Shown here piece after piece: positions 1 through 64,000 of a stretch of DNA of 64,000 nt (position 1 is the first letter of the stretch; each line of letters begins with the position of its first letter). The notes below the pieces were generated by a model. That model ran no database searches. It saw only the letters and a list, made by a program, of their open reading frames with translations, and was not told where the DNA came from. Source of the stretch: Thermus parvatiensis (GTDB lineage Bacteria > Deinococcota > Deinococci > Deinococcales > Thermaceae); the NCBI RefSeq assembly GCF_001535545.1, contig NZ_CP014141.1:1754001-1818000 (forward strand). The letters run 5' to 3'. The position numbers were made by a program, and so were the translations under genes.

Positions 1-862
1 CCAGGGTTTGCCGCCACTTCTTGCTGACGTAGACTTCGGCCATGTCGGGCAGGGCTTCCACGGCGGTGATTCGCATGGGCTCAAGCTCTTCCGTCCGAAG
101 CACGCACCCCCGGCTCTGGCGTTCCCGGATGAAGGGGAGAACCTTCCGTTCCAGGAAGTCTGCGAAGGCCCACTCGTAGAGGGGGGCCCAGTCGTTGGTG
201 CTCAAGGCGTAGCGATAGGCTGAGTCGTAGCCCCTCGCCACGGCCTCAGGTGAGGAAGCCGGGGATTTGGCCTTTTGGGGCGAAGACCCCTGCGTCACAA
301 GGAAGAGGAAACCGAGGACTATCAGGATGGCGATGCCCACGTAAAGCGTTTCCTTCCGGCTTTGGGCAAGCCAGTTTTTGAGGTGGATCGCGAGGCCATC
401 CCAAAACCCCGGAGGTTTTGGCGCTTCCCAGAGACCGAGCTTGCGCATGGCGGCCTCGGAGGAAGCCGCCTGGTAGAGAAGCCTCAACTCCTCGGGCCCC
501 CAGGTCATCACCCCCAGGGCTTCGGCGTTTTCCAGCGCCGGCTTGGTGAACCCCGAGGGGCAGATGAGGATGCCCTTGTGGGCCCTATGGAGGTCTTTGG
601 CCGCGTGGGTCAGCCTCACCAGGTTTGCGTCTGCCGGGGCGGAAAGGTTTTTGCACTGGATGAGGTAACGCTTGCCCTGGGGGCTTATGGCTTCCACGTC
701 AAGGCCGTTGTCCGGGGCGTTGGTCTGGCTTGGGCGGGAGGCCTTCCACCCGGGCAGGCGAGCGAAGAGGGCCTGGACCACCACTTCAAGCAGCTCCCCC
801 CTATCCACCTGGACCAAATAGGCCGGGTCTTCAAGCAGTTTTAGCAGCGGATCGGGCCTCAT
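1..862 (-). CDS. Membrane-anchored Mrr-like restriction endonuclease (3' end cut off by window edge)
   Basis: Reads leftward from an ATG at 862 that overlaps the repressor stop (ATGA), so the two genes are translationally coupled. Residues about 20-135 look like an Mrr-type nuclease domain: NGLDVEAISPQGKRYLIQCK supplies the D-x-E ... Q-x-K catalytic pattern, followed by a typical Mrr ending (GILICPSGFTKPALENAEALG). Residues about 173-190 form one hydrophobic segment, and the rest (at least 100 residues) is a separate domain with FADFLERKVLPFI. The protein is open at base 1. Being cotranscribed with the phage repressor it would be expressed in the lysogen; a role in excluding other phages or plasmids is my inference. 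A DNA-binding or recombination role cannot be excluded. Confidence 0.75.
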   Translation of the reverse strand, partial: MRPDPLLKLLEDPAYLVQVDRGELLEVVVQALFARLPGWKASRPSQTNAPDNGLDVEAISPQGKRYLIQCKNLSAPADANLVRLTHAAKDLHRAHKGILICPSGFTKPALENAEALGVMTWGPEELRLLYQAASSEAAMRKLGLWEAPKPPGFWDGLAIHLKNWLAQSRKETLYVGIAILIVLGFLFLVTQGSSPQKAKSPASSPEAVARGYDSAYRYALSTNDWAPLYEWAFADFLERKVLPFIRERQSRGCVLRTEELEPMRITAVEALPDMAEVYVSKKWRQTL

Positions 863-1542
863 TTGACTTCCCGGATGCTGATCTTCCGGTAGACCTCCCC
901 GAGCACCTTGACCTCTTCGGGTTCCAGGATGGGGCCTTTGGGGTTATCGGAAACCAGGATCCAGCGGTTGCCTACCCGCCGGGCCCGCTTGATGGTGATG
1001 CCGTCCCCGATGATCTCCACGGCGTAGACTCGGCCTTCCCGGAGGTCCTTGAGGTTCTGGTCCACCAGCACCAAGTCCCCGTCCCGGAGGCCGTCTTCCT
1101 CCCCGGTGTCCATGGAGTCCCCTTCCACCTGGATGAGCACGGAGCCCGGGCGTACCAGGGGGCGGGGGACGGGCATGCTCCCGGACTCGGGCCAAGGCCG
1201 CCCCGCCACGCCGGAGCCCACCACGGGCACCCAGACCACATCCTCCCGAGGCTCCCCCGAGGGGCGGTAGACCAGGGGCACGTCCAGGCCCGTGGCTTCG
1301 GCGAACTCCTCCGGGGTCCAGCGGAGGGCTTTTAAAAGGGCGAAAAAGCGTTCCAAGCCGAGATTGAAGGGGTGGGTTTTCCCTAGCTCAATATCGGATA
1401 TCGTTCGCTGAGCTAGGAGGTCTCCGGTGGCCTCTTCCACCTGCTCTTGCGTCATGCCGAGCTGGAGCCTTCTCCGGCGGATGGCCGAAGCCCATTCCGG
1501 GACTTGCGCCTTCCGAGGTTTGGGCCCCGTTGCTACCGACAC
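859..1542 (-). CDS. CI/LexA-like phage repressor (XRE HTH plus S24 peptidase-type domain)
   Basis: N-terminal XRE helix-turn-helix (RRRRLQLGMTQEQVEEATG, then QRTISDIELGKTHP) followed by a C-terminal S24/LexA-fold domain: VEGDSMDTGEEDGLRDGDLV contains the catalytic Ser in GDSM, and the Lys is in DGITIKRARRV, so auto-cleavage after DNA damage is plausible. The frame is open up to a GTG at 1587, but that codon sits in the operator; I prefer the GTG at 1542 because a TTGTAA-N17-TACTTT promoter ends 6 bases before it, which would give a leaderless message. This is the lysogeny repressor; it faces the early genes across a shared operator region. Confidence 0.82.
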   Translation of the reverse strand: MSVATGPKPRKAQVPEWASAIRRRRLQLGMTQEQVEEATGDLLAQRTISDIELGKTHPFNLGLERFFALLKALRWTPEEFAEATGLDVPLVYRPSGEPREDVVWVPVVGSGVAGRPWPESGSMPVPRPLVRPGSVLIQVEGDSMDTGEEDGLRDGDLVLVDQNLKDLREGRVYAVEIIGDGITIKRARRVGNRWILVSDNPKGPILEPEEVKVLGEVYRKISIREVK

Positions 1543-1548
1543 GCCACT

Positions 1549-1627
1549 AAAGTAGCCCACAGATAGCCCCATTACAACGCAAAACACGCTAGCGGTACTT
1601 GACTAAACCTTTAGGTGCGCTTAGCAT
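1549..1627. promoter_or_regulatory. Divergent immunity switch: leftward and rightward promoters with an operator between them
   Basis: Rightward early promoter TTGACT (1599-1604), 17-base spacer, TAGCAT (1622-1627); transcription would begin at about 1634, three bases before the first early ATG (1637). Leftward repressor promoter TTGTAA (minus strand, 1577-1572), 17-base spacer, TACTTT (1554-1549). Between the two -35 boxes sits the 8-bp palindrome CGCTAGCG (1587-1594). The layout is that of a CI-type genetic switch. The boxes are seen directly; the operator role is inferred. Confidence 0.65.
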
Positions 1628-1636
1628 GAGGACAAC

Positions 1637-1840
1637 ATGCCTGGGGAACTCTTGACAACTGAGGAGGTAGCCAAGCGGCTCAAAATCTCCGTCTTCTTCG
1701 TGAGGCGGAAGATTAGGGAAGGCGCTTTGCCGGCCATCAAGCTTGGGAAGGAATGGAGGGTGCGGGAGGAGGACCTTGACCTTTTTTTGGCTCGCTTTAG
1801 TAAATCACCGCTAGCGGATACCGCTAAGGAGTCACAATGA
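1637..1840 (+). CDS. Excisionase-family HTH protein (first early gene)
   Basis: 67 residues. Residues 5-52 form a MerR/excisionase-type winged helix (LTTEEVAKRLKISVFFVRRK, then IKLGKEWRVREEDLDLFL), the fold of many phage Xis and Cro-like regulators. It is the first gene after the rightward promoter and would be translated from a nearly leaderless message. Position opposite the repressor makes a Cro-like or excisionase role likely; the sequence cannot separate the two. The stop overlaps the next ATG by 3 bases. Confidence 0.7.
   Translation: MPGELLTTEEVAKRLKISVFFVRRKIREGALPAIKLGKEWRVREEDLDLFLARFSKSPLADTAKESQ
1806..1827. promoter_or_regulatory. Second copy of the putative repressor operator
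   Basis: CCGCTAGCGG (1808-1817) is a perfect 10-bp palindrome containing the same CGCTAGCG core as the site at 1587-1594, and TACCGCTA (1819-1826) is the inverse of TAGCGGTA at 1590-1597. It lies at the 3' end of the first early gene, as auxiliary operators often do. Confidence 0.45.
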
Positions 1841-2013
1841 CTCCCCTCCTCGCCCTCTACTTCCTCCTCGCCCTCGTCCTCTACGCCCTGCTGGGCGTCT
1901 ACGTGCGGGCCCGGTACGGCCAGCCCGGGCCCGCCCTGGCCGCCGCTATGGCCTTCCTCGCGGGGCTCATGGCGGCGGTGCTGGTGGTGCTGGCCGTGGG
2001 AGGTGCGCGGTGA
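1837..2013 (+). CDS. Small membrane protein, 58 aa
   Basis: ATG overlaps the preceding stop (ATGA). Two hydrophobic helices (residues about 3-23 and 33-55) joined by a short basic/Pro-Gly turn (VRARYGQPGP). Near-total lack of charged residues elsewhere indicates an integral membrane protein. No recognisable family. It is in the early operon, so it is less likely to be structural than the later membrane proteins. Confidence 0.55.
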   Translation: MTPLLALYFLLALVLYALLGVYVRARYGQPGPALAAAMAFLAGLMAAVLVVLAVGGAR

Positions 2014-2123
2014 AGGGGATTCCGAAGTGGCTTTGGAACTGGGGCTTGGACGTGATGGGGGGCGTTTTGGCGGGGCTCATCCTCCTCTGGGCCTTGGCCC
2101 ACGCCCCCGTTCCGGGGAGGTGA
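2010..2123 (+). CDS. Small membrane protein, 37 aa
   Basis: GTG start overlapping the upstream stop by 4 bases. One transmembrane helix (residues about 13-30, VLAGLILLWALA) after a short Trp/Lys-rich N-terminus (VKGIPKWLWNWG). Retained in the overlapping gene string, which argues that it is a real gene. Function unknown. Confidence 0.5.
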   Translation: MKGIPKWLWNWGLDVMGGVLAGLILLWALAHAPVPGR

Positions 2124-2126
2124 GGC

Positions 2127-2351
2127 ATGCCGAAGCTCATGACGGTTGAAGAGGCGGCGGAATACCTGGGCATTCCCACGAAGCACATCTACGCGGCGGC
2201 GCGGAAGAAGCCGGGGCATCCCGCTCACCTGCGGCACGTGAGGCTGGGCAAGCGCCTCTACTTCCGGGCGGAGTGGCTGGACGAGTGGACCGAGCGGGTG
2301 GCCTCCGAGCCTCCCGCTTCCGTTTTGCGGCTGGAGAGGAGGGCGGAATGA
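2127..2351 (+). CDS. Second excisionase-family HTH protein
   Basis: 74 residues with the helix-turn-helix (MTVEEAAEYLGIPTKHIYAA) followed by the beta-wing (VRLGKRLYFRAEWLDEW) typical of excisionase/AlpA-type proteins. The three bases before its ATG separate it from the previous stop. Together with the gene at 1637 this gives the phage two such proteins, so one may act as Xis and the other as an early regulator. Its stop overlaps the next ATG. Confidence 0.7.
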   Translation: MPKLMTVEEAAEYLGIPTKHIYAAARKKPGHPAHLRHVRLGKRLYFRAEWLDEWTERVASEPPASVLRLERRAE

Positions 2352-2791
2352 CGCTGAGCGAGCAGATCCGGCGGTTGGAGCGGGGCCTGCGGTTGGCCCT
2401 TTGGCGCATGGGCGTGGAGCCCGAGGCCACGCGGGCCCGGGAGGCCTGGGAAAGGGCCAGGTGGGCGGCGGCGTTTGAGAAGAGCACCCTCCAAGGGCGG
2501 GCCTACATGGACGCCCTGCGCCTGGTGAACGAGCTGGAACTGTACGAGGCCCTGGCCGGGGTGGAGCACGTGCGGGTGCGCCCCGCCCCGGCGGATCGCC
2601 CGGGCGAGGCGGCCTTGGCCCGCCTCGAGGCCCTGGGGTACGACGTGCACGTGGAGGACATCTGGGGCCCTCGGGACGGGGAGCGCTGGTGGTGGGCCCG
2701 GGCCCGCTACGAGGGGCGGGAGGTGGCCCAGGCCATCGGGGCTACCCGGGAGGAGGCTCTGGAGTGCCTGATGGGGGAGCTGGGACTATGA
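2348..2791 (+). CDS. Hypothetical early protein, 147 aa
   Basis: Start chosen at the ATGA overlap (2348), not at an upstream in-frame ATG. Mostly helical and highly charged; N-terminus TLSEQIRRLERGLRLALWRM suggests an amphipathic or coiled-coil helix, C-terminal half contains EDIWGPRDGERWWWARARYE. No known domain recognised. Lies between the HTH gene and the replication protein, so a replication or recombination accessory role is possible but unproven. Confidence 0.55.
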   Translation: MTLSEQIRRLERGLRLALWRMGVEPEATRAREAWERARWAAAFEKSTLQGRAYMDALRLVNELELYEALAGVEHVRVRPAPADRPGEAALARLEALGYDVHVEDIWGPRDGERWWWARARYEGREVAQAIGATREEALECLMGELGL

Positions 2792-3039
2792 AGCGGCTGA
2801 AGCTTGAGGACCTGCGGCGGATCGCCAGGAGCCACTTTGACGACCTGCGGGTGGAGCGGCTGGAGGGTTCTTTGCGGTGGGAAGCCTCTGGCCGCCACCG
2901 CTATTACCAGACCCTTTGGGCGGCCACGGGCCGCACGGAGCGGGAGGCCCTGGAGAACCTCCTTGGGCTTCCCACGGATAAGTCGGATTTTAGCCCTTAC
3001 AACGCTGTGGAGGAGCTTCTGAACGGGAGGTCGTCATGA
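2788..3039 (+). CDS. Hypothetical early protein, 83 aa
   Basis: ATG overlaps the previous stop and its own stop overlaps the replication gene start, so it is part of a translationally coupled string. The second half (SLRWEASGRHRYYQTLWAATGRTEREALENL) resembles the C-terminal part of the preceding protein (RWWWARARYEGREVAQAIGATREEALECL), suggesting that the two are related or arose by duplication. Function unknown. Confidence 0.55.
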   Translation: MKRLKLEDLRRIARSHFDDLRVERLEGSLRWEASGRHRYYQTLWAATGRTEREALENLLGLPTDKSDFSPYNAVEELLNGRSS

Positions 3040-4262
3040 ACTTGAACCTCCCCCCGGACATGCCGGAGGACATCCGCCGGCAGATAGAAGACCTCGCCCA
3101 AAAGAACCCCGGCATGGCCCAGGGGCTCCTGCGCCTCTGGGAGGCGAAGCGGAAGCGGGAGGCGGGCGCTTCTTGGAACGAGACCCCTGCTAAAACGCCC
3201 AAGGAGGCCCCCGAGGAGGAGCCCCCTTCCTCGGGGACCCCGGACCGGGCTGGCCTCGAGGCCGCCCCCCCTCAGCGCCCCACCCTGGCCAATACCGACT
3301 GGCGGGAGGTGCGCCGCTTTGAGTGGCAGGACATCCTGGCCAAGGCAGAGCGCACCATAGAGGCCCACGGCTACAAGGAGGTGCTGGGCCCCCTCTTCCC
3401 CCTGGTGCGCCTCCTGGTGGCCTACGCCATCTGGGAGGGGGCCCGCCTGGACCCCTCCCGGGAGGCCCACGTCTTCCTCCCCCAGTGGGAGGTGGCCCAG
3501 GCCCTGGAGGTCTCCGAGCGCACGGTGGAGCGGTGGCTCCACGACCCCCGCTATGAGAAGTACCGCCGCTACGCCCGCCACTGGATCGCCTGGGAGACCT
3601 GGATGACCTCAGGGCGGGCCCTGGAGCGGGAGGGGGCGGTGAAGGGGGGCACCGTGTGGCGGGTCAGGGTGCGCCCCGTCTACCGGGCCATCCGGGTCCT
3701 GGCCCCCTACCTCCGCCTCACCTGGCGGGACCTGGAGGAGGACCGGCGGGAGGGCCGGACGGCCCGGGTGTTGAGTGACCCCGACTCAATGTCGGGATAC
3801 AAAGAGGGTCTTCTACTAGGTAGACCCTTAACCCTAAGGATCGTGGTAGGGGAGCCGTTAGCCACCTGGGAAAGCAAAAAAACCCCGTTACTATTAGATC
3901 CCGACACTCGCCGGAACTTCCGGGAACTTCTCCGGCTTTCCAGCGTCCCCGGGGGCCGGAACGGCCGCCGGAACTGGGCCCAGCAGGCGGCGTCCGCCAT
4001 CGCCGCCGCCCTGGGAGACCAGAAGAGCGTGCGCTTCTGGCTCCGGGTGGTCTGGGCCGCCCTCAAGCAGGCCCTTTTTGGGGGAGGGGAAGGAGCCATG
4101 AGGGTCCTGGCCCGGGTGGTGGGCCTCGCGGCCGAAGCCCGGGCTGATGGCTTCGCCCGGAGCCCTGGGGCCTACGCCCAGGCCCTCCTGCGGCGGGAGG
4201 GGTACTGGGACCTGGTGGCCCCCTTCCAGGCCTTCAGAGCGGGGGTGCCCTATGCGGGTTGA
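3036..4262 (+). CDS. Putative replication initiation protein, 408 aa
   Basis: Largest early gene. N-terminus acidic and Pro-rich (residues 1-85). Residues about 145-175 contain a winged-helix/HTH signature (LPQWEVAQALEVSERTVERW), followed by a basic stretch (HDPRYEKYRRYARHW). The C-terminal 130 residues are basic and helical. Size, position after the early regulators and the AT-rich repeat-bearing island embedded at 3776-3930 fit a phage or plasmid initiator that binds an origin within its own gene, as lambda O does. No polymerase, helicase or HUH motif is visible. Function is inferred. Confidence 0.55.
   Translation: MNLNLPPDMPEDIRRQIEDLAQKNPGMAQGLLRLWEAKRKREAGASWNETPAKTPKEAPEEEPPSSGTPDRAGLEAAPPQRPTLANTDWREVRRFEWQDILAKAERTIEAHGYKEVLGPLFPLVRLLVAYAIWEGARLDPSREAHVFLPQWEVAQALEVSERTVERWLHDPRYEKYRRYARHWIAWETWMTSGRALEREGAVKGGTVWRVRVRPVYRAIRVLAPYLRLTWRDLEEDRREGRTARVLSDPDSMSGYKEGLLLGRPLTLRIVVGEPLATWESKKTPLLLDPDTRRNFRELLRLSSVPGGRNGRRNWAQQAASAIAAALGDQKSVRFWLRVVWAALKQALFGGGEGAMRVLARVVGLAAEARADGFARSPGAYAQALLRREGYWDLVAPFQAFRAGVPYAG
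3776..3930. other. AT-rich island with repeats inside the replication gene: candidate origin
   Basis: Local composition drops sharply below the roughly 70% GC around it. It contains a hairpin CCCGAC/GTCGGG (3780-3785 and 3791-3796, 5-base loop), a third CCCGAC at 3900-3905, an imperfect palindrome GGGTCT...AGACCC (3806-3827), an A7 run, and two GGAACTTC repeats (3913-3920 and 3923-3930). Rare codons (CTA, TTA, ATA-like usage) are used here only. This is the layout of an initiator-bound origin; experimental support is absent. Confidence 0.4.
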
Positions 4263-4611
4263 TCGGGTGCGGCTAGAGGCGGTGACGGATATCCTCCAGC
4301 ACCGGCTTCAGGAGGCCTTGGAGCAGCCTGGCCGGCTGGTGGCCTTTGCCCTTCGCACCTCCCCGAGCGATGGGGTGCAGGTTTTCTTGAAGCTCCGGCC
4401 CGATGGCCGGCTGGTCCTCGCCATCCGCCGGCCGGGAGGGAAGGAGGACCCTCGGGAGATCCAGGCCCTGGCCCGGCACATGGGGCTGGAGATACGGGAG
4501 GGGCCCATGGAGATGGCGGGCAGGATCCCGAGGCCGAAGGTCGGGCCCAGGAAATACCTGGTGGCCTTCTGTGAGCCAGTCAAGGGAGGCCATAATGCAA
4601 ATCCTGCTTGA
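4252..4611 (+). CDS. Hypothetical early protein, 119 aa
   Basis: ATG at 4252 overlaps the end of the replication gene by 11 bases. Basic-acidic alternating protein; middle section VQVFLKLRPDGRLVLAIRRP suggests a small beta-sheet domain and the C-terminus is basic. No family recognised. Its tail overlaps the start of the DndC-like gene by 17 bases, indicating coupled translation. Confidence 0.55.
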   Translation: MRVDRVRLEAVTDILQHRLQEALEQPGRLVAFALRTSPSDGVQVFLKLRPDGRLVLAIRRPGGKEDPREIQALARHMGLEIREGPMEMAGRIPRPKVGPRKYLVAFCEPVKGGHNANPA

Positions 4612-5602
4612 AGACATGATTTCCTGGCATGCCGATTTCGCTCCGGACCTCAAGGAGGCCGTGGCCTTGGCCGAGCGCGCCCTCGAGGCCGCCCTCGCCC
4701 AGGGGGCCGAGACCTTCGTCCTCACCTACTCGGGGGGCAAGGACTCCACCGCCACCACCGTCCTCACCCTGGAGTGGTGGAAGCGCAAGGGGAAGCCCGT
4801 GGAGATCCACGTGGTCTACGCCGACACGGGGCTGGAGATCCCCACCCTCCACGCCCAGGCCCTGGCCTTCCTGGAGGCGGTGAAGAGGCTCCACCCCGGG
4901 GTCCACGTTCACACCGCCCGCCCCCGCCCCGAGGAGAGCTTCTGGGTCCAAATCATCGGCAAGGGCTACCCCCCGCCCCACAACCGCTTCCGCTGGTGCA
5001 CCCGCAGGTTGAAGATCGCCCCCATGGACCGCCTGGTCCAGAGCCTTCCCGGGAAGAAGGCCATCCTCACGGGGGTGCGCTTCGGGGAGTCGGACGCCCG
5101 GGACCAGAGGCTCGTCCTCTCTTGCTCCCGGGGCGGGGAGTGCGGCCAGGGGGTGCTCTTCCAGGAGGCCAAGCGTCTGAACGCCCTCTACGTGGCCCCC
5201 ATCGCCTTCTGGCGGGAGTGCTTCGTGTGGGACTACCTGAACTTCGTGGCCCCCTCCCTGGGCTACCCCACGGAGGGCCTGGAGGCGGTCTACGGGGGCC
5301 GGGACACCCGCTTCGGGTGCTGGACCTGCACCGTGGTGCGGCGGGACAAGGCCATGGCGCGGGCCCTGGAGAACGGCCACGCCCACCTCCTCCCCCTCTA
5401 CGAGTTCCGGGAGTGGCTTTGGGCGTGGACCCGGGATCCTGCGACCCGGGTAAAGCGGAAGGACGGCAAGCCCGGGGGGCTCACCCTCGAGGCCAGGCGG
5501 GAGGTGTACCGGAGGTTGAAGGAGGTGGAGGCGAAGCTCGGGATGGAGCTCCTCACTTCCGAGGAGGAGGCTTTTTTGAGAGATAGGATGGAGGAATCAT
5601 GA
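4595..5602 (+). CDS. DndC-like sulfurtransferase (PAPS reductase family), 335 aa, orphan
   Basis: Start ATG 4595 is preceded by GGGAGG. N-terminal adenine nucleotide alpha-hydrolase fold with PP-loop TYSGGKDSTATT (residues about 47-58). Cysteine-rich signatures of DndC follow: FRWCTRRLKIAPMD, SCSRGGECGQG, and RFGCWTCTVVRRDKAMA, which would hold a 4Fe-4S cluster. DndC activates and transfers sulfur during DNA phosphorothioation, normally together with DndA, DndB, DndD and DndE; none of these is present here, so it would need host cysteine desulfurase and unknown partners, or act in another PAPS-reductase-like reaction. The protein is shorter than typical DndC (about 500 aa). Cotranscribed with replication genes. 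Confidence 0.8.
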   Translation: MQILLEDMISWHADFAPDLKEAVALAERALEAALAQGAETFVLTYSGGKDSTATTVLTLEWWKRKGKPVEIHVVYADTGLEIPTLHAQALAFLEAVKRLHPGVHVHTARPRPEESFWVQIIGKGYPPPHNRFRWCTRRLKIAPMDRLVQSLPGKKAILTGVRFGESDARDQRLVLSCSRGGECGQGVLFQEAKRLNALYVAPIAFWRECFVWDYLNFVAPSLGYPTEGLEAVYGGRDTRFGCWTCTVVRRDKAMARALENGHAHLLPLYEFREWLWAWTRDPATRVKRKDGKPGGLTLEARREVYRRLKEVEAKLGMELLTSEEEAFLRDRMEES

Positions 5603-5676
5603 CACCTAGCCAGAAAGCCTTTGGGTTGGCCCTACTTGTGGGCATCGTGGCCTTGACACCTAGAGGCGTGCTATGA
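5599..5676 (+). CDS. Very small membrane peptide, 25 aa
   Basis: ATG overlaps the DndC-like stop (ATGA) and its own stop overlaps the next ATG (ATGATG). One hydrophobic stretch (FGLALLVGIVAL). The double 4-base overlap is the main reason to accept it as a gene; it may simply couple translation of its neighbours. Confidence 0.35.
   Translation: MTPSQKAFGLALLVGIVALTPRGVL
5600..5663. repeat. Direct repeat TGACACCTAG, also found inverted at the right end of the prophage
   Basis: TGACACCTAG occurs at 5600-5609 and 5654-5663. The inverse core TAGGTGTC occurs twice, 11 bases apart, at 17727-17734 and 17738-17745 next to the tRNA-Ile. Four copies of an 8-bp word with two clustered beside the attachment region hint at a shared protein-binding site (integrase arm sites or a regulator). 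Confidence 0.35.
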
Positions 5677-5966
5677 TGCGGGGGATGGAACTCAAAAAAG
5701 GGCGCCCCGGTAGGCGTATCCTGGCCCTCGCCACCCGCAAGCGGAACCCGGTGCCGATTGAGTCTCAGCCGCTGGAAAACCTCCTCTACGCCCTCCTGGG
5801 AAGCCCAGTGGCCGCCCGGTCCATCGCCCAGGCCCTGGACGGGGATATCCGCAACTTGCACGGCTGGGACATCCAGGACCTCATGGCCCTGCCCGGGGTG
5901 GGGGAGGGGGTGGCGGGCCGCCTCGCGGCCCTAGTGGAACTTGTGCGCAGGCTTGTGAAGCGCTAA
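5673..5966 (+). CDS. Helix-hairpin-helix protein, 97 aa
   Basis: Basic N-terminus (KKGRPGRRILALATRKRN) and a C-terminal tandem HhH motif (MALPGVGEGVAGRLAALVEL) like that in the N-terminal domain of RadC-type proteins or RuvA. It would bind DNA non-specifically through the backbone. Last gene of the early operon, followed by a terminator. Role in replication or recombination is inferred. Confidence 0.65.
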   Translation: MMRGMELKKGRPGRRILALATRKRNPVPIESQPLENLLYALLGSPVAARSIAQALDGDIRNLHGWDIQDLMALPGVGEGVAGRLAALVELVRRLVKR

Positions 5967-6000
5967 GGTTCACTTCGCCCGGGCGGTTCGCCCTGGCGTT

Positions 6001-6036
6001 CCGGCCCGCCGCTTCGCCATGGCGGGCCGGGCTTTT
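6001..6036 (+). terminator. Intrinsic terminator of the early operon
   Basis: Perfect 10-bp stem CCGGCCCGCC (6001-6010) / GGCGGGCCGG (6021-6030) with a 10-base loop, then GCTTTTG. Separates early genes from the virion block. Confidence 0.7.
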
Positions 6037-6067
6037 GTTGCCCGCCTCTGGACGGCAGGCTGAGGGC

Positions 6068-6628
6068 ATGGCCTACCAGCGGGTGCCCGTGGACCCCAAC
6101 GCTCCTCTTCGGCCGGGAAAGACCTACGAGATCGTGGCGGCCCACAAAGGGGGGGACGTTTCCCGGGTCACGCGGGCCAATTTGGAGCGGGCCCTTCAGG
6201 CTAAATACGGCCCCGGGGTCAGGGTGCTGGACTGGGGGAAGCGGGGAAATGACCTGGTGATCCGGTTGAAGGTGGAGACCACGTCTTCCTCCGCCGGTAC
6301 CTCTGACCCCTGGGCTGTGCCTCCCGCCTACGGGGGGGCGGGATGTGGGTCCACCAAGTGCCCCCAGCCCATGGGCTACCTGGGCGGGGGGGACATCTAC
6401 CCGGCCTTCCTGCCCCTGGCCCTCAGCGCCGCCGCGGTCATCGCCGTCCTCTATCTGGTTTGGCGGATCGTGGCCGAGCTGAAGGAGGCGGTGGAGCTGG
6501 TGCCGGCCCCGGCCCGGGCGGCCGCCGTGGCGGGCGCGGGGGTGGGCGTGGGGGCCCTCGGGCTGGCCGCCCTGGGTGTGGTGGCCCTGGCCCTTGTTGG
6601 TGGAAGGAGAAGGAGGGCGTATGCCTAA
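6068..6628 (+). CDS. Membrane protein, 186 aa, first gene of the virion/lysis block
   Basis: Soluble N-terminal domain (residues 1-85, mixed charge) followed by a Gly/Pro/Cys linker (about 86-115) and two hydrophobic segments (about 118-138 and 157-180), ending in RRRRAYA. Likely an internal-membrane or membrane-associated virion protein. No SD as strong as its neighbours. Family not recognised. Confidence 0.6.
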   Translation: MAYQRVPVDPNAPLRPGKTYEIVAAHKGGDVSRVTRANLERALQAKYGPGVRVLDWGKRGNDLVIRLKVETTSSSAGTSDPWAVPPAYGGAGCGSTKCPQPMGYLGGGDIYPAFLPLALSAAAVIAVLYLVWRIVAELKEAVELVPAPARAAAVAGAGVGVGALGLAALGVVALALVGGRRRRAYA

Positions 6629-6671
6629 GAAGACCAGGAAGACCAAGAGGAAGAAGCGCTCTCGGAGGTAG
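6621..6671 (+). CDS. Tiny, extremely basic peptide, 16 aa
   Basis: MPKKTRKTKRKKRSRR: 11 of 16 residues are Lys or Arg. It has a near-ideal ribosome binding site (AAGGAGGG, 9 bases before the ATG) and overlaps the upstream gene by 8 bases. Such a peptide could neutralise packaged DNA or bind RNA. Too short for homology-based calling; the strong SD and neighbours in a tight operon support it. Confidence 0.5.
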   Translation: MPKKTRKTKRKKRSRR

Positions 6672-6674
6672 ACC

Positions 6675-7076
6675 ATGCTCCGGCTCAAGCTCCCGGAGGA
6701 GGTCGTAGGCGAGAAGGCCGTCCTGGAGGAGGAGGGGGAGGCCAGAGAGGTGAAGGCCGTCCCCCTCCAGGGGCCTTTAGACCCCATTCTGGAGGCCGCC
6801 GTGGAGTCCCAGCCCCGGGTGGCCGGGCCTAAAGAGGCCTCGCAGGAGGAGCCCGCCAGGCCCGAACCCGAGCCCGAGGAGCCCCCCAGGGGTGCCCCTA
6901 AGAAGAGCCCCTTCGGCTTTCTCGCGGCCCTGGGGGCCGGGGCCCTGGTCCTCCTGGGCGTGGCCCTGGCCGGAAAAGGAGGTGCGAGTGCAAACGGTAG
7001 TGGAGGAACCCCAGGCGCAAACCCCACCCCCACCGCCCCCGGTGGAGGAAGCGGAAGCGGCCCCGTCATCTGGTAG
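6675..7076 (+). CDS. Single-pass membrane protein with acidic N-terminus, 133 aa
   Basis: Acidic, Glu/Pro-rich N-terminal 75 residues, then a transmembrane helix (FGFLAALGAGALVLLGVALA, about 79-98), then a Gly/Pro/Ser/Thr-rich tail. Its last 89 bases overlap the next gene in another frame, so the low-complexity tail may be constrained by the neighbour's coding. Likely virion membrane protein. Confidence 0.55.
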   Translation: MLRLKLPEEVVGEKAVLEEEGEAREVKAVPLQGPLDPILEAAVESQPRVAGPKEASQEEPARPEPEPEEPPRGAPKKSPFGFLAALGAGALVLLGVALAGKGGASANGSGGTPGANPTPTAPGGGSGSGPVIW

Positions 7077-7509
7077 CTGGGAGCCCCTAGGCGAGGAGGC
7101 CCCGGAAGACTTCTCTGAGCTTCCGCCGGCGGAGCCTCCCGTGATCCCCTTCACCGGGGAGGAGATCGCGGGCGGGGCGGCGTTTTTGCTCATGCTCGGG
7201 GTGCGGGTCCAGTCGGAGGAGGAAAAGGCCGCGTTTCTGCGGGCTTGGCAGGGGGCCCTCTTCGGCCTCATGCCCCCGGCCCAGGTGCTGGACGTCCTGA
7301 AGGTCGGGGAGGCCCTGGCCCAGTACGGCATCGGGAAGAACCGCCTTCCGGGCATGGGGAGCGTGGAGAACCTTCCCCCGTGGCTGCGGATCCTCCTGGG
7401 CGGCGGAGTGCTGGCTATAGCGGCGTACGGAGGTGTGCGTGCGGTTATGGATGTACGGGCTTCTAGGACTGCTGGGGGTGCTCCTGATGGTGCGCCGCCA
7501 AGCGCCTAG
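6988..7509 (+). CDS. Membrane protein with Pro-rich N-terminus, 173 aa
   Basis: Start GTG 6988 chosen because AAGGAGG ends 5 bases upstream; that start lies within the preceding gene. Pro/Glu-rich N-terminus (EEPQAQTPPPPPPVEEAEAA), a central helical domain (FTGEEIAGGAAFLLMLGVRV through LMPPAQVLDVLKVGEALAQY) and a transmembrane segment near residues 133-152 (LRILLGGGVLAIAAYGGVRA). Its 3' end overlaps the amidase gene by about 70 bases. Confidence 0.55.
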   Translation: MQTVVEEPQAQTPPPPPPVEEAEAAPSSGSWEPLGEEAPEDFSELPPAEPPVIPFTGEEIAGGAAFLLMLGVRVQSEEEKAAFLRAWQGALFGLMPPAQVLDVLKVGEALAQYGIGKNRLPGMGSVENLPPWLRILLGGGVLAIAAYGGVRAVMDVRASRTAGGAPDGAPPSA

Positions 7510-8020
7510 TGCCTACATCGTCCTGGACCCCGGCCATGGCGGGCAGGATCCCGGGGCTGTGGCCCCGGACGGCACCCGGGAGGCCGATTTGAACCTGGCC
7601 CAGGCTCTCACCCTGAAGGAGTACCTGGTGGCCCTGGGCTACCGGGTGGGGTTCACCAGGACCTCGGACGTCTATGTCCCCCTTTCTGAGCGTATTGCCA
7701 TGGCCCGGAGGATGGGGGCGAGGCTCTTCATATCGGTCCACCATGACACTCCCACGGCCTCGAGGCCCGGGGTCTACTACTCCCCTCATCCGGGATCCGA
7801 GGAGTTGGCCCGCACCGTGGCCGCCGCCTTGGGGGAGGGGGCATGGGTTAGGCCCTCTTCGGCCTCGAGGTTCGGACGCCTCTACATAGACGACTTCCCC
7901 GGCCCGGCCATCCTGGTGGAGTTCGGCCCCACGCGGCCCATCAGCAGGGCAGAGAGGATCGCCCGGGCTCAGGCCGTAGCCTCTCCGATAGCTGAGTTTG
8001 CGAGGAGGTGGACGGCGTGA
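7439..8020 (+). CDS. N-acetylmuramoyl-L-alanine amidase (Amidase_3), phage endolysin
   Basis: 193 aa from GTG 7439 (GGAGGT 5 bases upstream; ATG 7451 also possible). N-terminal transmembrane or signal-anchor helix (MYGLLGLLGVLLMV) then a complete Amidase_3 domain: DPGHGGQDPGA (Zn His), GTREADLNLA (Zn Glu), FISVHHDTPT (Zn His) and AILVEFGPT (catalytic Glu). Cleaves the lactyl-amide bond of peptidoglycan. The N-terminal anchor suggests export without a holin or incorporation in the viral membrane. Placed directly before virion genes. Confidence 0.88.
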   Translation: MRLWMYGLLGLLGVLLMVRRQAPSAYIVLDPGHGGQDPGAVAPDGTREADLNLAQALTLKEYLVALGYRVGFTRTSDVYVPLSERIAMARRMGARLFISVHHDTPTASRPGVYYSPHPGSEELARTVAAALGEGAWVRPSSASRFGRLYIDDFPGPAILVEFGPTRPISRAERIARAQAVASPIAEFARRWTA

Positions 8021-8160
8021 AAGAGCGGTGGATCCAAAACGCCATCACGCGCCCCGGACGCCTCCGGGCCTACGTGCGGCGGGTGTACGGAGAGGAGGGC
8101 TTTACGAAACGGGGGACGATCCGCGTGGAGGTCCTGCGGGAGTTCCGAAAGGAGGAGTGA
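8017..8160 (+). CDS. Small basic protein, 47 aa
   Basis: GTG overlaps the amidase stop by 4 bases. Strongly basic (13 Lys/Arg), predicted alpha/beta: VKERWIQNAITRPGRLRAYV then RGTIRVEVLREF. Could bind nucleic acid. Family unknown; kept because of perfect coupling to both neighbours. Confidence 0.5.
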   Translation: MKERWIQNAITRPGRLRAYVRRVYGEEGFTKRGTIRVEVLREFRKEE

Positions 8161-8348
8161 TGGAGTTCGCCAAGGAGAACGCTTTTCCCCTCGCGGTCCT
8201 GGTGGGAGGCCTCTACCTGGGCCTCGGACGGGTGAAAAACCTCCGGGAGGGCAAGTGCTGCCCCAAGTGCGAGACCGCCCAGGCCGTGGTGGCCTTCGCC
8301 TTGGCCGCCTGGGCCGGGTGGGAGCTGTGGCAGGCCTACCAGGGCTAG
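8160..8348 (+). CDS. Small membrane protein with CxxC, 62 aa
   Basis: Start ATG 8160 with AAAGGAGGAG upstream. Two hydrophobic segments (residues about 8-23 and 39-58) separated by REGKCCPKCETAQA, a small zinc- or thiol-type motif. Sits immediately before the packaging ATPase (adjacent codons, no gap). Confidence 0.55.
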   Translation: MEFAKENAFPLAVLVGGLYLGLGRVKNLREGKCCPKCETAQAVVAFALAAWAGWELWQAYQG

Positions 8349-9029
8349 ATGGGCGGCAGGCAGACCTTCCGCATCCTCATCGTGGGCAAGTCCGGGTCAG
8401 GGAAGTCCACCCTGGCCCGGCAGATCGTGCGGGCTATGGAGGGCCGCTTCCGCCGCCTCGTCATCGTCAACCGCAAGACGGAGTTCGGTGATTTGGCAGA
8501 GGCCCGTTTCCGCGTGGGGGAGGACGGGGACCCCTGGGCTGTTTTGAAGCGCCACCGCAGGGTCCACTTCCACGTCACCGGCTACGACCCCCGCCCCTTT
8601 TTGGATGCCCTGGGCCAGGCCATCATGCGCCTCCAGGACACCCTTCTGCTGCTTGACGAGGCCCACCACTTTTTTCCCCGGGGGCAGGTGCCCAAGGGCC
8701 TCTTTGAGGTCCTGACCGGGGGAAGGGAGCACGGGCATTCGGCCATCTTCGTCACCCAGATGCTCCAGGCCGCCACCGGGGGCATAGACCCCGGGGTGCG
8801 CCGTCAGGCCTCCCACCTGGTGGCCTTCCGCCTCACGGAACCCCGGGAAGTCCAGGCCCTGGCGGACATGTTCCCCGAGCTGGGGGAGCGGGTCAGGCTC
8901 CTCAAGCGCCCCGATGACGGCCTGCCCCCGGAGTACGGGGTGAAGGACCTGGACCGGGACCGGGCGGGCCTGGTCCTCCGGGACCCGAGGGCCCCACAAA
9001 GGCGGGTTTTCGTGCCCCTGGACGGCTAA
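8349..9029 (+). CDS. FtsK/HerA-type genome packaging ATPase, 226 aa
   Basis: Walker A IVGKSGSGKSTLA (residues about 11-23), Walker B DTLLLLDEAHHFFPRG (about 95-110) and a following sensor (SAIFVTQMLQAATGG). Size and order fit the packaging ATPases of the PRD1-adenovirus lineage and of P23-77, which pump DNA into a preformed capsid. ATG follows the upstream TAG directly. A strong terminator/palindrome follows. Confidence 0.88.
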   Translation: MGGRQTFRILIVGKSGSGKSTLARQIVRAMEGRFRRLVIVNRKTEFGDLAEARFRVGEDGDPWAVLKRHRRVHFHVTGYDPRPFLDALGQAIMRLQDTLLLLDEAHHFFPRGQVPKGLFEVLTGGREHGHSAIFVTQMLQAATGGIDPGVRRQASHLVAFRLTEPREVQALADMFPELGERVRLLKRPDDGLPPEYGVKDLDRDRAGLVLRDPRAPQRRVFVPLDG

Positions 9030-9030
9030 G

Positions 9031-9112
9031 GGGCACTTCGCCCGGGCGAAGTGCCCGGGCGAAGCGGCCCAAAACTCCCAAGCGCCCCGGCGTATCTCCG
9101 GGGCGCTTCGCT
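9031..9112. terminator. Long perfect palindrome followed by an intrinsic terminator
   Basis: 9031-9056 is a perfect 26-bp palindrome centred on CCCGGG; 15 bp of it (9034-9048) recur at 5971-5985 before the first terminator. Then AAGCGCCCCGG (9080-9090) / CCGGGGCGCTT (9098-9108) forms an 11-bp stem with 7-base loop followed by CGCTCTTTATT. Ends the ATPase operon before the capsid genes. No clear -35/-10 pair is visible in the following 50 bases. Confidence 0.7.
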
Positions 9113-9163
9113 CTTTATTCCCCCATCGCCCCCCGCCTACCGTGGGCGGCAGAAGGAGGGCGA

Positions 9164-9580
9164 ATGGCGGATACGGCGGCAATCGCGGCGCAGGACATGC
9201 GCAAGCTTGCCTCCACCAGCAACCCCCTGGAGGTGGTGCAGAACCCCATCGTGGTGAGCGTGAGCGTGGGGGTGCTAGGGGCTTATCTGGCGCGGAAGGC
9301 GCTCTATACGTCCAGGCGCGACCTCTTTGGCTGGGCGGCGAAGGGCGAGGACGGGCGTGTCCACTACTACGCGGTGGGTCCGGACGGAAAGCCCGACACC
9401 AGCAAGGAGGTCCCGAACGCCCGGACCAACAGGGTGTTGCTCAACCTGGGCGGGGTCATCGTGGGCTCACTGCTCATCAACAACAAGCTGACCGAGGACC
9501 CCATGGTGGACTACATCGGCTTAGGCGTGGCGGCCGGTTCCTTCGCGAACCTGGTCATGGCGATTTTGGACATTGACTAA
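9164..9580 (+). CDS. Membrane-associated virion protein, 138 aa
   Basis: AAGGAGGGCGA precedes the ATG. Two amphipathic/hydrophobic regions (IVVSVSVGVLGAYLARKALY at about 29-48; LNLGGVIVGSLLINN and IGLGVAAGSFANLVMAIL near the end). Placed immediately before the capsid genes, matching the position of a minor structural protein in P23-77. Exact identity not recognised. Confidence 0.6.
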   Translation: MADTAAIAAQDMRKLASTSNPLEVVQNPIVVSVSVGVLGAYLARKALYTSRRDLFGWAAKGEDGRVHYYAVGPDGKPDTSKEVPNARTNRVLLNLGGVIVGSLLINNKLTEDPMVDYIGLGVAAGSFANLVMAILDID

Positions 9581-9591
9581 GGAGGTAAAGG

Positions 9592-10107
9592 ATGCAGGAG
9601 GCTTTTGAGCGGATCAAGCGGCTTCGGCCCGGGGCCCGCCCCATCACCATCCTGAGGAGCGGCCCCGAGTTCAAGGCGTACGGCGGCAGGCAGAAGGTGA
9701 AGGTGGGCGAGTTCGTGGTGCCCTCGGGGGCCACTTGGGTTTTTCCAAATCCCGTCCCCGTGGTCCTCAAGCTCTACGATTCCGGCGGCAACCAGCTGCC
9801 CCACACCACGGACGTCTACTTCGCCCGGCGCACCAAGGGCTTTGACTTCCCCGAGTTTTTGGTCAAGGCCCAGTACGCTTCGTACTACGACCTCTCCGAG
9901 GCCCAGCAGCGGGACGCCAAGTTCTACCAGAACATCCTGCAGACCGCGAGCCCACTTTACGCCCCTACCCCGCCCCAGGGCATCGTGCTGCGGGAGGGGG
10001 ACACCCTGGAGATCTACGTGGAGACCGACCCCGGCATCACCGTGAACCTCAACGACTCCCGCACCCGCATTGAGCTGCCCGTGGGCGTGGACAACTCCAA
10101 CGTGTAG
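9592..10107 (+). CDS. Small major capsid protein (P23-77 VP16-like), 171 aa
   Basis: Strong SD (AAGGAGGTAAAGG). All-beta composition with [20 protein letters not shown] and [10 protein letters not shown] near the N-terminus and [20 protein letters not shown] near the end, consistent with a single upright beta-barrel. Length is close to P23-77 VP16 (about 173 aa) and it directly precedes a 291-aa partner, as VP16 precedes VP17. VP16 and VP17 together build the capsomers of these viruses. Confidence 0.8.
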
Positions 10108-10115
10108 GAGGGACT

Positions 10116-10991
10116 ATGGCGCTCTTGGATAGCCTTCGCAACGCGGTTCGGAGGGGCCTCGGGGTGTTCCAGGACGCCCCTTCCGCCCCCTCCCCCGCGC
10201 CTCAGCCGCAGCCCCAGCCGGCGCGGCCTGCCCCGGCGGCGGTCCAGGCCTCGGGGTGGCAGTTCGCCTGGATTGACAACGAGGACTTTGACGCCACCGG
10301 CCTGGCCTACCGCCCCAATGAGTATTTCGCCCTGGCCCAGATGCGCACCCCGGACACGGCCCACTTCCGCATCCTGGCGGGAGAGCGGCGCCTGCGCATC
10401 TACCTGAAGGGCCTGGCCGCCTTCGCGGGCCAGAATCTGGCCACGGCCCAGGCCCGCACCGTCACCCTGCCCTACCTCATCCCCTCCTTGCAGGGGGCCC
10501 CTACCCTGCCCTCCACCTACCACCCAGACGTGGCCGTCTGGGCCAAGGTGGGCGGGGTGTGGCAGCGGTGCCAGATCAATGACGTCAACTACGCGAGCCA
10601 GCAAGTGACCTTCTTTGAGCCCGCCGGCGTGACCGGCGCCCAGGACATTGAGGTCTACTACACCCACGCTGACGGGCAGTTCCGCCTCCGGGTGGCCCGG
10701 GACGCGGGCGGGGTGGACGACAGCGTGGCCACCGTCTTCAACCAGTCCTTCTCCACCATGCACAGCGTGGACCAGAACAACCTGGAGACCATGCTGGCCT
10801 GGCCCCAGCAGGTGGAGCTGGTGCCGGGCACCCGCCTTCTCCTGGAGGTCTTCACCACCCAGGTGCCCATGGTCTGGAACGAGCGGGCCGGCCACTACAT
10901 CCAGATCGCCGCCATGGGCCGGCGGGTGGAGGTGCTGGACAAGAGCCGCCTCTTGCGCCTGGCTGAGCTGGAGAACCGGGGCGGCCTCTGA
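10116..10991 (+). CDS. Large major capsid protein (P23-77 VP17-like), 291 aa
   Basis: GGAGGG SD before ATG. N-terminal amphipathic helix (MALLDSLRNAVRRGLG) that could touch the membrane, a Pro/Ala/Gln linker (residues about 22-45), then an all-beta body. The 291-residue length equals that of P23-77 VP17, which has two stacked beta-barrels of which one is the capsid core and the other a turret. Order and spacing after the VP16-like gene strengthen the call. Confidence 0.82.
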   Translation: MALLDSLRNAVRRGLGVFQDAPSAPSPAPQPQPQPARPAPAAVQASGWQFAWIDNEDFDATGLAYRPNEYFALAQMRTPDTAHFRILAGERRLRIYLKGLAAFAGQNLATAQARTVTLPYLIPSLQGAPTLPSTYHPDVAVWAKVGGVWQRCQINDVNYASQQVTFFEPAGVTGAQDIEVYYTHADGQFRLRVARDAGGVDDSVATVFNQSFSTMHSVDQNNLETMLAWPQQVELVPGTRLLLEVFTTQVPMVWNERAGHYIQIAAMGRRVEVLDKSRLLRLAELENRGGL

Positions 10992-11002
10992 GGGGGTGAG
11001 CC

Positions 11003-11398
11003 ATGCCGTTCGGCCTCTCCGAATCCTATTCCCCCAGCCTTTCGGGGTACACGCCCCCCTACACTCTCTTGGACTCCGGGGCTTCGGGGTCCTGGGGGTT
11101 CAGCCTCTCCAACTCCTACACCCTTCCCCTTACGGGGGGCGTTTCCGGGAGCGCTGGAGACACCCCCCTCTGGGCCCAGATCTTGGGCGGGCTGGGCCAG
11201 ATTGGGAGCCTCATTGACCCCTACATCCTGACCGAGCAGGAACGCCTGCAGTACCAGCTGCAGCTCGCCCAGGCCCAGGCGGAAGCGGCCAAAGCACAAG
11301 CCGCGAGCGTCCAAGCGCAGCCCGTGGTGCCCGTGTGGGTCTGGGTCCTGGTGGGCCTCGGGGTGGTCCTCCTGGTGGTCCTTGCATTGAAGGAGTGA
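11003..11398 (+). CDS. Virion membrane protein, 131 aa
   Basis: Ser/Gly/Tyr-rich N-terminal half (residues 1-50), then a helical segment with a Gln/Ala coiled coil (ERLQYQLQLAQAQAEAAKAQ) and a C-terminal transmembrane helix (VPVWVWVLVGLGVVLLVVLA). The motif DPYILTEQERLQYQ matches DDFIFTDEERMALE in the next protein, so the two are paralogues. Confidence 0.6.
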   Translation: MPFGLSESYSPSLSGYTPPYTLLDSGASGSWGFSLSNSYTLPLTGGVSGSAGDTPLWAQILGGLGQIGSLIDPYILTEQERLQYQLQLAQAQAEAAKAQAASVQAQPVVPVWVWVLVGLGVVLLVVLALKE

Positions 11399-11400
11399 GC

Positions 11401-11655
11401 ATGGACGTTTTTGGCGGGCTCATCGGTGGGGTCACCAACCTGCTGGACGACTTCATCTTCACGGATGAGGAGCGCATGGCCTTGGAGGCCCAAAAGGCGG
11501 CCGCCCAAGCCCAGATGGAAGCGGCCCGCTTGGCCCAAGAGCGGGCCATGTTGGAGGCCGCCGCCCGAGCCCGCCAGGCCCAGGCCCTCACCGTGGCCGC
11601 CGTCACCGTAGGAGCGGCGCTGGTGATGGCCGTGCTGGTTTGGAGGTGGACATGA
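11401..11655 (+). CDS. Virion membrane protein, 84 aa, paralogue of its upstream neighbour
   Basis: Start ATG 11401 follows GAAGGAGTGAGC. N-terminal LLDDFIFTDEERMALEAQKA followed by an Ala/Gln/Glu coiled coil and a C-terminal transmembrane helix (LTVAAVTVGAALVMAVLVW). Same architecture as the 131-aa protein minus its N-terminal Ser/Gly domain, which suggests tandem duplication. Confidence 0.6.
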   Translation: MDVFGGLIGGVTNLLDDFIFTDEERMALEAQKAAAQAQMEAARLAQERAMLEAAARARQAQALTVAAVTVGAALVMAVLVWRWT

Positions 11656-12302
11656 GCGAGAACACCCTTTTGGGGGTTGCGGCGATAGGAGCAGTGGTCG
11701 TGGGAGGACTCATCGCCTGGAGGATGACCGATCCCAACAGGCAGCGTGTGCCGTACGCCCCGGCCCAGCCTGTCGTGCCCCCCTCCTCTCAACCGGTTCT
11801 GCCTCCTTCCTCTCAACCCATTTCTACCCCGACCCCTCCGCAGACTTTCCCAACGTTGCCCAATCCCATTGCCACTCCCACCCCAACTCCTACCCCGACC
11901 CCCCAAACCCCCACCATCACCAAGGGGCAGCTTTGCGCGGACCTGAAAGCAAAGCTGCAAAAGCTCCAGTCTGCCGCGGACGATGTGAAGAAGAAGATGA
12001 ACGATCTGGTGGCCAAGGGGTCCAGCGCGGATACGAACTGCTGGAGCTACGCCAAGCGGGAGGCTTGCTTCTGGGAAATCTGCTCCCCTGCCCTGGGCGG
12101 GAACTACAACGCCTGCATGGACTACGTGAAGGGGCAGGGGCCCCGGCCGGGAAATCTCTTCAACTACGACGACTCCCGGGCGGTGGACCAGGCGGCCCAG
12201 CAGTACGCGGCCCTGAAAGACGAGCTGGAGACCTACCAGGCTCAGATTGAGGGGGTCAAGAAGCAGCTACAGCAGCTGGCCACGGAGGGGGTGGTCTGCT
12301 AG
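11652..12302 (+). CDS. Membrane-anchored protein with Pro/Thr stalk and coiled-coil Cys domain, 216 aa
   Basis: N-terminal transmembrane helix (LLGVAAIGAVVVGGLIAW), then a 60-residue Pro/Thr/Ser stalk (residues about 35-92; nearly pure Pro-Thr alternation at the end), then a helical domain with coiled-coil heptads (LCADLKAKLQKLQSAADDVK) and six cysteines (NCWSYAKREACFWEIC, NACMDY, final VVC). The layout of anchor, extended stalk and disulfide-stabilised head suits a surface-exposed virion component. Function inferred. Confidence 0.6.
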   Translation: MSENTLLGVAAIGAVVVGGLIAWRMTDPNRQRVPYAPAQPVVPPSSQPVLPPSSQPISTPTPPQTFPTLPNPIATPTPTPTPTPQTPTITKGQLCADLKAKLQKLQSAADDVKKKMNDLVAKGSSADTNCWSYAKREACFWEICSPALGGNYNACMDYVKGQGPRPGNLFNYDDSRAVDQAAQQYAALKDELETYQAQIEGVKKQLQQLATEGVVC

Positions 12303-12526
12303 TGGAGTGGAAGGACGTCATGGACATGGGCTTGGGGGCAGTGGCCTTTGCGGCGTTCCTGAAGCTCGTGTTCCGGGATGTGGCCGAGGTGCGGGAGCGT
12401 TTGGCCCGGATAGAGGAGAACGGCCGCCGGCAGGCCTATTACCTCTCCCGGGTGGCGAACGCCATGGAGGCCCAGGCTTACCGGCAGGGCCTTCGGGTGA
12501 GGGAGGTGAAAGAGGATGGAAAGTAG
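12302..12526 (+). CDS. Small membrane protein with coiled coil, 74 aa
   Basis: GTG overlapping the upstream TAG (in-frame ATG 12320 is an alternative start). Short hydrophobic helix (MGLGAVAFAAFLKLVF) followed by DVAEVRERLARIEENGRRQA, a coiled coil like those of XhlA/holin-associated phage proteins. It could be part of the lysis apparatus or a virion membrane protein. Confidence 0.5.
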   Translation: MEWKDVMDMGLGAVAFAAFLKLVFRDVAEVRERLARIEENGRRQAYYLSRVANAMEAQAYRQGLRVREVKEDGK

Positions 12527-12818
12527 AGCGCTTTTGCTGGCCCTTTTGGGCTTTGGCGTGGCCGGCTATCTGGCGTATCAGCTGGCCAAGGGGCAGGGGC
12601 AGGCTACCGCCGGGCAGACGCCGAAGCAGTCGGAAGCTCCCCCGGCCCAGACCGAAACCCCTCCCGTGGTGGTGGGTGACTTCGGCGGCCAGCTGCCCTT
12701 TGGGCTGGGCGGTTTGGGGCAGGACGCCCTTTGCCGGGTAGTCCCGAGCCTTTGCGGCTGGTACAACCCGGCCTATGTGGGCAGGCCCGCCCCTCTGCCC
12801 GTGGTGCCCCTCTGGTGA
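12516..12818 (+). CDS. Membrane-anchored small protein, 100 aa
   Basis: N-terminal transmembrane helix (LLLALLGFGVAGYLAYQLA), a Gln/Pro/Thr-rich linker, and a Gly/Pro-rich C-terminal part with two cysteines (LCRVVPSLCGWYNPAY). Overlaps the upstream gene by 11 bases. One of the series of anchor-plus-linker proteins of this virion block. Confidence 0.5.
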   Translation: MESRALLLALLGFGVAGYLAYQLAKGQGQATAGQTPKQSEAPPAQTETPPVVVGDFGGQLPFGLGGLGQDALCRVVPSLCGWYNPAYVGRPAPLPVVPLW

Positions 12819-12826
12819 GGTGACGG

Positions 12827-13060
12827 ATGCAGGGCGCTTGGATCGTGGCGGTGGCGGTGGCGGCCGGGGCGTACGCGGGGTACGCCCTGGCCCGGCGGGG
12901 AGGGGGGCGGGCCCAGAGCGGGCAGCCTTCCCAGGGTTCCCCCCCTTCCGATCGGATCTGCCCGCAAGTGCTGGTCACGTGCCAGGACGGCTCTATTGCC
13001 CCCACCCCCTGCGACTGTGAAGGTAGGGGTGGGGTGAAGCGCGTGGGGGTGATGGTGTGA
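12827..13060 (+). CDS. Membrane-anchored small protein with Cys motif, 77 aa
   Basis: GAGGTGACGG precedes the ATG. N-terminal helix (WIVAVAVAAGAYAGYALA), Gly/Gln/Ser linker and a Cys-rich tail (ICPQVLVTCQDGSIAPTPCDC). Same plan as its neighbours. Function unknown. Confidence 0.5.
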   Translation: MQGAWIVAVAVAAGAYAGYALARRGGGRAQSGQPSQGSPPSDRICPQVLVTCQDGSIAPTPCDCEGRGGVKRVGVMV

Positions 13061-13485
13061 GCGTGCAGGACTTCCTACCTCAGGGGCAGGTATGGCTCGT
13101 CTGGCTCGTCCAAGCTCTCCTCGCGGCCGGGCTCATCGCCCTTCTCTCGGGGCTCATCGTGCGGGTGGTTTCCGCCATCCCCGTGGTGGGGCCCGTCCTC
13201 GCGGCGGCGGTGCGGATGCTCTTTGCTAACTACGAGAAATGGCTTTCCGAACGTGTGCCGAAGCTGGCCGAGCAGGCGGTCCTGGCCACGGAGGAGCGCT
13301 GGCGGAAGGTGGGCCCCCAGTACGATCCTTCCGCCCGGGCAGAAGCCAAACTCCGGGAGGCCATGGAGGCCCTGCAGCAGATGGCCCCCGGCCTGCCTCG
13401 GGACATCGCCCAGCGGCAGATTGAGGCCGCCCTGGCCCGCATCCGGGCTATGGGCATGGAGCAAAAGGCAGGAGGTGGAAAGTGA
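13057..13485 (+). CDS. Membrane protein with helical tail, 142 aa
   Basis: GTG start overlapping the previous stop. Long hydrophobic region (VWLVWLVQALLAAGLIALLS and AIPVVGPVLAAAVRMLF, residues about 12-53) followed by a charged helical domain (EEWRKVG to IAQRQIEAALARIRAMG). Probable structural membrane protein. Confidence 0.55.
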   Translation: MSVQDFLPQGQVWLVWLVQALLAAGLIALLSGLIVRVVSAIPVVGPVLAAAVRMLFANYEKWLSERVPKLAEQAVLATEERWRKVGPQYDPSARAEAKLREAMEALQQMAPGLPRDIAQRQIEAALARIRAMGMEQKAGGGK

Positions 13486-13607
13486 ACCTGAACTTCGGTG
13501 ACGGCCTTCGCTTCGGCGCTGGCTTTGTCGTGGGGGGAACGCTGATCTGGGTGGGCCTCCTCCTGGTCCTAGCCCTGGTGGGGGCCCTGGTGGGGAAGAA
13601 GGAGTAG
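13482..13607 (+). CDS. Very small membrane protein, 41 aa
   Basis: GTG overlaps the previous TGA; AGGAGG lies 8 bases upstream. Gly/Phe N-terminus and one transmembrane helix (LIWVGLLLVLALVGALVG) ending KKE. Not detectable by length-based gene finders. Confidence 0.5.
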   Translation: MNLNFGDGLRFGAGFVVGGTLIWVGLLLVLALVGALVGKKE

Positions 13608-13608
13608 C

Positions 13609-13908
13609 ATGCAGGCTCCGTCCTTCTGGCAGTCCTACAAGCAGGGCGTGGGCATCGCCCTCGGGGTGGCCACGGTGTACCTGGTCCTGGTGGCCCTCCT
13701 GGGGGCCTTTGTGGTGCGGCCCGCCCTTGAAAACCTGGGCAAGGGCGGCCAGGCTGGGGGCAAGGAGGTGCAGCGTGCTCAACCTCTTGGGCATAAAGCA
13801 AGAAGATTTGGCGGCTTTGCCTGCCCGCCTGCAGGAGGCCATGGGCGAGATGCGGGCAGATATGGCGTGCTTGAAGGACCAGCTGGCCGCCATCCAACGC
13901 ATCCTTGA
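13609..13908 (+). CDS. Single-pass membrane protein, 99 aa, 3' part overlapping the next gene
   Basis: ATG 13609 after AAGGAGTAGC. One transmembrane helix (VGIALGVATVYLVLVALLGAFVV). The last 44 codons overlap the following gene in another frame and read as a Gly/Pro/Arg-rich tail with little sign of its own selection, so the true protein may be shorter if a base is missing near 13760-13775. Confidence 0.45.
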   Translation: MQAPSFWQSYKQGVGIALGVATVYLVLVALLGAFVVRPALENLGKGGQAGGKEVQRAQPLGHKARRFGGFACPPAGGHGRDAGRYGVLEGPAGRHPTHP

Positions 13909-14227
13909 ATACGAGTTTGGCCGCCCAAGGCGGGACGTGCAGGGCCATGACCCGGCCCGGCTTCCGCTCATCGCTCAGATCGCCCCCGAAATAGGAAGGG
14001 TGGCGGTGGTGGACGTGGCGGGGCTCTTGGGAAAGCCCGCCACCCGGGGGCACGTGGTCAACATCGGGGACGCCAAAGCCGCCCTGTGGTTCCGCTACGG
14101 CTCCGGGCGGGTGGGGCCCTATGTGCTCATGCCCGCCGCCGCCCTAGACCTCACCTTCCTAGTGGAGGCTTTGGAGGTTTCGGACGTTGGTGAAGGGCCC
14201 GTGGCCGTGCAGATCCTGATGCAGTAG
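13775..14227 (+). CDS. Hypothetical virion protein, 150 aa
   Basis: GTG 13775 with AAGGAGG 6 bases upstream. Helical N-terminus (LNLLGIKQEDLAALPARLQE, about residues 1-45) leading to a beta-rich C-terminal domain (residues about 65-150; HVVNIGDAKAALWFRYGSGR). The two-domain plan resembles capsid-associated or spike-base proteins; not recognised. Confidence 0.55.
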   Translation: MLNLLGIKQEDLAALPARLQEAMGEMRADMACLKDQLAAIQRILEYEFGRPRRDVQGHDPARLPLIAQIAPEIGRVAVVDVAGLLGKPATRGHVVNIGDAKAALWFRYGSGRVGPYVLMPAAALDLTFLVEALEVSDVGEGPVAVQILMQ

Positions 14228-14236
14228 GAGGAGGTA

Positions 14237-14305
14237 ATGAGCAAGTACGAGCCCTACCGGCAAAGGTACTTGGACACCCTACGGCGCGAGCGCCTATGCC
14301 GCTGA
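14237..14305 (+). CDS. Very small charged peptide, 22 aa
   Basis: Good SD (AGGAGGTA) and ATG; sequence rich in Tyr and Arg (MSKYEPYRQRYLDTLRRERL). Its stop codon lies inside the start of the following gene, giving coupled translation. May be a real peptide or only a translational coupler. Confidence 0.35.
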   Translation: MSKYEPYRQRYLDTLRRERLCR

Positions 14306-15396
14306 AGACCCAGGTTTACCGCAGAGGAAACACCTACGCGCCAGAGCTGCGCCTGGCCCCCGGCCCTCGGAGCATGGGGGACACCGGGGACGGCTCCTAT
14401 GCCACCCTCTACGGCTACGCGTGGGCGGGCCTCCTGGACCGCGTGGAGCGGCGCTTCCGCCTCTTCCAGGCCCAGGTGCCCGGGGAGGGCCCCTGGCCCT
14501 TGCACGACTCACGGGGGGCAGAAGTGGCGGTGTGGGTGGAGGTGGAGGTGCCTCCCCTCCCTCACCCGGTGGAGGAGATCCGCCACCTGGCCTTGGCCTT
14601 TGACCAGGCGGCCCGGCACGTGGTGGCGTACGAGCGGGAGGGGGAGGTCTGGGTGCGGCAGTGGGACCCCCTTAGTCAGTCCTTCGTTCAGCGGGGCCCT
14701 TTCCCGGGCGTGGACCCCGTCCTCATCCAGGACGCCACCGTTGGCTACTACCCTCCGGACTCGGACGTGCTCCTCTTCCACCTCTCCCCCGACCGCACGA
14801 GCCTAGTCATGCGGGTCCAGCGGGAGCTGTACGCCACGCCCCACACCATCCAGACCTTTGACCAACCTGTGGTGCTGGACCAGGCCGTAGCCTTGCCCTA
14901 CCAGATAGAGCTTTTGGGGAGCCTGGTCAGCGCCCTAGACGCCACCGGCTACGTCCTAAGGTCCGAGATATATCCCGTGCGGGTTGAGGACGCTCTGGGC
15001 CTGGCCAGCCTCTCCGCCCCCACCACGGGCGATTACATCCCCATCGTGGTCATCGTGGACCTCGGGATGAAGGGCTTAGGCCAAGCTACCCTTACCGCTC
15101 CCGCTACTGGGGACTACATCCCCATCGTGGTCATCGTGGACCTCGGGACGGAGGGCATTGGCTCGGCCACCCTATCGGCACCCGCCACGGGGAGCTACGT
15201 TCCTATCGCGGTCGTTCAGAACCTTGGGACGGAGAACCTTGGCGCCGCTACCCTCTCCGCCCCGACCACGGGAACCTACGCCCTGGTAGTGGTGGTCGTG
15301 GACTTGAGAGGGGCAAACTACTTCCCCTCTGGCTACGAAGCCCTGGGTTCGGCTACCCTCTCTGCCCCAACCACAGGGAGCTACGAACTCGCCTAA
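14296..15396 (+). CDS. Virion protein with C-terminal tandem repeats, candidate spike, 366 aa
   Basis: N-terminal 230 residues form a mixed, mostly beta domain; the C-terminal 133 residues are five copies of a repeat with the consensus LGxATLSAPTTGxYxPIVVV plus DLGxEG. Beta-strand-rich repeats at the end of a virus protein suggest an extended surface structure such as a vertex spike. ATG overlaps the 22-aa peptide. No homology recognised. Confidence 0.6.
   Translation: MPLKTQVYRRGNTYAPELRLAPGPRSMGDTGDGSYATLYGYAWAGLLDRVERRFRLFQAQVPGEGPWPLHDSRGAEVAVWVEVEVPPLPHPVEEIRHLALAFDQAARHVVAYEREGEVWVRQWDPLSQSFVQRGPFPGVDPVLIQDATVGYYPPDSDVLLFHLSPDRTSLVMRVQRELYATPHTIQTFDQPVVLDQAVALPYQIELLGSLVSALDATGYVLRSEIYPVRVEDALGLASLSAPTTGDYIPIVVIVDLGMKGLGQATLTAPATGDYIPIVVIVDLGTEGIGSATLSAPATGSYVPIAVVQNLGTENLGAATLSAPTTGTYALVVVVVDLRGANYFPSGYEALGSATLSAPTTGSYELA
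14995..15393 (+). repeat. In-frame coding repeats, 81 bp units
   Basis: Units at 14995-15075, 15076-15156, 15157-15237 (81 bp each), 15238-15342 (105 bp with an insertion) and 15343-15393 (partial). Units 1 and 2 are closest to each other, including the identical peptide GDYIPIVVIVDLG, which indicates a recent duplication. Confidence 0.8.
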
Positions 15397-15405
15397 GGAG
15401 GAAGC

Positions 15406-16512
15406 ATGGGAAAGATTGTCGTGCCCGGCAAGGAAATCCGGATACCGAGGGTTGTGGTGCGGCCCCTTCTGCCGCCGCCACCGACATTCAGCGCCCGCCT
15501 GCAACCGCAACACCTGCATTGGCAGGTGGGGCGCTATAAGGAGCGCCTGACCTCCGGCCCGGGCGGGCTCGGAAGGGGGAAGATTTGGGTCGTTGAGAAG
15601 GAGGCCGAACAGCACAACCTCATCTTGACCCAGACCTATGACGCGCTAATAGGGAGCAGAGGATTTATCTCGCTCGCCGACTACGCCGTAGTAGGCACTG
15701 GCTCAACGCCACCGAATGCGACCCAGACGGGGTTAGTAGCCGAAGTAGCGAGGACGAACGCCGGAGTAAGCGGCGAACCCGACACGATTGCGCGCCAGTC
15801 CACCTCCGGCCCCGGGGTTGGAACATTCATCATCACAAAAAGGCGCGAGTTCACCGAAGCCCAGGTGGGCGGCAGAAACCTCACCGAGTGGGGGTTCAGT
15901 CCCTCCGGTAGCGCAGGGGGCAACCTGATGACCAGGGAGCTGTTCCGGGACGGGCTGGGTAACCCCGTGGTCATCTCGCTAGCTTCGGACCAGAGGCTAC
16001 GGCTCATTTACGCCTATCAGGTCAGCTACTCCCCAAACGCCGGGGCGCCGCAGGACGCAAGCATAAACATTGCCAACCTTGGTACCTTCGCCGGGAAGGT
16101 GTTCGCCACGCGCTACTGGAGCGGCTACGATAGCGGAATGGGCGACCTCTATCTGCTGTCGTGGTGGGCTATGGCGTACGCGGAAGACGTCTACAACTCC
16201 TTGTATTTCTACCCCCTAGACGCCTATAAGGCGCCGAACTTAGACTCTGAGTTTGGAAACTACTCCGGCACCACCGGGTACCGAATAACTTCCGGGATGT
16301 TCACAGCCATCACCAGAGGTCGGAAGATAAACGCCATCACCATTCCCGCCACCGATTACAACCGCGACATCTATGGGTTTGCGATAATCAGGTACACTGG
16401 CACGTACCACGCCGGCGGCTTCGCCCTCGCGTTCAACAGCGGCGTAAAGTTCACCAAAAGCAACCTCTACAAGCTCGTCGTTGGAGAATGGACTTTGACC
16501 TGGGGGCCGTGA
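15406..16512 (+). CDS. Fibre-like virion protein with atypical codon use, 368 aa
   Basis: AAGGAGG SD before ATG 15406. The first 60 residues (Pro/Arg-rich, QPQHLHWQVGRYKERLTSGP) look like an attachment domain; residues 75-368 are Gly/Thr/Tyr/Ser/Asn-rich and beta-like, as in phage receptor-binding fibres. From about 15630 onward the gene uses many A/T-ending codons (CTA, ATA, GTA, AGG, AAC-rich stretches), unlike the GC-ending codons of every neighbour, indicating a recent origin elsewhere. Receptor binding is inferred. Confidence 0.6.
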   Translation: MGKIVVPGKEIRIPRVVVRPLLPPPPTFSARLQPQHLHWQVGRYKERLTSGPGGLGRGKIWVVEKEAEQHNLILTQTYDALIGSRGFISLADYAVVGTGSTPPNATQTGLVAEVARTNAGVSGEPDTIARQSTSGPGVGTFIITKRREFTEAQVGGRNLTEWGFSPSGSAGGNLMTRELFRDGLGNPVVISLASDQRLRLIYAYQVSYSPNAGAPQDASINIANLGTFAGKVFATRYWSGYDSGMGDLYLLSWWAMAYAEDVYNSLYFYPLDAYKAPNLDSEFGNYSGTTGYRITSGMFTAITRGRKINAITIPATDYNRDIYGFAIIRYTGTYHAGGFALAFNSGVKFTKSNLYKLVVGEWTLTWGP

Positions 16513-16778
16513 TGATGCCGGGCGGATGGCGAGAGCGCACGCTGGTGATCCCTGACCCCACCCCTACCCCGCCCATGGAGGTGGGCGTCTTTCCCCTGGC
16601 CCGGCGTGATTTTCGCCACGTGCGCGGGGGTGAGGTAAAGGTCGCGGTGGCCCGGTATGGGGACATCCACGCCTTCGCCTGGTACGTAGGGGGTGGGTGG
16701 TTGACCCTAAACCGGGGACGCCGGCTCAGGACGAGGAGTCACCATGGGGCGGAGGACGGGCGCAGGCGGCAGGGGTAG
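16512..16778 (+). CDS. Hypothetical protein, 88 aa
   Basis: The ATG at 16512 overlaps the previous stop (TGATG); an in-frame ATG at 16488 is an alternative. Compact, probably beta domain (EVGVFPLARRDFRHVRGGEV to DIHAFAWYVGGGWLTL), then a basic tail that overlaps the next gene by 35 bases. Possibly a chaperone or cap for the fibre upstream. Confidence 0.45.
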   Translation: MMPGGWRERTLVIPDPTPTPPMEVGVFPLARRDFRHVRGGEVKVAVARYGDIHAFAWYVGGGWLTLNRGRRLRTRSHHGAEDGRRRQG

Positions 16779-17460
16779 TTGGGTCCTCTGGGGCCTGGGG
16801 GCCCTGGGGGTCCTGGCACTGGCGCGGGCCGGGGCGAGCCCGGCGCGTGGCGGAGGTAGGGAGACCCCTAGCCCTAGCACCTGCCCCTACCCTCCCCCGG
16901 GGCCCCCGCCCTTGGACAAGGACCGGTGGAGTCTCATTGACCGGATTTATACCCGCATCCTGGAAGTCAACCCCGCCCTGGCCCGGCAGTCCTGCGGGGA
17001 CTGCGGGGGGCGGAACCTGGCCCAGATCGTGGCCGGGGCCCTGGCCCAGGCGGAAGGGATGGGGGTGCCCCCGGACCTCGTGGTGGCCCTGGCCCGGCGA
17101 GAGTCCTCCTTCAACCCCCACGTGGACCGGGTGGCGCATACTTTAGCCATCAGCAACAACGGGGCCACCTGCGCCTCGGGGTCCGAGATCGGGCCCCTGC
17201 AAGTGAAGCCCTGCGCCTTCCGCCAGGTGGGCATGGACCCCACCCTCCTCCTCAACATGCCCACCCCGGCCCGGGTGCAGTACGCCACGGCGGCGGGGAT
17301 CCGCTACCTGGCCTGGCTTCGGGGGCAGTTCCCCACGTGGTGCGATGTCCTGCACGCCTACAACCGGGGGCCTACCGCTTATAGGCGGGGTGAGCGGAAT
17401 GACGCCTATGTAGACCAGATCCTGGCCTGGGCGTCCCAATACTCCGAGCTGAGGGTGTGA
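16744..17460 (+). CDS. Lytic transglycosylase (SLT domain), 238 aa
   Basis: GAGGAGTCACC precedes ATG. N-terminal signal anchor (SWVLWGLGALGVLALARAGA), Pro-rich linker, then a goose-lysozyme-like SLT domain: catalytic Glu in LARRESSFNP, then SEIGPLQVKP and LHAYNRGPTAY. It would cut glycan strands, most likely as a virion-associated enzyme for genome entry, since the phage has a separate amidase. Cysteines (SCGDCG, TCASG, PCAF, WCDV) suggest disulfides. Confidence 0.82.
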   Translation: MGRRTGAGGRGSWVLWGLGALGVLALARAGASPARGGGRETPSPSTCPYPPPGPPPLDKDRWSLIDRIYTRILEVNPALARQSCGDCGGRNLAQIVAGALAQAEGMGVPPDLVVALARRESSFNPHVDRVAHTLAISNNGATCASGSEIGPLQVKPCAFRQVGMDPTLLLNMPTPARVQYATAAGIRYLAWLRGQFPTWCDVLHAYNRGPTAYRRGERNDAYVDQILAWASQYSELRV

Positions 17461-17729
17461 GGCAGCTTCCTTGGGGCATCCTCCTCATGTTCGCCACGCT
17501 GGGCCTGGCCTTCGCCCTGGCCGGCTTGTCCTGGTGGCTCCTCTTTTTGGTGGGCCTTGCGGCCTGGCTGGCCGTGGTGGAGTACCTGGCCTTGCGGCGC
17601 ACGGGGCTCACCATCTCGGGGCAGTTTTTGGCGTGGGCGCGGCGGCACCCCTGGGCGGCCGGGGCCATGGCGGCCCTCCTTGGGGCGGCGGTGGGGTATC
17701 TCATCTACCACCTGGTGACCGGCTATTAG
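17457..17729 (+). CDS. Small three-helix membrane protein, possible holin, 90 aa
   Basis: GTG overlapping the transglycosylase stop by 4 bases. Three hydrophobic helices (residues about 5-23, 25-42, 63-85) with a basic loop (RRTGLTISGQFLAWARRHP). Last phage gene, next to a muralytic enzyme; a holin role is plausible but undemonstrated. Its stop is in the TAGGTGTC repeat region. Confidence 0.5.
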   Translation: MRQLPWGILLMFATLGLAFALAGLSWWLLFLVGLAAWLAVVEYLALRRTGLTISGQFLAWARRHPWAAGAMAALLGAAVGYLIYHLVTGY

Positions 17730-17746
17730 GTGTCGTGTAGGTGTCA
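17727..17746. repeat. Two TAGGTGTC repeats, 11 bp apart, at the prophage right end
   Basis: 17727-17734 and 17738-17745. Spacing of one helical turn and location between the last phage gene and the tRNA suggest integrase/excisionase arm-type binding sites; the same word occurs inverted at 5602-5609 and 5656-5663. Confidence 0.35.
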
Positions 17747-17752
17747 AAGGTC

Positions 17753-17782
17753 AATCCCCCGGGCCTCACCACCCGGGGGATT
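17753..17782. terminator. Bidirectional terminator between prophage and tRNA-Ile
   Basis: Perfect 11-bp stem AATCCCCCGGG (17753-17763) / CCCGGGGGATT (17772-17782) with 8-base loop. It can serve both the rightward phage operon and the leftward tRNA transcript. Confidence 0.7.
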
Positions 17783-17795
17783 TCCCTTGCTTATC

Positions 17796-17872
<77 letters not shown>

Positions 17873-17887
17873 CCGCACGCACCCGCC

Positions 17888-17917
17888 AGTTTAGCCAAAA
17901 AAGCCTCACCCCGTCAA
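17888..17917 (-). promoter_or_regulatory. Promoter of tRNA-Ile
   Basis: Minus strand TTGACG (17917-17912), 18-base spacer, TAAACT (17893-17888), 16 bases before the tRNA. The -35 box contains the stop codon of the upstream acyltransferase gene. The same -10 hexamer is used by the tRNA-Leu at 60612. Confidence 0.7.
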
Positions 17918-18801
17918 GAGCCCGCCTCCCTTGTTCCGAAGCCCGGGGGCAGGAAGTCGGGGTAGTCGGGGTTCCCCTTGCGGTCGGGAAGCTTGGGAAC
18001 AAGGTCCGAGGGATGGGGCTCCCCCTTGCGGCAGTAGGGGCAGTCGTGGCGGACCTTGTAGCGCACGGGCCTCGCGGGGATGCCCAGGGCGATGGCGTGG
18101 GGGGGGATGTCCTTGGTGACGACGGCCCCCGTGCCCACCATGGCGTCGTCCCCGATGCGCACCCCCGCCAAGACGGTGGCGTGGTAGGTGATGCGGACCC
18201 CGCTTCCGATGATGGTCTCCTTCAGGGTGACGTCGGGGGAGGCCAGGATGTGGTGGGTGTGGCTGTAGACGTTGACGTAGTCGGAGAGGGAGGTGCGGTC
18301 CCCGATCTTGATGCCGCCGATGTCGTCCAGGAAGACGTAGCGGTGCACCACCACGTCGTCCCCAAGCTCCAGGTTGTAGCCCACGGAGAACTCCACGTTC
18401 TGGAAGAACTTGGGGTTTTTCCCCACCCACTTGAAGATGAATGGGGCGAGGGCCCGCCTTATGGCCACCCCCGAGTGCACCGACTGGCCCAAGGGCGTGA
18501 GGTCCAGGACCTTCCAGAACCAGAGGAGGGGCTTGACCCGCCGGAACTTCTCCAGGTCGGTGGCGGCGTAGTACTCGGCCTCAAAGGTGATCCCCTCCGG
18601 GTCCAGGCCCATGGCCGCGAGCGGGTTCGCCTCCAGAAGCTCCTCGTAGGGCCTCCCGTAAAGGAGGCGGGCAAGCTCCTCCCGCACCAAGGCGTTCCGG
18701 TCCACATTGGGGTCGGAAAGCCTCTCCGTGAGGCTACCCAGATAGCGGTCCAGGGCCTTTTGGTGGAGGGGCGCGATCTCGCGGGGAAGAAGCCAGGGCA
18801 T
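17914..18801 (-). CDS. Hexapeptide-repeat (left-handed beta-helix) acyltransferase, 295 aa
   Basis: N-terminal helical extension of about 150 residues, then a series of isoleucine-patch hexapeptides (VGYNLELGDDVVVHRYVFLD to IGGIKIGDRTSLSDYVNVYS, VRIGDDAMVGTGAVVTKDIP) forming a left-handed beta-helix; HTHHI carries the likely catalytic His. Ends with a CPYC motif and DYPDFLPPGFG. Resembles maltose/galactoside O-acetyltransferases but is longer; substrate unknown. The closest housekeeping gene to the prophage. Confidence 0.75.
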   Translation of the reverse strand: MPWLLPREIAPLHQKALDRYLGSLTERLSDPNVDRNALVREELARLLYGRPYEELLEANPLAAMGLDPEGITFEAEYYAATDLEKFRRVKPLLWFWKVLDLTPLGQSVHSGVAIRRALAPFIFKWVGKNPKFFQNVEFSVGYNLELGDDVVVHRYVFLDDIGGIKIGDRTSLSDYVNVYSHTHHILASPDVTLKETIIGSGVRITYHATVLAGVRIGDDAMVGTGAVVTKDIPPHAIALGIPARPVRYKVRHDCPYCRKGEPHPSDLVPKLPDRKGNPDYPDFLPPGFGTREAGS

Positions 18802-18845
18802 AAACCCATGCTACTCCCCAAGGCCCGGGGAAACAGCCTCCTGCC

Positions 18846-19751
18846 TCACCCTACGGAGGAGCGGTAGCCGAGCTCCCGAAGGGCCTCGGGGTCCTTGCGC
18901 CAGTCGGGGTAGACCTTGACCTCGAGGTCCAGGTACACCTTCTTGCCGAGGAGGGCCTCGAGCTGCTTCCTCGTGGCCTGACCGATCTCCTTGATCTTCC
19001 GCCCGCCCTCGCCGATGACGATGGCCTTCTGGGAGGGGCGCTCCACGTAGAGGATGGCCTTGATGTAGAGCACGCCGTTCTCCCTTTCCGCCACCTCCTC
19101 CACCTTGGTGGCCACGGCGTAGGGCACCTCGTGCCAGAGGCGCTTCATGGCCTCCTCCCGGAGGATCTCCGCCACCCACTCCCCGAAGGTCTGGTCGCTT
19201 TTGGCGTAATCCTCCGGGTAGAAGAAGGGGCCTTCCGGCATGAGGGCGAGAAGGTCCGCCTTGAGCTCGGCCACCTGCCTTTCGTCCAGGGCGGAGAGCA
19301 TCCGCGGCTCGGCCTCGGGCAAAAGCTCGTGGTAGGCCTTCATCGCCTCCTCGGGGTACTTGGCGGCGTCCAGCTTGTTCCCCACGAGGAGGATGGGCAC
19401 CTTCCCCACGAGGGGCTTGAGCGCCCGCGCCACCAGCTCGTCCTCCGGGGTCGGGGGGTGGCGCAGGTCCACCACCCAGACCACGGCGTTCACGTCGGCG
19501 AGGGCCTCGTACACCTCCTGGTCCATGAACTCCCCCAGGGCGTCCATGGGCTTGTGCAGCCCCGGGGTGTCCACGAAGACGATCTGCCGCCTTCCCTCGG
19601 TGAGGATCCCGCGGAGGCGCTTGCGGGTGGTCTGGGGGCGGGGGCTTATGGGGGCCACCTTCACCCCGAGGAGGTTGTTGAGCAGGGTGGACTTGCCCAC
19701 GTTGGGCTTGCCCACGATGGCCACGAATCCGGAATAGGTCTTTTCCGCCAT
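18846..19751 (-). CDS. era: GTPase Era, 16S rRNA maturation
   Basis: 301 aa from ATG 19751; the frame extends further upstream but a GGAG site precedes this ATG. G1 [13 protein letters not shown]3 [10 protein letters not shown]4 [10 protein letters not shown], and a C-terminal KH domain ([20 protein letters not shown]). Era binds the 3' end of 16S rRNA during 30S assembly. Full length for the family. Confidence 0.95.
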
Positions 19752-19823
19752 GGTTTCTCCAGGTGATCCCGGCCCTGAGGATTCGCCCGTGGGGGCGGGG
19801 GCCGGACCTTCCAAGGCTTCCAG

Positions 19824-19835
19824 TATACTCCAGGC
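19824..19835 (+). promoter_or_regulatory. -10 element giving a leaderless dprA message
   Basis: TATACT at 19824-19829 ends 6 bases before the GTG start of dprA, so transcription would begin at or next to the start codon. The -35 region is weak. Confidence 0.5.
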
Positions 19836-20840
19836 GTGGACCCCTTGGCCCTCGCCCTCCTCCCGGGCATCGGCCCCAAGCGGCTTTTGGAGGTCCTAAA
19901 GGCGGAGGACCCTCTGGGCTTCCTGCGGGAGCGCTTCCCCGAGGCCTGGCGGCACCTCCCCGAGGCCGAGGCCCAGGCGGAAAGGGAGAGGCGGCGCGCC
20001 GAGGCCCTAGGGGTGCGCCTCCTGGGTCTCTGGGAGGAGGGCTTCCCCGAGGGGCTGAGGGCGCTTCCCCAGCCGCCCACCCACCTCTACCTGAAGGGGG
20101 AGCTTCCCCCGGAAAGGGAGGCGGTGGCCCTCGTGGGCACGCGCCGGGCCTCCCCTTGGGCCCTGGCCTTTGCCCGGAGGCTCGCCCGGGAGCTTTCCGA
20201 GGCCGGGCTTTGGGTGGTCTCGGGCCTCGCCCGGGGTATAGACCGGGAGGCCCACCTCGGGGCCCTCGAGGCCGGGGGGCGCACCCTGGGCGTCTTGGGA
20301 AGCGCCCTGGACCGGGTCTACCCCCCGGAAAACCGCCCTTTGGCCCAACGGATGGACCTCCTCTCCGAGTTCCCCTTCGGGACCGGCCCTAAGCCCGAGT
20401 TCTTTCCCCGGCGGAACCGCCTCATCGCCGGGCTTTGCCGGGCGGTGGTCGTGGTGGAGGCCCCTCTGGACTCCGGGGCCCTCATCACCGCCCGCCACGC
20501 CCTGGAGCTCGGCAAGGAGGTGCTGGCCGTGCCCGGAAGGCCCACGGACGAGCGCTCCCTGGGGGCGAACCGCCTCATCCAGGACGGGGCCTACCCGGTG
20601 CTCTCCGCCGAGGACGTCCTCTCCTACCTGGGAATGTCCGCAAGGCCCAAGCCCCTCCCGGGCCTCTCCCCGGAGGAGGAGGCCCTTTACGCCCTCCTGC
20701 AGGAAAAGAAGGAGGCGCTCCCCGAGGCCCTGGCCATGGCCCTGGGGATCCCCCCGGAGCGGGTGCTCTCCCTCCTCACCCTCTTGGAGCTCAAGGGCCT
20801 GGCCCGGGCCCTCCCGGGAGGGCGCTACGGGCCAGGCTAA
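19836..20840 (+). CDS. dprA: DNA-processing protein DprA (natural transformation)
   Basis: 334 aa. Central Rossmann-like DprA domain: [75 protein letters not shown], and [21 protein letters not shown]-terminal winged-helix-like domain (residues about 275-330). DprA loads RecA on incoming single-stranded DNA; Thermus is naturally competent. Predicted leaderless mRNA. Confidence 0.95.
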
Positions 20841-20843
20841 GGG

Positions 20844-21752
20844 TTACTTGGCCTTCTCGTAGAGCTTCTTGGCGATCTCGTAGAGCTCGCCCGGGTGGAA
20901 CTCGGGGGCGAACTCGGCGGCGTCGTGGCCCGCGTCAAAGACGGGACCCCCCGTGGGCGGGCCGTCCACCACCACGACCTCCGTGCCGTCCTCGGGAGAG
21001 GCCCCCTTCCAGATGAGCCCGAGGTCCCTGTAGTCCTCGGGGCTGAAGCGGTAGAGGTTCCGGTGGAAGCCGAGGTCCATGTACTTCTTGGCCTCGGGGA
21101 TCTTGCTGTTGTCAATCTTGGGGATGGGGAGCATCTTGGTCATCTCCACCCCGGTGAGGCTCTCCAGGGCCTTGCCGTAGGCGGCGGCGTGCACCCCGCC
21201 CCGCACCAGGAGGTAGCCGATCATCTCCCGGGCCACGGGGTTGTCGGTCATCTCGTAGACCCGGAGCTTGTGGGTCCGGGCCGCCACCTCCAGGAAGAAG
21301 TTGTGGAGGAGGTCCAGGATGAGGTTGCCGCTGGTGAAGACGTACTCCCCGTGCCAGTGCTCCCCCATGGCCCCCATGACCAGGCTGTTGGCTCCCCCGG
21401 CGATGAAGTGGGCGGCGTTGCGCACGTCCTTGGCGAAGCCTAGGGGGGCGCTCACGGGGTCCACACCCTCTTCCAGGTCCTTCCCCGGGTTCTTGGCCAG
21501 GAGGCTGTTGATGGTGGCCGCCACCAGCTCAATGTGGCCCAGCTCCTCGGTGGCGATGTTGGCGATGAGGTCGTAGTAGGGCTTCAGGGCCTTCTTCCCC
21601 CGGAAGTTGAAGGACTGGTACATGTAGTTCATCAGGGTGGACATCTCCCCGAAGCGCCCGCCCAGAAGGGCCTGGACCGCGGCGGCGGCGTTGGGGTCCT
21701 GCTCCTTGGGCATGGGCAACTCAATCTGCAGGCGGTCTATCCTCAGGAACAT
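20844..21752 (-). CDS. Manganese catalase
   Basis: 302 aa, the length known for the T. thermophilus enzyme. Dimanganese ligands are visible: Glu36 (GRFGEMSTLMNYMYQ), Glu70 and His73 (ATEELGHIEL), then Glu155 and His188 in RVYEMTDNP-type context (NFFLEVAARTH; VRGGVHAAAYG). Disproportionates hydrogen peroxide without heme. SD AAGGAGGG. Divergent from an OxyR-type regulator, the probable controller. Confidence 0.93.
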   Translation of the reverse strand: MFLRIDRLQIELPMPKEQDPNAAAAVQALLGGRFGEMSTLMNYMYQSFNFRGKKALKPYYDLIANIATEELGHIELVAATINSLLAKNPGKDLEEGVDPVSAPLGFAKDVRNAAHFIAGGANSLVMGAMGEHWHGEYVFTSGNLILDLLHNFFLEVAARTHKLRVYEMTDNPVAREMIGYLLVRGGVHAAAYGKALESLTGVEMTKMLPIPKIDNSKIPEAKKYMDLGFHRNLYRFSPEDYRDLGLIWKGASPEDGTEVVVVDGPPTGGPVFDAGHDAAEFAPEFHPGELYEIAKKLYEKAK

Positions 21753-21797
21753 CTTCTCCCTCCTTTCGCCCTGGGCTTGGCCCCAGGGACGCCCTCA

Positions 21798-21850
21798 CCC
21801 TAAAAGGGGGAGTGCCCATAAGTCAAATAGATCTTGCTTGGCGCTAGAAT
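21798..21850. promoter_or_regulatory. Divergent catalase/oxyR promoter region
   Basis: Catalase promoter on the minus strand: TTGACT (21826-21821), 17-base spacer, TTAGGG (21803-21798). On the plus strand TAGAAT (21845-21850) lies 11 bases before the oxyR ATG, giving a very short leader. The sequence between (AAATAGATCTTGCTTGGCGCTAG) falls where a LysR-type dimer would bind. Confidence 0.5.
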
Positions 21851-21861
21851 AAGCCAGGATT

Positions 21862-22782
21862 ATGAAGCTGACCCTAGACCAGCTGCGCTACCTCGTGGCC
21901 TTGGCCGAGGAAGGGAGCTTCACCCGGGCCGCGGAACGGGTCTACCTCACCCAGCCCGCCCTCTCCGTCCAGATCCGCAAGCTGGAGGAAGCCCTGGGGA
22001 CAAGGCTCTTTGACCGGAGGAAGGGCACGCTCACGGAGGCGGGCCGGGTGGCGGTGGCCCAGGCCCGGAGGGTCCTCGAGGAGGTGGAAAGGCTCAGGCT
22101 TTTGGTGCAGGGGGAGGCGGCCTGCTTCCAAGGCCCCTTCCGGCTCGGGGTCATCCCTACCCTCGCCCCCTACCTCCTCCCCCGGCTCCTTCCGGAGCTG
22201 AAGGCACGTTACCCCCGGCTTTCCCTCTCGGTGCGGGAGGAGCTCACCCCGGGGATCGTGCGGGGGCTAGAAGAAGGAAGCCTGGACGCGGGGCTCGTGG
22301 GCACGGAGGAGCGGCACCCAGGCCTCGGGGCCGAGCCCCTCTTCACCGAGGCCTTCTGGGTCTACGTGGCCCCGGGCCACCCCCTCTTTGAGCGGGAGGC
22401 GGTCCACCCTTTGGAGATCCCCCTCGAGGACACCTGGGTCCTCGCCGAAGGGCACTGCTTCCGGGACCAGGTCCTCTCCGTGTGCCGTCCGAGCCTCGGC
22501 GGGCGGTCCGTGGAGTTCCAAAGCGGAGACCTGGAGACCCTCGTCCGCTTGGTGGACGCCGTGGGGGGGCTCACCCTCCTCCCCGAGGTGGCCCTCTGGA
22601 CCCTCTCTCCGGCCCAAAGGACCCGGTTGCGCCCCCTAAGCCCCCCGGGGCCGGGCGCACCGTCTACCTCCTTTTCCGGGAGGGAAGCCTCAAGGCTCCC
22701 TTGCTCCGGCCCTTGGCCGAGGAAGCGCGGCGAGCCTTCGCCCTGTTGCGCTCCAACGCAAGGGCGCAAGAAAGCGCTATGA
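21862..22782 (+). CDS. oxyR: OxyR-type LysR regulator of peroxide response (C-terminus frameshifted)
   Basis: N-terminal LysR helix-turn-helix (TRAAERVYLTQPALSVQIRK) and periplasmic-binding-like sensor. The sensor holds EGHCFRDQVLSVC, matching the E. coli OxyR redox pair Cys199/Cys208 in motif and in 9-residue spacing, so peroxide sensing through a disulfide is likely. After residue about 260 the frame is lost: the expected ending (GRTVYLLFREGSLKAPLLRP) continues in another frame to 22814. Adding one C to the runs at 22632-22646 restores a 317-aa protein. Confidence 0.85.
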   Translation: MKLTLDQLRYLVALAEEGSFTRAAERVYLTQPALSVQIRKLEEALGTRLFDRRKGTLTEAGRVAVAQARRVLEEVERLRLLVQGEAACFQGPFRLGVIPTLAPYLLPRLLPELKARYPRLSLSVREELTPGIVRGLEEGSLDAGLVGTEERHPGLGAEPLFTEAFWVYVAPGHPLFEREAVHPLEIPLEDTWVLAEGHCFRDQVLSVCRPSLGGRSVEFQSGDLETLVRLVDAVGGLTLLPEVALWTLSPAQRTRLRPLSPPGPGAPSTSFSGREASRLPCSGPWPRKRGEPSPCCAPTQGRKKAL

Positions 22783-22800
22783 TGGGGGCGGAGGTTCGCC

Positions 22801-23757
22801 ATGACCAAGCCTGAGGCCAAGGGCGGCGACGTGCAGATCAAGGCCGGGCTCATCTGGATGAACGGGGCCTTTGTCCCCCAGGAGGAGGCCAAGACCAGCG
22901 TCCTAAGCCACGCCCTCCACTACGGCACCAGCGTCTTTGAGGGGATAAGGGCCTACGAGACCCCCAAAGGCCCCGCCATCTTCCGGGTCAAGGAGCACGT
23001 GAAGCGCTTCTACAACTCCGCCAAGGTGCTCCGCATGGAGATCCCCTTCGCCCCGGAGGAGCTGGAGGAGGCCATCAAGGAGGTGGTGCGGAGAAACGGC
23101 TACAGGAGTTGCTACATCCGCCCCCTGGCCTGGATGGGAGCGAAGGCCCTCGGGGTGAACCCCCTTCCCAACAACCCCGCCGAGGTGATGGTGGCCGCCT
23201 GGGAATGGGGGGCCTACCTAGGGGAGGAGGCGGTGCGCAAGGGGGCCAGGCTCATCACCAGCTCCTGGGCCCGCTTCCCCGCGAACGTGATGCCCGGCAA
23301 GGCCAAGGTGGGCGGCAACTACGTGAACTCGGCCCTCGCCAAGATGGAGGCGGTGGCCGCCGGGGCCGACGAGGCGCTTCTTCTGGACGAGGAAGGCTAC
23401 GTGGCCGAGGGGAGCGGGGAGAACCTCTTCTTCGTGCGGGACGGGGTGATCTATGCCCTGGAGCACTCCGTGAACCTCGAGGGCATCACCCGGGACTCCG
23501 TGATCCGCATCGCCAAGGACCTGGGCTACGAGGTCCAGGTGGTGCGGGCCACCCGCGACCAGCTCTACATGGCGGACGAGGTCTTCATGACCGGCACGGC
23601 CGCCGAGGTCACCCCCGTGTCCATGATTGACTGGCGCCCCATCGGCTCGGGGACGGCGGGGCCCATCACCTTGAAGCTCCGGGAGGTCTACCTCGAGGCC
23701 GTCACCGGGCGGCGGCCGGAGTACGAGGGCTGGCTCACGTACGTGAATGGGCAATAG
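22801..23757 (+). CDS. ilvE: Branched-chain amino acid aminotransferase
   Basis: 318 aa; ATG 22801 has GGAGG 6 bases upstream. Fold type IV PLP enzyme: FEGIRAYETPKGPAIFRVKE, catalytic Lys in GKAKVGGNYVNSALAK, phosphate-binding GSGENLFFV and MTGTAAEVTPV. Catalyses the final transamination in Leu, Ile and Val synthesis. Overlaps the next small gene by 11 bases. Confidence 0.95.
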   Translation: MTKPEAKGGDVQIKAGLIWMNGAFVPQEEAKTSVLSHALHYGTSVFEGIRAYETPKGPAIFRVKEHVKRFYNSAKVLRMEIPFAPEELEEAIKEVVRRNGYRSCYIRPLAWMGAKALGVNPLPNNPAEVMVAAWEWGAYLGEEAVRKGARLITSSWARFPANVMPGKAKVGGNYVNSALAKMEAVAAGADEALLLDEEGYVAEGSGENLFFVRDGVIYALEHSVNLEGITRDSVIRIAKDLGYEVQVVRATRDQLYMADEVFMTGTAAEVTPVSMIDWRPIGSGTAGPITLKLREVYLEAVTGRRPEYEGWLTYVNGQ

Positions 23758-23935
23758 GCGGTTGCGCAAAAGCGTGGAAAGCTACCAGGCGCGTATCCGC
23801 GAGCACCAGGCCAAGATAGAGGAGGAGCTGCGTCGTCCCGAGCCCAGGTGGGAGCTCATCCGCTACTGGGAAAAGGAGATCCGGACCTACCAAGGGCGGG
23901 TGGAACGGCTCCTCCGTAGAATGGGAAGGAGGTAG
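23747..23935 (+). CDS. Small coiled-coil protein, 62 aa
   Basis: Starts within the ilvE 3' end. Highly charged and helical (VESYQARIREHQAKIEEELR ... IRTYQGRVERLLRRMGRR). No recognised family; followed after one base by another small helical gene, suggesting a pair. Confidence 0.5.
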   Translation: MGNRRLRKSVESYQARIREHQAKIEEELRRPEPRWELIRYWEKEIRTYQGRVERLLRRMGRR

Positions 23936-23936
23936 G

Positions 23937-24176
23937 ATGCCCAAGACGGAAGCCCGGAAACGCGTGCGCAAGGAGCGCTTGCGGGAGGTCCTGGAAGTTC
24001 TCCTGGACGAGCTGGAGGAGGCCTCCCGGGCCTTTCAGAGCGCTTGGAAAAGGGCCAAGGAGAATCCAGAAGACGAGGAGGCCTGGGGGGAGCTTCAGGT
24101 CTGGGTTTCCGTGCTCGGGGTCAAGGCCAAGTCCCTGGAAGAACTCCTGGAGGAGGAGGCCTTCCTCACTTCCTGA
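23937..24176 (+). CDS. Small helical protein, 79 aa
   Basis: Basic N-terminus ([17 protein letters not shown]) then acidic helices ([34 protein letters not shown]). Preceded by GGAAGGAGG. Ends tail-to-tail with trmH (11-base overlap). Function unknown. Confidence 0.5.
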
Positions 24177-24750
24177 GCCAATCCGCAAGCACCTTCTGGT
24201 AGAGTTCCGGGTCCAGGCGGGGCCTTTCGTAAAGCCCCGCCTTGAGCCTTTGCCTTTGCGCCTCAAAGAGGATCACGGCGGCGGCCACGGAGACGTTCAG
24301 GCTCTGGACCATCCCCAGCATGGGGATCTTGATGGCCCCGTCCGAAAGGGCCAAGGCCTCCTCGGAAACCCCCCACTTCTCCGCCCCTAGGAGGACGCAG
24401 GTGGGCTTGGTGTAGTCCACCTCGCGGAAGTCCTGGGCGTCCTCCCTCAGGGCGGTGGCGTAGACCCTAAAGTCCCTTGCCCGCAGGTGGCGGAAGGCCT
24501 CGCGGATGTCGGGGTGGACCCGGAGGTAGACCCACTTGTGGCTGCCCCCGCTGGTCTCGTTGAAGGTGGGGACGCCCCCCGTGGGGTTCACCGCGTGGGC
24601 CTCGAGGACCCCCACGGCGTCGCAGGTGCGCAGGATGGCGGAGAGGTTATGGGGCTTGTGGACATTCTCCAGGAGGACGGTGAGGTCGGGCTGCCGCCGC
24701 CTTAAGACCTCCTCTATCCTTCGCCTCCGCGCCTCCGTACGCTCCCTCAT
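24166..24750 (-). CDS. trmH: tRNA (guanosine-18-2'-O)-methyltransferase TrmH
   Basis: 194 aa SPOUT enzyme: [20 protein letters not shown] (motif 1), [15 protein letters not shown] (motif 2) and [20 protein letters not shown] (motif 3, trefoil knot binding AdoMet). Makes Gm18 in tRNA D-loops, a modification important for thermal stability in Thermus. Start overlaps the hisG stop (ATGA). Confidence 0.95.
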
Positions 24751-25367
24751 GATCCGGAAAGCTCCCTGAGCCTCTGGATCAAGGGCTTGAGGACCGCCCG
24801 CTTGAGCTTGAGGGCCTGCCGGTTCACCACGAGCCTCGCCGTGGAGTGGGCGAGGACTTCCACCTCAACAAGCCCCGCCGCCCTCAGCGTGGCCCCCGTC
24901 TGCACCACATCCACCACGGCGTCGGCCAGGCCGGTGACCGCAGCGAGCTCAATGTTCCCGGAAAGCTCCACCACGTCCGCCGCCCAGCCCCTTTCCTTGA
25001 GGAGCCTCGCGGTGAAGTTCGGGTACTTGGTGGCGATGCGGCGGATGGGCCCCGTATCCCCGGGGCGCCTTATGAGGGAGAGCCTGCAGGCCCCAAAGCC
25101 CAGGTCCACGGGCTCAAAAAGGTCCCTCCCCGAGTCCAAAAGCACGTCCTTGCCCACCACCCCGATCTCGGCGATCCCCAGGTCCACGTAGACGGGAACG
25201 TCCTTGTTGCGAAGCTCCAGAAGGGCCACGCCCCCCTCCTTTCCGTGAAGGAGGGTCCTCTCCCCCTCCACCTCGGGGAGGTCCAGCCCGGCCCGCTTGA
25301 GGACCTCGTAGGCCTCCCGGAACATCCGCCCCTTGGGCAGGGCCACGGTGAGGGCGAAGCGCCTCAT
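24747..25367 (-). CDS. hisG: ATP phosphoribosyltransferase, short form
   Basis: 206 aa, typical for HisG-S, which needs HisZ as regulatory partner. [35 protein letters not shown] and the PRPP-binding [19 protein letters not shown] are present. First step of histidine synthesis. Overlaps hisZ upstream by 4 bases. Confidence 0.95.
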
Positions 25368-26448
25368 GCCTCCTCCACGCGGAAAAGCTCCTCCCCCCGG
25401 GCGAGGAAGGGGATGCCGCGCCTTCGGGCGTAGGCCACGGGGTCCTCCCCGTGGAAAAGCTCCGTGCGCCGCTCCCGGGCGAAGCGGCGGAGGGCCTTGA
25501 GGTCCAGGGCCAAGACCTCCGGGGGCTCCTCCCCCTTGGGAAGCCGCAAGGCCTCAAGGAGCCTCTCCACCCCCAGGGCGAAGCCCGCGGCCTTGGGGAA
25601 AAGGGCCCCGTCGTACCGCCCGCCCCCGAGGAGGGGGAGGCCGAACCCCGGGGTGTAGGCCCGGAAGAAGATCCCCGAGTAGTACTCGTAGCGCCGGGCC
25701 ATGCCCAGGTCCAGGAGGACGGGCCTTCCCAGGAGGTCCAGGGTCTTCTCCAGCTGGGCAAGGGCCTCCTGGGCCTTGGGGGGCAGCGGAAGGCCCCGCG
25801 CCTCCTTCAAGACCTCCCGCCCGCCGTAGAGGTCGGGGAGGGCGAGGAGGACCTTCCGCGCCTCCTCGGGGACGGGGCTTTCTGCGAGAAGCCCCTTGAG
25901 CTCGGGAGGTTTTTGCGGTGGATGGCCTGCTGGGCCCGCCTTTGCAGGGCCTCGGGAAGCCCCGAGGCCTTGAGCACCTCCCCCACGAGGCTCGGCAAGC
26001 CCACCTCCACCTCCCCCTGGACCCCTAAGGCCTCGAGGGCGGCGAAGGCCAGCTCCAGCACTTCGGCGTCCGCCAAGGGCCCCGTGGCCCCCAAAAGCTC
26101 CAGGCCCACCTGGGTGTACTCCCGAAGGCGCCCAAGCTCCGCGTCCGCCTCCCTGAGCCAAAGGGGCCCAGCGTACTGGAAGCGGTGCACGCCCTCTCCC
26201 AGGTGGGCCCGGAGGAGCTTGGCGAGGAGGGTGGTGAACTCGCTCCTTAAGGCCAAGACCTCCCCCGTCTTGTCCACCAGCTTGAAGGCCCTTTCCGCCA
26301 GGGGGTGGTCGGGGTCGTAAAGCTCCAGGGCGGGAAGCTCCACGGGCTCGTAGCCGTGGCGCCGGAAGAGGTGCTGGAGCTTCCCCACCACCTCGGCCTT
26401 GAGCCGGGCCTCGGGGGGCAAAAGGAAGCGGGTGCCCTCGGGGATCAT
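25364..26448 (-). CDS. hisZ: ATP phosphoribosyltransferase regulatory subunit HisZ, frameshifted as read
   Basis: Class II HisRS-like paralogue: N-terminal [20 protein letters not shown], motif 2 region [16 protein letters not shown] and [31 protein letters not shown] in frame 1; after the T5 run at 25910-25914 (AAAAA on the coding strand) the rest continues in a second frame ([16 protein letters not shown] ... [20 protein letters not shown]). One extra base there gives a continuous 361-aa protein. Regulates the short HisG next door. Confidence 0.88.
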
Positions 26449-26451
26449 GGC

Positions 26452-26997
26452 CTAAACCCGGGGGAGGGTGATCCCCTTCTGCCCCTGGTACTTCCCTTTG
26501 CGGTCCCGGTAGGTGACCTCGGGGCGGGGGCCCTCCAGGAAGAGGAGCTGGACGATGCCTTCGCCTGCGTAGACCTTGGCGGGAAGGGGGGTGGTGTTGG
26601 AGATCTCCAGGGTCACGTGCCCCTCCCAGCCGGGCTCCAAGGGGGTGACGTTGGCCACGATGCCGCACCGGGCGTAGGTGCTCTTACCCAGGGCGATGGC
26701 GATGACGTTCTCCGGCATGCGGATGTACTCAATGCTCCGGGTGAGGGCGAAGGAGTTGGGGGGGATGATCACCTCTTCTCCCTCGTACTCCACGAAGCTC
26801 CTGGGGTCAAAGCCCTTGGGGTCCACCACGGTGGAGAAGACGTTGGTGAAGATTTTCCACTCGGGAGCCGCCCGTAGGTCGTAGCCAAAGGAGGAAAGGC
26901 CGTAGCTGATCACCCCCTCCCGCACCAGGCGCTCCTCGAAGGGCTCGATCATGCCCTTTTTGGCCATCTCCCGGATCCACCAGTCCGGCTTAATCAT
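26452..26997 (-). CDS. dcd: dCTP deaminase
   Basis: 181 aa trimeric dUTPase-fold enzyme: [30 protein letters not shown] with the nucleophile-activating region, [20 protein letters not shown] and a C-terminal nucleotide-binding tail [14 protein letters not shown]. Converts dCTP to dUTP for dTTP synthesis. Predicted leaderless message. Confidence 0.93.
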
Positions 26998-27004
26998 GCC
27001 TTCA

Positions 27005-27020
27005 ACTATACCGGCTAGAC
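27005..27020. promoter_or_regulatory. Back-to-back -10 elements in a 30-base divergent gap
   Basis: Minus strand TATAGT (27010-27005) ends 7 bases before the dcd ATG; plus strand TAGACT (27015-27020) ends 7 bases before the lipoprotein ATG at 27028. Both messages would be leaderless and the two polymerases would compete. -35 boxes are not clear. Confidence 0.5.
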
Positions 27021-27027
27021 TGGCCCT

Positions 27028-27907
27028 ATGCGAAAGCTCTGGCCCCTCCTTTTCCTCCTCGCCGCTTGCGGCACCCAGGACCCTACGGGGATGGGGGTGG
27101 ACCCCTTGCGCCTCACCGCCACTTCCCTGCCCCCGCCTACCTAGGGGAAAGCTACACCTATGCTTTCAGCGCCGAGGGAGGGGTGCGGCCCTATAGCTTT
27201 GCCCTCGAGGGCAAGCTCCCCCAGGGCCTCACCTTCCAGGGGGGGCGCCTGAGCGGGGTGCCCAAGGAGAAGGGCGCCTTTCCCCTCATCCTCACCCTGG
27301 AAGACGGGGCCAAGAACAGCCGGGTGGGGCGCCTCACCCTCAACGTCTCCGACCCGCCCCCGCCCAGGCTCACCCTGGTGGCGCCCCCGGTCCAGGTGGA
27401 GGGGCCCTTCCTCCTCCTGGCCCGCCTGGAGGTGCGGGAGGCCCTGGGCTTCCAGCTGGAGCTTCCCCTCCCCGACCTGGAGCCGGACCTTACGAGCTTT
27501 AAGGGGGCGGGCCCCGTTTACCTCCTGGACTACGACCCCGCCACGGGCCTCCTCCGGTTGGACATGGCCTTCGCCAGGCCCCTCAAGGACCAGGAGGCCT
27601 TCCGCCTCCTCCTCGCCCCCAAGAAGCCCCTCACTCCCAGGCTCTCCCCCGGGTGGTCCTCTACGACAAGGAGGGCAAGCCCCTGAGCCAGGCCCTTGCC
27701 CGGGGGAAGCCCTTCGCCGACCTCCTCCAGCTGGCGCAAAGCTGGGGCAAGGAGGGGAAGGAGCTCAAGGGGGACCTGAACGGGGACGGCAAGGTGGACG
27801 GCGCCGACCTCCAGGCCCTCGGTCAGGGCTACTTCCCCCAGGCCTTGGCTCCTTCTCCCGCCGGAGGGGAAGGCAGCCCGGAGCCGCGGGAGGAGAAAAC
27901 CCCTTGA
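27028..27907 (+). CDS. Secreted lipoprotein with Ig-like and dockerin-like parts, frameshifted twice as read
   Basis: Lipoprotein signal [16 protein letters not shown] (lipobox LAAC). Then a putative-Ig/cadherin-like domain ([20 protein letters not shown]), a cohesin-like beta domain, and a C-terminal dockerin-type calcium motif ([16 protein letters not shown]). As read, a stop occurs at 27142, but one extra C in each of the C5 runs at 27130-27134 and 27646-27650 makes a continuous 293-aa protein. Role in cell-surface binding inferred. Confidence 0.65.
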
Positions 27908-28338
27908 AGCCCCGGATCCGGCCCCTACGCCCAGAGGACCTGCCCGCCTACCTGCCCCTTCGTGCTGCCCTTTGGCCAGAAGGCGGGGACGACGTGGAGG
28001 AGGTGGAGCGCTTCCTGGCGGATGCCGAGCAAGCGGCCTTTGTGGCGGAGGTGGAGGGGAGGTTGGTGGGCTTTGTGGAGGTCTCCTTACGCCCCTACGC
28101 CGAGGGGTGCCACACCCGTCCCGTGGGGTATCTGGAGGGCTGGTACGTGGCCCCTGGATGGCGAGGGCGGGGAATAGGCCGGGCCCTGGTGAAGGCCGCC
28201 GAGGACTGGGCCAGGGGGAAAGGGTGCCGGGAAATGGCCTCGGACACGGAGCTTGGCAACTTCCTGGGCCAGAAGGCCCACCGACGCCTGGGGTACCAGG
28301 AGGTGGAGCGGATCGTCTGCTTCCGAAGAGATCTCTAG
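27904..28338 (+). CDS. GNAT acetyltransferase resembling aminoglycoside 6'-N-acetyltransferase AAC(6')-I
   Basis: 144 aa from a TTG start overlapping the lipoprotein stop. GNAT acetyl-CoA site in [20 protein letters not shown]; the motifs [40 protein letters not shown] and [19 protein letters not shown] closely follow AAC(6')-I enzymes. Chromosomal, with native codon use, so a housekeeping acetyltransferase is also possible; substrate not shown. Confidence 0.7.
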
Positions 28339-28814
28339 AGGGCCCGGCGGATGGCCTCGGCGTCCTCCTCGCGGTAGCCGTAGAGGGTGACCTCCAGGGT
28401 GTCCGGGGCCTTCTTGATCTCCTCCAGCATCACCCGGGCCACGGCCTCCACGGGAAGCCCCCCCACCCCCGTGCCCAAAAGGGGAAAGGCCACGGTCTTC
28501 AAGCCGAGCTCCACCGCCTTCTCCAGGGCGCTTTTCGTGGCCTTGCGCACCGTCTCCAGGCTCGCGGGCTCGTCCCCGAGGACGGCGGCGTGGATCACGT
28601 AGCGCGCGGGGAGGTTTCCCGCCCCCGTGACCGCCGCCTCCCCCACCCGGATCTTGCCGATGCGGTCGCACTCCTCCTGGATGGAGGGGCCGCCCTTCCT
28701 CAGGATCGCCCCCGCCACCCCGGCCCCGAGCTTCAGGTAGTTGTTGGCGGCGTTGACGATGGCGTCCCCCTGGAACTCGGTGATGTCCCCTTGGACCACC
28801 CGGATGCGCGCCAT
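28335..28814 (-). CDS. Macrodomain ADP-ribose hydrolase
   Basis: 159 aa from ATG 28814. MacroD-type motifs: [40 protein letters not shown] (substrate loop) and [20 protein letters not shown]. Would remove ADP-ribose from proteins or hydrolyse O-acetyl-ADP-ribose. Ends tail-to-tail with the GNAT gene (4-base overlap). Confidence 0.88.
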
Positions 28815-28843
28815 GGCTTTATTCTCCCTTACAATGGGCCGTG

Positions 28844-29551
28844 ATGTCACGGGACCTTCTGGGCCTCGAGGGGAAGATCGTCATGGTCACGGGCGCGGGC
28901 CGGGGGTTCGGGCGGGCCATCGCCCACGGGTACGGGCGCAACGGGGCCACGGTCATCGCCGTGGACCCCGACGTGGAGCTCGCCACGGGGGTGGCCTCGG
29001 AGGTGGAGGCCCTTGGGGCCACGGCCATCCCCATCCGCGGGGACATGAGCGTGGTGTTGGACGTGACCAGCACCTTTGAAAAAGTGGAGGAGCTCTTCGG
29101 CCTCCTGGACGGCATCGTCCACGTGACCACCGCCGAGAGCAAGACGCCCTTCGTGGAGCTTTTGGAGGGCGAGTGGTACGACCTCATGAGCCAGGACGTG
29201 AAGTCCAGCCTCTACGTCCTCCAGCAGGGGCTGCGCCACCTGGCGGGGGGCGGGTTCGTGACCATCGTCCTGCCGCCCGCAGCCCGAATAGAGCCCCACA
29301 CCGTCTCCGTGCGCAAGGCGGTGGAGGGCCTCATTGAAGGGGCCACCCGCACCTTCCCCGGGGTGCGGGTGAACGGCGTGGTCCCCTCCCGCGACCCCGT
29401 GGGCGACCCCTACGACCTGCCCCTGGTCCGGGCCGCCTTGGGCCTGGGGTCCATGGTCTCCGAGGGGATCCGGGGGGTGGTCCTCGAGGTCCAGCTCCCC
29501 GAGCCCCCCTTGGAGTTTGAACCCTACGCCGCCTTGAGGGAGCTGCCATGA
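28844..29551 (+). CDS. Short-chain dehydrogenase/reductase lacking the catalytic Tyr, 235 aa
   Basis: Glycine-rich NAD(P) site [17 protein letters not shown] and Asp after strand 2 (VIAVDPD, pointing to NAD) are intact. The usual YxxxK reads VSVRK, so the catalytic Tyr is replaced while Lys remains; the Ser is also missing. TACAAT at 28830-28835 lies 8 bases before this ATG (GTG 28841 is an alternative), so the message should be leaderless. May be a non-enzymatic or unusual SDR. Stop overlaps nrdR. Confidence 0.75.
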
Positions 29552-30009
29552 AATGCCCCTACTGCGGCCACCCCGACACCCGGGTGGTGGACTCGAGGCC
29601 CTCCGACGAGGGCATGGCCATCCGCAGGCGGCGGGAGTGCCCCTCCTGCGGACGCCGCTTCACCACCTACGAGCGCACCCAGCTTGAACCCCTCATGGTG
29701 GTCAAGCGGGACGGGCGCAAGGAGCCCTTCAACCCCGACAAGCTCCTAAGGGGCCTCCTCCTCGCCTGCGAGAAACGCCCCGTGAGCGAGGAGGTCCTGC
29801 GCCGCTTCGCCTACACCTTTGAGGACCAGGTCTCGGGCCCGGAGATCACCTCGGAGGAGATCGGGCTCAAGGCCCTGGCCTTCCTCAAGGAGCTGGACCA
29901 TGTGGCCTACATCCGCTTCGCCTCCGTCTACCGCGAGTTTGACTCGGTGGAGCGCTTCATTGAGGAGATCCGCTCCCTCGCAAGCCTTGACAAAAAGGAG
30001 GGGGATTGA
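29548..30009 (+). CDS. nrdR: Transcriptional repressor NrdR
   Basis: 153 aa: N-terminal zinc ribbon (CPYCGHPDTRVVDSRPSDEG ... CPSCGRRF) and ATP-cone domain (VVKRDGRKEPFNPDKLLRGL). Represses ribonucleotide reductase genes in response to dATP/ATP. The 16S rRNA promoter overlaps its last seven codons. Confidence 0.95.
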   Translation: MKCPYCGHPDTRVVDSRPSDEGMAIRRRRECPSCGRRFTTYERTQLEPLMVVKRDGRKEPFNPDKLLRGLLLACEKRPVSEEVLRRFAYTFEDQVSGPEITSEEIGLKALAFLKELDHVAYIRFASVYREFDSVERFIEEIRSLASLDKKEGD

Positions 30010-30015
30010 TAGCAT
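29987..30015 (+). promoter_or_regulatory. 16S rRNA promoter embedded in the end of nrdR
   Basis: Consensus TTGACA (29987-29992), exactly 17 bases, TAGCAT (30010-30015). The expected start near 30022 gives a leader of about 91 bases. The -10 hexamer is the same as in the prophage early promoter. Confidence 0.8.
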
Positions 30016-30059
30016 GGCTTTTGCTGCGCGGGCGAAAGCCCAAGCAGGGGGATCTTGAA

Positions 30060-30076
30060 AAGGGGAGAAGGCAGGC
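30060..30076 (+). ncRNA. 5' strand of the pre-16S processing stem
   Basis: AAGGGGAGAAGGCAGGC is the exact reverse complement of 31650-31666. Pairing would loop out the 16S rRNA in a 17-bp duplex, the RNase III-type processing stalk. Confidence 0.8.
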
Positions 30077-30112
30077 CAAGCATCTGAGCTCACCGCCCTT
30101 TTGGGGCGTTGA

Positions 30113-31638
<1,526 letters not shown>

Positions 31639-31649
31639 AGCTAACCAAA

Positions 31650-31666
31650 GCCTGCCTTCTCCCCTT
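31650..31666 (+). ncRNA. 3' strand of the pre-16S processing stem
   Basis: GCCTGCCTTCTCCCCTT, perfectly complementary to 30060-30076, starts 16 bases after the mature 16S end. Confidence 0.8.
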
Positions 31667-31677
31667 CTCGGGTCCTC

Positions 31678-31703
31678 AGGGCGCCCTTGGGCGCCCTTTT
31701 TTG
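31678..31703 (+). terminator. 16S rRNA intrinsic terminator
   Basis: Stem AGGGCGCCC (31678-31686) / GGGCGCCCT (31689-31697) followed by a T run (31697-31702). Confidence 0.85.
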
Positions 31704-31722
31704 TTGCCGCTAAGGAGGGGGT

Positions 31723-32186
31723 TTGCGCAGAAAGCGAAAAGGGCAAAGGCCCACCCGACGCGTGGTCTCCGCGGGGGGGTGGTCCTCAAGGGGGACCCTC
31801 CCGAGGTCCTGGTGGTGTCCTTGAGGGAGGGCCGGGTCATCACCCTTCCCAAGGGCCAGGTGGAGCCCGGGGAACGCTACCCGGAGACCGCCGTGCGGGA
31901 GGTGCGGGAGGAGACCGGAGTGGAGGCCTCGGTCCTTGCCCCTTTGGGGCGGGTGCGCTACTACTTCACCGTCCACGAGCCCGAGGGCCCGGTGACGGTG
32001 AGCAAAGAGGTCCACTACTTCCTCATGCGCTACCTGGGGGGCATCCCCAGGCCCCAGCTCACGGAGGTGGAGGACGCCTTTTTCCTCCCAGCGAGCGAGG
32101 CGCTGGAGCGCCTCTCCTACCCCAACGAGCGGGAGATGCTAAAGCGCGCCCTCCTCCGCCTCCGGCTCCTGGCCAAGAAGGGCTAG
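31723..32186 (+). CDS. Nudix hydrolase, frameshifted near the N-terminus as read
   Basis: TTG 31723 follows AAGGAGGGGG. Basic N-terminus (LRRKRKGQRPTRRVVSAGG) then Nudix domain with box GQVEPGERYPETAVREVREE plus TGV. The frame breaks in a G7 run (31773-31779); an eighth G gives VSAGGVVLKGDPPEV in a 154-aa protein. Hydrolyses a nucleoside diphosphate linked to another group, possibly Ap4A/Ap6A or a damaged nucleotide; substrate unknown. Confidence 0.8.
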
Positions 32187-33085
32187 GGCCGCCTCCTCGG
32201 GGGTGAGCTCCCCCCGGGCCACCCGGGCCACGAGGGCGCCCGCCCCCTGAGTCCTTTGACGGCCCCACTCCTGGATGACGCTCTCCACCTCAAACCGGGC
32301 CCGCTCCAGGCGGTGTGCCTCCAAAAGCCCGTGCTCCACGAGGTGGCGGTGGTGGGCCTCGAGGCTCTCAAAGAGGGCCTCCACCCCCTCGCCGCTGGCC
32401 GCCACCGTGGGGTGGATGGGAGGGCGCCACCCCCCGGGCCGGGGCGGGGAGAGCTCCAAGGCGCTTTTGAGCTCCTGAACGATCCGCTCCCCACCGGGCA
32501 GGTCAAACTTGTTGACGGCGAAGACGTCGGCGATCTCCATGACCCCGGCCTTAAAGGCCTGGACCGCGTCCCCCGCGGCCGGGGTGAGGACGAGCAGGGT
32601 GGTGTCCGCCACCCGGGCGATGTCCACCTCGCTCTGCCCCACCCCCACCGTCTCCACAAAGATGCGGTCAAAGCCGAAGGCCTCGAGGAGGCTCAGGGCG
32701 GCCACCGTGGCCCCGGCAAGCCCCCCCAAGGCCCCCCGGGAGGCCATGGAGCGGATGTAGACCCCGGGGTCCTGGTGGTGGCGCATCATCCGGATCCGGT
32801 CGCCGAGGATGGCCCCCCCGCTGAAGGGGCTGGAGGGGTCCACGGCCAAGACGGCCACCCGCTCCCCCGCTTCCGAGCCTCGAGGATGAGCCGGTCGGTC
32901 AGGGTGCTCTTCCCCGCCCCGGGGCTTCCCGTCACGCCCACCACCTTGGCCCGCCCTTTCCCCCGGACCCGCTTCAAAAGCTCCCGGCCTGCGGGGTGGC
33001 CCGACTCCACCAAGGTCAAGGCCCGGGCCAAGGCCCTGGGGTCCCCTTCCTGGAAGCGGCGCCAAAGCTCCTCGGGGATGCTCAT
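32139..33085 (-). CDS. meaB: MeaB/ArgK-type G3E GTPase, chaperone for B12-dependent mutase, frameshifted as read
   Basis: Residues 1-70 are in one frame (EELWRRFQEGDPRALARALT; Walker A GVTGSPGAGKSTLTDRLI), the rest in another from ERVAVLAVDPSSPFSGGAIL through VETVGVGQSEVDIARVADTT and NKFDLPGGERIV. One extra base in the C5 run at 32864-32868 makes a continuous 315-aa protein. MeaB guards adenosylcobalamin-dependent methylmalonyl-CoA mutase. The 3' end overlaps the Nudix gene tail-to-tail by 48 bases. Confidence 0.9.
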
Positions 33086-33130
33086 GGGCCCATTCTACGG
33101 GTTTTTGCCCCCTTGCAGAAAAAAGCGCCC

Positions 33131-33505
33131 CTACTCGGCCAGGGCCACGCAGGCCACCTCCACCCGGACCCCCCGGGGCAAGGCCTTCACCGCCACCGTG
33201 GCCCGGGCGGGGTAAGGCGGGGTGAAGTAGCGGGCGTAGACCTCGTTGAAGCCGGGGAAGTCTTCCATATCGGCGAGGAAGCAGGTGGTCTGGACCACGC
33301 GGGAGAGGCCGGAACCCGCCGCTTCCAAGACCGCCTTCAGGTTCTCCATCACCCGCTCCGTCTGGACCCGGATATCCCCCTCCACCAGGGAGCCGTCGGG
33401 GGCGAGGGGAATCTGGCCGGAGACGAAGACGAAGCCTCCCGCCTTCACCGCCTGCGCGTAGGGACCGATGGCCGCGGGCGCCCTTTCGGTCTTCACCGCT
33501 TCCAT
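33131..33505 (-). CDS. ridA: RidA family enamine/imine deaminase
   Basis: 124 aa YjgF/RidA protein: AIGPYAQAVKAGGFVFVSGQ, NLKAVLEAAGSGLSRVVQTT and YPARATVAVKALPRGVRVEV with the conserved substrate-binding Arg. Removes reactive enamines formed by PLP dehydratases. Five bases downstream of the kinase-propeller gene, so likely cotranscribed. Confidence 0.93.
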   Translation of the reverse strand: MEAVKTERAPAAIGPYAQAVKAGGFVFVSGQIPLAPDGSLVEGDIRVQTERVMENLKAVLEAAGSGLSRVVQTTCFLADMEDFPGFNEVYARYFTPPYPARATVAVKALPRGVRVEVACVALAE

Positions 33506-33509
33506 GCCC

Positions 33510-35329
33510 CTATCCTACGCCGAAGCGGTAGAGCCTGCCGGAGAGGCTCACCACCAGGACCTCCTCGGGAAGGGGCAGGGGCGGCACCTGCACGGGCCCG
33601 AGGCCCGAGGCCTCAAAGACCACCTGTCCCCGCCGGTCCACCGCGAGCAGCCGGCCCTCCTCCGTGGCCGCGTAAACGTGGCCCTGGGCGTAGGCGAGGC
33701 CGGCGGTGGTCTTCCCCACCTCGAGGCTCCAGACCTCCTCCCCAGTGAGACGGTCCAAGGCCCGGAGGACCCCGTCCCACCCGGCCACGTACACGTGCTC
33801 CTCCCCCACAGCCAGGCCGCCCCAGACCTCGCCCTCCAGGGCCACGCTCCAGAGGGTCTCCCGGCTCAAGGGGTCAAAGGCGTACACCTCCCCTTGCCAG
33901 GTGGGGATGTAGAGGACACCCTTGTAGCCGGCCACGGGGGCGTGGACGGGGCCCGTGCGCACCTTGTACCGCACCCCCCCGTCCTCAGGGTCCAAGGCGT
34001 AAAGCCAGCCGTCCTCGCTTCCCACGAAGACCATGCCCCGGTAGAAGGTGGGGCTTGCGGAGAGGTGCCCCCCGGCGCGGAAGCGGAAGAGGAGCCGGTC
34101 CTTCTCGTAGGCGTAGAGGGTTCCGTCGCGGCTTCCCACGTAGACCCGGCCCCCCACCACAAGGCAGGCGGCGGTCACCTCGGCCCCCGTCTCCGCCGAC
34201 CACTCCAGGCTCTGACCCCGGAAACGGCGGACGCGGCCGTCCCAGGCCCCCACGTACACCCCTCCCTTGCGCACCACGGGCGGGGCGGTCACCTCGTCGG
34301 GCAAGGCCACCCGGGCCACCTCCCCGGTGAGGAGGTCCACCGCCACCAGGCTCCGCCCCACCCCGAGGAAGACCCGCCCGCCGGCGTAGACCATCTCCCC
34401 CGGCCAGGCGGCCTCCCCGCCCAGGTCCACCCTCCCCTTGAGGGCAAGCCTTCGGGGCTCGGGGGCGAAGGGGTAGTGGCCGGAGCGGCTCGCCCCCGCC
34501 CTGGGGGTGGCCAGGCGCAGGGCCTGGAAGCCCGCCAGCACCCCCGGAAGAGGCCGGGGTGGGAGGGGCGCTCCTCGGGGTGCTTGGCCAGGAGGGCCAA
34601 AACCGCCTCCCCCACGGCCCGGGGCACGGCCGGGTTCAGGGCCTCGGGGGGCTTGGGCTCCTCGTAGACGTGCTGGAAGAGGATCGCCTGGTCGTTCTCC
34701 CCCTCAAAGGGCGGGCGGCCCGTGAGGGTGCGGTAGAGCACGGCCCCAAAGCTGTACAGGTCGGCCTTGGGGGTGAGGGGGAGGCCCTTGGCCTGCTCCG
34801 GGGCCATGTAGGTGGGGGTGCCGAGGGTGTACCCCGTGCGCGTGAGGTGGCGGCTCTCCTGGAGCAGGTAGGCGAGGCCGAAGTCCATGACCTTGGGGTG
34901 GCCCTCCCGGGTGAGGAGGATGTTCTTGGGGGTGAGGTCCCGGTGCAGGATCCCCTGGGCGTGCAGGTGGGCCAGGGCCTCCATCACCTCCTCCGCGCCC
35001 CGGAGGATCGCGTCCCCTTCGGGCCCCTCCTCAAAGGGGCCCAGCCGGTCAAAGGTGCCTCCCTCCACCAGCTCCATGACGAAGAAGGGGCGCCCCTCCT
35101 CCTCCCCCAGGTCCAGGACCTGGACGATGCCGGGGTGGAAGAGGCGGGAGAGGGCCCGGACCTCCAAGAGGAAGCGCTCCCGCTCGGGCGGGAGGGCCCG
35201 GGGGTGGAGGAGCTTCACCGCCACCTTGCGCCCCAGGCGCTCGTCCACCGCCCGCCAGACCTCGGCCATGCCCCCGGAGCCCAGGGGGGCCTCGAGGCGG
35301 TAGCGCCCGGCCAAGACCACGGGGGCCAT
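33510..35329 (-). CDS. Ser/Thr protein kinase fused to a PQQ-type beta-propeller, frameshifted as read
   Basis: Hanks-type kinase: LGSGGMAEVWRAVDE (P-loop), VAVKLL (Lys), HRDLTPKNIL (catalytic loop), VMDFGLAY (DFG) and GTPTYMAPEQAKG. After the kinase the second frame encodes about eight PQQ-like repeats (VYAGGRVFLGVGRSLVAVDL, YVGAWDGRVRRF, YVGSRDGTLYAYEKD and so on). One extra C at 34541-34545 joins them in a 606-aa protein. No transmembrane helix is evident between the domains, so it is probably cytoplasmic, with the propeller as sensor or scaffold. Confidence 0.85.
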
Positions 35330-35330
35330 T

Positions 35331-35567
35331 CTACCGGGCTAGACCCTCGCCTTCCTCGGCCTTGAGGTGCTTCAAGAGGGCTTCCAGCTCCTCCTTGGCC
35401 TTCCCCTCTTCCAGCTCCCGGGCGATCTTCTCTATGGCCAGGCGCACCACCTCCGACTTGGAAACCAGGCGCTCGGGGCTGGAGAGGGCGTAGGCGGCGC
35501 GGGTGAGGAGGGCGTCCTGCTCCTCGGAGATCACCACCTGTAGGCGCTTCTTCTCCTTTTTGGCCAT
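35331..35567 (-). CDS. Ribbon-helix-helix type DNA-binding protein, 78 aa
   Basis: Basic N-terminus and beta strand (KKRLQVVISEEQDALLTRAA) followed by helices SKSEVVRLAIEKIARELEEG, then a coiled-coil tail. Fits a MetJ/Arc or CopG-like repressor. SD AAGGAGGGG. Divergent from murA with overlapping -35 boxes; just upstream of the kinase gene. Confidence 0.6.
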   Translation of the reverse strand: MAKKEKKRLQVVISEEQDALLTRAAYALSSPERLVSKSEVVRLAIEKIARELEEGKAKEELEALLKHLKAEEGEGLAR

Positions 35568-35587
35568 GCCCCTCCTTCAGGGGCTAT

Positions 35588-35639
35588 AGTGTAGCAAAAG
35601 CCCCCTTTGCTTGACAATGCCGCACCTCCACCCTATGCT
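35588..35639. promoter_or_regulatory. Overlapping divergent promoters for the RHH gene and murA
   Basis: Plus strand TTGACA (35611-35616), 17-base spacer, TATGCT (35634-35639) for murA. Minus strand TTGTCA (35617-35612), 18-base spacer, TACACT (35593-35588) for the RHH gene. The two -35 boxes are the same bases read from both strands, so the two promoters exclude each other. Confidence 0.65.
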
Positions 35640-35684
35640 CAACTTGAGTATGATGCGCAAGGAGTGTGTGAGGGGGCGAAAAAC

Positions 35685-36962
35685 GTGGGCGTGAGCCGGG
35701 TGCTGTACGTGGAAGGCGGCACCCCCTTGAAGGGGGAGCTTAGGGTTTACCCGGCCAAGAACGCCGCCCTGCCCATCCTCGCCGCGAGCCTCCTCACCCC
35801 CGAGCCCATCACCCTGGTGGAGGTGCCGAGGCTTAGGGACGTGGAGGTGATGCTGGAGCTCCTCGCCCACCTGGGCACCCAGTACGCCTGGGAGGGCCGG
35901 ACCCTCCACCTCCAGACCCCGGAGATCAAAAGCACCCACGCCCCCTACGAGCTCGTGGGCCAGATGCGGGCGAGCTTCATCGTCTGGGGAGCCCTCCTCG
36001 CCCGGGCCGGGGAGGGGCACGTCTCCATGCCGGGGGGATGCGCCTTCGGCTTCCGCCCCGTGGACCAACACATCAAGGCCCTCGAGGCCCTGGGGGCGGA
36101 GGTCTGGGAGGAAGACGGCACCTTCCACGCCCGCAGGACCCGCCCCCTCTCGGGGCGGGTGGTTTTTGACCTGCCCACCGTGGGGGGCACGGAGCAGGCC
36201 ATGCTGGCCGTGGCCCTGGGCGGGGAGGCTACCCTGGTCCAGGCGGCGGTGGAGCCCGAGGTGGTGGACCTGGGCCACTTCCTCGCCCTCCTCGGGGCGG
36301 AGGTGGAGGGGCTGGGAAGCCCCATCGTTCGCATCAAGGGCGCGCCCCAGCTAAAGGGCGGCACCTACCGCATCATCCCCGACCGCATAGAGGCCGGGAC
36401 CTACCTCCTGGCGGCGGCCGCCACCCGGGGAAGCCTCACCCTGGAAGGCGTGCGCCCCGACCACCTGGACGCCCTCTTGGACAAGCTTTGGCGCTCGGGG
36501 CACCGGCTCGAGGTGGGGGAAGACTGGATCCGTTTCCGGGCCACCCCGGACCCCGCTCCTTTCCACGTGGAGGCCCGGGAGTACCCGGGCTTTCCCACGG
36601 ACCTCCAGCCCATCGCCACCGCCTACCTGGCCACCGTTCCCGGCCAGAGCACGGTGGTGGACCGCATCTATCCCGACCGCTTCACCCACGTGGGGGAGCT
36701 GGCCCGCATGGGGGCGGAGCTCTACCTGCGGGACCGGATCCTCACCGTCCAGGGCAGGCGGCTCCACGGCGCCCAGGTCAAGGCCCTGGACATCCGGGCC
36801 GGAGGGGCCTTAGTGGTGGCAGCTCTGAGCGCCGAAGGCGCCTCGGAGATCGAGGGCGTCTACTTCCTGGAGCGGGGCTACGAGCACCTTACGGAAAGGC
36901 TCCAGGCCCTGGGGGCCCGGGTGCACTTACGGGAAAACCCCGTGGCCCTGGCCGCCGACTGA
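35685..36962 (+). CDS. murA: UDP-N-acetylglucosamine 1-carboxyvinyltransferase MurA
   Basis: 425 aa from GTG 35685 (AGGGGG 8 bases upstream; GTG 35691 also possible); upstream ATG at 35607 is excluded because it precedes the promoter. Active-site Cys loop PGGCAFGFRPVDQHIKALEA, plus YPAKNAALPILAASLL and DRIEAGTYLLAAAATRGSLT. First committed step of peptidoglycan synthesis and the fosfomycin target. Confidence 0.93.
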   Translation: MGVSRVLYVEGGTPLKGELRVYPAKNAALPILAASLLTPEPITLVEVPRLRDVEVMLELLAHLGTQYAWEGRTLHLQTPEIKSTHAPYELVGQMRASFIVWGALLARAGEGHVSMPGGCAFGFRPVDQHIKALEALGAEVWEEDGTFHARRTRPLSGRVVFDLPTVGGTEQAMLAVALGGEATLVQAAVEPEVVDLGHFLALLGAEVEGLGSPIVRIKGAPQLKGGTYRIIPDRIEAGTYLLAAAATRGSLTLEGVRPDHLDALLDKLWRSGHRLEVGEDWIRFRATPDPAPFHVEAREYPGFPTDLQPIATAYLATVPGQSTVVDRIYPDRFTHVGELARMGAELYLRDRILTVQGRRLHGAQVKALDIRAGGALVVAALSAEGASEIEGVYFLERGYEHLTERLQALGARVHLRENPVALAAD

Positions 36963-36983
36963 AGCCCCGCCCCGGCCGGACGC

Positions 36984-37427
36984 TCACCCCAGGAGGCGGA
37001 GGGCCTCCGGGAAGCGGAAGAAGAGGCGGTCCCGGGCGAGCTCGGGGCTATAGGCCCGCTCCACGTACCCCGCGGCCCGCATGGCCTCCAGCACCTCCCG
37101 GGCCACCTCCCGGTCCCCGAGGCGGGCGGCGAGGAAGGCCAAGGCCTCCTCCTCCTCGTCCCCCTCCCCCACGAACTCGGGGAACTCCTGGTCCAAGGCC
37201 CGCATCAGGGCCTTCAGGTCCAAAGACCGGGAGCTAAAGAACCAGCGGGGCCTCTCCCCGGGGAGGAAGTGGGCGTAGCCCTGGGCCTCGAGGGCCTGGG
37301 CCACCTTCACCGCTTCGGCGTGGGCAAGCCCCTTTTCCACCAAAAGGCTCACCAAGGCCTCCCGCTCTCCCAGCAAGCCCTTCGGGTATTCCTCCTTTAG
37401 CGCTTGCGCCCACCGCTCCATATCCAT
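36984..37427 (-). CDS. Conserved hypothetical protein, 147 aa
   Basis: ATG 37427 chosen (GTG at 37436 is in frame upstream). Two similar halves: LVSLLVEKGLAHAEAVKVAQALEAQGYAHFL and LAFLAARLGDREVAREVLEAMRAAGYVERA, each like a small winged-helix or UBA-type unit. No family named. A 17-bp palindrome sits just upstream. Confidence 0.55.
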   Translation of the reverse strand: MDMERWAQALKEEYPKGLLGEREALVSLLVEKGLAHAEAVKVAQALEAQGYAHFLPGERPRWFFSSRSLDLKALMRALDQEFPEFVGEGDEEEEALAFLAARLGDREVAREVLEAMRAAGYVERAYSPELARDRLFFRFPEALRLLG

Positions 37428-37432
37428 GTTCT

Positions 37433-37449
37433 TCACTGTAAAACAGTGA
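37433..37449. promoter_or_regulatory. 17-bp perfect palindrome between divergent genes
   Basis: TCACTGT (37433-37439), AAA, ACAGTGA (37443-37449). Located 6 bases from the start of the leftward hypothetical gene and 60 bases from prfB; looks like an operator for a dimeric regulator. No T run, so not a terminator. Confidence 0.45.
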
Positions 37450-37470
37450 GCGTACTTATATCAAGACACC

Positions 37471-37499
37471 TTGCGCCTCGCTTCGCAATCTGCTACCCT
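37471..37499 (+). promoter_or_regulatory. prfB promoter
   Basis: TTGCGC (37471-37476), 17-base spacer, TACCCT (37494-37499), ending 9 bases before the prfB ATG; near-leaderless. Confidence 0.45.
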
Positions 37500-37508
37500 A
37501 GTAAGGGT

Positions 37509-38603
37509 ATGGACCTGGAACGCCTCGCGCAACGCCTGGAAGGCCTCAGGGGTATCTTTGACATCCCCCAAAAGGAAAATCGTCTAAAAGAGTTGGAGCG
37601 GCGCCTCGAGGACCCCTCCCTCTGGAACGACCCCGAGGCCGCCCGCAAGGTGAGCCAGGAGGCCGCCCGCCTCCGGCGCACCGTGGACACCTTCCGCTCC
37701 CTGGAAAGCGACCTCCAGGGCCTCCTGGAACTCATGGAAGAACTTCCCGCCGAGGAGCGGGAGTCCCTTAAGCCCGAGCTGGAGGAAGCCGCGAAGAAGC
37801 TGGACGAGCTCTACCACCAGACCCTCCTCAACTTCCCCCACGCGGAGAAGAACGCCATCCTCACCATCCAGCCCGGGGCCGGGGGTACGGAGGCCTGCGA
37901 CTGGGCGGAGATGCTCCTAAGGATGTACACCCGCTTCGCCGAGCGCCAGGGCTTCCAGGTGGAGGTGGTGGACCTCACCCCTGGGCCCGAGGCGGGCATT
38001 GACTACGCCCAGATCCTGGTCAAGGGGGAAAACGCCTACGGCCTCCTTTCCCCCGAGGCCGGGGTACACCGCCTGGTGCGCCCCTCCCCCTTTGACGCCT
38101 CAGGCCGCCGCCACACTTCCTTCGCCGGGGTGGAGGTGATCCCTGAGGTGGACGAGGACGTGGAGGTGGTCTTAAAGCCCGAGGAGCTCCGCATTGACGT
38201 GATGCGGGCCTCAGGGCCCGGGGGCCAGGGGGTAAACACCACGGACTCGGCGGTGCGGGTGGTCCACCTGCCCACGGGGATCACCGTCACCTGCCAGACC
38301 ACCCGGAGCCAGATCAAGAACAAGGAGCTCGCCCTCAAGATCCTGAAGGCCCGCCTCTACGAGCTGGAGCGGAAGAAGCGGGAGGAAGAGCTTAAGGCCC
38401 TGAGGGGCGAGGTGCGGCCCATTGAGTGGGGGAGCCAGATCCGTAGCTACGTCCTGGACAAAAACTACGTGAAGGACCACCGCACCGGCCTCATGCGCCA
38501 CGACCCGGAAAACGTCCTGGACGGGGACCTCATGGACCTGATCTGGGCGGGCCTGGAGTGGAAGGCTGGGCGCCGCCAGACGGCGGAGGTGGAGGCGGAG
38601 TAG
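37509..38603 (+). CDS. prfB: Peptide chain release factor 2; programmed frameshift probably hidden by a missing G
   Basis: 364 aa RF2: SPF tripeptide anticodon motif (LVRPSPFDASGRRHTSF) that reads UGA/UAA, and GGQGVNTTDSAVRV with the catalytic GGQ. At residues 14-19 the DNA is AGGGGTATCTTTGAC (37548-37562), the canonical RF2 +1 frameshift signal AGGGGGTATCTTTGAC with one G fewer; the in-frame peptide RGIFD stands where family members have RGYLD. Given the other one-base losses in this window, the real gene probably uses autoregulatory frameshifting. Confidence 0.95.
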   Translation: MDLERLAQRLEGLRGIFDIPQKENRLKELERRLEDPSLWNDPEAARKVSQEAARLRRTVDTFRSLESDLQGLLELMEELPAEERESLKPELEEAAKKLDELYHQTLLNFPHAEKNAILTIQPGAGGTEACDWAEMLLRMYTRFAERQGFQVEVVDLTPGPEAGIDYAQILVKGENAYGLLSPEAGVHRLVRPSPFDASGRRHTSFAGVEVIPEVDEDVEVVLKPEELRIDVMRASGPGGQGVNTTDSAVRVVHLPTGITVTCQTTRSQIKNKELALKILKARLYELERKKREEELKALRGEVRPIEWGSQIRSYVLDKNYVKDHRTGLMRHDPENVLDGDLMDLIWAGLEWKAGRRQTAEVEAE

Positions 38604-38607
38604 CGCC

Positions 38608-39270
38608 TCAGTAAACGTCCTCCGGGGCCTTGTACACTTCCCCGGTGAGCCAGTAAATGACCCTTTCGGCGATGTTTTCCAGGTGGTCCCCGAGCCTCTC
38701 GTAGCTCCGGGCCACCCGCATCAGGGTCAGGGCCTTGGTGATGGTCCGGGGGTCCTCCATCATGTAGGTGATGAGCTCCCGGGTCACCTCCTCGTAGAGG
38801 CCGTCCACCTGGTCGTCCATCTCCAGGACCCGGCGTGCCAGGTTCGCGTCCCGCTCGGCCACCGCCTTGGCCAAGGCGTCCATCATCTCCATGAGCCTCC
38901 GCCCCATCTCGGGAAGGGTCACGTACCGCTTCAAGGGCGGCTCCTGGGCGAGGAGGAGGGCGTCCTCGGCCACGTGCATGGCGTAGTCCCCCGCCCGCTC
39001 CAGGTCGGTGAGGGCCTTGATCACGGTGAAGATCAGGCGCAGGTCCGAGGCCACGGGCTGGTGGCGGGCGATGACGGCGATGGCCTGGTTCTCTACCTTG
39101 AGCTCCAGGGCGTCCACCTCCTTGTCCTTGGCCACCACCCCCTGGGCCTTGGCCCGGTCCGCCTGGACCAGGGCCTCCGTGGCCTCCTGGGTCATCTCCC
39201 GCACCAGGGAGAGCATCCTCAAGCTCTCTTCCAGAAGCTGGTTCAAGGCTCGGTCCAACGCTTCCCGCAT
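38608..39270 (-). CDS. phoU: Phosphate signalling protein PhoU
   Basis: 220 aa, two repeats of a three-helix PhoU bundle with the metal-binding E/D patches (TDLERAGDYAMHVAEDAL; ARSYERLGDHLENIAERVIY). Connects the Pst transporter with the PhoR kinase. Directly downstream of phoB-phoR on the same strand. Confidence 0.95.
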   Translation of the reverse strand: MREALDRALNQLLEESLRMLSLVREMTQEATEALVQADRAKAQGVVAKDKEVDALELKVENQAIAVIARHQPVASDLRLIFTVIKALTDLERAGDYAMHVAEDALLLAQEPPLKRYVTLPEMGRRLMEMMDALAKAVAERDANLARRVLEMDDQVDGLYEEVTRELITYMMEDPRTITKALTLMRVARSYERLGDHLENIAERVIYWLTGEVYKAPEDVY

Positions 39271-39284
39271 GCCGCCTCCTTTCC

Positions 39285-40178
39285 TCAGTCTACGGGGAGC
39301 CAGACGCCGAAGGCGTTCTCCTCCCCTTCGCGCAACGCGTAAGCCCCCCCGCCTAGGCCCTGGGCCAGGCGGCGCACCAGGTAAAGGCCGAGCCCCTGGC
39401 CCGAGCCCTCCCCTCCCCGCCGCCCCGGCTGGAAAAGGCCCTCGTAGTCGGGAAGGGGCGCCCCCCGGTCCCGCACCTCCAGGTAGAGCCGGCCGCCCTG
39501 GACCCGGCTCAGGAGGCGGATGGGGTCTTGGCCGTACTTAAGGGCGTTGTCCAGGAGGTTGAGAAGAACCTGGAAAAGGGCCTCGGGGTCCGCCTCCACC
39601 CGGTGCCCCAGGGACACCTCCACCCGCCTCCCCCGAAGGCGGTCCTGCATCAAGGCGGAAAGGCGAAGCCAAAGGTCCTCCAGGGCGAAGGCCTCCCGGT
39701 GGCCCGGCCGGAGGTGGGCGAGGCTTTCCACCAGCCGGGTGAGCCGGGCCACCTCCTTCTTGAGGAGGTCCAGGACCTGGGCCTCCTTGGGGTCCTTGGG
39801 GGCAAGGGCCTGGAGGAGGACGGCCATCCCGGCGAGGGGGGTGCGGAACTCGTGGGCGAGGAGGGCCGAGGCCTCCTCCGCCTCGAGGCCCCGGCGCCGA
39901 GCCTCGGTCACGTCCAAGAGGTAAAGGAAGCCTGGGCAGGCCCGAACCGAGAGAAGCCGGCCCCGTACCTCCAAAACCGCCTCCCCCCCCTCCAGGGCCA
40001 GGGCCTCCAGGCGGTGGTCCCGCAGGGCCAGGATGAGGGGCAGGCCCCGGACCTTCTCCCGGTCCACCGCGAGAAGCTCCGCCGCCGCCGGGTTGAGGTA
40101 AACCACCCGCTTGTCCCGGTGCACGAGGAGCCCCTCCCGGGCCTCCTCCCAAGGAAGGGTCCAGGCCTCGAGGCTCAC
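39285..40178 (-). CDS. phoR: PhoR-like sensor histidine kinase without transmembrane segments, 297 aa
   Basis: GTG 40178 overlaps the phoB stop (GTGA). PAS-like N-terminus (GLLVHRDKRVVYLNPAAAEL), DHp with LAHEFRTPLAGMAVLLQALA (phospho-His), and HATPase with LLNLLDNALKYG and GQGLGLYLVRRLAQGLGG. No membrane helix is present, unlike E. coli PhoR, so it may be cytoplasmic and take its signal through PhoU or PAS. Confidence 0.88.
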   Translation of the reverse strand: MSLEAWTLPWEEAREGLLVHRDKRVVYLNPAAAELLAVDREKVRGLPLILALRDHRLEALALEGGEAVLEVRGRLLSVRACPGFLYLLDVTEARRRGLEAEEASALLAHEFRTPLAGMAVLLQALAPKDPKEAQVLDLLKKEVARLTRLVESLAHLRPGHREAFALEDLWLRLSALMQDRLRGRRVEVSLGHRVEADPEALFQVLLNLLDNALKYGQDPIRLLSRVQGGRLYLEVRDRGAPLPDYEGLFQPGRRGGEGSGQGLGLYLVRRLAQGLGGGAYALREGEENAFGVWLPVD

Positions 40179-40846
40179 GCCCCCTCCCGGAAGCGGTACC
40201 CCACGCCCCGCACCGTCTCCAGGAAACGGGGAGCCCTGGGGTCCTCCCCGAGCTTCTCCCTGAGCTGGAGAATGTGCTGGTCCACGGTCCTGGGGGTGCC
40301 GAGGTAGTCCGGACCCCAGACCGCCTCCAGAAGCTCCTCCCGGGTGCAGACCCGGCCCGGCCGCTCCGCCAGGTAGGCGAGGAGGGCGAACTCCCGCCGG
40401 GTGAGGGGGAGGGGGTTGCCCTCCAGGCGGGCTTCCATCCGCTCCAGGTCCAGGAGGAGGGGGCCCCGCCTCAGCACCTTGCGCTTCCCCGCCCGGCGCA
40501 AGAGGGCCTCGAGGCGGGCCAGAAGCTCCTCCACGGCGAAAGGCTTCACCAGATAGTCGTCGGCCCCGCGGGAAAGCCCTTCTACCCGGTCCCGAACCCC
40601 GGCCCGGGCCGTGAGCATAAGGACGGGGAGGGACTCGTAAGGGCCCTGGCGCATCCGGTCCAGGAGGCGCACCCCGGGCTCGTCGGGGAGCATCCAGTCC
40701 AGGACCACGGCCTCCGCCTCCCGCAAGAGGGGCCAGGCTTCCCGCACGGTGGCCGCCTCCAAAACCCGGTGCCCCGCCCCCTCGAGGGCCAGCCGCAACC
40801 CCAGGCGCAGGCTGGGCTCGTCCTCCACCAGAAGCAGGGTGGCCAC
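40175..40846 (-). CDS. phoB: PhoB-type response regulator
   Basis: 223 aa. Receiver with acidic pocket (LLLVEDEPS), phosphoacceptor in VVLDWMLPDEPG and Lys in DDYLVKPF; OmpR/PhoB winged helix at the C-terminus (REFALLAYLAERPGRVCTRE ... RTVDQHILQLREKLGEDPRA). TAGACT ends six bases before the GTG, so the mRNA is probably leaderless. Confidence 0.93.
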   Translation of the reverse strand: MATLLLVEDEPSLRLGLRLALEGAGHRVLEAATVREAWPLLREAEAVVLDWMLPDEPGVRLLDRMRQGPYESLPVLMLTARAGVRDRVEGLSRGADDYLVKPFAVEELLARLEALLRRAGKRKVLRRGPLLLDLERMEARLEGNPLPLTRREFALLAYLAERPGRVCTREELLEAVWGPDYLGTPRTVDQHILQLREKLGEDPRAPRFLETVRGVGYRFREGA

Positions 40847-40905
40847 GCCCCCAGTCTAGCGGGGGCTCGGTCAGGGGAGTGTCATAGCCCACGGAAAGGC
40901 CGGCT

Positions 40906-42033
40906 TTAGAGCACCTCCCGCACCCGGGCCAAGGCCTCCACCGCCCGCCCCGGGGGAAGGGCGCCCTGGACCGCCTCCTTCCCCCCTCCCCGGCCCCCCA
41001 GGGCCTTGAGGCGCTCCAGCACCTCCCCCCGCCTCGGCCCCACGGCCACGAACCGCCCCTCGGGGGCGACGAGGAGGAAGGTACCCTCAAAGCGAGCGAG
41101 CCTCTTGCCGAGCTCCCCGAGGACGGGGAGGGGGACGAGGAGGGCCTTCTCCTCCAGGGCCCTGGGCAGGAGGGCCTCCGCAAGCCCCTCCCTCAGGGCC
41201 TGGTTCTCCCCCTTTAGGGCGTAGAGCTCGTCCTGGAGCTTCCTTATGGGCTTTTCCAGCTCCAAGGGGTTCGTGGAGAAGGCGAGGGCCAGGCGGGAAA
41301 GGAGGGCGTGCTTGGCGTGGTAGTCCTCCAGGGCCTCCCACCCCGCCGTGAAGTACACCCGCGTCCCTCCCTTGTACCGCTCCCACTTGAGGACCTTGAT
41401 GGGCCCCGCCTGGGCGCTGGTCTTGAGGTGGGTCCCCCCGCAGGCGGCGAGGTCAAAGTCGCCGATCCGCACCAGGCGCACCTTGCCCCGGACCTTGGGG
41501 GGGCGCCTCAGGGGGTAGCGGGCGAGCTCCTCCTCGGAGACGTAAAAGGCCTCCACCGGGTAGTCGGCGTAGACGGCGAAGTTGGCGAGGGCTTCGGCCT
41601 CGAGGACCCCCGCTTCCTCGGCCTCCTCCTCGAGGTCCACGGTGCACACCGGCGAGTCCAAGCTTACGGCGACGGTGTGGTAGTTCCCGGCCCGGAGGAG
41701 GGCCTGGGAGAGGAGGTGCTGGGCGGTGTGGCGCTGCATGTGGCGGAAGCGCCTCGGCCAGTCAATCTCCCCCTCCACCTCCACGCCCTCTGGGATGGGC
41801 GCGGAGAGCACGTGGACCACGTCCCCGAAGGCCTTCTCCTCCTCGTAGGCGTGGAGGACCTGGACCTCGCCGAAAGGCCCCCTGAGGACCCCTCGGTCCG
41901 CGGGCTGCCCCCCGGACTCGGGGTAGAAGAGGGTCTGGGAAAGCACCGCGTAGTGCCCCTTTTCGTCGCTCCAGGCCCGCTCCACCCGGGCCTGGAAGCG
42001 GGTGGCGTAGCTATCCAGCTGGTAAAGCCTCAT
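40906..42033 (-). CDS. AlaX-type alanyl-tRNA editing protein with DHHA1 domain, 375 aa
   Basis: Related to the AlaRS editing and C-terminal domains: N-terminal barrel (FYPESGGQPADRGVL), zinc motifs RHTAQHLLSQAL (HxxxH) and DLAACGGTHLKTSAQAG (C-x3-H), a coiled coil (about 265-300) and a DHHA1-like end (GRGGGKEAVQGALPPG). Deacylates Ser- or Gly-tRNA(Ala). Large AlaX-L form. Confidence 0.88.
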   Translation of the reverse strand: MRLYQLDSYATRFQARVERAWSDEKGHYAVLSQTLFYPESGGQPADRGVLRGPFGEVQVLHAYEEEKAFGDVVHVLSAPIPEGVEVEGEIDWPRRFRHMQRHTAQHLLSQALLRAGNYHTVAVSLDSPVCTVDLEEEAEEAGVLEAEALANFAVYADYPVEAFYVSEEELARYPLRRPPKVRGKVRLVRIGDFDLAACGGTHLKTSAQAGPIKVLKWERYKGGTRVYFTAGWEALEDYHAKHALLSRLALAFSTNPLELEKPIRKLQDELYALKGENQALREGLAEALLPRALEEKALLVPLPVLGELGKRLARFEGTFLLVAPEGRFVAVGPRRGEVLERLKALGGRGGGKEAVQGALPPGRAVEALARVREVL

Positions 42034-42052
42034 GCCCCTTAGGATAAGGAGG

Positions 42053-42118
42053 ATGACGCCCCTGGACCGGGAGGAGGAGGTGGCCAGGAAGACCCTCGTC
42101 TGGGTGGAGGAGGTGTAG
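42053..42118 (+). CDS. Possible 21-aa acidic peptide
   Basis: AAGGAGG overlaps six bases before ATG; sequence MTPLDREEEVARKTLVWVEE plus V. Stops two bases before the GTG of the next small gene. Could be a real peptide, a coupling ORF, or a fragment of a split gene with the following one. Confidence 0.3.
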   Translation: MTPLDREEEVARKTLVWVEEV

Positions 42119-42119
42119 C

Positions 42120-42290
42120 GTGGCCTCGGAGGGGCTTAAGGCGAGGATGGAGGCCTGGGAGGCCCTTTTCGCCGAGGCCCGGGAGGACGCCAGGCGGGTG
42201 GGGGAAGCCCTGGGGCTCACCCCCGAGGAGTTCGCCCGGCTTGAGGCCAAGGGGGCCCTTTGGTGGCTGGAGGGAGCCTTGGAGCGATGA
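42120..42290 (+). CDS. Small helical protein, 56 aa
   Basis: GTG start preceded by GGAGGAGG. Charged helices (EAWEALFAEAREDARRVGEA) and a conserved-looking end LTPEEFARLEAKGALWWLEG. Stop overlaps the rsuA-type ATG by 4 bases. Confidence 0.5.
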   Translation: MASEGLKARMEAWEALFAEAREDARRVGEALGLTPEEFARLEAKGALWWLEGALER

Positions 42291-43006
42291 AGGGGGAGAG
42301 GCTGGACAAAGTCCTCGCCCGGCTGGGCCTGGGAAGCCGCAAGGAGGTGGCCCGGCTGGTGCGCCGAGGGGGGGTGCGGGTCCTGGGCCAGGTGGTGAAG
42401 GACCCCGGCTTCCGCGTGCCGGAGGGCGCCGCCTTGGAAGTGGAGGGAAGACCCCTGGAGGTGCGCCGCCACCTCCACGTCCTCCTGCACAAGCCGCGGG
42501 GCTTCGTGACGAGCCGGACCGAGGGGCCTTCCGTCTACGCCCTCCTTCAGGGCTTCCCCACCCGGGACCTCTCCCCGGTGGGCCGCCTGGACAAGGACGC
42601 CGAGGGGCTTTTGCTCTTCACCACCGACGGCCTCCTCCTCCACCGCCTCACCCACCCCCGGCACAAGGTGGCCAAGCGCTACCTGGTGCACCTGGAAAGG
42701 CCCGTGGGGCCTAAGGACCAGGAGGCCTTCCGGGAAGGAATACTCCTGGACGGCAAGAAGACTTTACCCGCCGAGCTCCGCCCCTTGGAGGACCCCACCT
42801 GGGCCGAGGTGGCCCTTGTGGAGGGGCGGTTCCACCAGATCAAGCGCATGTTCCGGGCCCGGGGCAACCGGGTGCTCTACCTCAAGCGCCTGGCCCTGGG
42901 CCCCCTGGAACTCGGCGGCCTGCCCCTGGGAATGGCCCGGCCTCTCACCGAGGCGGAGGAAAAGGCCCTCTACGCTGCCGTGAGCCTAGGGGGCGAGGAC
43001 CCTTAG
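42287..43006 (+). CDS. RsuA/RluB-type rRNA pseudouridine synthase
   Basis: 239 aa. N-terminal S4 RNA-binding domain (RLDKVLARLGLGSRKEVARL), catalytic Asp in SPVGRLDKDAEGLLLFTTDG, and RFHQIKRMFRARGNRV. Modifies 16S or 23S rRNA; which site (RsuA or RluB type) cannot be told. Confidence 0.88.
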   Translation: MKGERLDKVLARLGLGSRKEVARLVRRGGVRVLGQVVKDPGFRVPEGAALEVEGRPLEVRRHLHVLLHKPRGFVTSRTEGPSVYALLQGFPTRDLSPVGRLDKDAEGLLLFTTDGLLLHRLTHPRHKVAKRYLVHLERPVGPKDQEAFREGILLDGKKTLPAELRPLEDPTWAEVALVEGRFHQIKRMFRARGNRVLYLKRLALGPLELGGLPLGMARPLTEAEEKALYAAVSLGGEDP

Positions 43007-43450
43007 GGTGAGGTCTAGGGCGAGGCGCTCTCCCCGCTCGCCCACGGGCTCCAGAGCGTAGGCCTCCGCCCAGAGGGGCTTCCCCAGCGTGGGGAGGTCC
43101 TCAAGGTAGTCCAAGACCCCGGCGTAGGGACCCTCCAGAAGAAGCTGCACCCGCCAGGCCCGCACGCCCCCCATGGAGGCCGCCTCCCCGGGGTCCAGGC
43201 TCTGGACCTGAAGCCCCTTCTCCTCCGGCAGGCGGAAAAGGGCCTCGTAGAGGAGAGGAAGCGCTTCAAGGGGCACGGGGGCCTCCCCCAGGGCCTGGGG
43301 AAGGCTGCGGGTCAGGGCCTCTACCTCCCGCTCCAGGGCCTGAACCTGGAGCCGGGCCCTCTGGTAGCGGCCGTGGGCGGAAAGGACCCCGTTTGCGCTC
43401 CAGAGGAGCACGGCGAGGGGCAGGAGGAACCAAAGCCAGGGTCGTGTCAA
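42986..43450 (-). pseudogene. PilO-like membrane protein, 5' end cut by IS insertion
   Basis: One N-terminal transmembrane helix (PWLWFLLPLAVLLWSANGVL), a coiled coil (RARLQVQALEREVEALTRSL), then an alpha/beta ferredoxin-like domain, the plan of type IV pilus PilO/GspM assembly proteins. There is no ATG: the only start is a TTG at 43450 made from the end of the IS256-type element, with an in-frame TAA six bases earlier. The true N-terminal residues and upstream pil genes are missing. Confidence 0.55.
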
Positions 43451-43463
43451 GAGTTATGTGTAC

Positions 43464-44815
43464 CAGGGCTTTACCCAAAACTCCTTCCTCGCCCTCCCTT
43501 AGCCTGCTTCAAGAGTTCTTGGGTGACTTCATAGTTGAGCAGGCGAACCAGGCCCCTCAGGAGCAGGTACGGACCATCCCTCTCGCTGGGCAGCCCCAGC
43601 TTGCCCCCGAGCTGCAAAAGAAACCCCTTGAACGGATCCCCCAACCGCTCAACTTCCCAAAGGAACACCGCCAGCCCCAGCAAAACCGCCACCACCTTCC
43701 GGATCCGGGCAAGCCCCCGCACCTGGAAGGTCTCAAGCCCCAGCCCCGTCTTCAAAAGCCGGAAGAACCGCTCCACCTCCCACCGCCTGCGGTACGCCTC
43801 CACCACCCGCGCCGCCTCCTCCCTCCCCCTCACCGGCAAGCTGGTCAGTAGCCACCACTCCCCACGCCGCCCCAGGGCTGGCACCCGGCAGACCACCAGG
43901 TGGAGCCGCCTCCCCTCCACCTCCACCTCCCTCCATCCGAAGTGGAGCCGCACCCGCTGGTACCTGCCCCCTACCCTCAGCTCCACCTCCTCCCCACAGG
44001 GAAGGGCCAGGGAAGAAGCCACCTTCGCCAGAGAACCCCCCTCCCCAAGCTTCCGGTCCCGGTAGACCCGCACCACGAACTCCTCCCCCAGGGCCAGCAC
44101 CTGCCCAAACACCTTCCGGTCGTCAAACCCCCGGTCCGCCACATACACCAGCCTCCTGCCCACGCCCCCCAATCGCTCCCGGGCCGCCTCAATGGCTCCC
44201 TCCACCTCCTTGGGCAGGCTGGCAAACCCCCTCTCCCCGTAGGCCACCAGGTGGGCGTACCCCAGGGCCAGCCGCCCCGCGGGGTCCAACCCCAGGGCGG
44301 TGAGGAGCTCGTACCCGGGCCGCCTATCCTTCCCCACCCGGGCTATCCCCTCCAGGGCCCGGGCATAGGGCTTGACCACCGGGCTCAGGTCCAGGAGGAC
44401 CAGAACCTCCTCACCCTCCAGGGCAGTCGCGCTCTCCTGATAGACCCGGTCAAGGAGGGCTTCTGCCTCCACCCGTGGGTTGGACAGGAAGCGGTAAAGG
44501 GCTTTGGCCTGGTGGAAGCGGTTCTGGAGGGGAGAAGGGAGCGAGGCCACCATCTCGCTCACCCGGGCTGAGCCTGCGGCCAAGGCGCCCCGCACCACCT
44601 CTTCAAACCGTCGGTGGAGGCGCTTATCGGGGGAAAACGCTCACAAAACGGCCCGTGAACTCCTGGAGCCTGGCCTCGGCCACCTTGAGCATGTCCATGG
44701 ATCACCCCCGGTACCAGATACGGGCTGCGCCCGCAAGGGGAGATTTACCACGAAACGGAGATGTGGGTAAAGTCCTGGAGATTTACCACGAAACGGAGAT
44801 GTGGGTAAAGTCCTG
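43464..44815 (-). mobile_element. IS4-family insertion sequence, 1352 bp
   Basis: Left end CAGGGCTTTACCCA (43464-43477) and right end (reverse complement) CAGGACTTTACCCA (44815-44802) are inverted repeats. The right-end 38 bp are tandemly duplicated (44740-44777 and 44778-44815), so the element carries an extra inner copy of its right repeat. One transposase gene inside. Flanked by a 10-bp target duplication, hence recently inserted. Confidence 0.88.
43471..44698 (-). CDS. IS4-family DDE transposase, frameshift after residue 22
   Basis: DDE residues in VLLDLSPVVK, VYVADRGFDDRKVFG and the YREK motif YRRRWEVERFFRLLKTGLGL. The first 24 codons (MDMLKVAEARLQEFTGRFVS ...) from ATG 44698 run into TAA; the rest is in the +1 frame from about 44630 (DKRLHRRFEEVVRGALAAGS). 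Removing one base in the G5 run 44629-44633 (or A4 beside it) gives 408 aa. Either a mutation, a reading error, or a +1 shift at CCC-CGA-TAA. Confidence 0.85.
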
Positions 44816-44825
44816 TTATGTGTAC

Positions 44826-45928
44826 GCGTCTGACAAGATGCGGCCATACGGCCGGACGTACGAGGGGCATACCGCTCCTGAAGCATCCTCTCCAACACCT
44901 CCCGCACCTTGGCAAACCCTTTGAGCTTCCGCTCCGCCCACCTCCCCTCCTGACCCTCCCCCTCCAAGGACAAAAGCTTGAACACCGCCTCAGGCCGGGG
45001 AAACTTGTGATCCCGCACCTTCGTCCCCCGCCTCACCTCCCGGATAAACCGCTCCATCAGGTTGGTGCTCCGCAAATACGGCCAAAGCCCCCGCGGGTAA
45101 CCGTAAAAGCGCAGCAAAGCCCCAGAGTTCTCCCACCAGGCCGCCACCAAGGCAGGGCACCTGCCCCCCAGACCTCCCTCAACCGCTCCAATGCCCCTAA
45201 GGCCTCCTTTCGGCTTTCCGCCATGTAAACCCCCCGCAGGTCCTGGGCCAGGGAAGCCCTGTCCCGAGACCGCACCTGGCTCAGGCTGCCCCTCACCTGG
45301 TGCACCCCACACCGCTGCCACTGGGCCTGGGGATACACCCGCCGGATGGCCTCCTCTATCCCCGGAAGTCCATCGGTGATGAAGCGCAATACCCGCCGCT
45401 TGTGCTTTCGCGTAGCGAAACACCCTTAGGCCCCTCCCCCATAGCTCCCGCAAAACCCCCTCCCAGGCCGAGGCGTTTTCCGTGGGCAAGAGCCAAAAGC
45501 CCAGCACCTGCCTCGCCCCATCCGGCGTGACCCTCAGGGCCACGTACACCGCCTCCCGCTCCACCTCAAGCCCCTCCCTCAGAACCTTCAGGAAGAAGCC
45601 GTCCAGATAGACGCCTGACGGAAGGCTTCTTCCTTCTCCAATACCCCGTCCGTGATGGCGCTAAGGATCTCGTGGGTGTAGCGGTGGCCCAGGAGGAGGC
45701 TCATCACCTGCGCCGCCTTGCGCTGGGTGACCCCGGCGGCGTACAGGGCCACGGCCACCTCCCCCACGTCCACCTGGCGGCGGGCGTAGGGCTTGAGGAA
45801 GCTGGGGTAGTAGCTCCCTTCCCGGTCCCTGGGGATGGCCAGTTCCACCTGGCCGGTCACGGGCTTAGCCCGTATCTTGAAGGGGGTTTCCAGTTTGCGG
45901 GGGTAGTAGCCGTTGGATATGGCCCCTG
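44826..45928 (-). pseudogene. Decayed IS256/Mutator-family transposase
   Basis: Pieces in three frames on the minus strand line up as one transposase: GYYPRKLETPFKIRAKPVTG and VALYAAGVTQRKAAQVMSLL (N-terminal part), VYLDGFFLKVLREGLEVERE (first Asp), RFITDGLPGIEEAIRRVYPQ (second Asp), CGVHQVRGSLSQVRSRDRAS, and STNLMERFIREVRRGTKVRD (Glu). The N-terminal 50-60 residues are missing and the frame is broken at least three times. Its last codons were split by the IS4-type insertion; ancestral stop TGA is at about 43447. Confidence 0.8.
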
Positions 45929-46153
45929 GTGGATGCGGTGGTGACCAATGGGCGGGTGGACACGGAGGGGGAGCTTTGGGCGAAAGTGGAGGTTGCGCCT
46001 ACCTAGAGACCCAGCCGGACCTCATTCGTAGCCATACCCTCTTCCACTGGTGGCCAGGGGGGTGCTTAGGGAATGAATCAGCGGGATTTCTCTCCTATGA
46101 AAACTGACTGTGTGAAAGAGGTGGGGTCGTGAAGATTGTACAACACAAGCGCC
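45929..46153. other. Remnant region between IS256 relic and moaD-like gene
   Basis: No intact gene. On the plus strand 45918-46010 reads a 28-residue C-terminal-like fragment (WPLVDAVVTNGRVDTEGELW ... APT, then TAG), probably the tail of a gene destroyed by IS activity. The rest is unusually AT-rich with no recognised feature. Confidence 0.35.
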
Positions 46154-46663
46154 CTACCCTCCACCCCGGCTCGCGGCGAGAGCGATGCGCTCAAACCACT
46201 TCTCCGCCTCCTCCCCTTCCACCTCCACGAAGAGCTGGGGGATGGAGAGGCTTCCCACCTTCAAGGGCTCCACCTCCCGAAAACGCACCCGGGCCCCGGG
46301 AAGGGTGTAGGTGCCGTCTGCGAGTTTCCTCCCTCCCCACTCCGTCAGGTAGTGTTCCAGAAGCCAGGGGGGCAAGGCGCCGAAGCGCCCTTCCAGGCCC
46401 CCGCCCGCCACCGGGGGGAAGAGGTCCAAGGTGGCCTCGGGGGCCAGGGGGGTGGAAAGCCCCTGGAGGTAGCGCACGTCCCGCCCCTCCAGGAAGACGG
46501 AAACCCGCTCGGCCAAGGCCTCCCCCTCAAAGAGCTCCTCCCTCATCTGCGGATACCGCCGGACCAGGTTGGCGAGCACCTCCCCCACGGTCCGGCCCTC
46601 CACCTGGAGCTGGCTCGTTCCCGTGAGGTCGCGGAAGGTGGCGTAGAGGTTCACCTTGGGCAT
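46154..46663 (-). CDS. MoaD/ThiS-like protein with extra C-terminal domain, 169 aa
   Basis: Residues 1-87 are a ubiquitin-like MoaD fold (VNLYATFRDLTGTSQLQVEG ... LSTPLAPEATLDLFPPVAGG) whose diglycine PPVAGG is internal instead of terminal, followed by an 80-residue domain. This two-domain protein next to a tungsten aldehyde oxidoreductase suggests a role in making or inserting its pyranopterin cofactor; release by cleavage after the Gly-Gly would be needed if it acts as a sulfur carrier. Confidence 0.75.
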   Translation of the reverse strand: MPKVNLYATFRDLTGTSQLQVEGRTVGEVLANLVRRYPQMREELFEGEALAERVSVFLEGRDVRYLQGLSTPLAPEATLDLFPPVAGGGLEGRFGALPPWLLEHYLTEWGGRKLADGTYTLPGARVRFREVEPLKVGSLSIPQLFVEVEGEEAEKWFERIALAASRGGG

Positions 46664-46683
46664 AAGGGGAGTTTACGGGAAAA

Positions 46684-46705
46684 CCCGGCCCCCTAGGGGG
46701 CCGGG
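46684..46705 (-). terminator. Hairpin after the AOR gene
   Basis: CCCGGCCCCC (46684-46693), TA, GGGGGCCGGG (46696-46705), followed on the minus strand by TTTTCCC. Would end or reduce transcription from aor into the moaD-like gene. Confidence 0.65.
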
Positions 46706-46719
46706 CCTATCCCAAGGGG

Positions 46720-48543
46720 CTAGTCCGCCGCCTGGGAGAGGATGCCGAGCTCCTGGAGCTTGGCCGGGGGCACCACGCCCTTCTCCCAGCCCCGCTCCCG
46801 GTAGTACTCCTCCAGCATCAGGTCCAGCTCGGTGCGCTGCCCCTTGGAGCCGGCGCAGTCCGAGGGCTCCTCCAGGAAGCGCTTGGGCAGGTAATCCGAG
46901 CCCTCGGCAAAGCCCGCCAGGTTGTTGTAGTAGCGCTCCAGGTTATAGATGCGCTCGCCAATCTTAAGGATCTCCTCCGGGCTCACCGGCCGGCCCCAGT
47001 AGGCGGCAAGCTGCTTGGCGTACTCCTCGGGGCCCTCGGCGAACTGGCTGAACTTGCAGAGGTCCAAGGAGTCGGTGAAGGCGGAGAGGTCCTGGAAGAG
47101 CTTGGTGAGCTTGCCCTTCCCCTCCCAGGCCAGGGGGTCGGTCTTGTAGGGCACCCCCAGGATCTCCGAGGCGGGGGTGTAAGCCCGAAGGTGGCAGGCC
47201 CCGCGGTTGGAGGTGGCGTAGGCGATGCCCATTCCCTTGAGGCCCCGGGGGTCGTAGGCGGGGATGGACTGGCCCTTGACCTCGAGGGCGATCTCCGGGT
47301 GGCCGATGGCCTTGGCGAAGCGGGCCGGGCCTTCCGCGAGCATGTCCCCCACGCCCTTGCGGTAGGCGATGGCCTCCAAGATGCGGATCTCCCCCTCCTT
47401 GTCCCCGAAGCGGATCCCGTCCTCGCCCTGGTAGTAGCCCTTCTCCGTGGCCTCCATGAGGACGGCGATGGCGTTGCCCGCCTCAATGGTGTCCATGCCG
47501 TAGGCGTTGCAGAGGTAGATGGCGTAGCCCGTCCAGTCGGTGTCCGTGTGGCCCGAGTGGGCCCCCAGGGCCCAGGCGGACTCGTACTCGTAGGACTCAA
47601 AGCGGATGGCCTTGCCGTTGATGTGCACCTCCACCATCTTCTTGCAGGCCACGGGGCAGGCGTGGCAGGTGTTGTCCTTGATGAGGCGGTGCTCGCGGAT
47701 GTACTCCCCGGAGATGGTCTCTACTCCTTCCATGCAGGTGTGCTGGGCGTTGAAGGTGGGCAGGGCCCCCATGACGTTGGTGATGTTCATGAGCACGTTG
47801 GTGCCGTAGAGGGAGAGCCCGCCCTTCTTGGGGGCGGTCACGTTCTTGGGGTCGTTGATGGTGGCGGAGGCCAGGCGGTCCGCCTCCTTCCAGAGCTCGG
47901 GGTCTTTGGGCTGGGGCATCTTGTCCTGCTTGCCCACCACCACGATGGCCTTCAGTTTCTTGCTCCCCGCCACCGCTCCCGTGCCCCCGCGGCCTGCGGC
48001 ACGTTCGTCGTTGTTGATCCAGTTGGCGAACCGCACCAGGTTCTCCCCGGCGGGGCCGATGGCCATCACGTCGGCCTCCTTCCCGTGTCGCTCCTGGAGG
48101 AGGCGGTGGACCTCGTGGGTGGTCTTGCCCCAAAGGTCCGAGGCGTCGTGGATGGAGACCTCTCCGTCTTTCACCAGCAGGTAAACGGGCTTTTCCGAGG
48201 CCCCCTTGATGAGGAGGCCGTCAAACCCCGCCCACTTCAGCTTGGCCGCGGTCCAGCCCCCCATGTGGCTGTCGGTGACGGTGCCCGTGAGGGGGCTTTT
48301 GGTGACCACGGCGAGCCTCCCCGACATCTTGGCCCGGGTGCCGGAGAGGGGGCCGTTCATGATGCAGAGCAGGTTTTCCGGGCCCAGAGGGTCCACCTGA
48401 GGGCCGTTTTCAAACACGTACTTCACCCCAAGGCCCCGGCCCCCCACGTACATCTCCAGGTCCTTGGGGTCCGGAGCAAAGTACTCCACCTTGCCGCTTG
48501 TAAGGTCTATACGGGCGATCCTATGGGCATATCCTCCAAGCAT
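46720..48543 (-). CDS. aor: Tungsten-containing aldehyde:ferredoxin oxidoreductase
   Basis: 607 aa. N-terminal cofactor-binding part (GGRGLGVKYVFENGPQVDPL, GRLAVVTKSPLTGTVTDSHM), NDERAAGRGGTGAVAGSKKL near the tungstopterin, and 4Fe-4S ligands CHACPVACKK plus a distal Cys in SLDLCKFSQF. Oxidises aldehydes to acids with ferredoxin as acceptor. A strong SD (GGAGG) precedes the ATG. Oxygen-sensitive in archaea, so its use in Thermus is notable. Confidence 0.92.
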   Translation of the reverse strand: MLGGYAHRIARIDLTSGKVEYFAPDPKDLEMYVGGRGLGVKYVFENGPQVDPLGPENLLCIMNGPLSGTRAKMSGRLAVVTKSPLTGTVTDSHMGGWTAAKLKWAGFDGLLIKGASEKPVYLLVKDGEVSIHDASDLWGKTTHEVHRLLQERHGKEADVMAIGPAGENLVRFANWINNDERAAGRGGTGAVAGSKKLKAIVVVGKQDKMPQPKDPELWKEADRLASATINDPKNVTAPKKGGLSLYGTNVLMNITNVMGALPTFNAQHTCMEGVETISGEYIREHRLIKDNTCHACPVACKKMVEVHINGKAIRFESYEYESAWALGAHSGHTDTDWTGYAIYLCNAYGMDTIEAGNAIAVLMEATEKGYYQGEDGIRFGDKEGEIRILEAIAYRKGVGDMLAEGPARFAKAIGHPEIALEVKGQSIPAYDPRGLKGMGIAYATSNRGACHLRAYTPASEILGVPYKTDPLAWEGKGKLTKLFQDLSAFTDSLDLCKFSQFAEGPEEYAKQLAAYWGRPVSPEEILKIGERIYNLERYYNNLAGFAEGSDYLPKRFLEEPSDCAGSKGQRTELDLMLEEYYRERGWEKGVVPPAKLQELGILSQAAD

Positions 48544-48620
48544 CTGCCACCTCCTATGGGCGGGATAGGAACAAAAGACGCTGCGAAGACCACGCGGGGT
48601 TGCCCTGCTTTCGGAGGAAG

Positions 48621-48626
48621 ATTATA
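48621..48626 (-). promoter_or_regulatory. -10 element of the aor operon
   Basis: Consensus TATAAT on the minus strand (48626-48621), 78 bases before the ATG; no good -35 at 16-18 bases (TTCACA is at 19). Confidence 0.45.
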
Positions 48627-48662
48627 CCACTTTTTGCCCAAAGAATGTGAAGCGCATCCGGG

Positions 48663-48668
48663 CATAAT
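48663..48668 (+). promoter_or_regulatory. -10 element of the PfkB kinase gene (leaderless)
   Basis: CATAAT ends 6 bases before the ATG at 48675, so the mRNA would start at the start codon. Confidence 0.45.
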
Positions 48669-48674
48669 GGACCT

Positions 48675-49583
48675 ATGCTGGCCCTAACCGGCGAGGTCCT
48701 GGTGGACTTGGTTTTGGAGGAGGAGGCCCCCTTGCGCTTCACCGGGGTCCTCGGGGGCTCGGTCCTGAACACCGCCACCACCCTGGCCCGCTTGGGCTTC
48801 CCCGCCTGCTTCCTCTCGGAGGTGGGGGACGACTGGGTCTCTGCCTGGAGTGAAAGGGAAATGGCCCGAAGGGGCCTAAAGGTCTGGCTCCAGTGCCATA
48901 AGGCCCCCATGCCCCTGGCCCTGGTGCGCCCAGACGAGGCGGGAAACGCCCGCTATAGCTTCCACCGCCCCTTCCAAGCGCCTTTCCGCCCCGAAGGGGG
49001 CCTCCTCAAGGGGGTCCGGGCCTTCCATTTCGGCTCCCTCTTCGCCCTCGAGGCCCGCACGGCGGAAGGGGTGGAGGCCCTCCTCCAGGAGGCCCTGGAG
49101 GAAGGCGCCCTGGTTTCCTACGACCCCAACCTGCGCCAAGACCCCACGGAGACGGAAAGAAGCCTCATAGCGGGTTACCTCGCCCGCACCGATCTCCTAA
49201 AGCTTTCCCTGGAGGACGCCAAGCTTCTCTTCCCGGAAAACCCCATAGAAGGGGTTAAGCGCCTTCCCATCCCCCTCAAGGTGCTCACCCTGGGACCGGA
49301 AGGGGCGGTGGCTTTCCACGGGGAAAAAGAGGTGCGCCTTCCCGCAGAAAAGGTCCAGGTGGTGGACACCGTGGGGGCCGGAGACGCTTTCACCGCCGGG
49401 CTTCTCGCCCTCCTCCTCAAATGGGGGTACGGGCGTGAGAACCTGAAGGCGCTTTCCCTAAAGGAGTTGAAAAGGGCCCTTCAGGGGGCGGTGGCCCTTT
49501 CCGCCCTGGCCTGTACCGTGCGGGGGGCCTACCTGCCGGAAGAGGGGCTAAGGGCCTGGAAAGCGCGCTTCTTAAGGGATTAG
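48675..49583 (+). CDS. PfkB-family carbohydrate kinase (fructokinase-like)
   Basis: 302 aa. GGSVLNTATTLARLGFPACF (signature 1 region), YDPNLRQDPTETERSL, and VVDTVGAGDAFTAGLLALLL (signature 2 with anion hole GAGD and catalytic Asp). Phosphorylates a sugar or nucleoside; fructose or 2-keto-3-deoxygluconate are the likeliest substrates. Overlaps the convergent quinone oxidoreductase gene by 12 bases. Confidence 0.85.
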   Translation: MLALTGEVLVDLVLEEEAPLRFTGVLGGSVLNTATTLARLGFPACFLSEVGDDWVSAWSEREMARRGLKVWLQCHKAPMPLALVRPDEAGNARYSFHRPFQAPFRPEGGLLKGVRAFHFGSLFALEARTAEGVEALLQEALEEGALVSYDPNLRQDPTETERSLIAGYLARTDLLKLSLEDAKLLFPENPIEGVKRLPIPLKVLTLGPEGAVAFHGEKEVRLPAEKVQVVDTVGAGDAFTAGLLALLLKWGYGRENLKALSLKELKRALQGAVALSALACTVRGAYLPEEGLRAWKARFLRD

Positions 49584-50531
49584 AAGGACCTTCCCCACGG
49601 TTTTGCGCCCCTCCAGGGCCTCGTGGGCCTCCTTGGCCTTCTCCAGGGGGAACTCGGCCCCGATGCGCACCTTAAGCCAGCCCTCCTTTACCGCCTGGAA
49701 GACCTCCCCAGCGCGCCAGAGGAGCTCCTTGCGGCTTGCGGTGTAGTGGTGCAGGGTGGGGCGGGTGAGGAAGAGGCTACCCTTGCGGTTCAGCACCTGG
49801 GGGTCCAGGGGGGGAACGGGCCCCGAGGACTGGCCGAAGAGGACCAGGTAGCCCCGGGGCCTTAGGGCCTCGAGGCTCCCCTCAAAGGTGCTCTGGCCCA
49901 CGCCGTCGTAGACCACATCCACCCCACCCCCGGAGAGGGCCTTCACGGCTTGGGCGAAGCCCTCGTAGGGGAGGGCGTAGTCGGCCCCCGCTTGCAGGCA
50001 AAGCCAGCGCTTCTCCTCGGTGCTGGCCGTGGCGTAGACCGTGGCCCCCAGGCGCTTGGCCCACTGGATGAGGAGCTGCCCCACCCCCCCGGCTCCGGCG
50101 TGCACCAGGACCTGGTCCCCTGGGGCCACGGGGTAAGTGCTCTTGAGGAGGTAGTGGGCGGTCATGCCCTGGAGGAGGGCCGCGGCGGCGAGCTTCGGGT
50201 CCAACCCCTCGGGGACGGGGACGAGCCTCTCCGCCGGGACCACCTGGTACTGGGCGTAGGAGCCCTGGACGTTGGCGAAGGCCACCCTGTCCCCAGGGGC
50301 CACCCCCAGCACGCCCTCCCCCACCTTCTCCACCACCCCAGCCCCCTCCTCCCCCAGGGTGAAGGGGAGGGGCACGGGGTAAAGGCCCTTCCGCTTGTAG
50401 GTGTCGATGAAGTTCACCCCGATGGCCAAAAGCCGCACCAGGACCTCCCCGGGGCCCGGCTCGGGGACGGGAAGCTCTTCCAGCCGCAAAACCTCAGGCC
50501 CACCCGTTTCGTGCACCCGTATGGCCCGCAT
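49572..50531 (-). CDS. NADPH:quinone oxidoreductase (zeta-crystallin type MDR)
   Basis: 319 aa zinc-less medium-chain dehydrogenase: GVNFIDTYKRKGLYPVPLPF, VLVHAGAGGVGQLLIQWAKR (AxxGGxG NADP site) and VVYDGVGQSTFEGSLEALRP. One-electron reduction of quinones or reduction of enones. Upstream of it on the same strand is an old yellow enzyme gene, forming a possible ene-reduction pair. Confidence 0.9.
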   Translation of the reverse strand: MRAIRVHETGGPEVLRLEELPVPEPGPGEVLVRLLAIGVNFIDTYKRKGLYPVPLPFTLGEEGAGVVEKVGEGVLGVAPGDRVAFANVQGSYAQYQVVPAERLVPVPEGLDPKLAAAALLQGMTAHYLLKSTYPVAPGDQVLVHAGAGGVGQLLIQWAKRLGATVYATASTEEKRWLCLQAGADYALPYEGFAQAVKALSGGGVDVVYDGVGQSTFEGSLEALRPRGYLVLFGQSSGPVPPLDPQVLNRKGSLFLTRPTLHHYTASRKELLWRAGEVFQAVKEGWLKVRIGAEFPLEKAKEAHEALEGRKTVGKVLLIP

Positions 50532-50547
50532 GGGAAGAGTCTACCCC

Positions 50548-51597
50548 TCAGAACCCCCGCTCGTACTGGGGGGGCACCGGGGGCTTTAGGCCCAAAGCCT
50601 TGGCCGCCTTCAGAGGGAAGTAGGGGTCCCGGAGGAGGACCCGGCCCAGAAGCACCAGATCAGCGCTTCCCGCCTGGAGGACGGTCTCCGCTTGCTCCGG
50701 GGTGGTGATGAGGCCCACCGCCCCCGTGGGCAAACCCACCCGCTTGCGCACGGCGTCGGCAAAGGGCACCTGGAAGCCGGGGGCCACGGGGACCTTCACC
50801 CCGGGCACCACGCCCCCGCTGGAGAGATCCAGAAGATCCACCCCCAGGGCCTTGAGCCTTTCGGCGAAGGCCAGGGTGTCCGGCAGGCCCCACCCCCCCT
50901 CGGCCCAGTCCGTGGCCGAGACCCGCACGAAAAGGGGGACCTCGGGGGGCAAAGCCTCCCGCACCGCGCGGGCCACCTCCAGGGGAAAGCGCATGCGGTT
51001 CTCCAGGCTTCCCCCGTAAAGGTCCGTCCGCTGGTTGGCAAGCGGGGAGAGGAAGGAGGAGAGCAGGTAGCCGTGGGCCATGTGGAGCTCGATCACCTGG
51101 AAGCCTGCCCTTAGGGCCCTTTTGGCCCCTTCCACAAAGGCCTTTAGAATCCGTTCCATCCCTGCCTCATCCAGGGCCTCGGGCACCGGATACCCCTCGG
51201 CGAAGGGAATGGGGCTTGGCCCCACCACCCGCCAGCCCAGGGGCTTTCCTCCTTCCCAGGGGGGGGCGGTCCCCGCCTTGCGCCCGGCGTGGGCCAGCTG
51301 GATGCCCGGCACCGCCCCCGCCTCCTCTATGCGCCGGGCGAGCTCCCTAAGCCCAGGCAGGTGCGCCTCGGACCAGATCCCCAGGTCAAAGGGGCTGATG
51401 CGCCCCTCCGGGAGGACGGCCGTGGCCTCCACGATCACGAGCCCCACCCCGCCCAGGGCCCGGGTAGGGTAGTGGAGGAGGTGCCATGCCGTGACCTCGC
51501 CCCCTTCCGTGGCCGAGTACTGGCACATGGGGGACATGGCCAGGCGGTTCTTGAGCCTGAGGCCGCGAAGCTCCAGGGGAGAAAAGAGGAGGGACAT
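50548..51597 (-). CDS. Old yellow enzyme (YqjM/thermophilic-like class ene-reductase)
   Basis: 349 aa TIM barrel with [19 protein letters not shown] (redox-tuning Cys as in YqjM), [11 protein letters not shown] (substrate His pair region), [23 protein letters not shown] and [17 protein letters not shown]. The C-terminal Arg in PPQYERGF is the arginine finger of the dimeric thermophilic class. Reduces activated C=C bonds with NAD(P)H. Confidence 0.92.
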
Positions 51598-51628
51598 GGG
51601 TCCATTATGACCGGAGGGCGTGAAGGGG

Positions 51629-51634
51629 TATAAT
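51629..51634 (+). promoter_or_regulatory. -10 element of the GH57 gene
   Basis: TATAAT at 51629-51634; the start near 51641 gives a leader of about 50 bases with SD GGAGG. It lies at the ATG of the longer reading frame (51633), which excludes that start. Confidence 0.55.
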
Positions 51635-51692
51635 GCCCCGTGTCCGGCTATGGAACCTCTTTCAACGGAAAGTTGGCCGAGGAGGGAAGCCC

Positions 51693-54620
51693 ATGAAACG
51701 AGCCCTTTGGGTTTTGGTGGTTTTTCTAGGGCCTGCCCTGGCCCAACCCCTCCGGGTGGCCATCCTCTGGCACCAGCACCAGCCCCCCTACGAGAACCCT
51801 GTCACGGGGCAGTACGAAGGGCCCTGGGTGCGGGCCCACGGGGTGAACGACTACCCCTGGATGGCCGAGGTGCTCAAGGAGTTCCCCGAGATCAAGGTCA
51901 CCTTTGACTACACCTCCACCCTCCTCAAGCAGATCGGGGACTACCTTTCCGGCAGGGCCAAGGACGCCTACTGGCGGGTTTCCGAGAAGCCCCTTTCCCA
52001 GCTCACCCCGGAGGAGCGGGCCTTCGTCGTGGAGCGCTTCTTTGACATCAACCCTCGCTTCGTGGAGAAGAGCCCCCGCTACCGGGAGCTCCAGGCCAAG
52101 AAGACCCGGGGGGAGGCCTTCAGCGACCAGGACCTGCAGGACCTCAGGGTCTTGTGGAACCTGTACTGGATCAACATAGACTACATTGAGCGCGACCCTG
52201 GCCTCCGGGCCCTCTACCGCAAGGACCGCGGCTTCACCCAGGAAGACGTGAACTACGTCCTCCGGAAGCATCTGGAACTCATGGCCACCATACTGCCCCT
52301 GCACAAGGCCCTGTGGGAGCGGGGGCAGATTGACCTCATCACCACCCCCTACTACCACCCCATCCTCCCCATCCTCCTGGACAAGGAGGCCATCCGCGAG
52401 TCCAACCCCGCCCTGGCCCTGCCCAAAGAGCCCATCGCCTGGCCCGAGGACGCCGCCTGGCAGGTGCGGGCCGGGAAGGAGTATTTCAAGAGCCTTTTCG
52501 GGAAAGACCCCAAGGGCATGTGGCCCCCCGAAGGGGCGGTGAGCCAGAAGGCCGCCGAGCTCTATGCCCAGGAGGGCATCGGCTTCCTGGTGACGGACGA
52601 GGCCATCCTGGGCAAGAGCGGCTTCCCCGTGAACCCCGCCACCCTAACCCGCACCTACCACGTGGAAAAGGACGGCAAGCGGGTGGTCCTCTTCTTCCGC
52701 CACCGGGACCTTTCCGACCGCATTGGCTTCAGCTACAGCCAGATGAGCGCGGAGAGGGCGGTGGAGGACTTCATTGGTGCCCTCTTGGAGATCCGCCGCC
52801 AGGTGATCGGCCAGAACCCGGGCGCGGTGCTCACCATCGCCCTGGACGGGGAGAACGCTTGGGAGAACTACCCCAACAACGGCAACGACTTCCGCCGCCT
52901 CCTCTACCGGCGCCTCACGGAGGAGCAGCGTAAGGGCACCCTGAAGACCGTGCTCTTTTCCGAACTCCTCAGCGAGCCCTCCTTGCCCATCGCCCGGCTG
53001 GGCACCGGGGGTTGGGCGGGGGATTTCGCCATGTGGGCGGGGGAACCCGAGGAGAACGAGGCCTGGGACCGCCTTTCCCGGGCCAGGCAGGCGGTACTGG
53101 CCTTCAAGGAAAAAGGCGGGGACCCCCGGGCGGTGGAGCAGGCCATGGGCCTCATCTACGCCGCCCAGGCCTCCGACTGGTTCTGGTGGTACGGCCAGGA
53201 CACGGGCTTCCCCAACAACCCGCCCTTTGACGAGGCCTTCCGCGCCCTCTTGCAGGCGGTGTACCGCACCCTGGGCCAGAAGCCCCCGGAGGAGCTCTTC
53301 ATCGCCGTGCGGCCCCCGGCCCAGCCCCAGGGGGCCCCGGGCCGGGTGAGGCCCACCTTGGACGGCCGGGCCACCCCGGAGGAGTGGCAGGGGGCCGCCT
53401 ACCTGGCGGACCTGGACGGCACCACCATGCAGACCCCGGACGACCTGATCCGCGGCGTGGCCTTGGGGTTTGACGAGCAGAACGTCTACCTGCGCGTGGA
53501 CCTGCGGGACGGGGTGCGGGCCCGGGACCTGGTGGGCCAGGGCTACCGCCTGCACGTCTACGCCACCACCCCCAGGGAGGAGGGCGGGGCGGCCTTCCCC
53601 GAAGGGGCGGAGGTCTCCCTGGGCTTCCCCCTGCAGCAGCGCATCACCCTGGACCTGGACCAGGTGCGGGAGGGGCAAGGGGTCTTGGTGCGCTTTGCCT
53701 ACCGGGAAGGGGCTTGGGTAATGGCCAGCTCCCCGGCGGACCTGGCTGGGCGGCGGGCCTGGGTGGACGAGGTGGTGGAGATGCGCATCCCCTACACCAC
53801 CCTGAAGGCGGAGGCCGGGGACACCCTGCGCCTGGCGGTGGTGCTGGAGCGGGGGGGTAGGGTGCTCGACACCGCCCCCAACGGGGCTCCCCTGGCCCTG
53901 AGCCTGCCCCAGCGCCTGGCGGGGAAGGAGGTGTTGCGCCTCGCCGACCCCGCAGGGGACGATCACGGCCCCGGCACCTATACCTACCCCAAGGATAACG
54001 CCTTCGCCCCCTTCAAGGGCCTCTTTGACCTGCTGGAGATGCGGATTTTGGACGGAGGGGACACCTGGACCTTCGTCTTCACCTTCGGGGAGATGACCAA
54101 CCCCTGGGGGGCCCCGGCGGGGTTTAGCCATCAGCTCGTGAACGTCTATATCGACTTCAAGGAGGGCGGCCGCACCGATACCTTCGCCAAGGGGGCCAAG
54201 GTGGCCTTTGACCCGGAGCACCCGTGGGACCTCTTCCTGAAGGTGGCGGGCTGGCCCCAGTACGGGCAACGGGTGGGCTTCCCGGACGGCACGGACACCG
54301 CCGATGGGGTGGTGGTGAGCAGCAACCCCGCCGACAAGCAGGTGATCCTGCAGCTGGACAAGAAGTACTTCAACCCGGCCCCCGGGCAGAGGGTGTGCTT
54401 CTACGTCCTGGTGGGGAGCCAGGACGGCTACGGCCCGGACCACTTCCGCCCGGTGGGCAAGGAGGCGGGGCCCTGGAACCTGGGCGGGGCCCAGAACGAG
54501 GACGCCCCCTTGGTGGTGGACTACCTCTGGCCGGAGAAGGGGGTGCAGGAGGCCATGCTCTCCCGGTACGGAGGCGGGAGGCACGCGGTGCTCAAGCCCT
54601 ACTGCGTGGCCTGGCCTTAG
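51693..54620 (+). CDS. Secreted GH57 glycoside hydrolase (amylopullulanase type) with C-terminal carbohydrate-binding-like domains
   Basis: 975 aa with signal peptide [19 protein letters not shown]57 motifs: [15 protein letters not shown] (motif 1), [15 protein letters not shown] (motif 3, nucleophile Glu) and [20 protein letters not shown] (motif 4, general acid Asp). Residues about 560-700 and 730-970 are beta-rich; the last one ([20 protein letters not shown] ...) is the glucodextranase/pullulanase C-terminal type of domain. Would degrade starch or pullulan outside the cell. Confidence 0.9.
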
Positions 54621-54638
54621 ACGGCGTAGACTGAGGCC

Positions 54639-55292
54639 ATGGACCGGGACCTCGAGGCCGCCTTCCGACGGGTGGAGGAACTCCTCTTCGGGGGCCCCTC
54701 CCGCCCCGGCCTCACCCTCTACGACCTCCAGCGCCTGGTGGGCTACCCGGCGAAGGGAAAGGAGCCCTACGTCCACACCCTGCCCGCCCTTCCCGGGGTC
54801 CAGGCGGTGCGCCTCTACTACTACCCTGAGGACCCGGAGCTGGAGCTCATCGTGGAGATCGTGGACCGGGAGGGGAAGCAACACCTCCGCCACTTCCGCT
54901 GGAACGGGGTCACCTGGGAGACCCCCAAGGGGAAGAAGGGGGAGCGCAAGGCCACGGCGGTTCCTCAAGGCCCCTTGAAGGTCGGGGAGGACTACTTCCT
55001 CGGCTTCGCCCCCGAGGAGGCCGTGGCCCTGGAGGCGGCCCTAAGGCGGGGGGAGGCCCCGGGGCTCAAGTACCTCCTCTGCCCCAGGTGCCGCACCCGG
55101 ATCTTCTACGCCTACGCCGCAAACCCCCAGGGGCTCGCCTGCCCCACCTGCGGCAACCCCACCCTCCTCTTTAAGACCCTCACCGGGGAGGAGCGGAAGG
55201 ACCCCCTCGAGGCCCTGGCGGAGGAACAGAGGCGGCTCAGGCTCGCTTTGGAGGAGCTTCTGGCCTACCTCAAGCGCAAGCTGGGTCCTTAG
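54639..55292 (+). CDS. Hypothetical zinc-ribbon protein, 217 aa
   Basis: TAGACT at 54627-54632 lies 6 bases before ATG (leaderless). N-terminal 110 residues mixed alpha/beta; C-terminal zinc ribbon CPRCRTRIF ... CPTCGNPTLLF followed by a coiled-coil tail (ALAEEQRRLRLALEELLAYL). Next gene starts one base after its stop, so the two form an operon. Not recognised. Confidence 0.55.
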   Translation: MDRDLEAAFRRVEELLFGGPSRPGLTLYDLQRLVGYPAKGKEPYVHTLPALPGVQAVRLYYYPEDPELELIVEIVDREGKQHLRHFRWNGVTWETPKGKKGERKATAVPQGPLKVGEDYFLGFAPEEAVALEAALRRGEAPGLKYLLCPRCRTRIFYAYAANPQGLACPTCGNPTLLFKTLTGEERKDPLEALAEEQRRLRLALEELLAYLKRKLGP

Positions 55293-55293
55293 G

Positions 55294-55995
55294 ATGCTCC
55301 TTCTTCTGGGCCCCACGGATGCGGGAAAGACCACCCTGGCCAGGAGGCTCCTCCAGAAGGCGGGCGAGGCCTTTCTCCTGGATCTGGACCCGGGGCAGGG
55401 GGCCCTTCCCGGGACCTTCTCCTTTTTCCTCCACCGGGAGGGGCGCCTCTTCCTCGTGCGCCGGACCCTTTTGGGCACCCTCTCCCCGGCGGGGGCGGAG
55501 GCGAAGGCCCTGGTGGCCGCCCTGCGCTTAGCCCGCCTCATCCCCCCGGGAAGCCCCGCGGTGGGGGACACGGACGGGCTTCTGGACCCGGAATACCGCC
55601 TCCTCCAGGTGGAGGCCCTAAACCCCGTGGAGGTGGTGGTCCTGGGTGCGGAGGGCCTCTATAAGGCCCTCGCCTGGCGGAAGGACCTCAGGGTGCGCCT
55701 CCTCCCTCCCCTCCCCGAGGCCCGGAGGAAGACCCTGGCAGAGAGGCGGAAAAACCGGCAGGAAAGGCTCCTCGCCCACTTTCGGGAGGCGGGGCCAAAG
55801 CTTGCCCCCCTCGAGGGCCCGCCCCTCTGGGACCGCCTCTACGGCCTCCTGGACCCCGAGGGGTTCTTCCTGGGCTACGGGCGGCTCCTCGCCTTCGGAG
55901 GTGGGGAGGGGCTCTTCCTCACCCCGGCCAAGGGCGAGGTGGCCAAGGCCATCCCCACCCGCCTCGCCCTTCCTACCCCCGCACTACCAGGTTGA
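55294..55995 (+). CDS. Clp1/Grc3-like P-loop polynucleotide kinase, 233 aa
   Basis: Walker [21 protein letters not shown] and the diagnostic [12 protein letters not shown] of Clp1/Nol9/Grc3 RNA 5'-kinases (which read DxDxGQ). C-terminal beta part ([20 protein letters not shown]). Archaeal and eukaryotic family rarely described in bacteria. May phosphorylate RNA or DNA 5' ends; activity not shown. Convergent with leuS, overlapping by 23 bases. Confidence 0.75.
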
Positions 55996-58608
55996 GGATC
56001 CTCCCCGGCACATAAATCTCCTTCACCACCTCCTTGCCCTCGAGGTGGGCCCTTACGTTTCGCACCTTAAGGGCCTCGGCCTTGGCCACCTCCAGGGGAG
56101 CGTCCTTGGGGATCCTTATCGTCCCCCGCACCCTTCCGTTCACCTGGACGGCCACCTCCACCACGTCCTTCTCCAGGGCCTTCTCGTCCAGCTCGGGCCA
56201 GCCCGCCTCAAAGAGGCTATCGGGCCAGAACCAGTGCCAAAGCTCCTCGGCGAGGTGGGGGGCGAAGGGGAAGAGCATCTGCAGGTAGTAGCGGATGACG
56301 GTGCGGTAGACCGGGGTGACGGGGCGGTCCTTGCGGTACTCGTAGAGGACGTTCAGGAGCTCCATGAGGGCGGCGATGGCGGTGTTGAAGCGCAGGGCCT
56401 CGAGGTCCTCCGTCACCTTCTTCAAGGTGGCGTGGAGCTTCCGGTAAAGCTCCCTGTCGGCCCCCGCAAGTTCCTCCGCCTGGAACCGCCCGCTGGTGGC
56501 CAGGAGGGCCTCCTTGTCCTCGGCCACCCGGCGCCACACCCGGTTCAGGAAACGCCAGGCCCCCTGGACCCCCTCCTCGGTCCAGACCATCTCGTTCTCC
56601 GGGGGCGCGGCGAAGAGGATGGTGATGCGGGCGATGTCCGCCCCCTGCTCCTTCACGAAGGGCCCCACCATGACCCCGTTGCCCTTGGACTTGCTCATGA
56701 CGGCGGGCTTCCAGAGGTGGAGGGTGCCGTCCTCGTGGGGGCGGAGCTCGGCCCCCATCTTCTTCACCTCCTCCAGGGTAAGCTCGCTCTGGGGGATCTC
56801 CAGCCGGATGCGGGTGGGCTCGGGGAGGCGCACCACGCTTCCTTCCACCTCCACGGGGCCGAAGTCCGTCCAGGCCATGACCATGCCCTGGGTGAAGAGG
56901 CCCTTAAAAGGCTCCTCCACCTTCACCATCCCCAGGTCGTGGAGAAACTTGGTGAAGAAGCGGCTGTAGAGGAGGTGAAGCACCGCGTGCTCCACCCCGC
57001 CGATGTACTGGTCCACGGGCATCCAGGCGTTGGCCTTTTCGGGGTCAAAGGGGAGGCGGTCGTTTTTGGGATCGGTGTAGCGGAGGTAGTACCAGCTGGA
57101 GTCAAAGAAGGTGTCCATGGTGTCGGTGTCCCGCTTGGCGGGGCCACCGCACTTGGGGCAGGTGGTCTCGTAGAACTCGGGGTGGGCTTCAAGGGGGCTC
57201 TTCCCCTTAGGGCGGATGTCCTCCACGTCCTTGAGGTCGGGAAGGAGGACGGGAAGCTCCTCCTCGGGGACGGGCACCACCCCGCAGGCCTCGCAGTGGA
57301 CCATGGGGATGGGGGTCCCCCAGTAGCGCTGGCGGCTTATGAGCCAGTCCCGGAGGCGGTAGGTGACCCGGCCCTTCCCCAGGCCCTTTTCCTCCAGCCA
57401 GGCGATGACCCGCTTCTTCCCCTCCTCGCTTGGCGTGCCGTCAAAGGGCCCCGAGTTCACCATGATCCCGGGCTCCTCGTAGGCCCTTTCCAAAGGCTCA
57501 GGGAGGGGTTCACCGGGCCGTTCAATCACCTTCTTGATGGGAAGGCCAAACTTCTTGGCGAACTCAAAGTCCCGCTGGTCGTGGGCGGGCACAGCCATGA
57601 TGGCCCCGGTGCCGTAGCCAAAGAGCACGTAGTCGGCGGTCCAGATGGGGATCCTCTCCCCGGTGGCGGGGTTTAGGGCGTAGGCTCCGAGGAAGACCCC
57701 GGTCTTCTCCCTGCCTTCCGCCTGGCGCTCAATCTCCGTCTTGCGCTTGGCGGCCTCCACGTAGGCCAGGACCTCTTCCCGCCTTTCGGGGGCGGCAAGC
57801 TTTAGGGTCAGGGGGTGCTCCGGAGCGAGCACGAGGAAGGTGGCCCCGAAGAGGGTGTCGGGGCGGGTGGTGAAGACGGGGATCTTCACCTCCTTCCCCT
57901 CCACGGGGAAGAGGATCTCCGCCCCCTCGGAGCGGCCGATCCAGGCCCTTTGCATGGCCTTGACCTTCTCGGGCCAGTTGAGGCCCTCGAGGTCCTTGAG
58001 GAGCCTTTCAGCGTAGGCGGTGATGCGCAGGTACCACTGCTCCAGCTCCCGCTTCTCCACGGGGGTGTCCTCGTGCCGCCAGCACCGCCCCTCCACCACC
58101 TGCTCGTTGGCGAGGACCGTCTGGCACTTGGGGCACCAGTTGACGAGGCCCTTCGCCCGGTAGGCCAGGCCCTTTTCCCACATCTTGAGAAAGATCCACT
58201 GGTTCCAGCGGTAGTACTCGGGCTCGCAGGTGGTGACCTCCCGGTCCCAGTCGTAGAGGATGCCCATGAGCCGGAGGCTCTCCTTGGCCTGGCGGATGTT
58301 CGCGTAGGTCCAGTCCTTGGGGTGGACGCCGAACTTCAGGGCGGCGTTCTCCGCCGGAAGGCCAAAAGCGTCCCAGCCCATGGGGTGGAGGACCTCGTAG
58401 CCCTGCATCCGGCGGAAGCGGGCCAGGACGTCCCCCATGGTGTAGTTCTTCAGGTGGCCCATGTGCAGGTCCCCGAGGGGTAGGGGAACATGACGAGGAC
58501 GTACTGCTTCCCTCGACCCCCCGGGAGGTCCTTGGCCTTCATGAATCCCTTCTCCTCCCAGAAGCGTTGCCACTTGGCTTCGATGGCGTGCGGGTTGTAC
58601 TTCTCCAT
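55973..58608 (-). CDS. leuS: Leucyl-tRNA synthetase; one base missing near the N-terminus as read
   Basis: Class I synthetase: HIGH-equivalent [19 protein letters not shown]-equivalent VMSKSKGNG, editing domain ([20 protein letters not shown]) and zinc Cys clusters ([32 protein letters not shown]). The ORF from ATG 58608 ([20 protein letters not shown]) breaks at C4 58471-58474; one extra base gives exactly 878 aa, the length known for the T. thermophilus enzyme. Essential, so the break is almost surely a reading error. Confidence 0.95.
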
Positions 58609-58626
58609 GGCTCCTCCTCAAAAAAG

Positions 58627-58705
58627 CCCCTCCCTAGGAGGGAAGGGGCCCCAAAAACCCTTCCCCCCGCTAGGGACGTAGGGACGCGCGCACGCCCCCA
58701 TGATA
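58627..58705 (-). promoter_or_regulatory. leuS leader with attenuator-like terminator/antiterminator
   Basis: On the minus strand: TATCAT (58705-58700), a leader of about 85 bases, then GCCCCTTCCCTCC-TA-GGGAGGGGC (58650-58627) followed by seven Ts, an intrinsic terminator 18 bases before the leuS ATG. An earlier GGGAAGGG (58666-58659) can pair with CCCTTCCC of the terminator (58648-58641), giving an exclusive alternative fold. A short ORF VRASLRP (GTG start near 58691, with a CTA Leu codon) could be the sensor. No T-box sequence is visible. Confidence 0.5.
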
Positions 58706-58735
58706 CGCCTTGGCGCCGGGGCGCTTCCACACGAA

Positions 58736-58767
58736 GGCCCCGCGCCGGGAAGGTCCGGCGCGGGGCC
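58736..58767 (-). terminator. rpsA terminator
   Basis: 13-bp perfect stem GGCCCCGCGCCGG / CCGGCGCGGGGCC with 6-base loop, 13 bases after the rpsA stop. Confidence 0.75.
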
Positions 58768-58779
58768 CGGCCCAGGGCC

Positions 58780-60390
58780 TCAGCCCTGGGTCTTCTCCCC
58801 GGCCTCGTCCTCGAGGCCCAGGCTCGCCAAGAGGTCGCCGTAGAGGTCGCCGAGCTTCACCGTGGCCGTGGTGGTGGGCACGCTGGACGCGTCGTAGAGG
58901 TTGTACTCCGCCACGGCCCCGTACTCGTACTCCCTCCGGTCCTCCCGGCGGGGCGCCCCCTTGCGGCGGGCGCGCTCCTTGCCCGAGCGGGCGCGCCGGG
59001 GCCGCTCCTCCTCCTGGGGCAGGGGGGGCGGAAGGAGGCGCTTGCGGGAAAGGGAGACCCGCTGCTCCACCGGGTCAATGTTGAGGACCACGACCTCCAT
59101 CTCGTCCCCCTTCTTGAAGAGGGCAGCCGGGTTCTCCACCTGTTTGTGGTCCAGCTCGGAAACGTGGACGAGCCCCTCAATGCCGGGCTCAATCTCCACA
59201 AAGACCCCGAAGTCCGTGACCCCGGTAACCTTGCCCTTCAGCACGGTGCCGGGCGGGTACTTCTCGGTGAGCTGCTGCCAGGGATCGGGCTGGGTCTGCT
59301 TGAGGCCAAGGGAGAGGCGGCGCTCCTTGGGGTCCAGGCGCAGGACCACGGCCTCCACCTCGTCCCCCTCCTTCACCACCTCGGAGGGGTGCTTGGGCCG
59401 CTTGGTCCAGGAGAGCTCGGAGATGTGGATTAGGCCCTCGAGGCCCGGCTCCACTTCCACGAAGGCCCCAAACGGCGTGAGGCCCACCACCTTGCCCCGG
59501 ACCCGGGTGCCCACGGGGTACTTCTCCGCCACCGTGGTCCAGGGGTCGGGGATGAGGGCCTTGATGGAGAGGTTGACCCGCTCCTTCTCGGGGTCCACGG
59601 AGAGGACCTGGGCCTTCACCTTCTGGCCCTTCTGGATCACCTCGCGGGGGTGGTTGAACCGCCCCCAGGTGATCTCGGAACGGTGGACCAGGCCGTCCAC
59701 GGGGCCCAGGTTGACGAAGACCCCGAAGTCGGTCACCTCCACCACGGTGCCCTCCACCACCTGGCCGGGCTCGAGGCTCTTGAGGAAGGCCTCCCGGGCC
59801 TTCTTCTGCTCCTCCTCCAGCACCGCCCGGCGGGAGAGGATGACCCGGCCCTTACGGCGGTGGAACTCAATGATCTTCGCCAGGACCTGCTGGCCCACGA
59901 ACTCGTCCAGGTTCGGGACGCGCCTGAGGTCCAGCTGGGAGGCGGGCATGAAGCCCTGGACACCGTCCAGCTCGGCGACCACGCCCCCCTTCACCCGCTC
60001 CTTGATGGTCACGGTGACGGGCTCGCCCTTCTCGTAAAGCTCCTGGATCCGGTCCCACTTCTCCTGGGCCTCGATCTTCTTCCGGGAGAGCAGGATCTGG
60101 CCCGTCTCGGGGTCCACCCGGAGCACCTGGACCTTCACCTCGTCCCCAGGGCTCAGAAGGTTCCTGAGTTCCTCCTCGGAGAGGGGCTTGGTGGTGAGCT
60201 GGTTGAAGGGGATGATGCCCTCGGTCTTGGCGCCGATGTCCACCGCCACGCCTTCCGAGCCCACCAGAACCACCTTGCCCGTCAGGATCTGCCCGGGGCG
60301 CACGCGCTTCTCCAGCCGGGCCTCCGTCTCCTGAAGGGCCGCTTCCATGCTGAAGGTCTGTTCCGGGGTCTGGGTCGCCTTGTCTTCCAT
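58780..60390 (-). CDS. rpsA: 30S ribosomal protein S1
   Basis: 536 aa with five clear S1 OB-fold repeats, each ending in the VxLSxR-type motif (GQILLSRKKIEAQEKWDRIQ, KGRVILSRRAVLEEEQKKAR, KERVNLSIKALIPDPW, ERRLSLGLKQTQPDPW, EQRVSLSRKRLLPPP), then a basic tail. Fewer repeats than the six of E. coli, as known for Thermus. Binds mRNA on the 30S subunit; leaderless mRNAs common here need it less. Confidence 0.94.
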   Translation of the reverse strand: MEDKATQTPEQTFSMEAALQETEARLEKRVRPGQILTGKVVLVGSEGVAVDIGAKTEGIIPFNQLTTKPLSEEELRNLLSPGDEVKVQVLRVDPETGQILLSRKKIEAQEKWDRIQELYEKGEPVTVTIKERVKGGVVAELDGVQGFMPASQLDLRRVPNLDEFVGQQVLAKIIEFHRRKGRVILSRRAVLEEEQKKAREAFLKSLEPGQVVEGTVVEVTDFGVFVNLGPVDGLVHRSEITWGRFNHPREVIQKGQKVKAQVLSVDPEKERVNLSIKALIPDPWTTVAEKYPVGTRVRGKVVGLTPFGAFVEVEPGLEGLIHISELSWTKRPKHPSEVVKEGDEVEAVVLRLDPKERRLSLGLKQTQPDPWQQLTEKYPPGTVLKGKVTGVTDFGVFVEIEPGIEGLVHVSELDHKQVENPAALFKKGDEMEVVVLNIDPVEQRVSLSRKRLLPPPLPQEEERPRRARSGKERARRKGAPRREDRREYEYGAVAEYNLYDASSVPTTTATVKLGDLYGDLLASLGLEDEAGEKTQG

Positions 60391-60558
60391 GCCGCCTCTA
60401 TCCTCCTCTAGCCTTCTGCCACACGAAAAGGAGGGGGAGAGCCACTACTCCCCGCTCTCGTGTGCACAAGCCCCGAAGGGCATACTCCCCCTTTATACCA
60501 CCCCTCCTCCCGTTTGCCAAGACCTCGCCCCAGGCCTGGGCCCTATCCGCCCTCGCGC

Positions 60559-60586
60559 TTGACAAGGCCGCGCCTTTTGCTAAACT
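60559..60586 (+). promoter_or_regulatory. Promoter of tRNA-Leu
   Basis: TTGACA (60559-60564), 16-base spacer, TAAACT (60581-60586); tRNA begins 26 bases downstream. Confidence 0.75.
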
Positions 60587-60611
60587 GATGCTTGCGCTGA
60601 GGCGCGCCCAC

Positions 60612-60698
60612 GCCGGGGTGGTGGAACTGGTAGACACGCCATCTTGAGGGGGTGGTGCCCGCAAGGGCGTGCGGGTTCAAGTCCCGCCCCCGGCACCA
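60612..60698 (+). tRNA. tRNA-Leu (anticodon GAG)
   Basis: 87 nt class II tRNA: acceptor GCCGGGG/CCCCGGC, anticodon stem CCATC/GGTGG with loop TTGAGGG (GAG), long variable arm (GCCCGCAAGGGC), T-loop GTTCAAG, encoded ACCA. Followed by a GGCCC-GAAA-GGGCC hairpin that may terminate or connect to tsaE. Confidence 0.95.
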
Positions 60699-60729
60699 AA
60701 CCGAGGCCCGAAAGGGCCTTGTTTCGCTT

Positions 60730-61167
60730 ATGCGGCTCCTTCTCTCGCGCAAGCTTTCGCGCCTCGAGGACACCCAGGCCCTGGCGGAGGAGGTCCTAGG
60801 CCTCCTCCCCCGGGGCGCCCTTGTGGCCCTCGAGGGCCCCTTGGGCGCAGGCAAGACCACCTTCGTGGGCTTCCTCGCCCGGGCCCTGGGCTTCCCCGGC
60901 CGGGTCACGAGCCCCACCTACACCCTCATCCACACCTACCCCACCCCCGAGGGGCCCGTGGTCCACGCCGACCTCTACCGCCTGAAGGACCCCTCCCTCC
61001 TCCTCGGCCAGCTGGAGGCCGCCCTGGAGGGGGCACGGCTCGGCCTGGTGGAGTGGGGGGAGCCCCGCCTCCTCGGGGCGAGCCACCTCCTTAGGCTTTC
61101 GCCGGAAGGGGAGGCCCGCCGGGCCGAGCTATGGGAGGTCGGCCCCGGCGAGGAGGAGGGCGTCTAG
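60730..61167 (+). CDS. tsaE: tRNA threonylcarbamoyladenosine biosynthesis ATPase TsaE
   Basis: 145 aa P-loop protein: Walker A ALEGPLGAGKTTFVGFLARA, TSPTYTLIHTYP, HADLYRL and LVEWGEP, all typical of TsaE. Works with TsaB and TsaD to make t6A37 in tRNAs. It follows a tRNA gene, probably on the same transcript. Tail overlaps the convergent TlpA-type gene by 39 bases. Confidence 0.93.
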   Translation: MRLLLSRKLSRLEDTQALAEEVLGLLPRGALVALEGPLGAGKTTFVGFLARALGFPGRVTSPTYTLIHTYPTPEGPVVHADLYRLKDPSLLLGQLEAALEGARLGLVEWGEPRLLGASHLLRLSPEGEARRAELWEVGPGEEEGV

Positions 61168-61614
61168 CAAGGCCTCCCGGCCCGCCCGCCCGGCGAAGAG
61201 GGCCACCACCTTCCCCTCCCGGTCCACCACGAAGGTCCAGGGCTGGCCCAGGACCTTGAACCGGGCCGCCACCTCGTGGGGCCGGTCCCGGTCCGAGGCC
61301 AGGAGGGGGATGAAGCGGGGGTAGGCCTTCATGTACTCCAGAACCACCTCCCTGGTGTCCCGGGGCTCCCGGCTGATGACGTAAAAGGGGACCCCCGTCT
61401 CCTCCGCCACCCGGTGCAGGCGGGGGAACTCCGCCTTGCACACCGTACACCAGCTGGCCCAAAAGACGATGACCGCAGGCTTTGGCATCGTCGCCGGGGT
61501 CACGGGCTGGCCTTTGGGGTCCAAAAGGAGGAAATCGGGGAGGGGCTCGCCCGGCTTCACCGCCAGGGCCAGGCTCAACGCGCCCGCCACGAGAAGGGTC
61601 CAGAGTTTGGTCAT
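61129..61614 (-). CDS. TlpA/ResA-type thiol:disulfide oxidoreductase, exported
   Basis: 161 aa with signal peptide (LWTLLVAGALSLALA). Thioredoxin fold with active site FWASWCTVCKAEFPRL and cis-Pro in LGQPWTFVVDREG. Would reduce apocytochrome c or other extracytoplasmic thiols. Confidence 0.88.
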   Translation of the reverse strand: MTKLWTLLVAGALSLALAVKPGEPLPDFLLLDPKGQPVTPATMPKPAVIVFWASWCTVCKAEFPRLHRVAEETGVPFYVISREPRDTREVVLEYMKAYPRFIPLLASDRDRPHEVAARFKVLGQPWTFVVDREGKVVALFAGRAGREALLDALLLAGADLP

Positions 61615-61657
61615 GGCTTCAGTATGGCAGAAGAGGTTTTGAAAAGGGCGAACGCCC

Positions 61658-62140
61658 TCACCGGGGACGGCGCAGGCGCTTCAGGCCGTGGTCGGGCCGG
61701 ATCCCGTCCGCGAGGAGGTGGAGCCACTGGGAGGCGTAGTAGCCGAGCAGGCCGAAGCCCCACAGCTCCGGGGGAAGGTCCAAGGAGACCTGGAGGCCCA
61801 GCGTCCAGCGCAGGACCAGGAGGAGGAGCCCCACCCAAACCCCCAGGTAGGCGAGCCGGGTGAGGGGCCCAAGCAGCCAGGTGTGGGAGAGGCCCCGGTG
61901 CCTAAAGAGCCAGCCGTATGGGCGCCAGAAGGCGGCAAAAATCCCCCAGCGGCGGCTCGCCCTCACCCCCCGCTCCGCCAGGTCTAAGTCGGGGGAAAGG
62001 AGGTAAGTGCCCGCCAGGTAGGCGAGGCCGAAAGCCCAGGCCCGGGGGTCCTCCGGAGAGCCCCCCGCCGCCAGGTGGGCCAGGGCCAAGCCGCCCAGCG
62101 CCGCCAGGTTCAAGGCCTCGTGGGCGCGCCCCGAGGGCAT
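61658..62140 (-). CDS. Integral membrane metal-binding protein (DUF2227-like), 160 aa
   Basis: Conserved His/Asp motifs of the family: PSGRAHEALN, YLLSPDLDLAERGVR, FRHRGLSHTWLLGPLT and QWLHLLADGIRPDHGLK, joined by three to four transmembrane helices. Related to YdjM-type membrane-bound putative metal hydrolases. Function unknown. Confidence 0.7.
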   Translation of the reverse strand: MPSGRAHEALNLAALGGLALAHLAAGGSPEDPRAWAFGLAYLAGTYLLSPDLDLAERGVRASRRWGIFAAFWRPYGWLFRHRGLSHTWLLGPLTRLAYLGVWVGLLLLVLRWTLGLQVSLDLPPELWGFGLLGYYASQWLHLLADGIRPDHGLKRLRRPR

Positions 62141-62147
62141 GCCCCGA

Positions 62148-62861
62148 TTATAGGCTGGGAAGGGGGAAGCGCTCGCCCGTGGAGAGGACGTCCACCCTCA
62201 GGCCGCGGACGCCCCGGCCCGTGTACTCGGCCCCGCCGGCGTCCACCAAGGTGACCCCGCCCGCCCACACCTCCCCGAGGCCCCGAAGGAGGCGGAGGGC
62301 GGTGTTTTCCAAGAGGCCGAGCCCCACGAGGTCGGGGTTGTCCGCCACCAGGCGGGAAAGGGCCAGAAACCGCCCCCGCTCCTCCACCCGGGGAAGGAGG
62401 GCGAGCCCCCTGAGGAGGGCGAGGCCGAACCCCGCCCGGACCTCGCCCTCCAAGGCGTAAAAGGCCGCCTCGCCCAGGAGGCCGGCGGCCTCCCCCACGG
62501 CCACCACCCCGCCCTCCTGGCGGTAAACCTCGGCGAGGGCCTGCAGGAGGAGGCTATTGCGGATGAGGTCCAGGAACTCCGGCAGGCTCTCGGCGGCGAG
62601 GATCACCAGGGGGCTTTCCGCCACCCGCCGGGCCACCTCGGGGTCAAAGGCCTCCTCCCGGCGCCGGAGGTAGACCACCCGGCCCCGCCTGAGGCCCAGG
62701 TCGCGGTAGACGAGGCGCCAGGCCTCGGCCAGGTCCCGCAGGGCGTACGGGATAAGAAAAAGGGCCTCCCCGCGGGCCTCCTCAATAAGCCGGGCCTCCA
62801 CCCGGTTGAGGGCGCCCCGCAAGGGGTCCGCGGTGAGCAAGGCGAAGTAGCCCTGACGCAC
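62148..62861 (-). CDS. Cyanophycinase/peptidase E-like protein, 237 aa
   Basis: GTG 62861 chosen (GGGAGGT six bases upstream). The closing section NPDLVGLGLLENTALRLLRG matches the cyanophycinase pattern GLGIDExTA, and GGVVAVGEAAGLLGEAAFYA sits where the family has GTSAGA; the nucleophile Ser is not evident, so it may be inactive or an S51-fold relative with another role. Confidence 0.55.
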   Translation of the reverse strand: MRQGYFALLTADPLRGALNRVEARLIEEARGEALFLIPYALRDLAEAWRLVYRDLGLRRGRVVYLRRREEAFDPEVARRVAESPLVILAAESLPEFLDLIRNSLLLQALAEVYRQEGGVVAVGEAAGLLGEAAFYALEGEVRAGFGLALLRGLALLPRVEERGRFLALSRLVADNPDLVGLGLLENTALRLLRGLGEVWAGGVTLVDAGGAEYTGRGVRGLRVDVLSTGERFPLPSL

Positions 62862-62925
62862 GCTTTCACCTCCCCTGTACCTCCTAGGGTAGCGCACCCC
62901 TCATGAAAGGGGAAGGACGGTGTGG

Positions 62926-62931
62926 TAGACT
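62926..62931 (+). promoter_or_regulatory. -10 element of the tetR-carD operon (leaderless)
   Basis: TAGACT ends 7 bases before the GTG at 62939, giving an mRNA that starts at the codon; same pattern as at 27015, 54627 and upstream of phoB. Confidence 0.5.
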
Positions 62932-62938
62932 GGGGGTC

Positions 62939-63508
62939 GTGGCCGCGATGATAACCCCTCCAGGGGCCGGCGTCAAGGACAAGAAGCGGGCCATCCTCGA
63001 GGCCACCCTGGCCGTGCTCCGGGAGGGGGGCCTCTCCGGGCTCAAGATGGAGGAGGTGGCCCGGAGGGCGGAGGTGGGCAAGGGCACCATCTACCTCTAC
63101 TTCCGCGACAAGAGGGACCTGCTCAAGACCCTGGTGGAGGAGCGCACCTGGGCCTTCTACCGCGAGGTGGAGGAGGTGGTGCGCCGCAAAGCACCTTTTT
63201 TTGTGCGCCTTGAGGAGGTGCTGAAGCGCCGCCTGGCCTGGGTACAGGAGTGGCGGGGCCTCTGGGCCGCCGTGGCCCGGGAGGCCATGGACGACCCCGC
63301 CCCCTGGCTTAAGGGCCTCCACGAGCACTACCTCCGCCTCCTGGAGGAGCTTTTGCGGTCGGGCCAGTCGGAGGGGGCCGTGCGCAAGGGCCTCTCCCCC
63401 AAGGCGACGGCCGCGGTCATCGCGGCGATGGGGTGCACCCCCTCCTTGGAGGTGGAAGCCTATTTGGAGCACCTTATGGAGGTGCTCCGGAAAGGAGTAG
63501 AGCCGTGA
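62939..63508 (+). CDS. TetR-family transcriptional regulator, 189 aa
   Basis: GTG 62939 chosen over the upstream ATG 62903, which precedes the -10 box. N-terminal TetR HTH (RAILEATLAVLREGGLSGLK, VARRAEVGKGTIYLYFRDKR) and helical ligand domain (REAMDDPAPWLKGLHEHYLR). Target and ligand unknown. GTGA overlap with carD couples the two. Confidence 0.88.
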   Translation: MAAMITPPGAGVKDKKRAILEATLAVLREGGLSGLKMEEVARRAEVGKGTIYLYFRDKRDLLKTLVEERTWAFYREVEEVVRRKAPFFVRLEEVLKRRLAWVQEWRGLWAAVAREAMDDPAPWLKGLHEHYLRLLEELLRSGQSEGAVRKGLSPKATAAVIAAMGCTPSLEVEAYLEHLMEVLRKGVEP

Positions 63509-63999
63509 AGGAGTTCAGGCCTGGGGACAAGGTGGTCTTGCCCCCCTACGGGGTCGGCGTGGTGGCGGGCATCGCCCAGCGGAGCGTAAGCGGGGTGAGC
63601 CGGGCCTATTACCAGGTGGACTTCCCTGGTTCCCGCTCCAAGGCCTACGTGCCGGTGGAGGCACCGCACAGCGTGGGCCTAAGAAAGGCCCTGGCCCCGG
63701 AAGAGATTCCCGTGATCCTGGACCTGCTCAAGAACGGGCGGATGCTCCTCCCCAAGCAGTGGGCCGCCCGGCACCGCAAGACCAGCGAGATCCTGGCGGA
63801 CGGGAATCCCTACCGCATCGCCCAGATGGCGGGGCAGCTTAGGGCCTGGGAGGTGGAGCGGGGCCTTCCCGACCTGGACCGGCAGGCCCTGAGGCGGGCC
63901 ATCCATCTTCTGGCCGAGGAGGTGGCCCAGAGCCTGGAGATCACCGTTCAGGAGGCGAAACGCCTCTTTGAGGAGGCCTGGGGCGAGGAGCTGAACTAA
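63505..63999 (+). CDS. carD: RNA polymerase-binding transcription factor CarD
   Basis: 164 aa, the known T. thermophilus length. N-terminal Tudor-like RNAP-interaction domain (KEFRPGDKVVLPPYGVGVVA, binds the beta subunit) and C-terminal helical DNA-binding domain with the conserved Trp (KNGRMLLPKQWAARHRKTSE) that wedges the -10 upstream edge to stabilise open complexes. Start GTG overlaps the tetR stop. Confidence 0.96.
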   Translation: MKEFRPGDKVVLPPYGVGVVAGIAQRSVSGVSRAYYQVDFPGSRSKAYVPVEAPHSVGLRKALAPEEIPVILDLLKNGRMLLPKQWAARHRKTSEILADGNPYRIAQMAGQLRAWEVERGLPDLDRQALRRAIHLLAEEVAQSLEITVQEAKRLFEEAWGEELN

Positions 64000-64000
64000 G

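Follow-up and report, generated by a model that had tools for sequence, protein, structure and literature searches.

A TdpC-family gene among the replication genes of a Thermus provirus and its possible part in the marking of viral DNA

Why would a virus carry, within its run of replication genes, a single gene for an enzyme of the DNA-sulfurating type? This question is raised by an intact open reading frame at 4595-5602 (+ strand) of the window, by which we mean the whole analysed stretch of 64,000 nucleotides from Thermus parvatiensis. Its product is a PP-loop ATP pyrophosphatase of 335 amino acids, which an earlier note on this DNA had read as an orphan DndC-like sulfurtransferase. Comparisons of sequence give good support to a different assignment, a protein of the TdpC family and not a TdpABC system. 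With a probability of roughly two in three, we favour the reading that the gene is a virus-borne tdpC without the TdpA/TdpB effector, and that its product puts phosphorothioate into viral DNA, which is thereby spared by TdpAB.

The provirus and the position of the gene

Positions 1-18000 of the window show 92% identity to IN93 over 77% of their length. A 45-bp attachment repeat in tRNA-Ile is present on both sides, the left copy starting 1.39 kb to the left of the window and the right copy located at 17796-17840 (+). The interval from the left repeat to position 1 of the window holds the integrase gene, whose product is 95% identical to the IN93 integrase. Together with the IN93-like backbone and the att site, the genes for two major capsid proteins (MCP1 at 9592-10107 and MCP2 at 10116-10991, both +) and for a packaging ATPase (8349-9029, +; 79% to the packaging ATPase of P23-77) characterize a Matsushitaviridae provirus, as had been proposed in the earlier note. 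The provirus also encodes a LexA/CI-like repressor (859-1587, -; phrog_4). The host genome comprises 2,016,098 bases, including a chromosome contig of 1,872,821 bp.

Linkage of the gene to phage replication genes, claimed previously, is confirmed. Upstream of it, in the same gene run, are Rep, which encodes the replication protein of the virus (3036-4262, +; phrog_30283, E 2e-235; 60.5% to the Tsatsa “replication protein”), and orf2 (4252-4611, +; phrog_29754), and tdpC overlaps both of its neighbours. Orf2 overlaps Rep at its upstream end and tdpC, by 17 nt, at its downstream end, and the tdpC stop overlaps the ATG of a remnant of the IN93 ORF3 homologue (5599-5676, +; 25 amino acids). In contig L016 the ORF3 homologue downstream of tdpC is whole, instead of the 25 codons left in the window. 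The G012 provirus aligns without gaps across 5599-5676, so it shares the shortened form.

No homologues of DndB, DndD or DndE were detected by tblastn in window 1-18000, and no DndD above the cut-off was found in the genome. For DndB, DndD and DndE, the absence of Dnd partners stated earlier is confirmed in this part of the window; with no such DndD in the genome, interference with a host Dnd system, suggested as one possible function, is not supported. TdpA and TdpB are not encoded in window 1-18000 either; both are found elsewhere on the same chromosome. The host genome also encodes a SufS desulfurase.

The segment between orf2 and orf5 (5673-5966, +; phrog_29187, with weak helix-hairpin-helix matches) is a variable slot in related viruses and proviruses, orf5 forming its right border. 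In 8 of 14 resolved slots it is occupied by tdpC (Tsatsa, the window, G012, G010 and four IMG/VR contigs). There is no room for tdpC in the slots of IN93, G015 and G022 contig 1, while G022 contig 2 and G008 carry small genes which, read by eye, resemble ribbon-helix-helix proteins (L108:8862-9426 and L107:8836-9030). In P23-77 the slot holds a gene of another PP-loop family (L005:1889-2656; phrog_424), and two unlike sulfur-type enzymes thus occupy one slot across relatives. One IMG/VR slot is broken inside tdpC at both contig ends (L026 and L100, with codons 1-53 and 293-335 visible), and in another (L104) only the 3' end of tdpC is present. Set aside from this census were IMG/VR contig 2513237279 (a near-identical provirus, tdpC 99%), IMG/VR copies of IN93 and P23-77, L101 (no Rep or orf2 homologue found) and L103 (a fragment).

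Assignment to the TdpC family

The window protein contains a PAPS_reduct domain (PF01507, E 9.4e-15) and scores best with models of the DndC type (PRK06850, 160 bits; TIGR03183, 150 bits; PADLOC DndC, 163 bits), remaining below the cut-off of 290.4 bits for canonical DndC (TIGR03183). In the PADLOC library, which has no cut-offs, BrxP and SspD score 49.6 and 46 bits, against 163 for DndC. The model for assimilatory PAPS/APS reductases (CysH, PRK02090) gives 31.6 bits against a cut-off of 154, and a CysH reading was rejected on this score. A tRNA-thiolation reading was abandoned on kinship alone, and canonical DndC on the combination of model score, tree position and cysteine pattern.

The previous claim that the PP-loop and Fe-S cysteines of DndC are all present is only partly upheld. 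The PP-loop motif SGGKDS is found at residues 46-51 (4730-4747, +), but of five cysteine columns kept in 4/4 canonical DndC rows just three are occupied. These are C135 in FRWCT (4997-4999, +), and C242 and C245 in CWTC (5318-5329, +), common to TdpC and DndC. Three further cysteines, C177 and C183 in CSRGGEC (5123-5143, +) and C209 in FWREC (5219-5221, +), complete a set of six that is kept in all 15 TdpC rows, and these three are absent from the four canonical DndC rows and from 13 other DndC-like rows (12 IMG/VR contigs and one plasmid). The reverse is seen for two insert cysteines before GCWTC, which are present in 4/4 canonical DndC and 13/13 other DndC-like rows and in none of the 15 TdpC rows. 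In all eight viral or phage-like rows compared, the PP-loop and the six cysteines are intact. The census does not include the G020 tdpC, near-copies, partial IMG/VR copies, L060-L062, L071, L073, P23-77 ORF3 and five PAPS-like outgroup rows, and alignment A8 was made without L018 (which runs off its contig), L023, L024, L025 and L027.

Of the matching records, 4 of 20 from phages (Tsatsa, L002, L003 and L004) and 6 of 174 from plasmids (L007 and L080-L084) were examined, so that four rows stand for canonical DndC. At 32-42% identity, the TdpC cysteine signature recurs in five phage or plasmid “PAPS reductases” (L002:4902-6098, L003:4890-6101, L004:4878-6110, L007:7893-9074 and L078:6995-8137). 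All but the last directly adjoin DNA methyltransferase genes, and these four may represent a paired module for modification of backbone and base. The initial notion that every viral DndC-like gene is lone was dropped, as IMG/VR contigs L020, L022 and L023 carry DndD.

A DndC search of the same genome disclosed a second copy of the gene at chromosome position 12.5 kb, with 92% protein identity to the window protein. At the DNA level, a stretch of 926 bp (4646-5571, +) is 97.4% identical to the chromosomal tdpC (contig L011), and its edges are sharp and located inside the ORF, while the first 17 and the last ~10 residues of the two proteins differ. Because the DNA match stops inside the ORF on both sides, this looks like recombination within tdpC, with transfer that may have gone in either direction. 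The designation “orphan” is therefore correct for the virus, but not for the cell, where the second copy belongs to a three-gene operon.

Chromosomal tdpC is followed by ORFs of 375 and 607 amino acids. The 375-aa product is identical over all 375 residues to TdpB of PDB entries 8wet, 8wfd and 8y1k (8wet_G), and the 607-aa product groups with TdpA of the same entries (8wet_A; profile search, E 0) and with HerA models. Since the second and third products match TdpB and TdpA, we identify the operon as TdpABC. The remaining one of its three genes presumably encodes the protein called TdpC, an assumption based on gene order and on what is reported of this system; no significant match to any PDB chain was obtained with the TdpC profile. 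TdpB has no Pfam match, one chance-level match in NCBIfam and one weak match in PADLOC. A NurA-like label based on motifs was replaced, and its name came only from the PDB sequence search. Just upstream of the operon, on the minus strand, is a gene pair for a PIN toxin and a MazE-type antitoxin (L011:9602-10430).

In a tree of 42 rows, the window protein is placed in the TdpC clade (support 85/99; not a starred branch), separate from both canonical DndC and a distant outgroup of PAPS-like proteins. The grouping with assimilatory PAPS reductases named in the earlier note as contrary evidence was not found in this tree, in which the outgroup is PAPS-like and contains no assimilatory CysH. Also not included are the G020 tdpC (frame break, draft contig), near-copies, partial IMG/VR copies, L060-L062, L071, L073 and P23-77 ORF3. 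Within the TdpC clade, groups are formed by three sequences of a Clostridiales MAG (100/100), by the window type (98/100) and by the Tsatsa type (100/99).

Fold searches were run with an AlphaFold2 prediction for the window protein (pLDDT 82.2, pTM 0.84). The best Foldseek match is APS reductase 4bwv (8.6e-7); in VIA, the model reaches a Z of 17.4 with CysD (177 residues, 3.5 A) and of about 15 with PAPS reductases. The predicted fold is thus that of PP-loop enzymes, shared with CysH, CysD and TtuA, and informs about fold and not about substrate. A separate model of the MAG protein has a pLDDT of 72.6; the fold searches refer to the window model only.

Distribution, origins and selection

Among 27 Thermus genomes, TdpC matches are present in eight and this TdpB in six. 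The six are exactly the Thermus genomes with a non-proviral tdpC, and the order tdpC-tdpB-tdpA is observed in all of them. It is kept even in G016, despite identities that fall to 69, 41 and 52% (with window TdpC, G000 TdpB and G000 TdpA as queries). The other two genomes, G010 and G012, have tdpC as a proviral copy only and no such TdpB; the Thermus sample contains three proviruses with tdpC, and two of them are in these genomes. Including one other Thermaceae genome (G071) and one contig of the Clostridiales MAG (L065), eight operon copies were found, and outside viruses and phage-like contigs 8/8 tdpC copies found precede tdpB and tdpA. Two of the operons are altered. In G020 (a genome 65% complete) there are frame breaks, and the contig ends within tdpA. 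The tdpB gene of G007 is interrupted by an insertion of ~1.2 kb (L040:8879-11191), with tdpC and tdpA looking intact, and this is perhaps a genome with the mark and without the effector.

The window protein has matches in 12 of 111 Deinococcota genomes, strong in nine and weak in three; the weak PAPS-type matches, in G053, G060 and G100, were treated as other families. TdpB was not confirmed in viral contigs (11 stretches found with degenerate patterns) and was not found in plasmids. In the class of the MAG, a single strong TdpB match was obtained in 154 genomes, in addition to a weak one (E 2.7e-4), and a scan of viral contigs with a MAG protein as query again returned only three contigs, all of Thermus type.

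The Clostridiales MAG carries, besides the operon, two lone tdpC copies, in L064 and L067, which share 90% and 86% identity, respectively, with the copy in the operon. In L064 the gene is followed on the same strand by genes for a replication-initiation protein, DnaB and SSB. In L067, genes for an ArdC anti-restriction protein (PF08401; phrog_7245), a C5 methyltransferase, an SNF2 helicase and SSB are located nearby on the opposite strand, and the combination of lone tdpC, ArdC and C5 methyltransferase (L067:3967-6472 and 6932-7978) resembles an anti-restriction cluster. Both contigs are called phage-like because of these neighbour genes, and not on capsid genes. Mis-binning is possible in this MAG, and its operon contig is just 5 kb long.

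Mapping of the viral label requires four changes on the best tree, and starred branches alone force two, which suggests at least two separate viral origins of tdpC. Between the window and Tsatsa, TdpC is 86% identical, which is above the values for seven other virus proteins (Rep 61%, orf2 61%, orf5 53%, ATPase 76%, MCP1 76%, MCP2 67% and repressor 56%), as would be expected of a gene that passes from one virus backbone to another.

The tdpC frame is whole in all eight viral or phage-like copies compared, and purifying selection acts on the gene. The dN/dS ratio is 0.30 for the window and Tsatsa genes (334 codons); in the MAG, comparison of the operon copy with each of the lone copies gives 0.125 and 0.19. 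The value of 0.61 between the window and chromosomal tdpC is raised because the protein ends differ.

Proposed role, alternatives and known systems

The Thermus TdpABC system is reportedly a DNA-phosphorothioation defence. TdpC is said to adenylate the DNA backbone, after which sulfur replaces the adenyl group; phage DNA free of phosphorothioate is reportedly degraded by TdpAB, and phosphorothioate inhibits it. From the likeness of the viral protein to TdpC we infer a role in DNA marking and counter-defence. The overlap of the genes suggests that TdpC would be made together with the virus replication proteins. With ATP and with sulfur from a host cysteine desulfurase, it could adenylate and then sulfurate the backbone of replicating viral DNA, as supposed by analogy with TdpC of the operon. 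Progeny genomes would then be phosphorothioated whatever host made them, and in a cell with TdpABC the TdpA translocase and TdpB nuclease would spare them, if phosphorothioate blocks TdpAB as reported. Because G010 and G012 are genomes without TdpB, protection there would serve later hosts only, a point that weighs against the proposal, as do the deviating ends of the window protein and the dN/dS of 0.61 towards chromosomal tdpC. Sulfur in phage DNA as a means to evade restriction, which the earlier note had listed among its options, is thus the option with the best support, except that the system concerned is not Dnd but TdpABC, on the same chromosome.

Phosphorothioated viral DNA could also counter other nucleases (restriction enzymes, Argonaute or host exonucleases) or tune viral expression, in which case kinship with Tdp would tell the origin of the gene only. 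The presence of two of the three tdpC-bearing proviruses in genomes without TdpB fits such a role, as does a phage that is activated by phosphorothioate (PT) modification through changed repressor binding (PMC8569181). We nevertheless regard it as unlikely, since in two phyla the source of the gene, or its partner in exchange, is the same system whose mark it would imitate. Lysogenic conversion is rather improbable. Proviral TdpC might add to phosphorothioation of the host and in this way guard lysogens from self-attack by TdpAB, or it might keep the provirus in the manner of an addiction gene, and operon and provirus do occur together in G000, the genome of the window; against this, the gene overlaps replication genes and lies outside the repressor-to-integrase segment, the one presumed to be transcribed in the prophage state of IN93 according to Kolesnik et al. 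2024 (PMC11437467), and of the three Thermus genomes that harbour a provirus with tdpC, two lack TdpB.

It is very improbable that the viral protein works as an interfering subunit, binding host sulfur donors or TdpAB and blocking the system without DNA modification. The terminal residues, which are unlike those of chromosomal TdpC, could speak for it, yet retention of the PP-loop and six cysteines in 8/8 viral or phage-like rows is what one would expect if the protein were an enzyme rather than a decoy. The PAPS_reduct domain and a fold common to CysH, CysD and TtuA would agree with an auxiliary metabolic gene, active during infection in assimilatory PAPS/APS reduction or in thiolation of tRNA or nucleotides. 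The low PRK02090 score, and nearest relatives that reside in a DNA-modification defence operon, make this scarcely credible. Least probable of all is neutral cargo acquired by recombination and of no benefit, even if the slot is variable, with no room for tdpC in IN93, G015 and G022 contig 1 and other genes in P23-77, G008 and G022 contig 2; it conflicts with the whole frame in 8/8 viral or phage-like copies, with a dN/dS of 0.30 over 334 codons between distant viruses and with at least two separate viral origins.

Marking of viral DNA by TdpC, the reading we prefer, may have a wider bearing. Provided that DNA sulfuration by TdpC needs neither TdpA nor TdpB, as reported, one gene and a host desulfurase could suffice to alter the backbone of virus DNA. 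With odds slightly better than even, viruses of thermophiles have repeatedly taken the sulfurating gene of TdpABC, making phosphorothioated virion DNA that TdpAB cannot attack; the wider set of signature-bearing genes, 4/5 of which stand beside methyltransferases, would then be anti-restriction modules for backbone and base.

The novelty concerns the viral use and not the enzyme, the window gene being a viral version of what is probably the modification gene of an already known host defence. The earlier note knew of no described function for a lone DndC in this virus group; the gene itself is already in print. In the accessible portion of Kolesnik et al. 2024 (PMC11437467), a PAPS reductase gene is described in Tsatsa, a cultivated relative infecting T. 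thermophilus HB8, with a homologue in the corresponding place in P23-77; phosphorothioation is named there among possible contexts, the gene is flagged as worth study, and “Tdp” does not appear in that portion. If true, marking by viral TdpC would explain a gene that these authors flagged for investigation. A literature search, with most subscription papers outside its coverage, yielded no paper linking the Tsatsa gene to Tdp and none combining NurA, HerA and DndC. Under the same coverage, the titles and abstract starts among the matches listed held no report of a virus-borne TdpC or of a virus-encoded phosphorothioation enzyme as counter-defence.

Among known systems, the closest is TdpC of Thermus TdpABC (published by An et al. 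2025, Nat Chem Biol 21:1160), which shares with the window protein the PP-loop, all six cysteines and, in the operon copy of the same genome, 92% identity. The window gene differs in being viral, without TdpA and TdpB, placed beside virus replication genes and provided with other first 17 and last ~10 residues. Tsatsa_3, a “PAPS reductase” (PQ109078), occupies the same virus slot at 86-87% identity. Its annotated start at 1710 is probably late, because the open frame extends back to a GTG at 1611 (L001:1611-2669) and the extra residues align loosely with other TdpC N-termini, as seen on the near-identical G010 copy. P23-77 ORF3, a “phosphoadenosine phosphosulfate reductase”, has the same slot and PP-loop superfamily, but with 255 aa, membership in phrog_424 and just 57 alignable residues (35%, E 0.001) it belongs to a different family. 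Canonical DndC (TIGR03183) has in common the PP-loop and the RWCT and GCWTC cysteines, whereas the window protein falls below its cut-off, is without the two insert cysteines, has three others and is found in window 1-18000 with no DndB, DndD or DndE partners.

Phage-borne methyltransferases that copy the self-mark of the host are a textbook form of counter-defence. By analogy, viral tdpC would be the phosphorothioate counterpart of the phage orphan methyltransferase, which is likewise a modification enzyme without a restriction partner and marks phage DNA as self; in the case of TdpC, the mark would be on the sugar-phosphate backbone.

Follow-up and report, generated by a model that had tools for sequence, protein, structure and literature searches.

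Within the window, by which we mean the whole stretch of 64,000 nucleotides of the Thermus parvatiensis chromosome that was analysed, two genes on the forward strand encode proteins of 171 aa (9592–10107) and 291 aa (10116–10991), exactly as an earlier note on this DNA had described them. The 171-aa protein matches P23-77 VP16 (PDB 3zmo) end to end (E 4.5e-94) and the VP16-like Pfam family PF22024 with 254.7 bits against a cut-off of 27, and the 291-aa protein matches P23-77 VP17 (PDB 3zmn) end to end (E 2.1e-140) and PF22210 with 152.1 bits, again against a cut-off of 27. Identity to the crystallised P23-77 proteins is 81 % for VP16 and 70 % for VP17; to the corresponding IN93 proteins, ORF13 and ORF14, it is 95 % and 94 %. 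As judged from sequence, chance is excluded as the source of these matches, and the two proteins are assigned as the paired small (VP16) and large (VP17) major capsid proteins.

The capsid genes had been said to follow a HerA-like ATPase gene in the order known from P23-77. A gene for a packaging-type P-loop ATPase, its Walker A motif reading GKSGSGKS and its Walker B motif LLLLDEAHH, does lie upstream on the same strand (8349–9029; 96 % identical to IN93 ORF11 and 79 % to P23-77 ORF13), and the order stands, but the succession is not immediate: a homologue of the virion structural protein VP15 (9164–9580, forward strand; 94 % to IN93 ORF12, 83 % to P23-77 VP15) is encoded between ATPase and VP16, an arrangement also seen in P23-77. 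The 26 bp at 9031–9056, between the ATPase and VP15 genes, are perfectly self-complementary and may represent a terminator or a hairpin with a regulatory role. The statement that such capsid proteins are usually annotated as hypothetical holds for PHROGs, where both families are entered as of unknown function, and for IN93, whose ORF13 and ORF14 were deposited under 'hypothetical protein', but not for Pfam, which names both families, nor for the record of phage Tsatsa, in which the pair appears as MCP1/MCP2.

Gene content and relationship to known viruses

Homologues of further P23-77 structural proteins are encoded on the forward strand, namely VP6 (6035–6628; 92 % identical to IN93 ORF5, 64 % to P23-77 VP6), VP19 (11335–11655; 98 % to IN93 ORF16, 75 % to P23-77 VP19), VP20 (11640–12302; 95 % to IN93 ORF17, 68 % to P23-77 VP20), VP22 (12516–12818; 94 % to IN93 ORF19, 51 % to P23-77 VP22) and VP23 (12827–13060; 94 % to IN93 ORF20, 54 % to P23-77 VP23). 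Downstream on the same strand, a homologue of P23-77 ORF28 (14296–15396; 73 % identical to it and 63 % to IN93 ORF22) carries a repeated LSAPTTG-type motif at its C terminus and is possibly a vertex or spike protein. The next gene (15406–16512, forward strand) encodes a virion structural protein homologous to P23-77 ORF29 (45 %; 41 % to Tsatsa 28), so strongly divergent that its match to IN93 ORF23 is limited to 115 residues; it matches PHROG virion structural and tail fiber families, and its position and divergence make it a candidate receptor-binding protein.

Two lytic enzymes are encoded on the forward strand. The first is AmiP, a 177-aa Amidase_3 endolysin (7487–8020; 82 % identical to P23-77 ORF10) whose phmmer match spans all 177 residues of PDB 7b3n (384.6 bits), and the second is an SLT lytic transglycosylase (16744–17460; PF01464, 91 % to IN93 ORF26). 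The remaining forward-strand genes encode a RepA-like replication protein (3036–4262; 92 % to IN93 ORF1, 61 % to P23-77 ORF1), a PAPS-reductase/DndC-like protein (4592–5602; PF01507 and the DndC models of PADLOC, 87 % to Tsatsa 3) and an excisionase-like HTH_17 protein (1637–1840; PF12728, 60 % to IN93 ORF28). On the reverse strand lie a LexA/CI-like repressor gene with Pfam HTH_3 and peptidase S24 domains (859–1587; 86 % to IN93 ORF36) and a gene for an Mrr-type restriction endonuclease (PF04471, 98 % to IN93 ORF38), of which positions 1–862 fall within the window. The remainder of the latter gene continues to the left of the window, next to a tyrosine integrase gene (395 aa; genome 1752673–1753860; PF00589, 95 % to IN93 ORF39).

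In a megablast comparison of window positions 1–18000 with phage records, IN93 ranked first (92.2 % identity over 77 % of the query), followed by P23-77 and Tsatsa. Once the left-hand DNA was added, the match to IN93 (AB063393, Hukuchivirus IN93) was colinear between window positions −1390 and 17840, interrupted where a few genes have been replaced. The repressor/excisionase region and some early genes differ between the two; IN93 has no homologue of the PAPS/DndC-like gene or of the Amidase_3 endolysin, the latter occupying the place of IN93 ORF8, and the prophage in turn lacks IN93 ORF37 and has diverged proteins at the ORF22 and ORF23 positions. P23-77 (GQ403789) shares the structural gene order, with the capsid, ATPase and amidase identities given above. 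Tsatsa (PQ109078) is similar in MCP1 (76 %), MCP2 (67 %), integrase (79 %) and the PAPS gene, but a HEPN/WD40 module, not Mrr, lies between its repressor and integrase genes. By tblastn, neither the prophage nor IN93 yielded a homologue of VP11, a P23-77 minor capsid protein whose counterpart is present in Tsatsa; VP11 is either dispensable in part of the group or its role there is filled by an unrecognised protein.

The virus lineage had been named correctly in the earlier note, and corresponds to Matsushitaviridae, genus Hukuchivirus. The VP16/VP17 pair, the ATPase gene just upstream in conserved order, the homologues of VP6, VP15, VP19, VP20, VP22 and VP23, and a size of 19,186 bp within the group's range of about 17–20 kb (IN93 19,604 bp, P23-77 17,036 bp) were all found; the absent VP11 does not define the group, as IN93 lacks it too. 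A P23-77-type prophage carrying the VP16/VP17 pair, as had been proposed, is the reading on which the PDB and Pfam matches, the gene-by-gene comparison and the att borders agree.

Borders, integration site and state of the prophage

A perfect 45-bp direct repeat is present at both ends of the prophage, attL at genome 1752610–1752654 (window −1390 to −1346) and attR at window 17796–17840 (genome 1771796–1771840), the size of 19,186 bp comprising the interior and one att copy. attR is the 3' part of a tRNA-Ile gene (window 17796–17872), which stays whole there. In another genome of the same genus (G048) the joined prophage flanks align without interruption (548/550 bp, 94 %), and this genome contains the empty integration site. 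Both IN93 and Tsatsa have the identical 45-base sequence, with the late genes on one side of it and the integrase gene on the other, and an Ile-tRNA attachment site has been reported as common to IN93, Tsatsa and phiMa (PMC11437467). Two unrelated tailed phages, phiMa and Cumys, also match window positions 17737–17841, around the att core, at 83.5 %.

In P23-77, positions 15802–15846, between the transglycosylase gene and ORF32, agree with the tRNA-Ile att core at 44 of 45 bases. Unlike the prophage, P23-77 is listed as lytic, and neither an integrase nor a repressor was found in it; the copy of the att core suggests a relic attP and descent from a temperate ancestor.

The 2017 genome paper of T. 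parvatiensis RL reads the region as a 'probable integron' (PMC5529391), that is, an integron or super-integron with captured phage genes, and the attL, attR, integrase, flanking tRNA and many hypothetical ORFs described there would suit such an element. Yet the gene order is that of a single virus from end to end, the integrase is 95 % identical to that of IN93, a lysogenic phage which attaches in Ile-tRNA (PMC11437467), and the att core was seen in two copies only, both terminal, with no array of recombination sites. Given the colinearity with IN93 and the lack of a cassette array, we reject the integron reading, which we regard as scarcely credible.

The region might instead be a defective prophage remnant that has lost the ability to form virions. 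The homologue of IN93 ORF9 (near 8017–8160), a small early-late gene, has lost an internal segment in frame, VP11 is missing, and the repressor/excisionase region differs from that of IN93. Against this, homologues of nearly all P23-77 structural proteins (VP6, VP15, VP16, VP17, VP19, VP20, VP22 and VP23), as well as the ATPase, RepA, integrase, repressor, excisionase and lysis genes, transglycosylase included, are open and near full length, the att sites are perfect repeats, and IN93 is infectious although it too is without VP11. We consider a remnant unlikely. The region is almost certainly a temperate, tailless virus, intact in appearance, which belongs to the IN93/P23-77 group and is integrated in tRNA-Ile of the T. 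parvatiensis chromosome.

For this temperate virus we envisage the following course. Integration, shown by the att repeats, the tRNA gene and the empty site, came about through recombination by the tyrosine integrase between the 3' part of the tRNA-Ile gene and the 45-bp attP. By analogy with homologues, lysogeny would be held by the LexA/CI-like S24 repressor and, on induction, replication would presumably be started by RepA. VP16 and VP17 are predicted, from P23-77, to assemble into a pseudo-hexameric icosahedral shell that encloses an internal membrane; the P-loop ATPase would package the DNA, and AmiP and the transglycosylase may aid lysis.

Capsid folds and distribution of relatives

AlphaFold models of VP16 and VP17 were built from seven sequences. 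The VP16 model (pLDDT 71) has the barrel fold of the group: in a Foldseek search of the PDB its top match was P23-77 VP16 (E 8.4e-20), followed by capsid chains of the haloarchaeal viruses SH1, HCIV-1 and HHIV-2 (E 3.5e-5 to 2.9e-4, TM 0.50–0.60). The VP17 model is poor (pLDDT 47.7), and although 3zmn was still its top match (E 2.4e-19) the TM score was just 0.35–0.43, at 70 % sequence identity; the model is too poor to be used alone, and the probable fold of VP17 is taken from that identity to 3zmn. The earlier note had made single β-barrels in both proteins its test. A barrel was found in VP16, and the single-barrel expectation is unsuited to VP17, for which no lone simple barrel is anticipated because the large capsid proteins of the group stack two barrels, an architecture given as probable for VP4 of SH1 and HHIV-2 (PMC5332951). 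The suggested kinship with haloarchaeal viruses was borne out in that the VP16 fold search reaches SH1, HCIV-1 and HHIV-2, which differ in having archaeal hosts and only 12–15 % identity in structural alignments; the modelled structure, together with the literature (PMC5332951), supports this link.

VP17 relatives were found in 16 of the 50 genomes of the host family, and the VP16 family, divergent members in other families included, in 19 of the 111 genomes of the phylum. A scan of viral contigs with VP16 yielded 12 related IMG/VR contigs, one of which (L031) is essentially the same prophage (99.94 % over 16.9 kb). A scan of genome contigs with VP17 peptide patterns, which reach close relatives only and may miss near records, found no relatives. 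In four genomes of the same family (G012, G013, G016 and G018) there are weak VP17 relatives (28–30 % identity over residues about 85/120–290), and no VP16-family match was found in these genomes; these proteins may form a remote branch of the capsid lineage. Elsewhere in the same order, genomes of other families (G058, G063, G065, G066, G068, G070 and G096) contain divergent VP16-family matches, one of them below the family cut-off.

The DndC-like gene and the earlier record of the element

A second chromosomal copy of the PAPS-reductase/DndC-like gene, at genome 12514–13439, has 97 % DNA identity to the prophage gene over 926 bp. Downstream of that copy (gene at L055 8457–9491) come an unassigned gene and then a HerA-type helicase gene, and the similarity suggests a recent exchange between the prophage and a defence-like locus. 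That the gene is an exchange module between virus and host defence, making or countering a sulfur-based or other modification of viral DNA, is a conjecture to which we give quite low probability. P23-77 has a PAPS-reductase-type gene (1889–2656) at the same position, and neither blastp (1e-3) nor tblastn detected homology between the prophage gene and P23-77 ORF3; because the two same-position genes are not detectably alike, this position appears to have been occupied on two separate occasions. Comparison of the prophage with its own genome gave no perfect spacer-length match elsewhere, a search in which weak spacer matches could be missed.

Such prophages had been expected to escape prophage finders, which proved wrong for this one: PHAST/PHASTER called the region as phage with attL and attR (PMC5529391, PMC9929850), and IMG/VR holds it. 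According to a later report, a 23.28-kb prophage lies at 1751557–1774840, and its 534-bp amidase gene product AmiP has been characterized (PDB 7B3N), with published activity and the P23-77 amidase noted as a homologue (PMC9929850). The 2024 description of Tsatsa also surveyed Thermus for IN93-like proviruses, and that survey may include the T. parvatiensis strain (PMC11437467). In the parts of the literature covered, we found no statement of the T. parvatiensis region as an IN93/P23-77-type provirus with VP16/VP17. The prophage is a known element of a known kind, a close relative of IN93; what is new here are its exact borders, which give 19.2 kb in place of 23.3 kb, the capsid and family assignment, the absence of VP11 and the apparent relic attP in the integrase-less P23-77.

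The analysis confirms tRNA-Ile of Thermus chromosomes as a site where tailless, membrane-containing viruses of the IN93 type are resident as prophages. For this strain it corrects the record, the 'integron' being a Matsushitaviridae prophage with exact borders, and the crystallised AmiP can be placed as the endolysin of an IN93-like tailless virus.
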